This document shows, one piece after another, positions 1 through 30,638 of a stretch of DNA of 30,638 nucleotides; within the stretch, counting starts at the first letter, position 1; every line of letters begins with the position of its first letter. The position numbers were made by a program, and so were the translations under genes. The stretch comes from an uncultured bacterium (lineage in GTDB: Bacteria > Bacillota > Clostridia > Lachnospirales > Lachnospiraceae): contig CAJMNU010000009.1 of NCBI GenBank assembly GCA_905214855.1, positions 1 to 30,638 of the forward strand, in the 5' to 3' direction. The notes under the pieces were generated by a model, which saw only the letters and a program-made list of their open reading frames with translations, ran no database searches and was not told the DNA's origin.

Positions 1-1
1 A

Positions 2-154
2 GAAGGAAAAATATATAAATTATTGACATTTTCCGGAACAGAAAGAGATATAGCAGATCCGTGGTATACAGGAAATTTTGATGAGACTTATTCAGATATA
101 GTAGAAGGATGTGAGGGCTTTCTGAAATATCTGGAAGAGGTAGGATCAATCTAA
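2..154 (+). CDS. Low-molecular-weight protein-tyrosine phosphatase, C-terminal end (partial)
   Basis: Only the last 50 codons are present; the gene begins before the window. The visible peptide contains a D-I-A-D-P-W-Y segment followed by an acidic helix with EGCEGFL. This matches the C-terminal part of the low-molecular-weight tyrosine phosphatase fold, where a conserved D-P loop supplies the general-acid aspartate and is followed by the final helix. The catalytic CxxxxxR loop lies outside the window, so activity cannot be judged. No convincing terminator follows the stop codon. Confidence 0.7.
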   Translation, partial: EGKIYKLLTFSGTERDIADPWYTGNFDETYSDIVEGCEGFLKYLEEVGSI

Positions 155-477
155 TAGGTAGTTAAAAAGAAAAAATCTAAAATGTAATAAATAGTAAAAT
201 TATTTTCATAAAAATTATATATTAATCATAACAACATTTACTCAAATAATAAATAAAAATATATAATAAAATTTCTTTGCAATTTGCAAAATTGTGGTTA
301 TTGAAATGTTATAATTATATCATCAAAAATAGTTCTTTCAGTATTTATTTCTATCAGCACCTTGATATTTTCCCTTAAATAATAAATTAAAATAAAACAT
401 AGTTATTGTATCTATGATATACCATGAACCTTCTATGATCGTTATAAAATAAAAGGAAAGGCAGGCAGAGAACATAT
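155..477. other. Very A/T-rich intergenic region upstream of the SWIM/MoxR/vWA operon
   Basis: This stretch of 323 bases has no gene. It is markedly more A/T-rich than its flanks. It contains a palindrome TTTGCA-ATT-TGCAAA at 276-290, a TATAAT box at 310-315 without a good -35 partner, and a direct repeat TCTATGAT at 411-418 and 432-439, whose 21-bp phasing equals about two helical turns. These could be promoter and operator parts for the following operon, but no complete consensus promoter is visible. Confidence 0.4.
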
Positions 478-1926
478 ATGAGAGAGATAACACAACAGCA
501 GATCATATCCATAGCACCTAATGCATCAGCAGTCAATAATGCGAGAAAAATTTCAAACAGCAGCGGTTTTGTGTCCCGTTCCCGTTCTGCAGATGATACA
601 TTTTATATGGGAGAGTGTAAAGGGAGCGGGAAATCCAATTACATAGTTTCTGCCGATTTTATAGAAGAGGACAAGCCGGTTTTCAGATGTACTTGTCCGA
701 GCCGTCAATTTCCATGCAAGCACAGTTTGGCACTTTTGTTTGAGATGGAGGCTCAAAAAGAGTTTTCTGTCTGCGAGATTCCAGAAAATATTTTAGAAAA
801 AAGATCCAAAAAAGAAGCGAAAGAGCAGAAAAAGGCAGAGGAAGCCACACAGCCGCCTAAAGAGAAAAAAGCGAATAAAACTGCCCGTACCAAAAAGATC
901 AAACGGCAGTTGGAAGGCTTGGAAATGCTTGAGAAAATGGTAGGTGATTTATTAAATAGCGGTCTTGGAACTATGGGAGGTGTATCTCTAAAAACATATA
1001 AAGATCTGGCAAAGCAGCTTGGAGATTATTATCTTCCAGGACCTCTCAATTTAATGAATGAACTGATTTTAGAGATAGAGAAATATCAGAAAGATGCAGA
1101 TACCATACACTATGAGAATGCAGTGGAAATACTGGTACGCCTTAGATCATTGACTAAGAAAGCGGGAATATATTTGCAGGATAAATTGGACAGCGGCAAT
1201 ATGGAAGATGATGACAATATACTCTATGAAGCATTGGGAGGAATATGGACATTAGAACGTCTGAACCAATTGGGACTCAAGAAAGAAAATGTAAACCTAG
1301 TACAGCTTTCTTTCGAGACGTATTATGACGAGGCACGTAAAGAATGGATAGATCTGGGATATTTTGTGGATGTGGAGAGTGGCGAGGTTCATGTATCCTG
1401 TAATTACCGTCCTGTAAAAGCATTAAAATATATCAAAGAAGAAGATTCTATGTTTGATATGGTAAAGGTTCCGTTTTTGACTTATTATCCGGGAGATATG
1501 AATAAAAGAATACGCTGGGATAAAAGCACATTGATTCCGCTTCATGATGAAATAAGAAGAACAATAATGCAAAAAGCACACACCGATTTAGCTGGTGTGA
1601 TCAAAACAGTAAAAAATCAGATAAAGAATACACTGTCTGAGGATTTTGCAGCAGTTATGATACATTTTAAAAAGATTGGGAAAATAAAAGGTCAAGAAGA
1701 AACATTATGCTATGTCTTAGAAGATACTATGGGAAACCGTATTGTTCTCAGGGATAAAAAAGGACATGAAGGAACTGTCAAATGTATGGCATCTTTGAAG
1801 GCAGGCAGTTTATTTGAGGATCAGGTATTATTTGGAATCATTTACTACGATTCATCAGATCATCAGATTTGTATGCAGCCATATAGCATCGTGACAGAAA
1901 AAGCGATTGTGCGGCTTTTATATTAA
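478..1926 (+). CDS. SWIM zinc-finger protein of a YehL/MoxR-vWA operon
   Basis: A 482-residue cytosolic protein. Residues C71, C73, C80 and H82 form the CxC-x6-CxH pattern of the SWIM zinc finger, a DNA- or protein-binding module. It is followed by a lysine/glutamate-rich, probably coiled-coil segment (about 95-160) and a long C-terminal part with no motif I recognise. In E. coli the SWIM protein YehQ is encoded beside the MoxR ATPase YehL, the DUF5682 protein YehM and the vWA protein YehP. The same partners lie downstream here, so this is probably the YehQ counterpart, perhaps recognising the target. The ATG is preceded by a weak purine-rich site (aaaggaaaggcaggcag). It is the first gene of the operon; the gap to the next gene is 27 bases. 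The molecular role is unknown. Confidence 0.8.
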   Translation: MREITQQQIISIAPNASAVNNARKISNSSGFVSRSRSADDTFYMGECKGSGKSNYIVSADFIEEDKPVFRCTCPSRQFPCKHSLALLFEMEAQKEFSVCEIPENILEKRSKKEAKEQKKAEEATQPPKEKKANKTARTKKIKRQLEGLEMLEKMVGDLLNSGLGTMGGVSLKTYKDLAKQLGDYYLPGPLNLMNELILEIEKYQKDADTIHYENAVEILVRLRSLTKKAGIYLQDKLDSGNMEDDDNILYEALGGIWTLERLNQLGLKKENVNLVQLSFETYYDEARKEWIDLGYFVDVESGEVHVSCNYRPVKALKYIKEEDSMFDMVKVPFLTYYPGDMNKRIRWDKSTLIPLHDEIRRTIMQKAHTDLAGVIKTVKNQIKNTLSEDFAAVMIHFKKIGKIKGQEETLCYVLEDTMGNRIVLRDKKGHEGTVKCMASLKAGSLFEDQVLFGIIYYDSSDHQICMQPYSIVTEKAIVRLLY

Positions 1927-1953
1927 AGGACAGTCTGAAAAGGAGGTCACAAT

Positions 1954-4104
1954 ATGAACTTACAGCCATTTTATGAATTAAGAGAACGACTTCATACAGC
2001 TGCCAACGCAGGTGTGAATTTGATCACAGAAGATTTCAGGCTTCAGCGTGTTGTATCAGCAGTAGAACCATTTGCCAAGGCATCCCCAATCTTTGCAAAG
2101 ATTGATCAGATGTTGAAACAGATGTTAACACCAGAATGTACAAACCGTGCATGGATGCTTTTAGATATTCTGGCACTTTTAGATGCTGTTCTGACCACTC
2201 AGGGCAGCAATGGGATAGAAGGAGAACTGGAAAATGCAGGATGCCATGACAGAGATGAGAAATTTTTTGAACATTATAAAAATATTCCAGCTGGTATCCT
2301 TCGACCTTTAAAAGAAGCGATGACCGGAACTGGAAGTGGGCGTTATAATATCATTGAAGAGACTCACAATGCATATCCGGAAGTATTTGATGATTATCGG
2401 GTTCAGGAACTTATGGTAAAAGGATTGGGAGATTCTTATTCAGAAATTAGCGTCTTATATAAAACATGGCTCAAAGAAAAAGGAAATGAGATCATTCCAC
2501 TATTAAAAGATGGATTTGACCCATCAGGAAAAAGAGAGATGGTACACAGGATAGAGATCATTGCTGCAATAGCTGGAGAAAAAGAAAATGATTTTTATCT
2601 AAGTCAACTTTCAGAAAGCAAAAAAGAAGTGAAAGAAGCCCTGATAGAAGCTTTGCATTTCAATCCATCTAATGCACAGATTATTCTGCAACTGATGAAA
2701 ACGGAAAAAGGAAAGGCAAAGGCAGCAGCTCAGTGGGCATCCGGATTTATGGACACAGAAGAGATTCGTGAATACTGGCAGAAAACAGAGGTGAATCCTC
2801 TTATTTTAGGCGGATCTTCTTATAGATGGGCGGCAGATTTACAGTCACAGAGACTACTTAAATTGGTGGAAAAAGTGACCCAAAATGCTGTAGACAACAT
2901 GGATCATGAAGACAGTAACGAGCATTCTTTGAAAACTACAGGTGTCATAGAGCATTCAGATGAGGAGAAGATTTTAACCTATTTACAGGCTCTGAGAGGG
3001 AAAAAGATTACAGACTTTGCTTCCTGGATCCAAAAACTGGCAGCATTAGCCCCAAAATTCCAGAAATTGAAATCTGAAAAAGACAAAAATTCATTTCAAC
3101 AGATAGACATGCATCTGGAGGGGGATGGATTTGCCAAAGCATTGTCAGACTATCTCATGGATACATTATTTTTAATATTAGAAAAAACAACGATAACAGA
3201 CTCTATAACAGATCCTATAATAGATTCTACACCAGATTCCATAACGAATCCTATGACAGATCTTACAAGAGACATGACAAAAGATATAACAAAAGATAAT
3301 GAAGATCGTTGTGCATGGAATGAATATATTGTCCAAGTGGCAGATCAGACCAAATATCTTTATCAAGAATATGGAGTTTTGTATTTGGGGGCAGCTTTTG
3401 CGGCATCATTTTTGACAGAGACAAAAGAACAGGTATTTCAGACCTATGCACCCTATCTGAAAGAAAATGGGATGTTGGAGATCCAGAAAAAGAAGAAAAA
3501 GAGCGAACGCATCCAGATTTATAAGTTTTTCTCCCATTTACAATATAACAGAGAGAAGAAAACATATTTGTATAAATATAAAAGAGGGCTTTCATGGAAA
3601 GGAGAGTATCAGGCAGATTGTATGATCTGTACAGGAAAAGATTTAAGTCTGGACTGGTATCCACTCATTTTCAAGATAAAGGAAGAAGAAAATGATACAG
3701 GAAAAAAGAACAGCCGATCCGTGTCTTACTATTCTCCATATACAGAACATGAAAGGATTGTGCGTGAACTATTTAGAATTGATACCGAGGAATTGAGACG
3801 ATGGTATGGAAACTATTTTTACAGGCAGGTGTGTAAAAACCGTTGGTATGGGAATGACCTTGACCTGTTAAAAGAATGTGGATGGAAAGATTTTAGAGGT
3901 ATTTTAAAGCATCGACTGCTTGTTCAGGATTTGTATTGGCTACACAATATAACAGATGATATGGGGCTTGGTAAAGAAGAGATCATTCAGGAGATGGAAG
4001 AGGCAAAAGCGCAGATGGGATCTTCCAAAGCTGCATCTGCTGCACGGATTGCTCATTGGATTCAACAATTAAAGGACGGAGCTTCTATCAGTGATCTGAC
4101 ATGA
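1954..4104 (+). CDS. Large HEAT-like repeat protein of the MoxR-vWA operon
   Basis: A 716-residue soluble protein, with AGGAGG shortly upstream of the ATG. Residues about 190-270 show amphipathic helix pairs resembling HEAT/ARM repeats, so a scaffold role is inferred. Gene neighbourhood suggests it corresponds to the helical protein (DUF5691-type, from memory) that accompanies SWIM, MoxR, DUF5682 and vWA genes in many bacteria; I cannot verify this assignment. Residues about 412-449 are a low-complexity insert with a four-residue I-T-D-x period, encoded by nine degenerate 12-bp units (3193-3300). The rest is rich in charged residues and has no catalytic motif I can identify. The same 12-bp repeat reappears just after the stop codon, in an open frame one base away, so the C-terminus may have been longer in an ancestor. 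Confidence 0.7.
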   Translation: MNLQPFYELRERLHTAANAGVNLITEDFRLQRVVSAVEPFAKASPIFAKIDQMLKQMLTPECTNRAWMLLDILALLDAVLTTQGSNGIEGELENAGCHDRDEKFFEHYKNIPAGILRPLKEAMTGTGSGRYNIIEETHNAYPEVFDDYRVQELMVKGLGDSYSEISVLYKTWLKEKGNEIIPLLKDGFDPSGKREMVHRIEIIAAIAGEKENDFYLSQLSESKKEVKEALIEALHFNPSNAQIILQLMKTEKGKAKAAAQWASGFMDTEEIREYWQKTEVNPLILGGSSYRWAADLQSQRLLKLVEKVTQNAVDNMDHEDSNEHSLKTTGVIEHSDEEKILTYLQALRGKKITDFASWIQKLAALAPKFQKLKSEKDKNSFQQIDMHLEGDGFAKALSDYLMDTLFLILEKTTITDSITDPIIDSTPDSITNPMTDLTRDMTKDITKDNEDRCAWNEYIVQVADQTKYLYQEYGVLYLGAAFAASFLTETKEQVFQTYAPYLKENGMLEIQKKKKKSERIQIYKFFSHLQYNREKKTYLYKYKRGLSWKGEYQADCMICTGKDLSLDWYPLIFKIKEEENDTGKKNSRSVSYYSPYTEHERIVRELFRIDTEELRRWYGNYFYRQVCKNRWYGNDLDLLKECGWKDFRGILKHRLLVQDLYWLHNITDDMGLGKEEIIQEMEEAKAQMGSSKAASAARIAHWIQQLKDGASISDLT
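3193..3300 (+). repeat. In-frame 12-bp degenerate minisatellite (unit ~ATAACAGATNNN)
   Basis: Nine consecutive 12-bp units follow the pattern ATAACAGAT plus three variable bases, for example ataacagactct, ataacagatcct and ataatagattct. They encode a four-residue I-T-D-x repeat in the HEAT-like protein. Because 12 is a multiple of three, unit gain or loss keeps the frame. A second array of the same family lies at 4139-4258. Confidence 0.8.
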
Positions 4105-4138
4105 TATTTCCATAACAGAATGGTGCGGCAAAATATGG

Positions 4139-4258
4139 ATAACAAACGATATAATGCACAATGTAACGAATCATATAACAAATGATATAACAGATGACAT
4201 AACAGACGATATCATGGACGATGTAACAAACGATATAACATGTGGTATAACATATAAC
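4139..4258 (+). repeat. Second array of the same 12-bp minisatellite, between the HEAT-like and MoxR genes
   Basis: Ten contiguous 12-bp units (ataacaaacgat, ataacaaatgat, ataacagatgac, ataacagacgat and similar) fill most of the 216-base gap. Read in the frame of 4100-4285 they stay open and spell I-T-x-D tetrapeptides in the same codon phase as the array inside the upstream gene. This frame is +1 relative to the HEAT-like gene and begins right at its stop. An ATG at 4154 would give a 43-residue peptide, but it has no ribosome binding site. I do not call it a gene. Confidence 0.8.
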
Positions 4259-4320
4259 AGACAATATAGCAGAATCATGAAATGATAAGAAAGTAACGGG
4301 AATGAAAAGGAGAGACCATT

Positions 4321-5412
4321 ATGGCAAAAAAAGAAAATGTGCTGCGTTTGCCTGCGGAACAATTGTTTCAAAAGGAGATAGATGCTTTGATTCAGGCAGA
4401 AAAAGATCCAATCCCTACAGGATGGAAGATGTCACCAAGATCTGTTTTGAAATATATTGTTGGAGGAAAAGTTGGAAAAACGGAGATCACACCCAAATAT
4501 ATCGGACACCAGAGACTGGTGGAGATTGCAATTTCCACATTGGTCACAGACCGTGCATTGCTTTTGATCGGAGAACCGGGAACGGCAAAATCATGGCTGT
4601 CAGAACATTTGACCGCAGCGATAAATGGGGATTCCACAAAAGTTGTTCAGGGAACTGCTGGTACAACAGAAGAACAGATCCGATACTCATGGAATTATGC
4701 AATGCTGATCGCCAATGGTCCGACTCCGGAGGCAATGATCAAAAGTCCAGTATACCGTGCAATGGAGACAGGAAGTATTGCCAGAATGGAAGAGATTTCC
4801 CGATGTGCTTCTGAAGTACAGGATGCGTTGATTTCCATTTTATCAGAAAAAAGGATCTCTGTGCCAGAACTTGGAATCGAAGTTCCGGCTCAGAAAGGAT
4901 TTTCTATCATTGCTACAGCTAATACCAGAGATAAGGGAGTCAATGAAATGTCAGCCGCATTAAAACGGCGTTTTAACATCGTAGTGCTTCCTTCCCCAGA
5001 AAATCTGGAGGCAGAAATGGAGATTGTCCGTTCCAGAGTGACACAGCTTTCATCGAATCTGGATTTGAATGCAGCACTTCCTGAGGATGAAGTAATCGAG
5101 AAAGTATGCACGATTTTCCGAGAATTAAGAAATGGAACAACATTAGATGGAAAACAGAAATTAAAGTCCACAAGTGGTGTGCTTTCTACAGCAGAAGCGA
5201 TCTCTCTGCTTGCAAACAGTATGGCATTGGCAGGAAGTTTTGGAAATGGAACGATCACAGATTATGATCTTGCCGCAGGTCTTCAGGGGGCGATCATCAA
5301 AGATGAGGGAAAAGATGCTGCCAGCTGGGAAGAGTATCTGGAAAATATCATGAAAAAGCGTGGCTCAAGATGGAATGGATTGTATAGGGAATGTAAGGAG
5401 TTGTTGCGCTGA
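4321..5412 (+). CDS. yehL: MoxR-family AAA+ ATPase, YehL subgroup
   Basis: A 363-residue AAA+ ATPase. Walker A is G84-E-P-G-T-A-K90-S91. The Walker B position reads I-A-R-M-E157-E158, so glutamate replaces the usual aspartate. Sensor 1 is A-T-A-N201, and the arginine finger region is L-K-R216-R217-F. The order and spacing fit the MoxR branch, whose members work as chaperone-like remodelers with vWA-domain partners. The neighbours (SWIM, DUF5682 and vWA proteins) point to the YehL subgroup. The start has AAAAGGAG seven to eight bases upstream. The stop overlaps the next ATG by one base (TGATG), indicating translational coupling to the DUF5682 gene. It presumably forms a hexamer that drives conformational change in a target recognised by the vWA or SWIM partner; the target is unknown. 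Confidence 0.88.
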   Translation: MAKKENVLRLPAEQLFQKEIDALIQAEKDPIPTGWKMSPRSVLKYIVGGKVGKTEITPKYIGHQRLVEIAISTLVTDRALLLIGEPGTAKSWLSEHLTAAINGDSTKVVQGTAGTTEEQIRYSWNYAMLIANGPTPEAMIKSPVYRAMETGSIARMEEISRCASEVQDALISILSEKRISVPELGIEVPAQKGFSIIATANTRDKGVNEMSAALKRRFNIVVLPSPENLEAEMEIVRSRVTQLSSNLDLNAALPEDEVIEKVCTIFRELRNGTTLDGKQKLKSTSGVLSTAEAISLLANSMALAGSFGNGTITDYDLAAGLQGAIIKDEGKDAASWEEYLENIMKKRGSRWNGLYRECKELLR

Positions 5413-7715
5413 TGGAGAAAAAACCACATGTATTTGGAGTGCGTCATCTGTCACCAGCAGGTGCATACCATTTGCGTAGTTTTTTAGATGAAGTAAAACC
5501 TAAAAAAATTTTGATAGAAGGACCATCCGATTTTACAGAGTTGATTGAAGATTTAACAGATAGGCGTGTAAAACCTCCTGTTGCTGTCATGGCTTATACG
5601 ACACAGGCACCGATCCTTTCTATCCTTTATCCATTTGCGGTTTATTCCCCAGAATATCAAGCGCTTATATGGGGAAAAGAACATGGATGTGAATGTCAGT
5701 TTATGGATCTTCCGTCCCAAGTTTTTCTTGCCTTGCAGGAGATGCATGAAAAAAGAGAGCAGGAAAAAATCATGGAGACGGGAGTGGAGACACCTCACAA
5801 TGCTATGGAAGGGACAGAAAGCATTTATAATGCTTTAGATCAGGCGAGTGGGGAAGATGGTCATGAGACGTTCTGGGAACATGTGCTGGAACATTCTGAA
5901 ACTCCACTGGCTTATCTTAGAGGAGCCAGTGAATTTGGGTATCAGATTCGGGAATGGACAAAACAAAATTTATGGGAGCAGGCAGAGACAACACTCAGAG
6001 AATCTTATATGAAACGCCAGATTGAGGATGTCATAAAAGAAGGGATAGAACCGGAGGAACTTGTGATAGTGACAGGGGCATATCATGTGAGAGGGCTTTT
6101 GGAAGAGGCAGAACCTATGAGCGATGCACAGATCAAAGCCCTTCCGAGGTTGGAATCCAGACAGACTCTGATGCCATATTCATATTATCGTCTCTCTGCC
6201 CGTTCTGGATATGGGGCAGGCAATAAAGCACCTGCGTATTATGAACTCCTCTGGCAGTCTTTAAGGCAGCAGCGTTTGGAATATACAGCACATGCATATT
6301 TGACGAAACTTGCTGCATTCCAGAGAAAAAACGGCAATCCAGTTTCTTCAGCAGAAGTGATAGAAGCAGTGCGCCTTGCGGGAACACTGGCAGAACTGCA
6401 TGGGTATCATGTCCCATCTCTTAGGGATCTGAGAGATGCCGCAATAACGTGTATGGGACATGGACAGTTTTCAGAGCTTGCATTGGCAGTAGCAGATACA
6501 GAAATTGGAACAAAGATAGGTTCTCTGCCAGAAGGCGTAAGCCAGACATCAGTGCAGAGCGATTTCTATCAGAATCTGGAAAGGCTTCGTCTCACAAAAT
6601 ATAAGACAGTGACAGCGGAGGAATTGCAGCTGGATCTGAGAGAAAAATTGACCGTAAAATCAGAAAAAGCCGCTTTTTTGGATTTGGAACGATCATTTTT
6701 CTTACATAGGCTGCGAGTGTTGGGAATTTCTTTTGCAGTGATGCAGAATGTTTCGCAGGAAAGAGCAACTTGGGCTGAGAAATGGATCTTGCGATGGACA
6801 CCAGAGGCAGAGATTCAGATTGTTGAGACTGTATTAAAGGGAGATACGATCGCACAGGCAGCTTCCTTTGAATTGCAGGAGAGGATTGAGAAGGAAAAGA
6901 ATATTACGGTTGCAGCATCTGTGATTGAAGAAGCATTTTTTTGTGGTATGCCGGCATCTGTGCGCTATGCGACCAGAGTCTTGCAGGAGATGGCAGTAGA
7001 TGCAGCTTCTATACAGGAAATTGCAAAAACGGCAAGAAGTCTTTCTATAGCAATACAGTATGGGGATATTCGAAGATTGGATGCAGCACCGCTTCTCCCA
7101 CTTTTATCTCAGTTATTTTTACGTGCATGTCTGATCTTTCCAGACAGCTGTATCTGTGATGATGCAGCTTCTAAGAGTGTGTCAGAGGCTATGGAAAGCA
7201 TAAACGAAGTGGTTTTACATCATGATTTTTTGGAAGAGGAACGATGGATTCAGGTTCTTGAGGTGATCGCCCAGAGAGATGATCTAAATACCAAGTTGTC
7301 AGGATTTGCGGCAGCTATTCTTCTGGAGAGAGGAAAGATGGATAGTGTAGAACTTGGACGTGAGGTAGAAAGAAGGTTATCTCGTGGAATTCCGGCAGAA
7401 TTAGGAGCGGGATGGTTTGAGGGGCTGGCGCTAAAGAACCATTATGCATTGATTGCCCGTATGACACTTTGGGAAAAATTGAGTGATTACATGGATACGC
7501 TAGATGAAGAAGAATTTAAAAGAGCTTTGGTATTTTTAAGAAGAGCATTTGCAGACTTCTCATCAGCAGAGAAAAATGACATTGCAGAAAATCTGGGAGA
7601 AATCTGGAAAGTGAACCCACAGCAGGTCAGTGAAGTATTAAATGAGACATGGAATGAGACTCAGAAGGAAGAAATGCTGGAAAGTTTGGATGGATTTGAT
7701 TTTGATGATATATAG
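5412..7715 (+). CDS. yehM: DUF5682 (YehM-like) protein with a TraB/EreA-like N-terminal domain
   Basis: A 767-residue cytosolic protein, translationally coupled to the MoxR ATPase. The N-terminus reads G9-V-R-H12-L-S-P-A-G-A-Y-H20, then I-E36-G-P-S-D40, and later V-T-G-A-Y-H225-V-R-G-L. A glycine-histidine start, a strand ending in E-G and a G-A-x-H motif about 200 residues on recall the TraB/TIKI/erythromycin-esterase-like superfamily of putative hydrolases; this fold match is my inference. The remaining ~500 residues are alpha-helical and alanine/glutamate-rich, ending in an acidic tail (D-G-F-D-F-D-D-I). E. coli YehM, of similar length, is the likely homologue. If the N-terminal domain is a metal-dependent hydrolase, this would be the enzymatic or effector subunit of the operon. 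No biochemical role is established to my knowledge. Confidence 0.8.
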   Translation: MEKKPHVFGVRHLSPAGAYHLRSFLDEVKPKKILIEGPSDFTELIEDLTDRRVKPPVAVMAYTTQAPILSILYPFAVYSPEYQALIWGKEHGCECQFMDLPSQVFLALQEMHEKREQEKIMETGVETPHNAMEGTESIYNALDQASGEDGHETFWEHVLEHSETPLAYLRGASEFGYQIREWTKQNLWEQAETTLRESYMKRQIEDVIKEGIEPEELVIVTGAYHVRGLLEEAEPMSDAQIKALPRLESRQTLMPYSYYRLSARSGYGAGNKAPAYYELLWQSLRQQRLEYTAHAYLTKLAAFQRKNGNPVSSAEVIEAVRLAGTLAELHGYHVPSLRDLRDAAITCMGHGQFSELALAVADTEIGTKIGSLPEGVSQTSVQSDFYQNLERLRLTKYKTVTAEELQLDLREKLTVKSEKAAFLDLERSFFLHRLRVLGISFAVMQNVSQERATWAEKWILRWTPEAEIQIVETVLKGDTIAQAASFELQERIEKEKNITVAASVIEEAFFCGMPASVRYATRVLQEMAVDAASIQEIAKTARSLSIAIQYGDIRRLDAAPLLPLLSQLFLRACLIFPDSCICDDAASKSVSEAMESINEVVLHHDFLEEERWIQVLEVIAQRDDLNTKLSGFAAAILLERGKMDSVELGREVERRLSRGIPAELGAGWFEGLALKNHYALIARMTLWEKLSDYMDTLDEEEFKRALVFLRRAFADFSSAEKNDIAENLGEIWKVNPQQVSEVLNETWNETQKEEMLESLDGFDFDDI

Positions 7716-7840
7716 AAATGATATAGTAATTATATATGGTAATGACATATGAGCATATTCCATTATTGTATGTTTAGAAAGTTCACACGTTAAAACGAAA
7801 AGATAGGACCGTATCATTGAATGAGAGGAGAAAACGGCAG

Positions 7841-9091
7841 ATGGATCAAAGAATATCATATGAAAAAGATACTGTAAGTTCCAATGATATAGAAAATCAA
7901 AATGATATAATGGAACGGATTAGACGTTGGCGCTTGATTTTGGGAGCGCAGAGCCAGAATCGTTTTTCCTCAATGAATCAGGAGTGGGAACTTACAGAAG
8001 AGCAGCTTTTGATGGATCAGGCATTGGCAGCAATCTATAATAAAACATCAGAGGGAGGATTTGGCAATCCGTCGTCCGGAGCAGGGGGAGGTCATGGTCC
8101 TTCCAATCCACAGATCACAAAATGGTTGGGAGATGTACGCACATTGTTTGACAAAGACCTTGTAAAGATCGTGCAGGCTGATGCAATGGAAAGATGTGGT
8201 TTAAAACAATTGCTTTTAGAACCAGAACTTTTGGAACACTTAGAGCCGGATGTCAACTTGGCAAGTACTCTGTTAATGTTAAAAGATCAGATTCCCAAGC
8301 GTTCCAAGGAAAGTGTCAGAACATTTATTCAAAAGATCGTGGAGGAGATCAACAAACTTTTGGAGACGGATATCCGCCGTGCTATAACGGCAGCAGTCAA
8401 TAAAAGGCAGCATTCTCCGATTCCGTCTGCCAGTGCGCTTGATTTTACATATACGATCAAACGAGGATTGAAGAATTATAATCCACAGCTAAAAAAAATC
8501 ATTCCAGAACACTTTTACTTTTTTGACAGAACTTCCACAACAGCTGCCAATAAATATACCATTATTTTAGATGTGGATCAGAGTGGTTCTATGGGAGTGT
8601 CTGTGATCTACTCTTCTATTATGAGCTGTATTTTAGCCAGTATGGTATCCATAAAGACCAGAGTTGTGGCATTTGATACTAATATTGTGGATTTAACGGA
8701 AAAATGCGAAGATCCGGTGGATTTACTATTTGGATTTCAGCTGGGTGGGGGAACAGACATTAACAAGTCGGTTGCCTACTGTGAACAATTTATTGAGAAT
8801 CCTAAAAAAACGCTGTTTTTTCTGATCACAGATCTGGAAGAAGGAGGAAATCGTGCTGCTTTACTCAGAAGGCTTCGGGAGATGAAAGAGTCTGGGGTTA
8901 CTGTGATCTGTCTTCTGGCGATCGCAGATGGCGGAAAACCTTATTATGATGCACAAATGGCAGCTAAAGTAGCAGGAATGGGTATCCCGTGTTTTGCATG
9001 TACGCCTGAAAAATTGCCCGAACTTTTAGAGAGATCTTTAAAAGGTCAGGATTTAATGGCAATGCAGAAAGAATTTGAGAAAAAGAAGTAA
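7841..9091 (+). CDS. yehP: vWA-domain protein (YehP/CoxE-like), partner of the MoxR ATPase
   Basis: A 416-residue protein. I start at the ATG at 7841 because AGGAG lies ten bases upstream (7826-7830); an in-frame TTG at 7817 has no good binding site. The N-terminal ~230 residues are helical with a glycine-rich hinge (about 71-87). The C-terminal vWA domain has an intact MIDAS metal site: D246-x-S248-x-S250, T305 in G-G-G-T-D and D331 in I-T-D. vWA proteins of this type are metal-dependent adaptors for MoxR ATPases, as in the CoxD-CoxE and RavA-ViaA pairs. It lies 125 bases after the DUF5682 gene, in the same direction. The stop codon sits inside a tandem repeat (9086-9187), and the gene is followed by a terminator. 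Confidence 0.85.
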   Translation: MDQRISYEKDTVSSNDIENQNDIMERIRRWRLILGAQSQNRFSSMNQEWELTEEQLLMDQALAAIYNKTSEGGFGNPSSGAGGGHGPSNPQITKWLGDVRTLFDKDLVKIVQADAMERCGLKQLLLEPELLEHLEPDVNLASTLLMLKDQIPKRSKESVRTFIQKIVEEINKLLETDIRRAITAAVNKRQHSPIPSASALDFTYTIKRGLKNYNPQLKKIIPEHFYFFDRTSTTAANKYTIILDVDQSGSMGVSVIYSSIMSCILASMVSIKTRVVAFDTNIVDLTEKCEDPVDLLFGFQLGGGTDINKSVAYCEQFIENPKKTLFFLITDLEEGGNRAALLRRLREMKESGVTVICLLAIADGGKPYYDAQMAAKVAGMGIPCFACTPEKLPELLERSLKGQDLMAMQKEFEKKK

Positions 9092-9187
9092 AGAAAAACA
9101 AGTAAAGAAAAACAAGTAAAGAAAAACAAATAAAAAGAGAAAAATGAATAAAAAATAACGAATAAAAAATAACAAATAAAAAATAGA
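9086..9187. repeat. Two families of 14-bp A-rich tandem repeats at the end of the vWA gene
   Basis: Three copies of aagtaaagaaaaac (9086-9127) begin inside the last codons of the vWA gene. After a short A-rich spacer, three copies of gaataaaaaataac (9146-9187, the last imperfect) follow. Both sets have a 14-bp period. The period is not a multiple of three, so changes in copy number would alter only sequence beyond the stop codon. This looks like replication slippage in non-coding DNA. Confidence 0.75.
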
Positions 9188-9196
9188 GAAAAAGCA

Positions 9197-9238
9197 AAAA
9201 GTACCGTATCATCCGTTTTTGAATGATATGGTACTTTT
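9197..9238. terminator. Bidirectional intrinsic terminator between the vWA gene and the convergent SDR gene
   Basis: A 16-bp stem pairs 9197-9212 with 9223-9238 (AAAAGTACC...GGTACTTTT, one G-T pair) around a 10-base loop. A- and T-runs on the two sides suit termination in both directions. Confidence 0.85.
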
Positions 9239-9291
9239 GATTTTACCCATTAGAATATCAGTTTATATACGGATACGGATTTGGTAAAATT

Positions 9292-10023
9292 TTAAATCCA
9301 ACCACCGTCTAACTGGATGATCTGACCAGTCAGATAATTTTCTTTGTATCCCAGATGATAGGCAAGATCAGCGACTTCTTCAGCTCTGCCAAGTCGTCCG
9401 GCAGGAATTTCGTCAACCAAAGCCATCAATTCTTCTTCCTCTAAAAACTGGTTCATTTCTGTATCGATTGCACCACAGGCAATGGCATTTACCTGAATAT
9501 GACTTGGAGCAAGTTCCTTGGCAAGTGCCCTTGTGAAAGCATTAATACCACCTTTGGATGCAGAGTAAGCAACCTCTGTGGATGCACCACATATTCCCCA
9601 TACAGAAGAAATATTGATGATTTTACCACTTTGACGGCTTACCATATCAGGAATTGCCAATTTGGAACAGTTAAATACTGAGGTAAGATTGGTACGGATC
9701 ACTCTGTCCCAATCTTCTTCCTTCATATCCTGTAAAAGACCAATGTAGGATATGCCAGCATTATTGACGAGGACATCGAGAGGACCAAAGTGTTTTTTGA
9801 TCTTGTCAAACAGATTCTTACAGTCGTCCATATTTCCCATGTCTCCCATAAAAGCAAGACAGGGAACTTGATAGGATTCGATCAATTTTTTTGTCTGCAT
9901 CAAACGCTCTTCATTTTGAATGCAGCTGATCGCAACCTGATACCCCTTTTTTGCAAATTTGATTGCGACAGCTTTACCAATACCGCGGGAAGCACCCGTG
10001 ACCAAAACTGTTTTTCTAGCCAT
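9292..10023 (-). CDS. FabG-like short-chain dehydrogenase/reductase, possibly EF-P 5-aminopentanone reductase
   Basis: A 243-residue classical SDR. T9-G-A-S-R-G-I-G16 binds the cofactor, N-N-A-G is at 87-90, and the catalytic set is N112, S140, Y153 and K157. The family reduces carbonyl groups with NAD(P)H; FabG itself acts on 3-oxoacyl-ACP. The active-site surroundings (I-S-S-V-W-G, G-A-S-x-E-V-A-Y-S-A-S-K-G) resemble YmfI of Bacillus, which reduces the 5-aminopentanone group on elongation factor P. The gene stands alone rather than in a fab cluster, which favours YmfI over FabG, but the two cannot be separated safely by eye. Start: GAGGAGG is well placed upstream of the ATG on the minus strand. 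It is monocistronic here and convergent with the vWA gene. Confidence 0.8.
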   Translation of the reverse strand: MARKTVLVTGASRGIGKAVAIKFAKKGYQVAISCIQNEERLMQTKKLIESYQVPCLAFMGDMGNMDDCKNLFDKIKKHFGPLDVLVNNAGISYIGLLQDMKEEDWDRVIRTNLTSVFNCSKLAIPDMVSRQSGKIINISSVWGICGASTEVAYSASKGGINAFTRALAKELAPSHIQVNAIACGAIDTEMNQFLEEEELMALVDEIPAGRLGRAEEVADLAYHLGYKENYLTGQIIQLDGGWI

Positions 10024-10517
10024 AAAAATACCTCCTCTATCATTTTCTTCCTAAAAATCAAGTAGATTATTTACAGCAGATATCATATAATGAAACAGAG
10101 AAAACCTTTCTTCTAACATGTATCTTATGATCTTAAATATTTAGAAGAAGGAAAAACTCACAAGTAAATTCCATATTGACCTGCATGGATTGATATAAGT
10201 CTATATTCATCCAATTATGTAGGATGGGCAATTCACAATACTGTAAGGAAAAAATTAAAAATATTAAGGAATTATTACATTCTCTTATGGTATACTATAC
10301 GAAATGATATCAAGATCAGAAAAAGAAAATCTGATGCCCTGTATCATCTAATAAAATCAGTATAACAAAGTGCAGGGATACTGTCAATTATCCAATATGT
10401 CCTACCCCCCTGCATTCGCTGTGGGGAGTGTCAAATCAGCCAAGTAAACGGATTGGTTCTATAGCAGATCGACACTATGGATACAAAAATCAGAGGAATA
10501 GAAAGGTGAACAAATAT
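10024..10517. other. Divergent intergenic region between the SDR gene and trxB
   Basis: About 490 bases contain no gene. On the plus strand an extended -10 element TGGTATACT (10288-10296) could start the trxB transcript; its -35 region is poor. The resulting leader has possible pairing between CCCTG near 10337 and CAGGG near 10373, and a C-run/G-run pair (10404-10426). I recognise no known riboswitch or T-box. A GTG at 10428 is in frame with trxB but has no usable ribosome binding site. Confidence 0.4.
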
Positions 10518-11480
10518 ATGTATGATTTAATTATTATTGGCTCAGGACCAGCAGGTCTTTCTGCTGCGATTTATGCAACAAGAGCACAGTTGAATACGTT
10601 GATTCTGGAAAAAGAAGTAATGAGCGGAGGACAGGTATTGAATACCTATGAGGTAGACAATTATCCGGGACTTCCGGGGATCAATGGATTTGATATGGGA
10701 ATGAAGTTTAGAGAACATGCGGAGAAATTAGGAGCGCATTTTGAGGAAGACACAGTCCTTTCTATAGAAACTTTAGAAGAGAGCCAAAAAGAGCTGGAGG
10801 CAGCAGAGGTTTCTTCCAAATCAGAAAGTGGTTTCAGAATTGTGGGAGAGAACGGGGAATATGAAACTAAGACAATGGTGATTGCCACAGGTGCAAGCCA
10901 CAGAAAATTAGGAGTAGACGGTGAGGAGAGACTGGTGGGACATGGAGTCTCTTATTGTGCTACTTGTGATGGGGCATTTTTTAGAAGCAAAACAGTTGTT
11001 GTTGTAGGCGGAGGAGATGTGGCGCTGGAAGATGCGATTTTTCTGGCAAGAGGATCTGAAAAAGTATATCTGATCCATAGAAGAGATGCATTCAGAGGTG
11101 CGGCTGTTCTTCAGAAGAAAGTCATGGAGACAGAGAATATTGAAGTCATCTGGGATAGTGTGGTAGATAAGATCGAAGGAGAAAATCAGGTAGAGCAGGT
11201 TCAGGTACGCAATGTAAAAACTAATGAAGTGACAGAGCTCCCAGTACAGGGTATTTTTATTGCGGTGGGTATTCAGCCGAACACAGAAGTATTCCGTGGA
11301 TTTGTAGATATGGATAAACAGGGATATATCGTAGCTGGTGAAGATGGAAAGACATCCACTGAGGGAGTTTTTGCAGCAGGAGATGCAAGAACAAAGATGC
11401 TTCGCCAGATCGTGACAGCAGCTTCAGATGGAGCAAACAGTGTGACAAGTGTGGAGAGATATTTGGCAGAGCGTGGATAA
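10518..11480 (+). CDS. trxB: Thioredoxin reductase
   Basis: A 320-residue flavoprotein that passes electrons from NADPH to thioredoxin in the cytoplasm. G8-S-G-P-A-G13 is the FAD dinucleotide-binding loop. C147-A-T-C150 is the redox-active disulfide, followed by D-G-A. G-G-G-D-V-A (164-169) binds NADPH, and A-A-G-D-A-R near the C-terminus closes the FAD site. I place the start at the ATG at 10518, with AAGG/GGTG about nine bases upstream; this gives the usual family length. The frame stays open upstream to a GTG at 10428, but that 30-residue extension is basic, unlike the family, and lacks a binding site. An NlpC/P60 gene follows in the same direction after 76 bases. Confidence 0.93.
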   Translation: MYDLIIIGSGPAGLSAAIYATRAQLNTLILEKEVMSGGQVLNTYEVDNYPGLPGINGFDMGMKFREHAEKLGAHFEEDTVLSIETLEESQKELEAAEVSSKSESGFRIVGENGEYETKTMVIATGASHRKLGVDGEERLVGHGVSYCATCDGAFFRSKTVVVVGGGDVALEDAIFLARGSEKVYLIHRRDAFRGAAVLQKKVMETENIEVIWDSVVDKIEGENQVEQVQVRNVKTNEVTELPVQGIFIAVGIQPNTEVFRGFVDMDKQGYIVAGEDGKTSTEGVFAAGDARTKMLRQIVTAASDGANSVTSVERYLAERG

Positions 11481-11556
11481 AGCTCCTATTTTGGGAGATT
11501 TTGAGCAAATGAACAGGAATTAGGATGCATAAAGAAAATGGAAAGTGTGGAGACAG

Positions 11557-12999
11557 ATGAAAAAGACTTGGATAACATGCATGGCAGTATCTTTTTGTAT
11601 ACTGTATACGATTCCCGTGACATCTATGGCAGCTGGGGCAGGAGGACAGGAGACAGTAATGCTTTTTGCCAAAGAGAACAAAGAGGGATTGGCGACAAAT
11701 CAGCAGATGTCTTATGATGAGGTGGCGATCAGTCAGGTAAGCAATTATGTCAATGTCCGTGCAGAGGCGAACACAACAAGCAGTATTGTTGGTAAGATTT
11801 ATAATAATTGTGCTGCTAAGATCATAAATACCGTAGATGGAGAAGATGGAAAGTGGTATGAGATTGAATCCGGAAATGTAACCGGTTATATAAAAGCACA
11901 ATATTTTATTACTGGGGATGAGGCAGAGACACTTGCCAAAAAGGTTGGGACAGAATTTGCCAGAATTAAGAATGCGACAACATTGCGCCTTCGTGAAAAA
12001 CCAAGTCTGGACAGTAAGACTTTGACACTTCTGGCAGAGGGGGCAGAGTATATTGTTGAGGAAGAAGAGGAGGCTTTTGCAAAGATTTCTGTGGATACAG
12101 ACCTGACAGGATATGTATCAAAGGATTACATAGAAACATGGGTAGTTTTTGATACAGCGGTCACATTAGAAGAGGAAGAGAAAAAGAAAGAAGAGGCGGA
12201 TAAGTTAAAGCAGGAGGCAGATGAGGCGATCAAACAGCTTGAAGAAGTAAAACAGGCGCAGGCAGGCAGTCAGGAGCAGCAGCCGCAGAAGCCAGAAGGT
12301 GAGCAGAATCTTTCTAATAACCAATCTACGAATGTCCCGACAGGAGGAAATGCATCATCTTCAGGTTCTAATCTGATCGAGGCAAATCCACTGGGACAGA
12401 ACAATTCATCTTCTACAGGACAGCCAGGAGTACCATCTTTGGGGGCAGGTGAGAATGAAGAAATTCCGTCCAAGAATTCGGACGCAAACAGTGGAACACA
12501 GATCCCGTCACCGGGAAGCGGAACAGAAAATGCAGGACAGGAAAGTTCTAATATCATATCTGGAAACGGTCCAGCAGGAGGAAATAACAACTCTGGTTCT
12601 TCAAATTCAAATCCTTCTGGAAACAAGGAAGTGGAGACAGCAACCCGTACTGCGATCGTAGCATATGCAAAGCAGTTCTTAGGTAATCCGTATGTTTATG
12701 GGGGAACTAGCTTAACAAATGGAGCTGACTGTTCCGGATTTGTACAGAGTATTTTTAAGCATTTTGGAATTACTACAGGGCGTTCTTCCAGAGATCAGGC
12801 TGCAAATGGCAAGACAATCGCAGTGAAGGATGCACAGCCAGGAGATCTGCTGTTCTATGCAAGTGGTGATTATATCAATCATGTTGCAATTTATATTGGA
12901 GGAAATCAGGTAATCCATGCCAGCAACTCTAGGACAGGTATTATCATTTCACCAGCAAATTACAGAACTCCATGTAAGGCAGTGACATTTTTGGACTAG
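11557..12999 (+). CDS. Secreted SH3b-NlpC/P60 peptidoglycan hydrolase
   Basis: A 480-residue exported protein. Residues 1-25 are a signal peptide (M-K-K, hydrophobic core, S-M-A cleavage region). Two bacterial SH3 domains follow (about 55-118 and 133-195), then a charged helical stretch (203-235) and a long low-complexity G/S/N/P/Q linker (about 236-360). The C-terminal NlpC/P60 domain (about 364-480) has catalytic C392 in D-C-S-G-F, H442 in N-H-V-A-I and H454 in V-I-H-A-S. Such enzymes cut the stem peptide of peptidoglycan, usually the gamma-D-Glu-to-diamino-acid bond, while the SH3b domains bind the wall. The start is the ATG at 11557; a GTG four codons earlier is possible. It may be co-transcribed with trxB, although a short hairpin lies between them. 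A strong terminator follows. Confidence 0.9.
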   Translation: MKKTWITCMAVSFCILYTIPVTSMAAGAGGQETVMLFAKENKEGLATNQQMSYDEVAISQVSNYVNVRAEANTTSSIVGKIYNNCAAKIINTVDGEDGKWYEIESGNVTGYIKAQYFITGDEAETLAKKVGTEFARIKNATTLRLREKPSLDSKTLTLLAEGAEYIVEEEEEAFAKISVDTDLTGYVSKDYIETWVVFDTAVTLEEEEKKKEEADKLKQEADEAIKQLEEVKQAQAGSQEQQPQKPEGEQNLSNNQSTNVPTGGNASSSGSNLIEANPLGQNNSSSTGQPGVPSLGAGENEEIPSKNSDANSGTQIPSPGSGTENAGQESSNIISGNGPAGGNNNSGSSNSNPSGNKEVETATRTAIVAYAKQFLGNPYVYGGTSLTNGADCSGFVQSIFKHFGITTGRSSRDQAANGKTIAVKDAQPGDLLFYASGDYINHVAIYIGGNQVIHASNSRTGIIISPANYRTPCKAVTFLD

Positions 13000-13051
13000 A
13001 ACAGGATAAAAGTATTTAATTGAAATAGAAAAGAAAAATCCAATGAAGTAT

Positions 13052-13084
13052 AAGGGCAGCCGTTTCATTTTGCGGCTGCCCTTT
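13052..13084 (+). terminator. Intrinsic terminator after the NlpC/P60 gene
   Basis: An 11-bp perfect stem (AAGGGCAGCCG with CGGCTGCCCTT, 13052-13062 and 13073-13083) with a 10-base loop, followed by a short T-run. Confidence 0.8.
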
Positions 13085-13103
13085 GTGATGTACATTTTTT
13101 GTG

Positions 13104-13132
13104 TTGAAAACTACGATTTGAGGTGATAAAAT
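13104..13132 (+). promoter_or_regulatory. Probable sigma-A promoter of proC
   Basis: TTGAAA (13104-13109), a 17-base spacer and TAAAAT (13127-13132), placed after the preceding terminator and about 120 bases before the proC start codon. Confidence 0.55.
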
Positions 13133-13254
13133 GAGAAAAATAAAAATTGATAAATGAGATAGATGAAAATTGGTAACGGCAAATAAACGGAAAAATGATA
13201 AAAGTAAAGAAGATAAATAGAGAAAACTAGAGAAAAGGAAAGGAATGAGATACT

Positions 13255-14055
13255 ATGGCAACATTTGGATTTATTGGGATGGGTAACATGGGATATGCTA
13301 TTTTAAAAGGTTTACTGAAAGAATATGATCCTAAAGAGCTGGTTTTTACCGACATTGATAAAAACAGGGGATGGAAAGTTCAGGAAGAGACTGGTGTGAG
13401 ATTTATTTCAGGCAATGCAGAGTGTGCAAGTAAGGTGAAATATCTGGTATTAGCAGTCAAACCACAATATTATGATAGTGTTTTAAAAAATATCCAATAT
13501 ATTATAAAACCAGAGCAGGTTGTCATATCTATAGCGCCAGGAATTACCGTAGATGCACTGAAAGCAAAATTAGGATTAGATAAGAGGATTGTCCGTGCCA
13601 TGCCAAATACACCAGCACTGCTTGGAGAAGGTATGACTGGTGTATGTTATAATGATGCAGAGTATACGAGAGAAGAGAGGACAATACTGGAAAGATTCTT
13701 CTGTTCTTTTGGTAAAATGGAGAAGGTGGAAGAACGTTTGATGGATGCAGTGGGAAGTCTGAGTGGTTGTTCTCCTGCATATGTGTATATGTTGATTGAA
13801 GCAATGGCTGATGGAGGAGTAAAATATGGTCTTCCAAGAAAAACAGCATATCAGATGGCAGCACAGACTGTTTTGGGAAGTGCAAAGATGATATTAGAGA
13901 CCGGAATGCATCCAGGTGAATTGAAAGATATGGTCTGTTCACCAGGAGGAACAACAATAGAAGGAGTCAGTGCTTTAGAGGAATATGGTTTTAGAAACTC
14001 TGTGATTAAAGCGATAGATGCCAGTTATGAAAAAACGATGCAGTTAAAAAAGTAA
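13255..14055 (+). CDS. proC: Pyrroline-5-carboxylate reductase
   Basis: A 266-residue cytosolic enzyme for the last step of proline synthesis, reducing 1-pyrroline-5-carboxylate with NAD(P)H. F-I-G-M-G-N-M-G (6-13) is the Rossmann nucleotide-binding loop. M-P-N-T-P (116-120) and S-L-S-G-C-S-P-A-Y (168-176) are family core motifs, and P230-G-G-T-T-I-E-G-V-S-A-L-E242 is the C-terminal signature of the ProC active site. Length is normal for the family. The ATG is preceded by AAAGGAA. It appears to be transcribed alone from a promoter at 13104-13132, and a hairpin follows at 14075-14124. Confidence 0.93.
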   Translation: MATFGFIGMGNMGYAILKGLLKEYDPKELVFTDIDKNRGWKVQEETGVRFISGNAECASKVKYLVLAVKPQYYDSVLKNIQYIIKPEQVVISIAPGITVDALKAKLGLDKRIVRAMPNTPALLGEGMTGVCYNDAEYTREERTILERFFCSFGKMEKVEERLMDAVGSLSGCSPAYVYMLIEAMADGGVKYGLPRKTAYQMAAQTVLGSAKMILETGMHPGELKDMVCSPGGTTIEGVSALEEYGFRNSVIKAIDASYEKTMQLKK

Positions 14056-14074
14056 AGTAAAAAATCTGTGTGAG

Positions 14075-14124
14075 CCCGATAAGAAAGAATTCGGATAAAA
14101 ACGTAGTTTTATTTCATTATCGGG
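14075..14124 (+). terminator. Probable terminator after proC
   Basis: CCCGATAA (14075-14082) pairs with TTATCGGG (14117-14124), extended by GAAA with TTTC across one bulged base. The loop is long, and TATCATTTTT follows. It separates proC from the iscR promoter. Confidence 0.6.
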
Positions 14125-14143
14125 TATCATTTTTGACTTAAAT

Positions 14144-14178
14144 CCTACCTTGACAGTAGGAAATATTTGTGATATGAT
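14144..14178 (+). promoter_or_regulatory. Strong sigma-A promoter of iscRSU with an operator-like palindrome over the -35 box
   Basis: TTGACA (14150-14155), exactly 17 bases, then TATGAT (14173-14178). An inverted repeat CCTAC-N7-GTAGG (14144-14160) encloses the -35 hexamer. Rrf2-family regulators such as IscR usually repress their own operon from dyads that overlap the promoter, so this is the likely autoregulatory site. Confidence 0.75.
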
Positions 14179-14277
14179 TTTTTCCAGAAAAGATATCAGA
14201 AATTTGACAAGTGAATGAAAACCAAACAGAGTCATGATAATAAGATTTATGAAGTTTTGGAGGAAATAGTTAATAGA

Positions 14278-14727
14278 ATGAAACTTTCAACCAAAGGAAG
14301 ATATGGAATGCGTGCCATGTTGGATCTTGCTTTGTATGGACAGGAACAGCCAGTTTCTATCCGAAGCATTTCGCAGCGTCAGGATATCTCTGAAAGCTAT
14401 TTAGAGCAATTGATCGCAAAACTGAAGCGTGCCGGTTTGGTGGAGAGCGTCCGTGGAGCCGGAGGGGGATATCAGCTTACTAAGCCAGCTTCTGAGATTT
14501 CAGTAGGTGAGGTATTATATGTATTGGAAGGAAATTTAAATCCTGTGGATTGCAACGAAATATCCTCAAATGGTGGATGTAAACATAAAGAACACTGCCT
14601 TTCCAAGTATGCATGGCAAAAAATTTATCAGAGTATTCAAGATACCGTAGATCATATGTATTTGAGTGAACTGTTACAACAACAGGAATCCGATCATAAA
14701 GAAATAGAAAATCAAGAAGTGAAATAA
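14278..14727 (+). CDS. iscR: Rrf2-family Fe-S cluster regulator, IscR-like
   Basis: A 149-residue transcription factor. The start at 14278 gives the typical M-K-L-S-T-K-G-R-Y-G N-terminus and has GGAGG 14 bases upstream; the 21 extra codons from an ATG at 14215 look unrelated to the family. A winged helix-turn-helix fills residues 1-65, with S-E-S-Y-L-E-Q as recognition helix and R-G-A-G-G-G-Y as wing. C92, C101 and C107 correspond to the three cysteines (92, 98, 104) that hold the [2Fe-2S] cluster in E. coli IscR, with wider first spacing. Holding a cluster would let it sense Fe-S supply and adjust the operon below. The promoter just upstream carries a matching palindrome. iscS follows after 52 bases. 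Confidence 0.88.
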   Translation: MKLSTKGRYGMRAMLDLALYGQEQPVSIRSISQRQDISESYLEQLIAKLKRAGLVESVRGAGGGYQLTKPASEISVGEVLYVLEGNLNPVDCNEISSNGGCKHKEHCLSKYAWQKIYQSIQDTVDHMYLSELLQQQESDHKEIENQEVK

Positions 14728-14779
14728 GTTAATAAATGTGATTGAATGTGTTTCAATATATTTTTGGAGGCTATAAAAC

Positions 14780-15967
14780 ATGACAGATAAAAGATGGATT
14801 TATTTAGATAATGCTGCAACAACAAAGATGAACAGTGAAGTTGTGGAGGCAATGCTGCCATATATGACAGAGGAATATGGAAATGCCTCAGCGATTTACA
14901 GTTTTGCTGATTCTGGGAAGAAAGCATTGGCAGAAAGCCGACAGATCATGGCAGATATTTTAGGCTGTGAGAGCCGTGAGATTTATTTTACGGGATGCGG
15001 AAGTGAGTCCGATAACTGGGCAATCAAGGCAGCAGCAGAGGCATATGCAGCAAAAGGAAATCATATCATTACCACAAAGATTGAACACCATGCTGTACTC
15101 CATACCTGTCAGTGGCTGGAAAAGCACGGAATGGAAGTGACATATTTGGATGTGGATGAGAATGGTCTTGTAGATCCCAAAGCCGTGGAAGAAGCAATCC
15201 GTCCGACAACTATTCTGATCAGTATTATGTTTGCCAATAATGAGATCGGAACAATAGAACCGATCCGTGAGATTGGCGAGGTTGCAAAAAAGCATGGTAT
15301 TTTATTCCATACAGATGCAGTGCAGGCGTTTTGTCAGATCCCGATTTCTGTGGATGAATGCCATATTGATATGCTGAGTGCGAGTGCCCACAAATTGAAT
15401 GGTCCAAAAGGAGTAGGTCTTTTGTACATCCGTCAGGGAGTAAAAATCCGCTCCTATCTGCATGGAGGCGCACAGGAGAGAAAACGTCGTGCAGGAACAG
15501 AGAATATTCCGGGAATCGTTGGATTTGCAAAGGCAGCTTCCATAGCGATCAGCAACAGAGAAGAGAGAACCAGCAAAGAGAGAGAATTAAGAGATTACTT
15601 GATCGATCGGGTTCTAAATGAAATTCCATTTAGTCGTCTGAATGGAGATAAAGAGAAACGTCTTCCAGCGAACGCAAATTTTAGTTTTCGTTTTATAGAG
15701 GGAGAGTCCCTTTTGATCAAATTAGATAAAGCCGGAATCTGTGGTTCAAGTGGTTCTGCATGTACATCCGGATCACTGGATCCATCCCATGTATTGTTAG
15801 CAATTGGTCTGCCCCATGAGATTGCACATGGATCTTTACGTCTGACACTAGGCAGTGATACCACAAAAGAAGATTTGGATTATGTGGTAGATCAGTTAAA
15901 GAAGATTGTAGAGGATTTAAGAAATATGTCTCCTCTTTATGAGGATTTTGTTAAGAAAACACGATAA
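14780..15967 (+). CDS. iscS: Cysteine desulfurase (NifS/IscS)
   Basis: A 395-residue PLP enzyme that removes sulfur from cysteine as a persulfide and hands it to the IscU scaffold. The N-terminal Y-L-D-N-A-A-T-T (8-15) and E-H-H-A-V (102-106) are family hallmarks. K205 in S-A-H-K-L-N-G-P-K-G binds PLP. C328 in G-S-A-C-T-S-G-S is the catalytic cysteine on the mobile loop. Length is close to the group I (IscS/NifS) enzymes. TTGGAGG lies upstream of the ATG. It is followed 45 bases later by the IscU-like scaffold gene; there is no iscA, hscBA or fdx, as is common in the reduced clostridial version of the pathway. Confidence 0.94.
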   Translation: MTDKRWIYLDNAATTKMNSEVVEAMLPYMTEEYGNASAIYSFADSGKKALAESRQIMADILGCESREIYFTGCGSESDNWAIKAAAEAYAAKGNHIITTKIEHHAVLHTCQWLEKHGMEVTYLDVDENGLVDPKAVEEAIRPTTILISIMFANNEIGTIEPIREIGEVAKKHGILFHTDAVQAFCQIPISVDECHIDMLSASAHKLNGPKGVGLLYIRQGVKIRSYLHGGAQERKRRAGTENIPGIVGFAKAASIAISNREERTSKERELRDYLIDRVLNEIPFSRLNGDKEKRLPANANFSFRFIEGESLLIKLDKAGICGSSGSACTSGSLDPSHVLLAIGLPHEIAHGSLRLTLGSDTTKEDLDYVVDQLKKIVEDLRNMSPLYEDFVKKTR

Positions 15968-16012
15968 AATGAGCGGTGAGAAAGAGAAAAGAGAGAAACG
16001 GGAGGTTATCAT

Positions 16013-16447
16013 ATGTATACTGAGAAAGTAATGGATCATTTTCAGCATCCAAGAAATGTAGGAGAGATTGAAAATGCCAGTGGAATGGGAACAGTTGGAA
16101 ATCCTAAATGTGGCGATATTATGAGAATTTATTTGGATATTGATGAAAATCAGGTGATCCGTGATTGTAAATTCAAGACATTTGGCTGTGGAGCAGCAGT
16201 GGCAACCAGCAGCATGGCAACAGAACTGGTAAAAGGAAAGACGATTCAGGAAGCTATGAAAGTGACAAATAAAGCAGTGGCAGAGGCATTAGATGGTCTG
16301 CCTCCCGTTAAGATGCATTGTTCCCTTCTTGCAGAGGAAGCGATCCATGCAGCTTTGTGGGATTACGCACAGAAGAACCACATCACGATTGAAGGATTGA
16401 CGCAGCCGAAAGATAATATTGAGGAAGAAGAGGACGAGGAATATTAA
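16013..16447 (+). CDS. iscU: Fe-S cluster scaffold protein (IscU/NifU N-terminal type)
   Basis: A 144-residue scaffold on which [2Fe-2S] or [4Fe-4S] clusters are assembled from IscS-derived sulfur. C33 in G-N-P-K-C-G-D, C59 in F-G-C-G-A-A and C103 in K-M-H-C-S-L are the three cluster ligands; D35 is the conserved aspartate that tunes cluster release. An acidic tail (E-E-E-E-D-E-E-Y) ends the protein. GGGAGG is upstream of the ATG. The usual L-P-P-V-K motif recognised by HscA is present (96-100), although no chaperone genes are nearby. The stop codon lies one base before the start of the Nudix gene, so the two are probably coupled. Confidence 0.93.
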   Translation: MYTEKVMDHFQHPRNVGEIENASGMGTVGNPKCGDIMRIYLDIDENQVIRDCKFKTFGCGAAVATSSMATELVKGKTIQEAMKVTNKAVAEALDGLPPVKMHCSLLAEEAIHAALWDYAQKNHITIEGLTQPKDNIEEEEDEEY

Positions 16448-16448
16448 A

Positions 16449-16979
16449 ATGGAACCGGTAAAGCGATTAAAAAGGGAATTAGTATATCAGGGAACAATTT
16501 TAGATGTATATAAAGATACCGTGGAGGCAAACGGTCATAAAGCAGAGTGGGATTTTATCCATCATCATGGAGCTGCTGCTGTAGTTCCAGTTACAAAAGA
16601 GGGAAAGATTTTGATGGTTCGTCAGTACCGCAATGCATTGGATCGTGAGACATTGGAGATTCCGGCAGGCAAGCTGGATAGCCCAGATGAACCTAAAATA
16701 GAATGTGCTTATCGGGAGTTGGAGGAAGAAACTGGTTATAGATGTGAGCAGTTGGAATATCTTTTAACTGTAAATACTACGATCGCATTTTGTGATGAGG
16801 CAATTGATATTTTTGTTGCGAAAGATCTGATTCCTTCTCATCAACATCTGGATGAAGATGAGGTGATCAACGTAGAGGCATGGGATCTGGAAGATTTAAA
16901 ACAGCTGATCTATAGTGGAAAGATGACAGATGGAAAGACAGTTGCAGCAATCATGACCTATGCAGCAAAATATATGTAA
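16449..16979 (+). CDS. nudF: Nudix hydrolase, ADP-ribose pyrophosphatase
   Basis: A 176-residue enzyme. The Nudix box runs from G74 to Y97 with R89-E90-L-E-E-E-T-G-Y. The one-residue-longer spacing between the first glycine and glutamate is that of the NudF-type ADP-ribose pyrophosphatases, which split ADP-ribose to AMP and ribose 5-phosphate. The N-terminal W-D-F-I-x-H-H-G-A-A-A-V-V-P part also fits. I choose the ATG at 16449 because GAGGA lies in the last codons of iscU at proper distance; a start at 16419 would overlap iscU and add ten basic residues. It is the fourth gene of the isc operon. In B. subtilis nudF lies close to spoIIM and xerD, as here. Confidence 0.87.
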   Translation: MEPVKRLKRELVYQGTILDVYKDTVEANGHKAEWDFIHHHGAAAVVPVTKEGKILMVRQYRNALDRETLEIPAGKLDSPDEPKIECAYRELEEETGYRCEQLEYLLTVNTTIAFCDEAIDIFVAKDLIPSHQHLDEDEVINVEAWDLEDLKQLIYSGKMTDGKTVAAIMTYAAKYM

Positions 16980-17080
16980 GAATACACTAGATTTTAAACA
17001 GGAAGCTCCGATTTCTATAAGTTGGGGAAATTCACTATGTGTTAAAAATAGAGTGGCTTGATCTTAAAACATATTTTTAT

Positions 17081-17137
17081 AAACTCCGGCGTAGACTGTG
17101 ATAAGAAAGAGAAAATCACAGTGTGTGCCGGAGTTTT
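17081..17137 (+). terminator. Long hairpin between nudF and spoIIM; terminator whose 3' arm holds the spoIIM Shine-Dalgarno
   Basis: AAACTCCGGC (17081-17090) pairs with GCCGGAGTTT (17127-17136), and inside it ACTGTGAT pairs with ATCACAGT across a 4x4 internal loop. A T-run follows, so it can act as an intrinsic terminator. GGAG at 17130-17133 is also the only ribosome binding site for the ATG at 17139, so the same hairpin would block translation of any read-through transcript. Confidence 0.75.
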
Positions 17138-17138
17138 T

Positions 17139-17684
17139 ATGAAAATGCATAAAAAAATGGATACAAAAATTCTGACAAGACCTGAATGGCAGATTTTGCT
17201 TCTGTTTGTGATCGGCATTGCAGGAGGAACAATCTATGGAAATCTGGTTGGAAAAGAGATGCTCTTTGCGGGACTTTCTCTGTCATTTATGTTCCCTATA
17301 GATAAAAGAATACTTTTTCATACAGTTTTTGGGCAGAGGATGGCAGAGACAGCCATTTTGTGGCTGGCAGGAATAACAGAGATTTCTGTGGTATTCGTAT
17401 TGCTTTTGGTGATGGGATATGGATTTTTGTCAGGATTGCTCTTGACAGTCTGTGTATTACAAAAAGGTATCTTTGGAATCTTATTGTTTTGGGGCATGAT
17501 GTTGCCTCAACATCTTATATATGTGCCAGTATGGTATCAGATGAGTCTTTGGGGATATCAACAAAACCATCATTCCAGATGGCTTGGAATGATAAGTGCA
17601 GTGTTGATGATATTTGTGGGAAGTCTGACAGAAAGCTGCCTAAATCCAATAGTTTTGGGCTTCTTCATTTGGATTATTCCATAA
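17139..17684 (+). CDS. spoIIM: Stage II sporulation protein M-like membrane protein
   Basis: A 181-residue integral membrane protein with about five hydrophobic segments (about 18-36, 40-52, 71-92, 95-121, 145-180). L-P-Q-H-L-I-Y-V-P-V (122-131) matches the conserved L-P-Q/H-N-x-x-x-x-P segment of SpoIIM, and a glycine-rich G-x-L-x-G-x-x-x-x-V stretch precedes it. SpoIIM forms the DMP complex with SpoIID and SpoIIP, which drives forespore engulfment by remodelling septal peptidoglycan. It is somewhat shorter than B. subtilis SpoIIM. Its position between nudF and xerD, as in B. subtilis, supports the call. The start follows GGAG by five bases, but that site is buried in a long hairpin. Upstream codons to 17058 would run through the hairpin and are rejected. 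Confidence 0.8.
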   Translation: MKMHKKMDTKILTRPEWQILLLFVIGIAGGTIYGNLVGKEMLFAGLSLSFMFPIDKRILFHTVFGQRMAETAILWLAGITEISVVFVLLLVMGYGFLSGLLLTVCVLQKGIFGILLFWGMMLPQHLIYVPVWYQMSLWGYQQNHHSRWLGMISAVLMIFVGSLTESCLNPIVLGFFIWIIP

Positions 17685-17746
17685 AATGGGCAAGGTGGAA
17701 GACAGAAAGGTAAAAATTTTGTAAAATTTATTTTGGTAAAATTTTC

Positions 17747-17790
17747 ACAACATATTGCCTGATGCGTTTTACATAAGGTCAATATGTTGT
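17747..17790. other. Inverted repeat in the spoIIM-xerD gap
   Basis: ACAACATATTG (17747-17757) pairs perfectly with CAATATGTTGT (17780-17790) around 22 bases. A short T-rich stretch follows. It could be a weak terminator for spoIIM or an operator for xerD; nothing decides between these. Confidence 0.5.
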
Positions 17791-17841
17791 ATTTTGGGGT
17801 CTGAATGCAAAAAAATAGGAAAATATTGTAAAAAAATGTGT

Positions 17842-17870
17842 TTGCTTTTATGAACATTTGTAGATATAAT
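17842..17870 (+). promoter_or_regulatory. Probable sigma-A promoter of xerD
   Basis: TTGCTT (17842-17847), 17 bases, then a perfect TATAAT (17865-17870). It lies 74 bases before the apparent xerD start at 17944. Confidence 0.65.
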
Positions 17871-17943
17871 AACACCAGTGCATAGGCATGAGATTGTCTT
17901 TGCACATAAAAAAGGCTTTGATGGAAAGACGTAGGGAATGCGT

Positions 17944-18800
17944 ATGACAGAAGAAATAAGACAGTTTATCGAGTATTTAGTGAAAGAAAAGTCTCAAAGA
18001 ACACAGAAGTTTCATATCAAAGAGATTTGTTTCAGATGGCAGACTATTTAGAAAGCCAGGGAATTCATCAGACTGAAAAGGTAACAGAAACCAGTTTGAA
18101 TTCGTATATTTTATATTTGGAAAAAGAAGGGCGTGCAGCCACAACGGTTTCCAGAGCAATTGCTTCCATGAGAGCTTTTTTCCATTATGCGGTTCGTGAA
18201 CATTGGATTCAGGAAGATCCGTCAGAATTTTTAAAAGCTCCCCGCATTGAAAAAAAACTTCCTGATATTTTATCACAGAAAGAAGTGGAAATGCTCTTAG
18301 CACAGCCCTCAGGGAACAGTTTAAAAGAAATAAGGGACAAGGCTATGTTGGAATTGATGTATGCGACAGGTCTGCGTGTGTCAGAACTGATTGGTCTATC
18401 CGTAGATGATCTAAATATGTCCGTTGGTTTTCTGAGATGTCGAGATGAAAAGAAGGAACGCATGATTCCTTTTGGTAAAACGGCAAAGGCAGCTCTTAGC
18501 CGTTATTTGGAGAATGCAAGAGAACGCCTTTTAAAAGGCAATGAGAGCAACTTGCTGTTTGTCAATTGCAGTGGAAAGGCAATGAGTCGTCAGGGCTTTT
18601 GGAAGATCCTCAAACACTATGGAGAGATGGCAGATATTAAAACTGCGATCACACCGCATACATTGCGCCATTCATTTGCTGCACATCTTTTGAGCAGCGG
18701 AGCAGATATCCACACTGTGCAGACGATGATGGGACATGCTGGAATTGGAAGTACACAGATGTATGCTGCGGTTGCCACAAAGAAGAATAAGGGTTATTAA
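17944..18800 (+). pseudogene. xerD: Site-specific tyrosine recombinase XerD, frameshifted near the 5' end
   Basis: The ATG at 17944 opens a frame with a good XerD N-terminus (F-I-E-Y-L-V-K-E-K-S-Q) that stops after about 35 codons. From about 18000 the protein continues in the -1 frame (N-T-E-V-S-Y-Q-R-D-L-F-Q-M) and runs to 18800. The join falls in tctcaaagaac; one more A would give S-Q-K-N-T. Downstream, the tyrosine recombinase core is intact: T-G-L-R-V-S-E-L, H-T-L-R-H-S-F, M-G-H-A and the nucleophile in Q-M-Y. XerD with XerC resolves chromosome dimers at dif. Without the 5' part a TTG at 18027 could give 257 residues lacking the first DNA-binding helix. A sequencing error, a real mutation or recoding are all possible. 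The promoter lies at 17842-17870. Confidence 0.8.
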
Positions 18801-18846
18801 TCAGATTCGCTATGTAAAGGCGAGGACGTGTAATAAAAGCAATCAA

Positions 18847-18896
18847 AAAGAGACAGGACTATCAGGCAGATATAAATCGGATAGTCCTGTCTCTTT
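18847..18896. terminator. Bidirectional terminator between xerD and the convergent DAHP synthase gene
   Basis: A perfect 17-bp stem pairs 18847-18863 (AAAGAGACAGGACTATC) with 18880-18896. Its A-start and T-end serve both converging transcripts. Confidence 0.88.
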
Positions 18897-18924
18897 ATAT
18901 AAAAAATAAAACAAATGAACTTTC

Positions 18925-19953
18925 TTAAATACTTTCTGCAATGTCATAGATCAGGCGTTCTGTCTCTTCCCATCCAAGACATGGATCTGTGATAGACTGA
19001 CCATAGCAAGTACCGCCTACTTTTTGGCTTCCTGGTATGAGATAACTTTCGATCATAAGACCTTTCACAAACTGCTGAATATCCTTGGAATGTCTGCGGC
19101 TGTGCAGGACTTCTTTTGCAATACGGATCTGCTCCAGATACTTTTTGTTTGAATTAGAATGATTACAGTCTATAATACATGCAGGATTCAACAGATTTCT
19201 CTGGCTGTACAGTTCAAAAAGCAAGGTGAGGTCTTCATAGTGATAGTTAGGAATGCACTGTCCATGTTTATTGACTGCACCACGCAGGATGGTATGGGTC
19301 AGTGGATTTCCAGTTGTCTGTACTTCATAGCTGCGGTATAGAAAATCATGTGGATGCTGTGCTGCATAAACAGAATTGAGCATAACAGTTAAGTCACCGC
19401 TGGTTGGATTTTTCATACCTACTGGAACATCAATTCCGCTTGCTACCAGACGATGCTGCTGATTTTCTACAGAGCGGGCGCCAACTGCAATATAAGAAAT
19501 TACATCAGACAAGTAGCTTAGATTTTCAGGATACAGCATTTCATCTGCGGTAGTAAATCCAGTCTCTTGAATGACACGCATATGAAGATTGCGGATCGCT
19601 AAAAGTCCTTCATACATATTTGGGAGTTTAGAAGGATCTGGTTGATGGAGCATCCCCTTATATCCTTCCCCTGTAGTTCTTGGTTTATTTGTATATACAC
19701 GAGGAATCAGGACAAGACGGTCACTGACTTTTTCCTGTACTTTTGCCAAACGGGAGACATAGTCACAGACAGAATCTGCATTGTCAGCAGAGCAAGGACC
19801 AATGATTAAAAGAAATTTATCACTCTCACTGGTAAAAATTTTGCGGATCTCCTCATCCCTTTTTTCCTTTTGTGGAATATATTCTGCTGGGAGAGGGAGC
19901 CTTTCTTTGATTTCCTCTGGGGAAGGAAGTTTATGAGTAAAATTGAATCCCAT
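18925..19953 (-). CDS. aroF: 3-deoxy-7-phosphoheptulonate (DAHP) synthase, AroF/G/H type
   Basis: A 342-residue enzyme that condenses phosphoenolpyruvate with erythrose 4-phosphate, the entry step of the shikimate pathway. Motifs of the type I-alpha class are clear: I-I-G-P-C-S, P-R-V-Y-T-N-K-P-R-T-T, G-A-R-S-V-E-N-Q-Q-H-R, D-C-N-H-S-N-S and C-L-G-W-E near the end, matching the E. coli AroFGH landmarks for phosphate and metal binding. I choose the ATG at 19953 (M-G-F-N-F) because GGAGG lies eight bases before it; an ATG at 19968 would overlap that binding site. The promoter at 20101-20129 leaves a leader of about 140 bases, in which I see no T-box or leader peptide. Such enzymes are usually feedback-inhibited by an aromatic amino acid, not decidable here. 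Confidence 0.92.
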   Translation of the reverse strand: MGFNFTHKLPSPEEIKERLPLPAEYIPQKEKRDEEIRKIFTSESDKFLLIIGPCSADNADSVCDYVSRLAKVQEKVSDRLVLIPRVYTNKPRTTGEGYKGMLHQPDPSKLPNMYEGLLAIRNLHMRVIQETGFTTADEMLYPENLSYLSDVISYIAVGARSVENQQHRLVASGIDVPVGMKNPTSGDLTVMLNSVYAAQHPHDFLYRSYEVQTTGNPLTHTILRGAVNKHGQCIPNYHYEDLTLLFELYSQRNLLNPACIIDCNHSNSNKKYLEQIRIAKEVLHSRRHSKDIQQFVKGLMIESYLIPGSQKVGGTCYGQSITDPCLGWEETERLIYDIAESI

Positions 19954-20079
19954 AGTGTATACCTCCATAAAATAGTAAGGATATTACCGTCAAGACATAC
20001 TATGTGTCGATAGAATCCTTGTAGTAGAGCCATTTGTGGGGGCAATACCATGAGGATGTTTTGTTAAGACAATTGTAAA

Positions 20080-20108
20080 TTGACGGCTATGTAATTGTTT
20101 ATTATAAT
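20080..20108 (+). promoter_or_regulatory. Probable promoter of the DUF4358 lipoprotein gene
   Basis: TTGACG (20080-20085), 17 bases and a perfect TATAAT (20103-20108), about 95 bases before the start codon. It overlaps the aroF promoter on the other strand. Confidence 0.7.
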
Positions 20109-20129
20109 ATAGAAGCATTGATTCCACAA
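20101..20129 (-). promoter_or_regulatory. Probable promoter of aroF (minus strand)
   Basis: On the minus strand TTGTGG (20129-20124), 17 bases and TATAAT (20106-20101). Its -10 box shares bases 20103-20106 with the -10 box of the plus-strand promoter, so RNA polymerase cannot occupy both. Confidence 0.6.
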
Positions 20130-20201
20130 GGGCAAAGCCAGATAAAAGTAGGCTTTTGTGGGATATAATGCAGAATAAACACTCAGGGAGGATTTGCAAT
20201 T

Positions 20202-20840
20202 ATGAGAAAATGGACAGGAATTTTATTTGCAGCTGTTATGATGGCACAGCTTACAGCTTGTGGACAGGGAAATAATGCAATTGAATCAACAACAGCACAG
20301 ACAACTGTGGAGTCTACAGAAGCAGAAACCACAGTTTTGGAGACAGAGAGCGAGACTGGCAGCGAGAGCGGGGAAAGTGCAGAGAGCAATCAGTCAGAAG
20401 ATGAGACCTTGAATAAGATCCATGAATCAGTGAAAGAGGTATATGGGGAAGATTACATTCCAAGTATGCCATATGATGATGAGATGCTTATGCAGGTGTT
20501 TAATGTAGATCCAGCATGGTGTGAAGCATATATTGCAGAAGGACCTATGATGAGCGCTCATGTAGATACTTTTATCGGTATCAAGGCAGCAGAGGGGATG
20601 GGAGACAATATTGAGAAAGCATTGACTGAGTATCAGGATATGATGATCAACAATTCCATGCAGTATCCTATGAATCAGCTGAAGGTGCAGGCATCTCAGG
20701 TAGTTCGTCATGATGACTATGTATTCTTTGTTCTGCTGGGACATATTCCGGAAGACGTAGAGGATGAAGAAGCAGGATTGGAAGCTGCAAAGGAGAGCAA
20801 TCAGAAAGCAGTAGATACAATTGATGGATTTTTTAAATAA
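20202..20840 (+). CDS. DUF4358-type lipoprotein
   Basis: A 212-residue exported protein. The N-terminus has a charged start, a hydrophobic stretch and the lipobox L-T-A-C20, so C20 is lipidated and anchors it on the outer face of the membrane. Residues 21-70 are a Ser/Thr/Glu-rich linker. The globular part (about 72-212) has Y-x-P-S-M-P-Y-D-D-E-M-L and M-M-S-A-H-V-D-T-F-I-G-I-K-A, which match the DUF4358 lipoproteins common in gut Clostridia as I remember them; their function is unknown. GGGAGG is upstream of the ATG. It stands alone between its own promoter and terminator. Confidence 0.8.
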   Translation: MRKWTGILFAAVMMAQLTACGQGNNAIESTTAQTTVESTEAETTVLETESETGSESGESAESNQSEDETLNKIHESVKEVYGEDYIPSMPYDDEMLMQVFNVDPAWCEAYIAEGPMMSAHVDTFIGIKAAEGMGDNIEKALTEYQDMMINNSMQYPMNQLKVQASQVVRHDDYVFFVLLGHIPEDVEDEEAGLEAAKESNQKAVDTIDGFFK

Positions 20841-20851
20841 TCAATAAAAAC

Positions 20852-20909
20852 CGCCTCAGGAACTGGAAGATACTGTTTGGATTTTCCATTACTCCTGAGG
20901 CGCTACTTT
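20852..20909 (+). terminator. Intrinsic terminator after the DUF4358 lipoprotein gene
   Basis: A 10-bp perfect stem, CGCCTCAGGA (20852-20861) with TCCTGAGGCG (20893-20902), followed by CTACTTTTT. Confidence 0.85.
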
Positions 20910-20989
20910 TTATGGATGTTATGCTGTGCTGTATAGAATGATGTCCGCTCATTTTTCTACGAAAAATGGCTGCTTTTCGGTGTTTTGGC

Positions 20990-21070
20990 GGGGCTCAAGT
21001 TCAAAAATTCTCCTGCAAGCCAGCTTTTATCGGATTTGTTGACCTTTTGACCCTAGTATCATAGAATTAT
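20990..21070 (+). repeat. Intergenic repeat, copy 1 (~81 bp)
   Basis: This copy aligns with 23493-23573 along its whole length. Shared blocks include GTTCAAAAAT, CTCCTGCAAG, TTGACCTTTTGACCCT and ATCATA. It starts with GGGGCTCA and has TTTGACCC towards the end, giving imperfect terminal inverted repeats. TTGACC (21039-21044), 17 bases and TAGAAT (21062-21067) look like a promoter pointing into the 3' end of mntP on the opposite strand. No transposase is nearby. Confidence 0.75.
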
Positions 21071-21079
21071 TTATGACTG

Positions 21080-21643
21080 TCAAAGTGAAAAGAGATGTTC
21101 TATAAGAATTTTGACACCCATTCCGATGAGGATCAAGCCACCAGCAAATTCGGCTTTTGATTTGAATTTTACTCCAAAGATATGACCAATTTTGACACCG
21201 AGTGCGGAAAGAGAGAAAGTGATGATTCCGATAAAAGAGATTGCTGGAATGATCTGGACATTTAGAAAAGCAAAAGTGACACCCACAGCAAGGGCATCAA
21301 TACTTGTGGCGACAGCGAGCATCGTCATGGTGCGTACACTCATGTCATCAGGCGGACATTCTTCCTCCTCTTTAGAGAGGGCTTCACGGATCATATTGAT
21401 ACCAATGATGGAAAGAAGGATAAATGCGATCCAATGGTCAATGGAAGTGATAGCATCTTTAAAGCTGATACCTAAAAGATAACCAACAAGAGGCATTCCT
21501 GCCTGAAATCCTCCAAAATAAAGACCAGTGACAATAGCTTTTTTCCAGTTCATCTGTTTCATGGCAAGTCCTTTACAGATGGAAACAGCAAAAGCATCCA
21601 TAGAGAGTCCAACTGCAATGATAAATAGCTCTGCCAAATTCAT
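21080..21643 (-). CDS. mntP: Manganese efflux pump MntP
   Basis: A 187-residue membrane protein with six hydrophobic segments in two similar halves. G-L-S-M-D16-A-F-A-V-S and its counterpart T-S-I-D116-A-L-A-V-G are the duplicated family motif, with the acidic residues thought to bind Mn2+. A charged loop ([10 protein letters not shown]) separates the halves. It exports excess manganese. AGGAGG lies upstream of the ATG. The promoter at 21748-21777 gives a leader of about 100 bases. I looked for the Mn2+-sensing yybP-ykoY riboswitch that often precedes mntP and did not recognise it, so control here may be by protein. A repeat copy with a promoter-like site faces its 3' end. Confidence 0.92.
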
Positions 21644-21747
21644 TTTAGTACCTCCTAATAGAAAACAGATATCACAGTACTTTACACGGACATACTCAGG
21701 TAATCCTGTAGATCACAAACAATATTCCGAGGCACATGTGTTCCCAT

Positions 21748-21777
21748 ATTGTAAGGCAAAAAAGGAGAGGGTGTCAA
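21748..21777 (-). promoter_or_regulatory. Promoter of mntP (minus strand)
   Basis: On the minus strand a perfect TTGACA (21777-21772), an 18-base spacer and TACAAT (21753-21748). It lies about 105 bases before the mntP start codon. Confidence 0.7.
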
Positions 21778-21837
21778 GAAAAAAGGAGAGGAGTTTAAAA
21801 TCTGTTCAACAGGAAATAGAATTTTGTGTAAATTGAT

Positions 21838-21868
21838 ACTTGCCAATATGCAAGAAAGTGTGATATTA
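21838..21868 (+). promoter_or_regulatory. Possible promoter of the aspartate aminotransferase gene, with a dyad at its -35 box
   Basis: TTGCCA (21839-21844), 18 bases and TATTAT (21863-21868). The inverted repeat CTTGC-N6-GCAAG (21838-21853) overlaps the -35 box and could be an operator. Confidence 0.45.
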
Positions 21869-21956
21869 TAATCGGAGTTTGCACGCAGAATACGAATGTG
21901 CGGCTGAGAAAGACAAGTGTTGGGATAAGAGAATCACCCATAGAAGGAGGATGCGC

Positions 21957-23333
21957 ATGAAACCATATGCAGAGATGAGTAATGAAGAATTACTGGAATT
22001 AAAAAGAGAGCTGAAGGCAAAATATCATGATTATCAGGAGCAGTCCCTGAATCTGAATATGTCCAGAGGAAAGCCAAGTATTGCACAGCTGGATCTTTCT
22101 ATGGGAATGATGGACGTTCTGAGCAGTACAGATGATCTGACATGTGATGATGGAACAGATTGTAGAAATTATGGTGTATTGGATGGAATTGATGAGGCGA
22201 AAGAACTTTTGGCAGATATGATGGAAGTAAATCCTAATACTATCATCATTTACGGAAACTCCAGTCTAAATGTTATGTATGACACAATTTCACGTTCTAT
22301 GACACATGGTGTGATGGGAAGTACTCCGTGGAGCAAATTGGATAAGGTAAAATTCCTCTGTCCAGTTCCGGGATATGATCGTCATTTTGCTATTACAGAA
22401 CATTTTGGGATTGAGATGATCACCGTTCCGATGACCCCAACAGGTCCGGATATGGATATGGTAGAGCGCCTTGTAAGTTCTGATGAGGCGATCAAAGGAA
22501 TCTGGTGTGTTCCAAAATACTCTAATCCACAGGGAATTTCTTATTCTGATGATACGGTTCGCCGTTTTGCAAGATTGAAACCGGCAGCAATGGATTTCCG
22601 TATTTATTGGGATAATGCCTATGGTGTACATCATTTGTATGACCATGAGCAGGATCACTTGATCGAGATCTTGGCAGAGTGTAAGAGAGCAGGCAATCCA
22701 GATCTTGTATATAAGTTTGCTTCCACTTCCAAAATCAGTTTTCCAGGATCTGGTATTGCAGCGATCGCAACCTCACACAACAATCTGGAAGATATTAAGA
22801 AACAGCTGAAGATCCAGACGATCGGATACGATAAGGTAAATCAGCTGCGTCATGTACGTTACTTTGGTGATATCCATGGGGTTGTGGAACACATGAGAAA
22901 ACATGCAGATATCCTTCGTCCTAAGTTTGAAGGAGTGATCAATACTCTGGAAAGAGAACTGGGAGGTCTTGGAATCGGCGAGTGGACAAAACCAAAGGGT
23001 GGATATTTCATTTCTTTTGAGTCTATGCCAGGATGTGCAAAAGATATTGTTTCACGATGCAAAAAAGCAGGAGTTGTGATGACTCCGGCTGGCGCAACTT
23101 ATCCATATGGTATGGATCCAAATGACAGCAACATCCGTATTGCTCCATCTTTCCCAGCATTGGAGGAATTGCTGAAGGCAACAGAGCTGTTTGCTTTGTG
23201 TGTAAAACTTTCCAGTATTAGAAAAATTTTGAGAGACCGTGAGAATGCAGAAAATGATGTGAAGAACTGCAAGAAGAATCCGATGAAGGAAACTGTGAAA
23301 GTGCAGGAAAAAGAACAGATACAGGATAAATAA
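21957..23333 (+). CDS. Aspartate aminotransferase, class Ic (Rv3722c-like)
   Basis: A 458-residue PLP-dependent fold-type I aminotransferase. N190-P-Q-G193, D219-N-A-Y222 and K259 in F-A-S-T-S-K-I-S-F-P-G-S-G are the cofactor and substrate contacts. The N-terminal L-N-M-S-R-G-K-P and the C-V-P-x-Y-S-N-P-Q-G sequence point to the family typified by the main aspartate aminotransferase of mycobacteria and corynebacteria, which makes aspartate from oxaloacetate and glutamate. The start at 21957 follows AAGGAGG by six bases; another in-frame ATG at 21951 is too close to it. The last ~30 residues are a lysine/glutamate-rich tail beyond the usual end of the family. It is transcribed alone, with a terminator after it. 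Confidence 0.85.
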   Translation: MKPYAEMSNEELLELKRELKAKYHDYQEQSLNLNMSRGKPSIAQLDLSMGMMDVLSSTDDLTCDDGTDCRNYGVLDGIDEAKELLADMMEVNPNTIIIYGNSSLNVMYDTISRSMTHGVMGSTPWSKLDKVKFLCPVPGYDRHFAITEHFGIEMITVPMTPTGPDMDMVERLVSSDEAIKGIWCVPKYSNPQGISYSDDTVRRFARLKPAAMDFRIYWDNAYGVHHLYDHEQDHLIEILAECKRAGNPDLVYKFASTSKISFPGSGIAAIATSHNNLEDIKKQLKIQTIGYDKVNQLRHVRYFGDIHGVVEHMRKHADILRPKFEGVINTLERELGGLGIGEWTKPKGGYFISFESMPGCAKDIVSRCKKAGVVMTPAGATYPYGMDPNDSNIRIAPSFPALEELLKATELFALCVKLSSIRKILRDRENAENDVKNCKKNPMKETVKVQEKEQIQDK

Positions 23334-23350
23334 GAGTAGAATGAAACAGG

Positions 23351-23393
23351 TGGTCAGATGTTCCTATGGGATGATCTGACCATTTTTCTTTTA
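23351..23393 (+). terminator. Intrinsic terminator after the aspartate aminotransferase gene
   Basis: A 9-bp perfect stem, TGGTCAGAT (23351-23359) with ATCTGACCA (23374-23382), followed by TTTTTCTTTT. Confidence 0.88.
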
Positions 23394-23492
23394 AAGGGAT
23401 TTTGTAAAGAAAAAAATATGGGGCTTTTAGACGGAATGTAATACAAAGGAATCTTTACAACGAAGGGAAGCTATACTAATATATTAGATGTT

Positions 23493-23573
23493 GGGGTCAG
23501 GAGTTCAAAAATCCTCCTGCAAGTAAGATTGCATTGGATTGATTGACCTTTTGACCCTGATATCATATATTAT
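23493..23573 (+). repeat. Intergenic repeat, copy 2 (~81 bp), probably carrying the gtrA promoter
   Basis: This is the second copy of the element at 20990-21070. Here the stems are better kept: CAGGAG pairs with CTCCTG around TTCAAAAATC, TGCAA pairs with TTGCA, and GGGTCA at the start pairs with TGACCC near the end. TTGACC (23543-23548), 17 bases and TATATT (23566-23571) form a good promoter directed at gtrA, 85 bases downstream. Confidence 0.75.
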
Positions 23574-23655
23574 AGACAGATATTTATAGGTAAAATGGGC
23601 TTTTTGGTCATAGCCCAAATTTCAGGCAGAAGAAAGTAGGGAAAACAAAAATTAT

Positions 23656-24063
23656 ATGGTGAAAAAAATATTAAAAAAAATAGCAACCCCAGAAATTGTG
23701 TCATATCTGGTGTTTGGAGTCTTAACGACATTGGTGGACTGGATTGTTTACACTTCCATGCGCCATGAGGGGATAGACTATCGTATGGCAACAGTCGTTT
23801 CATGGTTTGTTTCTGTTATTTTTGCTTATGTGACAAATAAATTGTTTGTATTTCATAATTATTCTTTTAGGATAAAGTATTTGATGAAAGAATGTATGGC
23901 ATTTTTTACCTGCAGGATCTCTACAGGTATCTTTAATATTCTGGCTATGATGCTTCTGGTAAGTGGGATGCATATGAATGAGTATCTTGGAAAAGCATTG
24001 ATCGCAGTTTTGGTTGTGATCTTGAACTATGTAGGAAGCAAATTGTTTATATTTCACAAATAA
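23656..24063 (+). CDS. GtrA-family membrane protein
   Basis: A 135-residue protein with four predicted membrane segments (about 14-34, 43-62, 80-100, 109-130). The Y-L-V-F-G-V-L-T-T-L-V-D-W start, T-N-K-L-F-V-F centre and N-Y-V-G-S-K-L-F-I-F-H-K end are typical of GtrA/GtcA proteins, proposed flippases for undecaprenyl-phosphate-linked sugars. A YfhO gene follows immediately. In Bacillus and Listeria such proteins work with YfhO and a CsbB-type glycosyltransferase to decorate teichoic acids; no glycosyltransferase gene is seen here, so it must lie elsewhere. The ribosome binding site is weak. Confidence 0.85.
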   Translation: MVKKILKKIATPEIVSYLVFGVLTTLVDWIVYTSMRHEGIDYRMATVVSWFVSVIFAYVTNKLFVFHNYSFRIKYLMKECMAFFTCRISTGIFNILAMMLLVSGMHMNEYLGKALIAVLVVILNYVGSKLFIFHK

Positions 24064-24128
24064 TAGATAGAATAGGAAGAATGGATATCAGACAAAAGAG
24101 TTTTGCCATAAAGAGAAAGGAAGAAAGA

Positions 24129-27029
24129 ATGCAGGAACATGAGATTGAAAAAATATCAAAAAAGCTGGAGGAGATGTTGGATCCGGCGGAACGGTTATCT
24201 GGAGTAAGAGGTCCTAGAGTGATGAAAAAGGGAGAATGGAAAGAACGGCACAACCATGACAGAGAGACTGCATGGGATAAGGCAAATTATTCGTTTGATG
24301 GTCTGGTTTTGGCTTTCCTGATCCCAATGGTGGTTTTGGTGATCATTTTTGCTCAGAGAGGGATTTTTCCATTTGGAGAAAACAGTTTTTTGAGGACGGA
24401 TATGTACCACCAGTATGCACCATTTTTCTCTGAATTTAAACATAAGTTGCAGACAGGGGGAAGTTTGCTTTATAGTTGGGATATCGGTATGGGAATTAAT
24501 TTCTCTGCATTGTATGCCTATTATCTTGCCAGTCCTATGAACTGGCTGATTTTGTTATGTCCTAAGGAATTTGTGATTGAATTCATGACCTATATGATCG
24601 TGTTAAAGACAGGACTCAGTGGTCTTAGCTTTGCATGGTATCTAAAAAAACACTGTAAGACCAATCACTTTGGTGTGGCATTTTTTGGGATTTTCTATGC
24701 GCTGTCCGGCTATATGGCAGCATACAGCTGGAATATCATGTGGCTGGATTGTATTCTTTTGTTTCCACTCATTATGTTGGGATTGGAACGACTGGTGCAC
24801 GAAAAAAAAGGTATACTGTACTGTGTGACACTGGGACTGTCCATCTTGTCCAATTATTATATTTCCATTATGATCTGTATTTTTATGGTGATATATTTTG
24901 GATGTCTATTGATTTTAGAGAAGAGAAAAACATGGAAAGACTATTTGATCTTATTTGGACAATTTACCGTATACTCCCTGCTTGCAGGAGGAATGGCAGC
25001 AGCAGTTCTGCTTCCGGAAATTGTGGTTTTGCAGTCCACTGCATCAGGGGAGTTTAGTTTTCCAAAGAGCTTTACATCGTATTTCCCGATTTTTGATATG
25101 ATCGCCCGCCATATTGCCAATGTGGAGACAGAAATCGGTCTGGATCACTGGCCAAATATTTATTGTGGCACAGCTGTTTTGATGCTGTTTTTAATGTATC
25201 TGGGCTGTCGTCAGATAAAAGTAAAAGAGAAGGCAGTATATTGCGGTCTGCTGTTGTTTTTCTTTGCCAGTTTCTCAATGAATATCCCCAATTTTATCTG
25301 GCATGGTTTTCACTATCCCAATAGTCTCCCATGCCGTCAGTCTTTTATCTATATTGCACTGATGCTTTTGGTTTGTTTCCGTGCCTACCAGCATATCAAA
25401 GAGATTCCATGGAGTCAGGCAGGGGGAGCATTTCTTGGAGCGGTTGCTTTTGTGATTATGGCAGAAAAATTGATCGAATCAGACCAGTATCATTTTATTG
25501 TATTTTATGTGGCGATCCTTTATCTGATCTTATATGCAGGCTGTATTTATCTGTATAAAAGAACAATCATGAAACGGTCTTGGATCGCAGCATTCGCAAT
25601 GATAATCGTATGTGTGGAAGCCTCCATCAATATGGCGGTAACCAGCATTACAACGACTAGTAGGACTAATTACACGAGAAATGACAAAGACATTGAAATG
25701 TTGGTAGATGGTCTTATGCCAGCAGATGACTTTTTCCGTGTAGAGAAGACAGATCGGAAGAGTAAAAATGATGGTGCGTGGGAACATTTCCCTTCTGTGT
25801 CGCTGTTTTCTTCTGTGGCAAATGCTGATGTAAGCCAGTTTTTTAAATATATGGGATGTGAGAGCTCTACTAATGCGTATAGTATCACAGGAAGCACACC
25901 ATTGGTGGATATGTTGTTTGCAGTTCGATATACACTCTGTGAGGAGACATTAGAAGCGCCTTGGATGAGTGAAATAGATTCTTCTGGAGATGTGTTTTTG
26001 TATGAAAACTTATACACATTGCCACTTGGTTTTGCAGTACCAACAGATTTTGAGAGTCTTTGGAGATATAAATTGAATCATCCGGCTGAGGTACAGAATA
26101 ATCTGGCTGAGATTGTTGGAGCTGACCCAGTTCTTGTGGAAATGGCGGGTGTTCAGGAGGACGGGACATATCGTTTGATGGTGGAAGATGAGGGCGAATA
26201 CTATGCATTTATCAGCAATAAGAAAGTTGATGATGTGACAGCTGAGATTGGAGACAATACAAAAACTTTTGAAAATGTAAAAAGAGGATATTTTCTGGAG
26301 CTGGGATATTGTTATGAGAGAACAGAGATCGCACTCAGCACACCAAATAGTGGTCAGAAGATGGAGGCGCAGATCTATCGTGTAGATGAAAATGCTTTGA
26401 GACAGGTATATGATGCATTGAGTCGTGAAGGATGGCATTTGACGGAATGGAGAGACACATACCTTGCAGGAAAGATACAAACAGAAGAAGAGAGGCTGCT
26501 GTTTACCAGCATTCCATATGATAAGGGATGGACAGTAAAGATAGATGGTGAAAAGGCAGAGACACGGAAAGTGGCAGATACTTTTCTGGGATTTTTAGTT
26601 GGATCTGGTGAACATGAAATTACGATGGAATATGAACCTGAGGGTTTGGTTACCGGAATATGGATCACAACAGCAAGTCTGGTCATTTTGTTGATTATAG
26701 TAGTAGCAGGAAGGATGCTTCATGGAAATCTTCGGGAACAGAGATGGGAAGAAGAGGAAGAAGAACAAAGAAAGGAACAAGAGGAGAGGAAAAAGAGAGA
26801 AGCACAGCTTTTACGATTGCGTGAAAAAAGTGTTGGATTAAAAAGAATGTATAGGGAGAGTCAATCTCTATCAAAAGAAAAAGAAGAGGGCAGAGCAATA
26901 GAAGAAAAGGCAGAGGAAAAGACAGAAGAAGAAACAAAAGAGAACACAGAAGAGCTTGAACTGATAGATCTGGAAAACTTTGATGAGAAGACCCAAGAGG
27001 ATGCACAAGATAAAAATGAGACTGTGTGA
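24129..27029 (+). CDS. YfhO-family membrane glycosyltransferase with a charged C-terminal tail
   Basis: A 966-residue protein from the ATG at 24129, chosen because AGGAA lies seven bases upstream; an ATG at 24081 has its purine tract too close. A basic cytosolic N-terminus (1-55) precedes about a dozen membrane segments. The first extracellular loop has T-D-M-Y-H-Q-Y-A-P-F-F and Y-S-W-D-I-G-M-G-I-N, with A-S-P-M-N after it, the signature of YfhO proteins, which transfer sugars from lipid carriers to lipoteichoic acid. A large extracellular part (about 500-835) and a last membrane helix (about 838-860) follow. The final ~105 residues are almost entirely Glu/Lys/Arg, probably a cytosolic coiled coil, unusual for the family. 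Together with gtrA it suggests surface-polymer glycosylation; the sugar and target are unknown. Confidence 0.85.
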   Translation: MQEHEIEKISKKLEEMLDPAERLSGVRGPRVMKKGEWKERHNHDRETAWDKANYSFDGLVLAFLIPMVVLVIIFAQRGIFPFGENSFLRTDMYHQYAPFFSEFKHKLQTGGSLLYSWDIGMGINFSALYAYYLASPMNWLILLCPKEFVIEFMTYMIVLKTGLSGLSFAWYLKKHCKTNHFGVAFFGIFYALSGYMAAYSWNIMWLDCILLFPLIMLGLERLVHEKKGILYCVTLGLSILSNYYISIMICIFMVIYFGCLLILEKRKTWKDYLILFGQFTVYSLLAGGMAAAVLLPEIVVLQSTASGEFSFPKSFTSYFPIFDMIARHIANVETEIGLDHWPNIYCGTAVLMLFLMYLGCRQIKVKEKAVYCGLLLFFFASFSMNIPNFIWHGFHYPNSLPCRQSFIYIALMLLVCFRAYQHIKEIPWSQAGGAFLGAVAFVIMAEKLIESDQYHFIVFYVAILYLILYAGCIYLYKRTIMKRSWIAAFAMIIVCVEASINMAVTSITTTSRTNYTRNDKDIEMLVDGLMPADDFFRVEKTDRKSKNDGAWEHFPSVSLFSSVANADVSQFFKYMGCESSTNAYSITGSTPLVDMLFAVRYTLCEETLEAPWMSEIDSSGDVFLYENLYTLPLGFAVPTDFESLWRYKLNHPAEVQNNLAEIVGADPVLVEMAGVQEDGTYRLMVEDEGEYYAFISNKKVDDVTAEIGDNTKTFENVKRGYFLELGYCYERTEIALSTPNSGQKMEAQIYRVDENALRQVYDALSREGWHLTEWRDTYLAGKIQTEEERLLFTSIPYDKGWTVKIDGEKAETRKVADTFLGFLVGSGEHEITMEYEPEGLVTGIWITTASLVILLIIVVAGRMLHGNLREQRWEEEEEEQRKEQEERKKREAQLLRLREKSVGLKRMYRESQSLSKEKEEGRAIEEKAEEKTEEETKENTEELELIDLENFDEKTQEDAQDKNETV

Positions 27030-27077
27030 TGACAGGGAGAGAGGAAAGCTGTAATAGGAATAGGAAAGGTACTACAG

Positions 27078-29063
27078 ATGAGAGAGAAATATTTGGAAAA
27101 TTTTTATATGATTTTATTTTTTGGGAAAATCAATCGTCGTTCTACAGCAATGAGTATAACAGAAATCAGAAGGAGAGCTTCCAGATTAAATGAGAAACGC
27201 TTATCTGAGATCTGTAAATCAAATGAACTGAGTGATATTCATGCTATGCTTTCCAAAATATGCGCTTCTCTGTCAAGAAAACTTCAGACAGAAAAGGATG
27301 AAATAAGAATACAGGAGTTGGAATGTTATAAAAAACAGATGCAGAAATTCTGTGGTCTTTTGGCAGCAAAAGATCTGGAATACCTGCCTCAGCTGGGAGA
27401 GGATGAGTTGGAGCATGTCCTAAAGATCCCAGGGATTGGAAGATATCTCCTGTCAAATTCTCTAGAACGTGCCTATGAGCTTTTCTATATTCCAAAAACA
27501 ATTGAAAAGGGGATTAGGCAGCTGATTCCGGAAAAGCCGGAAGATGAATACCCAGAGGCAAGAGAATTAAAGAGAACATTTATCCTTCATGTCGGTCCGA
27601 CTAACAGCGGAAAAACACATGATGCATTAGAGAGACTCAAGCAATGTGAACATGGGGCGTATTTTGGACCTTTGCGCCTTTTGGCTTTGGAAGTATATGA
27701 TAAATTAAATGCTGAGGGTGTCAGATGTTCCATGATTACAGGAGAAGAGAGTATTATCACAGAAAATGCTTCCTGTATGGCGTGTACAGTGGAGATGCTC
27801 AATGACCATGAATATTTTGATGTGGTTGTAGTGGATGAGTGTCAGATGATCGGAGATTCACACAGAGGAAGCAATTGGACACGGGCAATATTGGGACTTC
27901 GTGCAAAGGAGATCCATCTTTGTATGGCACCAGAGGCAGAGACTTTGGTACTCCAGATCATAAAAAGATGTCAGGACGAATATAAAGTCATCCATCATAA
28001 GAGAAATACAAAATTAAAGATGGAGAAAAAACAGTATGTTCTTCCGGCAGATTTGGAAAAAGGAGATGCTCTTATTGTATTTTCTAAAAAATCGGTTCTT
28101 GCTTTAGCGGCACATCTGGAAAAAGAGGCAGGAGTCAAAGCAAGTATCATCTATGGAAGTCTGCCTCCTGCATCCAGAAGAGAACAGGTACGACGCTTTT
28201 TGACAGGTGAGACAGATGTGGTGATCAGCACAGATGCGATCGGAATGGGGCTGAATCTTCCAATCCGTCGGGTGGTTTTTGTTGAGACGAAAAAATTTGA
28301 TGGGGTGGTGAGAAGAGAACTCAATGCAGCTGAGATCAAGCAGATTGCGGGACGTGCAGGGCGTTATGATCTGTATGAGGAAGGGCTTGTTGCAGCAGTT
28401 GACAATATAGAATTGATCGCAGGAGGGATCAGTGGCAATGCGGCTCAGATCCGTCAGGCATATGTCGGATTTCCAGAACAACTTTTGGAACTGCCATCAG
28501 ATATCGATAATCTGGTCAAGATTTGGGTGGCAATGGATACACCTTATCTATACCGGAAGATGGAGGTAGATGAACTTCTGGCACTTTATCAGGCATTTAC
28601 CAGCGTCAATGGCAGGAATCTTGGGACTTTTACAAAACAGGAAATTTATAAACTTATCACATGCAGCATTGATCTGAATAATCGATATGTCATGGATCTC
28701 TGGAAAGACTATTGCCGTGAGTATCGGGATGTGGAGGCGTTGGATTTTCCATGCACGATCGGAGAAGATTTATATGATCTGGAGAGCTATTATAAAATGT
28801 TAGATCTTTATTTCCAGTTTTCCAGAAAAATGGGGATGCCCATTGAGATGGAGATACTGGAGGAGGAAAGGAGATCAACAGAAGAAGAGATCAATCGGAT
28901 TTTGAAGACAGAGTGCGGCAGTTATACAAGAAAATGTATCGAATGTGGTCGTGAAATGCGGTGGGATTATCCGTTCTCTGTATGTGAACGCTGTCATATG
29001 AGAATACAAAGACGCAGGGAAGAGGAAAAAATGGCACGTATATATCGTTATTACAGAGGATAA
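27078..29063 (+). CDS. SUV3-like ATP-dependent RNA helicase with a C-terminal zinc ribbon
   Basis: A 661-residue superfamily 2 helicase. Residues 1-165 are helical. H-V-G-P-T-N-S-G-K-T (171-180) is a Walker A in the form seen in the mitochondrial RNA helicase SUV3; A-Y-F-G-P-L-R-L-L-A and M-I-T-G-E-E follow as in SUV3. Motif II is D253-E-C-Q256 (D-E-I-Q in SUV3). T-D-A-I-G-M-G-L-N-L and Q-I-A-G-R-A-G-R (422-429) are motifs V and VI. D-I-D-N-L-V-K-I-W-V-A-M-D-T-P-Y (475-490) matches the SUV3 C-terminal region. The end carries C620-x2-C623 and C636-x2-C639, a likely zinc ribbon. SUV3 unwinds RNA for degradation with an exoribonuclease, so an RNA-decay role is inferred. AGGAAAGG precedes the ATG; the gap to yfhO is 48 bases, so they may be co-transcribed. 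Confidence 0.88.
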   Translation: MREKYLENFYMILFFGKINRRSTAMSITEIRRRASRLNEKRLSEICKSNELSDIHAMLSKICASLSRKLQTEKDEIRIQELECYKKQMQKFCGLLAAKDLEYLPQLGEDELEHVLKIPGIGRYLLSNSLERAYELFYIPKTIEKGIRQLIPEKPEDEYPEARELKRTFILHVGPTNSGKTHDALERLKQCEHGAYFGPLRLLALEVYDKLNAEGVRCSMITGEESIITENASCMACTVEMLNDHEYFDVVVVDECQMIGDSHRGSNWTRAILGLRAKEIHLCMAPEAETLVLQIIKRCQDEYKVIHHKRNTKLKMEKKQYVLPADLEKGDALIVFSKKSVLALAAHLEKEAGVKASIIYGSLPPASRREQVRRFLTGETDVVISTDAIGMGLNLPIRRVVFVETKKFDGVVRRELNAAEIKQIAGRAGRYDLYEEGLVAAVDNIELIAGGISGNAAQIRQAYVGFPEQLLELPSDIDNLVKIWVAMDTPYLYRKMEVDELLALYQAFTSVNGRNLGTFTKQEIYKLITCSIDLNNRYVMDLWKDYCREYRDVEALDFPCTIGEDLYDLESYYKMLDLYFQFSRKMGMPIEMEILEEERRSTEEEINRILKTECGSYTRKCIECGREMRWDYPFSVCERCHMRIQRRREEEKMARIYRYYRG

Positions 29064-29071
29064 AAAATAAA

Positions 29072-29096
29072 CGTCTCTCTGAAAGATAGAGAGACG
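29072..29096. terminator. Terminator between the helicase and the convergent LysR gene
   Basis: A 9-bp perfect stem, CGTCTCTCT (29072-29080) with AGAGAGACG (29088-29096), between an A-rich upstream and a T/A-rich downstream flank. Confidence 0.7.
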
Positions 29097-29119
29097 ATCA
29101 TCTTTGTAAAAAAAACATG

Positions 29120-29998
29120 TTAAAAGAGACTAGACTGGCATAGATGGATGAAATCTATAGCAGCTGAGGTCAGATACTTATTTTTATGGTGTATGATGTA
29201 GAAACTGCGTTCGAGCATAGGTTCTTTTAGAGGCAGTACAGAAAGATGTTTTAATCTGACCTCTTCCCGTACAAGAGGCCATGGCAGAAGGGAAATTCCA
29301 AGCCCTTGCCTTACAGCATTGATAATGACCTGAGTACTGATACTTTCCCAGAGTGGTTTTACTTCTATTTTGTGGAGGAGCATCAGGCTGTCAAAGAGGT
29401 TGCGTCCGGCACTTCCCTGTTCACGCAGGATAAAATCGCAGTTTTCCAGATCATGTATGGAAAGCTGCTTTTTTTTCAAAACAGGATGGTCTGGAGCAGC
29501 GATAAAGACCATCGTATTTTTTTTAAATGGTATGGAGATCAGTTGGGAATGGGAAGAATTGCCTTCGATCAGACCAAGATCAATGGAATTTTCAAGAATG
29601 GCATCTTCGATTTGACGAAAATTCCGAACTTGAACCTCTATGCGGATATTGGGATGGGTGTCTTGAAAACAATGTACCATGGATGGGAGATTGTCATTTC
29701 CAACTGTGACAGTAGCGCCAATGCGGAGTGTTCCAATGGCATCAAGATTTTTTACGGACTGTTCCATTTCATCGAACAGTGAAATAATGTGTGAGGCGTA
29801 TCCATAGAAAGAATGACCAGTTTCTGTGATACCAAGACGGCGACCGATACGATCAAAAAGGTGTAATCCATAGTAATGTTCCAGTTCCTGAATGGCAAGA
29901 CTGACAGAAGGTTGGGCAATATGCAGAGATTCCGCAGCTTTTGTGATGCTGCAATAATGATATACGGTAATAAAAATACGGAGATGGCGTAAAGTCAT
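29120..29998 (-). CDS. LysR-family transcriptional regulator
   Basis: A 292-residue regulator. The N-terminal winged helix-turn-helix (1-60) has M-T-L-R-H-L-R-I-F, S-I-T-K-A-A-E-S-L-H-I-A-Q-P-S-V-S and L-F-D-R, typical of LysR proteins. A linker helix and a periplasmic-binding-like effector domain (about 88-290) follow. AGAGGAAG lies upstream of the ATG on the minus strand. It diverges from a chromate-transporter gene, and LysR regulators usually control the divergent neighbour, so it probably regulates chrA. The effector cannot be read from the sequence. Confidence 0.9.
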   Translation of the reverse strand: MTLRHLRIFITVYHYCSITKAAESLHIAQPSVSLAIQELEHYYGLHLFDRIGRRLGITETGHSFYGYASHIISLFDEMEQSVKNLDAIGTLRIGATVTVGNDNLPSMVHCFQDTHPNIRIEVQVRNFRQIEDAILENSIDLGLIEGNSSHSQLISIPFKKNTMVFIAAPDHPVLKKKQLSIHDLENCDFILREQGSAGRNLFDSLMLLHKIEVKPLWESISTQVIINAVRQGLGISLLPWPLVREEVRLKHLSVLPLKEPMLERSFYIIHHKNKYLTSAAIDFIHLCQSSLF

Positions 29999-30020
29999 GA
30001 TATCTTCCTCTTTCGTTAGA

Positions 30021-30048
30021 ATAATATTCTATATAATAAAAATATTAT
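30021..30048. promoter_or_regulatory. Candidate LysR operator palindrome
   Basis: ATAATATT (30021-30028) and AATATTAT (30041-30048) form a perfect inverted repeat with a 12-base centre, inside the very A/T-rich gap between the divergent LysR and chrA genes. LysR proteins bind such dyads beside the promoter they control. Confidence 0.4.
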
Positions 30049-30070
30049 GTATTATATAAAATAATACTAT

Positions 30071-30099
30071 TTTACTTATATAATAACAGGGAGTACAAT
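30071..30099 (+). promoter_or_regulatory. Probable promoter of the chromate-transporter gene
   Basis: TTTACT (30071-30076), 17 bases and TACAAT (30094-30099), downstream of the candidate LysR operator and about 90 bases before the start codon. Confidence 0.5.
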
Positions 30100-30191
30100 G
30101 ATATGCAAGGCGGTCAAAGATAGAATCCTTCATAAAAGAATGAAAGAAATGTGAGGGAAAACGCATGAAAGAATAAGGGGGAAGAAACAGT

Positions 30192-30638
30192 ATGGAAAAA
30201 ACAGAAAAAACAGTTCCGAAAAGTCGGCTGTTGCTCAAGTTGTTTATTTCAACATTGTATATTAGTGCATTTACGTTTGGGGGCGGTTTTGTCATCATCA
30301 CGTTGATGAAAAAGAAATTTGTAGATGAACTGCATTGGATCGAGGAAGATGAAATGCTGGATCTGACAGCGATTGCACAGTCCTCACCCGGAGCGATTGC
30401 AGTCAATGCAGCAATTTTGGTAGGATATCGGATTGCCGGTGGTGTTGGGATGTTGGTAGCGATTCTTGGAACGATCATTCCGCCTATGGTGATCTTATCA
30501 ACAATTTCTGTATTCTATACAGCATTTAGGGATAATCAGATTGTTGCTCTGCTTCTGGCAGGAATGCAGGCAGGTGTTGCGGCTGTCATTATGGAAGTGG
30601 TCTATACATTGGGAAGGAATGTTTTAAAAGAAAAAAGT
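30192..30638 (+). CDS. chrA: Chromate transporter (CHR family), N-terminal part
   Basis: The first 149 codons of a membrane transporter cut by the window end. A short basic N-terminus is followed by F-T-F-G-G-G-F-V-I-I-x-L-M, W-I-E-E-D-E-M-L-D, A-I-A-Q-S-S-P-G-A-I-A-V-N and G-Y-R-I-A-G, all conserved in the CHR family. In Clostridia these proteins usually occur as two half-size units encoded in tandem, so a second chrA gene may follow outside the window. The physiological substrate in gut anaerobes is unproven. AAGGGGG lies about ten bases upstream of the ATG. It diverges from a LysR regulator. Confidence 0.87.
   Translation, partial: MEKTEKTVPKSRLLLKLFISTLYISAFTFGGGFVIITLMKKKFVDELHWIEEDEMLDLTAIAQSSPGAIAVNAAILVGYRIAGGVGMLVAILGTIIPPMVILSTISVFYTAFRDNQIVALLLAGMQAGVAAVIMEVVYTLGRNVLKEKS

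Follow-up and report, generated by a model that had tools for sequence, protein, structure and literature searches.

For MoxR–vWA machines a capture-and-remodel scheme has been put forward (PMC7159879), and in the parts of the two sources available to us the pairs of known function act in assembly (PMC7159879, PMC3893208). The RavA–ViaA and CoxD–CoxE pairs resemble the locus described here in joining a MoxR ATPase to a vWA protein with a MIDAS site, the vWA domain being of the CoxE type, but they belong to other MoxR subfamilies (PMC3893208), and the portions of these accounts at hand describe no DUF5682, SWIM or HEAT partner for them (PMC7159879, PMC3893208). In the ternary conflict systems, a third component (VMAP, iSTAND, FtsH or a beta-propeller) joins the MoxR–vWA core (PMC7159879). 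E. coli K-12 has two MoxR ATPases, of which one is YehL (PMC3893208); our literature search turned up neither a functional study of yehLMPQ nor a paper that names DUF5682, with mentions of single genes possible. We favor, at a probability of about 0.5, the view that the locus analyzed here is the clostridial operon of a widespread MoxR–vWA machine whose E. coli version is yehI–yehLMPQ, and that this machine gates or remodels a DUF5682 hydrolase whose target is chosen by HEAT-repeat and SWIM zinc-finger proteins.

The window, that is, the whole stretch of DNA analyzed (30,638 nucleotides), contains five intact open reading frames at positions 478–9091, all translated from the + strand (Table 1). 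These frames, together with the Pfam and profile matches of their products, confirm the same-strand arrangement and the protein types given in a first-pass annotation. The MoxR and DUF5682 genes overlap by one base. By eye, an ATG at 7841 in the vWA gene is preceded by an AGGAGA stretch, and this is more likely to be the start than the TTG at 7817. The 716-residue protein itself has no Pfam match above cut-off; it is labeled a HEAT-repeat protein because its relatives carry PF13646 and because the family profile matches designed HEAT-type (alphaRep) chains in the PDB, along with one entry titled HEAT repeat domain-containing protein, with a best E value of 2.6e-6 limited to profile positions of about 210–280. 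Profiles of the SWIM and DUF5682 proteins had no credible match in the PDB. Promoter-like sites (27 versus 30.6 in shuffles) and terminator-like sites (5 versus 6.2) were not in excess in the window, and no Rfam family or tRNA was matched.

Table 1. Genes of the locus, with positions in the window
Feature	Position	Strand	Support
SWIM zinc-finger protein, 482 aa	478..1926	+	Pfam SWIM 22.2 bits, cut-off 19.6
HEAT-repeat protein, 716 aa	1954..4104	+	relatives with PF13646; PDB profile match
YehL-type MoxR AAA+ ATPase, 363 aa	4321..5412	+	Pfam AAA_5 E 2e-38
DUF5682 protein, 767 aa	5412..7715	+	Pfam DUF5682 E 1e-151
CoxE-type vWA protein, 424 aa from TTG	7817..9091	+	Pfam VWA_CoxE E 8e-40

Comparing this locus with yehI–yehLMPQ of E. 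coli reveals both kinship and differences. The MoxR, DUF5682 and vWA proteins are 39%, 24% (over 537 columns) and 32% identical to their E. coli counterparts, whose genes are consecutive and in the same order, with SWIM and DUF4132 proteins adjoining; the overall gene order, however, is different. The kinship to yehLMPQ suggested at first pass thus holds as homology for yehL, yehM and yehP, but YehQ shares with the window's SWIM protein only the type of zinc finger and not the full length (BLASTP 15 bits; HMM -2.4 bits; profile probability 31.7, in an alignment that does not run through the finger). YehI, a member of the E. coli locus that the earlier annotation did not name, is a DUF4132 protein with no detectable kinship to the window's HEAT protein (profile probability 0.3%), although it is the likely counterpart in the HEAT slot, judging by where its gene lies and by a relative that matches HEAT weakly. 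On plasmids of Rhizobium, Deinococcus, Hymenobacter and Methylosinus, operons of the form SWIM–DUF5691–MoxR–DUF5682–vWA follow the same five-slot order as the window, with MoxR proteins 52–56% identical to the window's and SWIM proteins similar over the N-terminal part, but their second gene encodes DUF5691, for which no homology to the HEAT protein of clostridia could be detected. The possibility that the HEAT protein is itself a DUF5691 protein was rejected (profile probability 0.26%, with a clostridial HEAT protein left out of the DUF5691 set); DUF5691 and DUF4132 likewise show no kinship (0.3%). We distinguish here two gene orders: a version with HEAT or DUF5691, and an E. coli-like version with DUF4132. 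Neither Hymenobacter nor Methylosinus has an annotated vWA gene, but our search recovered it in both, in Methylosinus partly, and the Hymenobacter DUF5682 protein is annotated in three pieces.

The five genes form a set beyond chance. We compared 80 related loci, mostly clostridial, 56 of which had enough contig to test for all five genes; all five lie on one strand in 54 of these, and 51 of the 54 have the window's gene order with single copies, intervening extra genes being allowed. Such extra genes occur in 12 loci, and the most frequent other neighbor family is present in 11 of the 80. Of 250 genomes searched at E 1e-6, 16 have the SWIM family and the identical 16 have the HEAT family; 15 of them are DUF5682-positive. 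The earlier picture of a single module among unrelated genes is borne out by this linkage and by the shared genomes: homologues of the five occur together rather than rarely so, and the flanking neighbors are not conserved. The SWIM gene is missing from two loci (L050 and L053) and the HEAT gene from one (L080); in L054 there is no vWA gene within 9 kb downstream, and in L047 the vWA gene sits upstream. The five genes have correlated pairwise distances, with r of 0.78–0.94 (0 of 500 permutations each), a result that common descent would also produce. Among the 56 sets, the eight pairs closest by MoxR dS give dN/dS of 0.09–0.51 for the HEAT gene and 0.01–0.34 for the other four; these are whole-gene averages in which single positively selected sites could hide, and the most distant pair has a dS close to saturation. 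Values below 1 in every comparison indicate that all five genes are under purifying selection.

The DUF5682 protein provides a hint as to what such a machine might do. A profile of its N-terminal part, built from 20 sequences, matches a set of 13 PrgY-like proteins with a probability of 97.2 (E 3e-11, 218 columns), and the GxxH, E, R motif and GAxH elements fall in register. When the DUF5682 set is split in two, each half still matches the PrgY-like proteins by itself (95.1 and 97.3). Of the controls, 30 column-shuffled profiles reached at most 0.37, a reversed profile 0.35, profiles of four unrelated families no more than 0.34 and the C-terminal profile of DUF5682 0.09. Another TraB subset, made up of 11 proteins, matched weakly (15.8, with the two DUF5682 halves at 1.3 and 4.3). 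On this profile evidence we assign the DUF5682 N-terminal domain, for the first time here, to the TraB/PrgY (TIKI) superfamily, with which it shares four signature motifs and from which it differs in about 500 additional residues and in its MoxR–vWA operon setting. H12, E36, R196 and H225 are present in all 56 complete sets, and H12, E36 and H225 have counterparts in YehM; full retention of this H, E, R, H signature suggests catalysis. ChaN, a haem-binding protein, belongs to the same superfamily as TIKI; members of its family turned up in 2 of 119 genomes, which did not suffice to build a profile. Both DUF5682 and the PrgY-like proteins lack a Glu two residues before the first His, a residue that 2His/2Glu enzymes carry according to the part of the source available (PMC6254334). 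We found in print no activity for any member of this putative hydrolase family. The profile match nonetheless lends support to the earlier suggestion that DUF5682 could be the effector.

The Walker A sequence GEPGTAKS (residues 84–91) of the MoxR protein is intact, and the vWA protein has a complete MIDAS site (D254/S256/S258/T313/D339), so that both features noted at first pass hold in the window and throughout the 56 complete sets, as do the sensor and arginine residues of MoxR (sensor-1 ATANTR, LKRRF). Its Walker B sequence, IARMEE at 153–158, has the acids E–E; the usual pair is D–E. The CxC...CxH finger of the SWIM protein (C71, C73, C80 and H82, within residues 71–82) is likewise intact in all 56 complete sets, window included, and the protein ends in a [VI]RLLY tail (VRLLY in 31 of the 56 sets, IRLLY in 12). 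On a Streptomyces atratus plasmid, DUF5682 and vWA are fused into one protein, an arrangement first reported here, and this fusion suggests that the two are coupled.

These features are compatible with a mechanism in which the MoxR ring, linked to DUF5682 by the vWA protein and its MIDAS site, uses ATP to gate or remodel the putative hydrolase. DUF5682 would then cleave or demodify a cytosolic target, with peptide-like bonds the most likely substrate, as in TIKI. That target would be chosen or presented by the SWIM protein and by the HEAT protein, whose N-terminal part is constant and whose C-terminal part varies, and the whole would most likely serve a conditional stress or protein-maintenance task. 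The labels of recognizer, scaffold and adaptor given earlier should be read in this same conditional sense. More tentatively, and at clearly less than even odds, these machines may represent an undescribed class of ATP-gated hydrolase, extending from clostridia to E. coli: the MoxR–vWA motor would switch a TIKI-type hydrolase (DUF5682) or feed it, HEAT, DUF5691 and DUF4132 proteins would be interchangeable adaptors, and the SWIM protein would set target choice. The analysis gathers a group of orphan genes into a hypothesis of five components, with H12, E36 and H225 as the candidate catalytic center. If right, this hypothesis would add a hydrolase output to MoxR–vWA machines, whose studied members mainly carry out assembly and maturation.

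It is also worth considering a maturation chaperone like CoxD–CoxE or RavA–ViaA, in which MoxR–vWA would assemble or metallate a partner complex and DUF5682 would bind a cofactor or substrate without cutting it. The CoxE family membership of the vWA protein and the assembly functions of the characterized pairs cited above point this way, and the purifying selection, along with matches to yehLMPQ in 5301 of 5426 E. coli genomes (a near-core status), would fit a housekeeping role. However, no metalloenzyme or client gene is conserved beside the operon, and the fully kept DUF5682 signature speaks for catalysis; we regard this reading as rather less probable than a gated hydrolase. A role as an accessory to the DNA-damage response, tied to LexA/DdrO regulons via DUF4132 and WGR (MolR) genes, is far less probable still. 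It draws on the strong induction of D. radiodurans drA0165–drA0166 (DUF4132) when DdrO is depleted and on the presence of yehF (WGR) and yehI near yehLMPQ in E. coli, but the window's version has no DUF4132, and LexA-like boxes (at most one mismatch) are not enriched in the window (12 versus 8.9 expected), with none upstream of position 478.

The distribution and variability of the genes invite comparison with anti-phage or conflict systems, in which HEAT and SWIM proteins would sense invader molecules and MoxR–vWA would unleash the DUF5682 hydrolase, as in the ternary conflict proposal. The spread is patchy, with 24 of 250 genomes of one family (that of G002) and, elsewhere in its phylum, 4 of 298 genomes scoring above the cut-off, and it crosses phyla (Fusobacterium, Deinococcus, Hymenobacter and rhizobia), often on plasmids; on an Iodobacter plasmid, one copy has a Type I restriction system as its neighbor. 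Some copies are broken: G323 retains a remnant, and single in-frame stops interrupt DUF5682 in G524 and G162 and HEAT in G392. The HEAT protein is the most variable of the five, with a conserved N-terminal part (about residues 1–300), a highly variable C-terminal part and tandem copies in some loci. Like the ternary systems, the locus combines a MoxR–vWA core with further partners; its P-loop agrees with GXXXTAKS, a variant that the accessible part of PMC7159879 gives for two of the conflict subsystems, and its MoxR protein matches Pfam bpMoxR weakly (30 bits, cut-off 27; E. coli YehL, at 18.4, falls below). Yet a general Pfam scan found no VMAP, iSTAND, FtsH or beta-propeller among the five proteins and the ten neighbors in the window, which are metabolic, and no Pfam effector domain is fused to the vWA protein, whose vWA domain ends at residue 402 of 424. 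The near-core status in E. coli and the dN/dS values likewise speak against conflict, and an arms race in the HEAT gene was rejected, its C-terminal part giving 0.11–0.53 in the eight closest pairs, with no value above 1.

Defense genes near the operon give a similar picture. PADLOC models matched the five proteins only weakly and partially, the best being PDC-S62 (18.5 bits, SWIM residues 29–100). At E 1e-20, a flank sample of 120 proteins, made up of the three closest to the operon at each of 40 loci, matched 42 families, against 8 for the controls (120 of 126 proteins encoded in 18 arbitrarily placed regions of 8 genomes), which at face value is more in the flanks, in a coarse test that counts families and not distinct proteins. 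Among the 25 of 42 flank families listed, 18 are Type I specificity models with one member each, probably the same protein; the others are two PDC-M37B models (4 members each), DolB (4), mad3 (2), and ShosA, PsyrA and mad5 (1 each), while the controls matched mad3 (2) and PDC-M37B, DolB, mad2, pVip and PDC-M43B (1 each). With repeated models of one protein type set aside, there is no clear enrichment above the control, and the defense role raised in the first-pass annotation is not supported; we consider a conflict system unlikely, somewhat more so than a maturation chaperone. Among IMG/VR viral contigs, 97 stretches fit the search pattern, but none is a relative at the sensitivity used. One phage record, an unannotated and unverified 14-kb fecal scaffold, carries MoxR, DUF5682 and vWA genes and is probably bacterial.

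The five genes behave as a module, and the evidence for this is the contrast between the five genes that are kept and the turnover of their other neighbours. Conserved gene order by itself is weak evidence because the loci compared are relatives: scanning a DUF5682 alignment against genome contigs, and taking the best 80 of 172 loci, gave loci chiefly from Lachnospiraceae and other clostridia, with two from Paenibacillus. When all 1101 predicted proteins of at least 80 amino acids from these 80 loci and the window were clustered, DUF5682 was represented in 80 of the 81 sources, MoxR in 74, vWA in 72, HEAT in 68 and SWIM in 66; the next commonest neighbour families were found in 11 of 81 each. 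Many of the loci end early at contig ends, and 56 have more than 5.5 kb before and more than 1.7 kb after DUF5682. Of these 56, 54 loci carry all five genes on one strand, either as single copies in the order SWIM-HEAT-MoxR-DUF5682-vWA (51 loci) or with an extra HEAT gene (three loci); the remaining two (L050 and L053) have three HEAT genes each and no SWIM gene. Extra genes lie within the operon in 12 of the 56. Exceptions beyond this set are a locus without HEAT (L080), one without vWA within 9 kb (L054), and one in which the vWA gene lies upstream and the contig stops 1.6 kb past DUF5682 (L047).

In the window, whose G+C content is 33–45% per kb and whose closest relatives are clostridial, the operon follows a gene fragment, and the gaps between its genes are, in order, 27, 216, −1 and 101 bases; a scan of the + strand between the five genes found no terminator-like sites. 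Pfam identified SWIM, AAA_5, DUF5682 and VWA_CoxE domains and left the 716-residue protein unclassified. HEAT_2 is present in some relatives of that protein, and its family profile matched HEAT-type chains in the PDB at positions of about 210–280 (best E 2.6e-6). Ten downstream neighbours were scanned.

Coordinates of the operon, its scanned neighbours and selected features of related loci
Feature	Location	Strand	Remark
C-terminal end of a gene	window 1-153		putative low-molecular-weight protein phosphatase, by motif
Five-gene operon	window 478-9091	+	
SDR dehydrogenase	within 9292-19968	opposite to operon	downstream neighbour
Pyridine nucleotide-disulphide oxidoreductase	within 9292-19968		
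NlpC/P60	within 9292-19968		
Pyrroline-5-carboxylate reductase	within 9292-19968		
Rrf2	within 9292-19968		
Class-V aminotransferase	within 9292-19968		
Nudix	within 9292-19968		
SpoIIM-like protein	within 9292-19968		
Tyrosine recombinase	window 18027-18800		phage-integrase family, amid metabolic genes
DAHP synthase	within 9292-19968		
Type I operon remnant, genome G323	L113:8275-11637		MoxR about 85 residues left; SWIM with internal stop
DUF5682-vWA fusion, S. atratus plasmid	L100:11110-14877		1255 residues; DUF5682 35-996, VWA_CoxE 1025-1246
ATPase-like protein with PD-(D/E)XK nuclease domain	L021:7186-8886		operon-internal
ATPase-like protein with PD-(D/E)XK nuclease domain	L044:4630-6225		operon-internal

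The association is also seen across genomes in a test that does not depend on linkage. Among 250 genomes from the family of the sampling centre G002 (inferred to be Lachnospiraceae), profile searches at an E cut-off of 1e-6 found DUF5682 in 24 and the SWIM and HEAT families in an identical set of 16, of which 15 also have DUF5682 (Fisher p 4e-17, or 4e-14 when the three genomes that contributed loci to the profiles are left out). In the sixteenth, G323, the operon is decaying: MoxR is a fragment, HEAT is in pieces, the SWIM gene is broken, and neither DUF5682 nor vWA was found. Nine genomes have DUF5682 without the SWIM and HEAT families; the six examined (excluding G320, G369 and G401) all have a second architecture. 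In the phylum sample around G002 the operon is rare, with four of 298 other genomes above the cut-off and three more with weak sub-threshold matches. In E. coli, yehLMPQ is nearly core: the 6.3-kb query matched in 5301 of 5426 genomes, covering at least 80% of the stretch in 5162, at a median of one place per genome.

The loci fall into two architectures. Type I has the order SWIM, HEAT-slot protein, MoxR, DUF5682, vWA. The slot is HEAT-type in the window, other clostridia, Paenibacillus and Fusobacterium (L104), and is occupied by DUF5691 on plasmids of Rhizobium, Deinococcus, Hymenobacter and Methylosinus. Type II has the order MoxR, DUF5682, vWA, SWIM, together with a DUF4132 protein encoded ahead of, within or behind this group, and is found in E. 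coli (yehI-yehLMPQ), on Sinorhizobium and Iodobacter plasmids and in two genomes of a Bacillota sample (L092 and L093, the latter with a SWIM-slot protein that lacks a Pfam match and is 42% identical to its L092 counterpart). All eight type II loci of the family sample match vWA, DUF5682 and the SWIM slot (the last at 23–33% identity) and seven match DUF4132; at L108, one of the eight, MoxR is 4.6 kb distant and truncated where the stretch ends. Both types occur together in G477 and G543 (L108 and L109), two of the 250 genomes. Profile comparison detected no homology among the three HEAT-slot families, and one DUF5691 and one DUF4132 protein gave sub-threshold HEAT matches. Further variants occur on Streptomyces plasmids, among them the S. 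atratus fusion gene, whose neighbours are MoxR and a protein that matches SWIM below threshold. In two loci, L021 and L044, genes inside the operon encode ATPase-like proteins with nuclease domains, and in L025 a DUF6560 protein lies between DUF5682 and vWA, with proteins of the same cluster at that position in L027 and L032. An E. coli conjugative plasmid record (L103) contains a chromosome-like stretch in which homologues of yehI and yehLMPQ occur together with btsSR; an IS26 and a CTX-M-15 gene lie close by. One unverified record (L163, MT835988.1), deposited as a bacteriophage, carries the MoxR, DUF5682 and vWA genes and is probably a bacterial scaffold.

Twenty diverse DUF5682 proteins, among them those of the window and Streptomyces as well as YehM, have invariant residues in common, including H12, E36, D99, E160, R180, R196, E197, M200, G222 and H225. 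Because the pattern GxRH, EGP, RExxM, GAxH is reminiscent of TraB/PrgY motifs, we compared profiles, using a TraB set from a search of 119 genomes with Pfam PF01963 (matches in 23). The DUF5682 N-terminal profile matched 13 PrgY-like sequences with a probability of 97.2 over 218 columns, motifs in register, and the window-like half of the set and the rest did so separately (95.1 and 97.3). Controls stayed low: 0.09 for the C-terminal profile, at most 0.34 for four unrelated families, at most 0.37 for 30 column-shuffled profiles and 0.35 for the reversed profile. A second TraB subset of 11 sequences matched weakly (15.8), and pooling the two subsets gave 96.5. The active site of TIKI enzymes consists of two histidines and two glutamates (PMC6254334); DUF5682 retains both histidines and one of the two glutamates, as do PrgY-like proteins. 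Given this match and these retained residues, DUF5682 is predicted by homology to be a hydrolase.

Across the 56 complete sets, the window included, all tested residues of the P-loop, Walker B, sensor 1, arginine pair, MIDAS, zinc finger and DUF5682 centre are invariant, and median pairwise identity is highest for MoxR (81%), followed by vWA (75%), DUF5682 (61%), SWIM (53%) and HEAT (33%). In 60-residue steps the HEAT protein is 35–53% identical up to residue 300 and 14–29% thereafter, and five loci (L044, L048, L050, L053 and L064) have two or three tandem diverged copies, 41–65% identical. In the eight closest pairs dN/dS is below 1 for every gene, with HEAT the most relaxed and without an arms-race signature. 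The HEAT pattern is consistent with an N-terminal dock and an arm that is either under loose constraint or specific to the target.

MoxR-vWA machines are described as binding a peptide at the MIDAS site and remodelling whatever they hold at the expense of ATP (PMC7159879). From the observed linkage, intact motifs, homology and DUF5682-vWA fusion we infer complex formation, gating, hydrolysis and target choice: the motor would act on DUF5682, or on substrates passed to it, and the HEAT-slot and SWIM proteins would deliver the target. DUF5682 itself, or substrates handed to it, is the likeliest client, because one lineage has DUF5682 and vWA as a single protein and DUF5682 adjoins MoxR in nearly all loci seen. 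More speculatively, the acidic DUF5682 tails of the 56 sets (FDFGDI, DFDFDL and similar) may serve as a MIDAS ligand.

As to physiological setting, a coarse test found no clear link of the operon to defence genes, and we tentatively favour a role in conditional stress or in protein maintenance rather than in defence. In D. radiodurans a DUF4132 gene is reported to be tied to the DNA-damage regulator DdrO (PMC8533742); the window contains no LexA-like signal. Within a literature search whose reach excluded most subscription papers, there was no mention of DUF5682 and no match for DUF5691, the three papers matched for these domains all being for DUF4132. Four papers pair MoxR with YehL, and two name at least two of yehL, yehM, yehP and yehQ, one announcing a genome and the other presenting a resource on Shigella.
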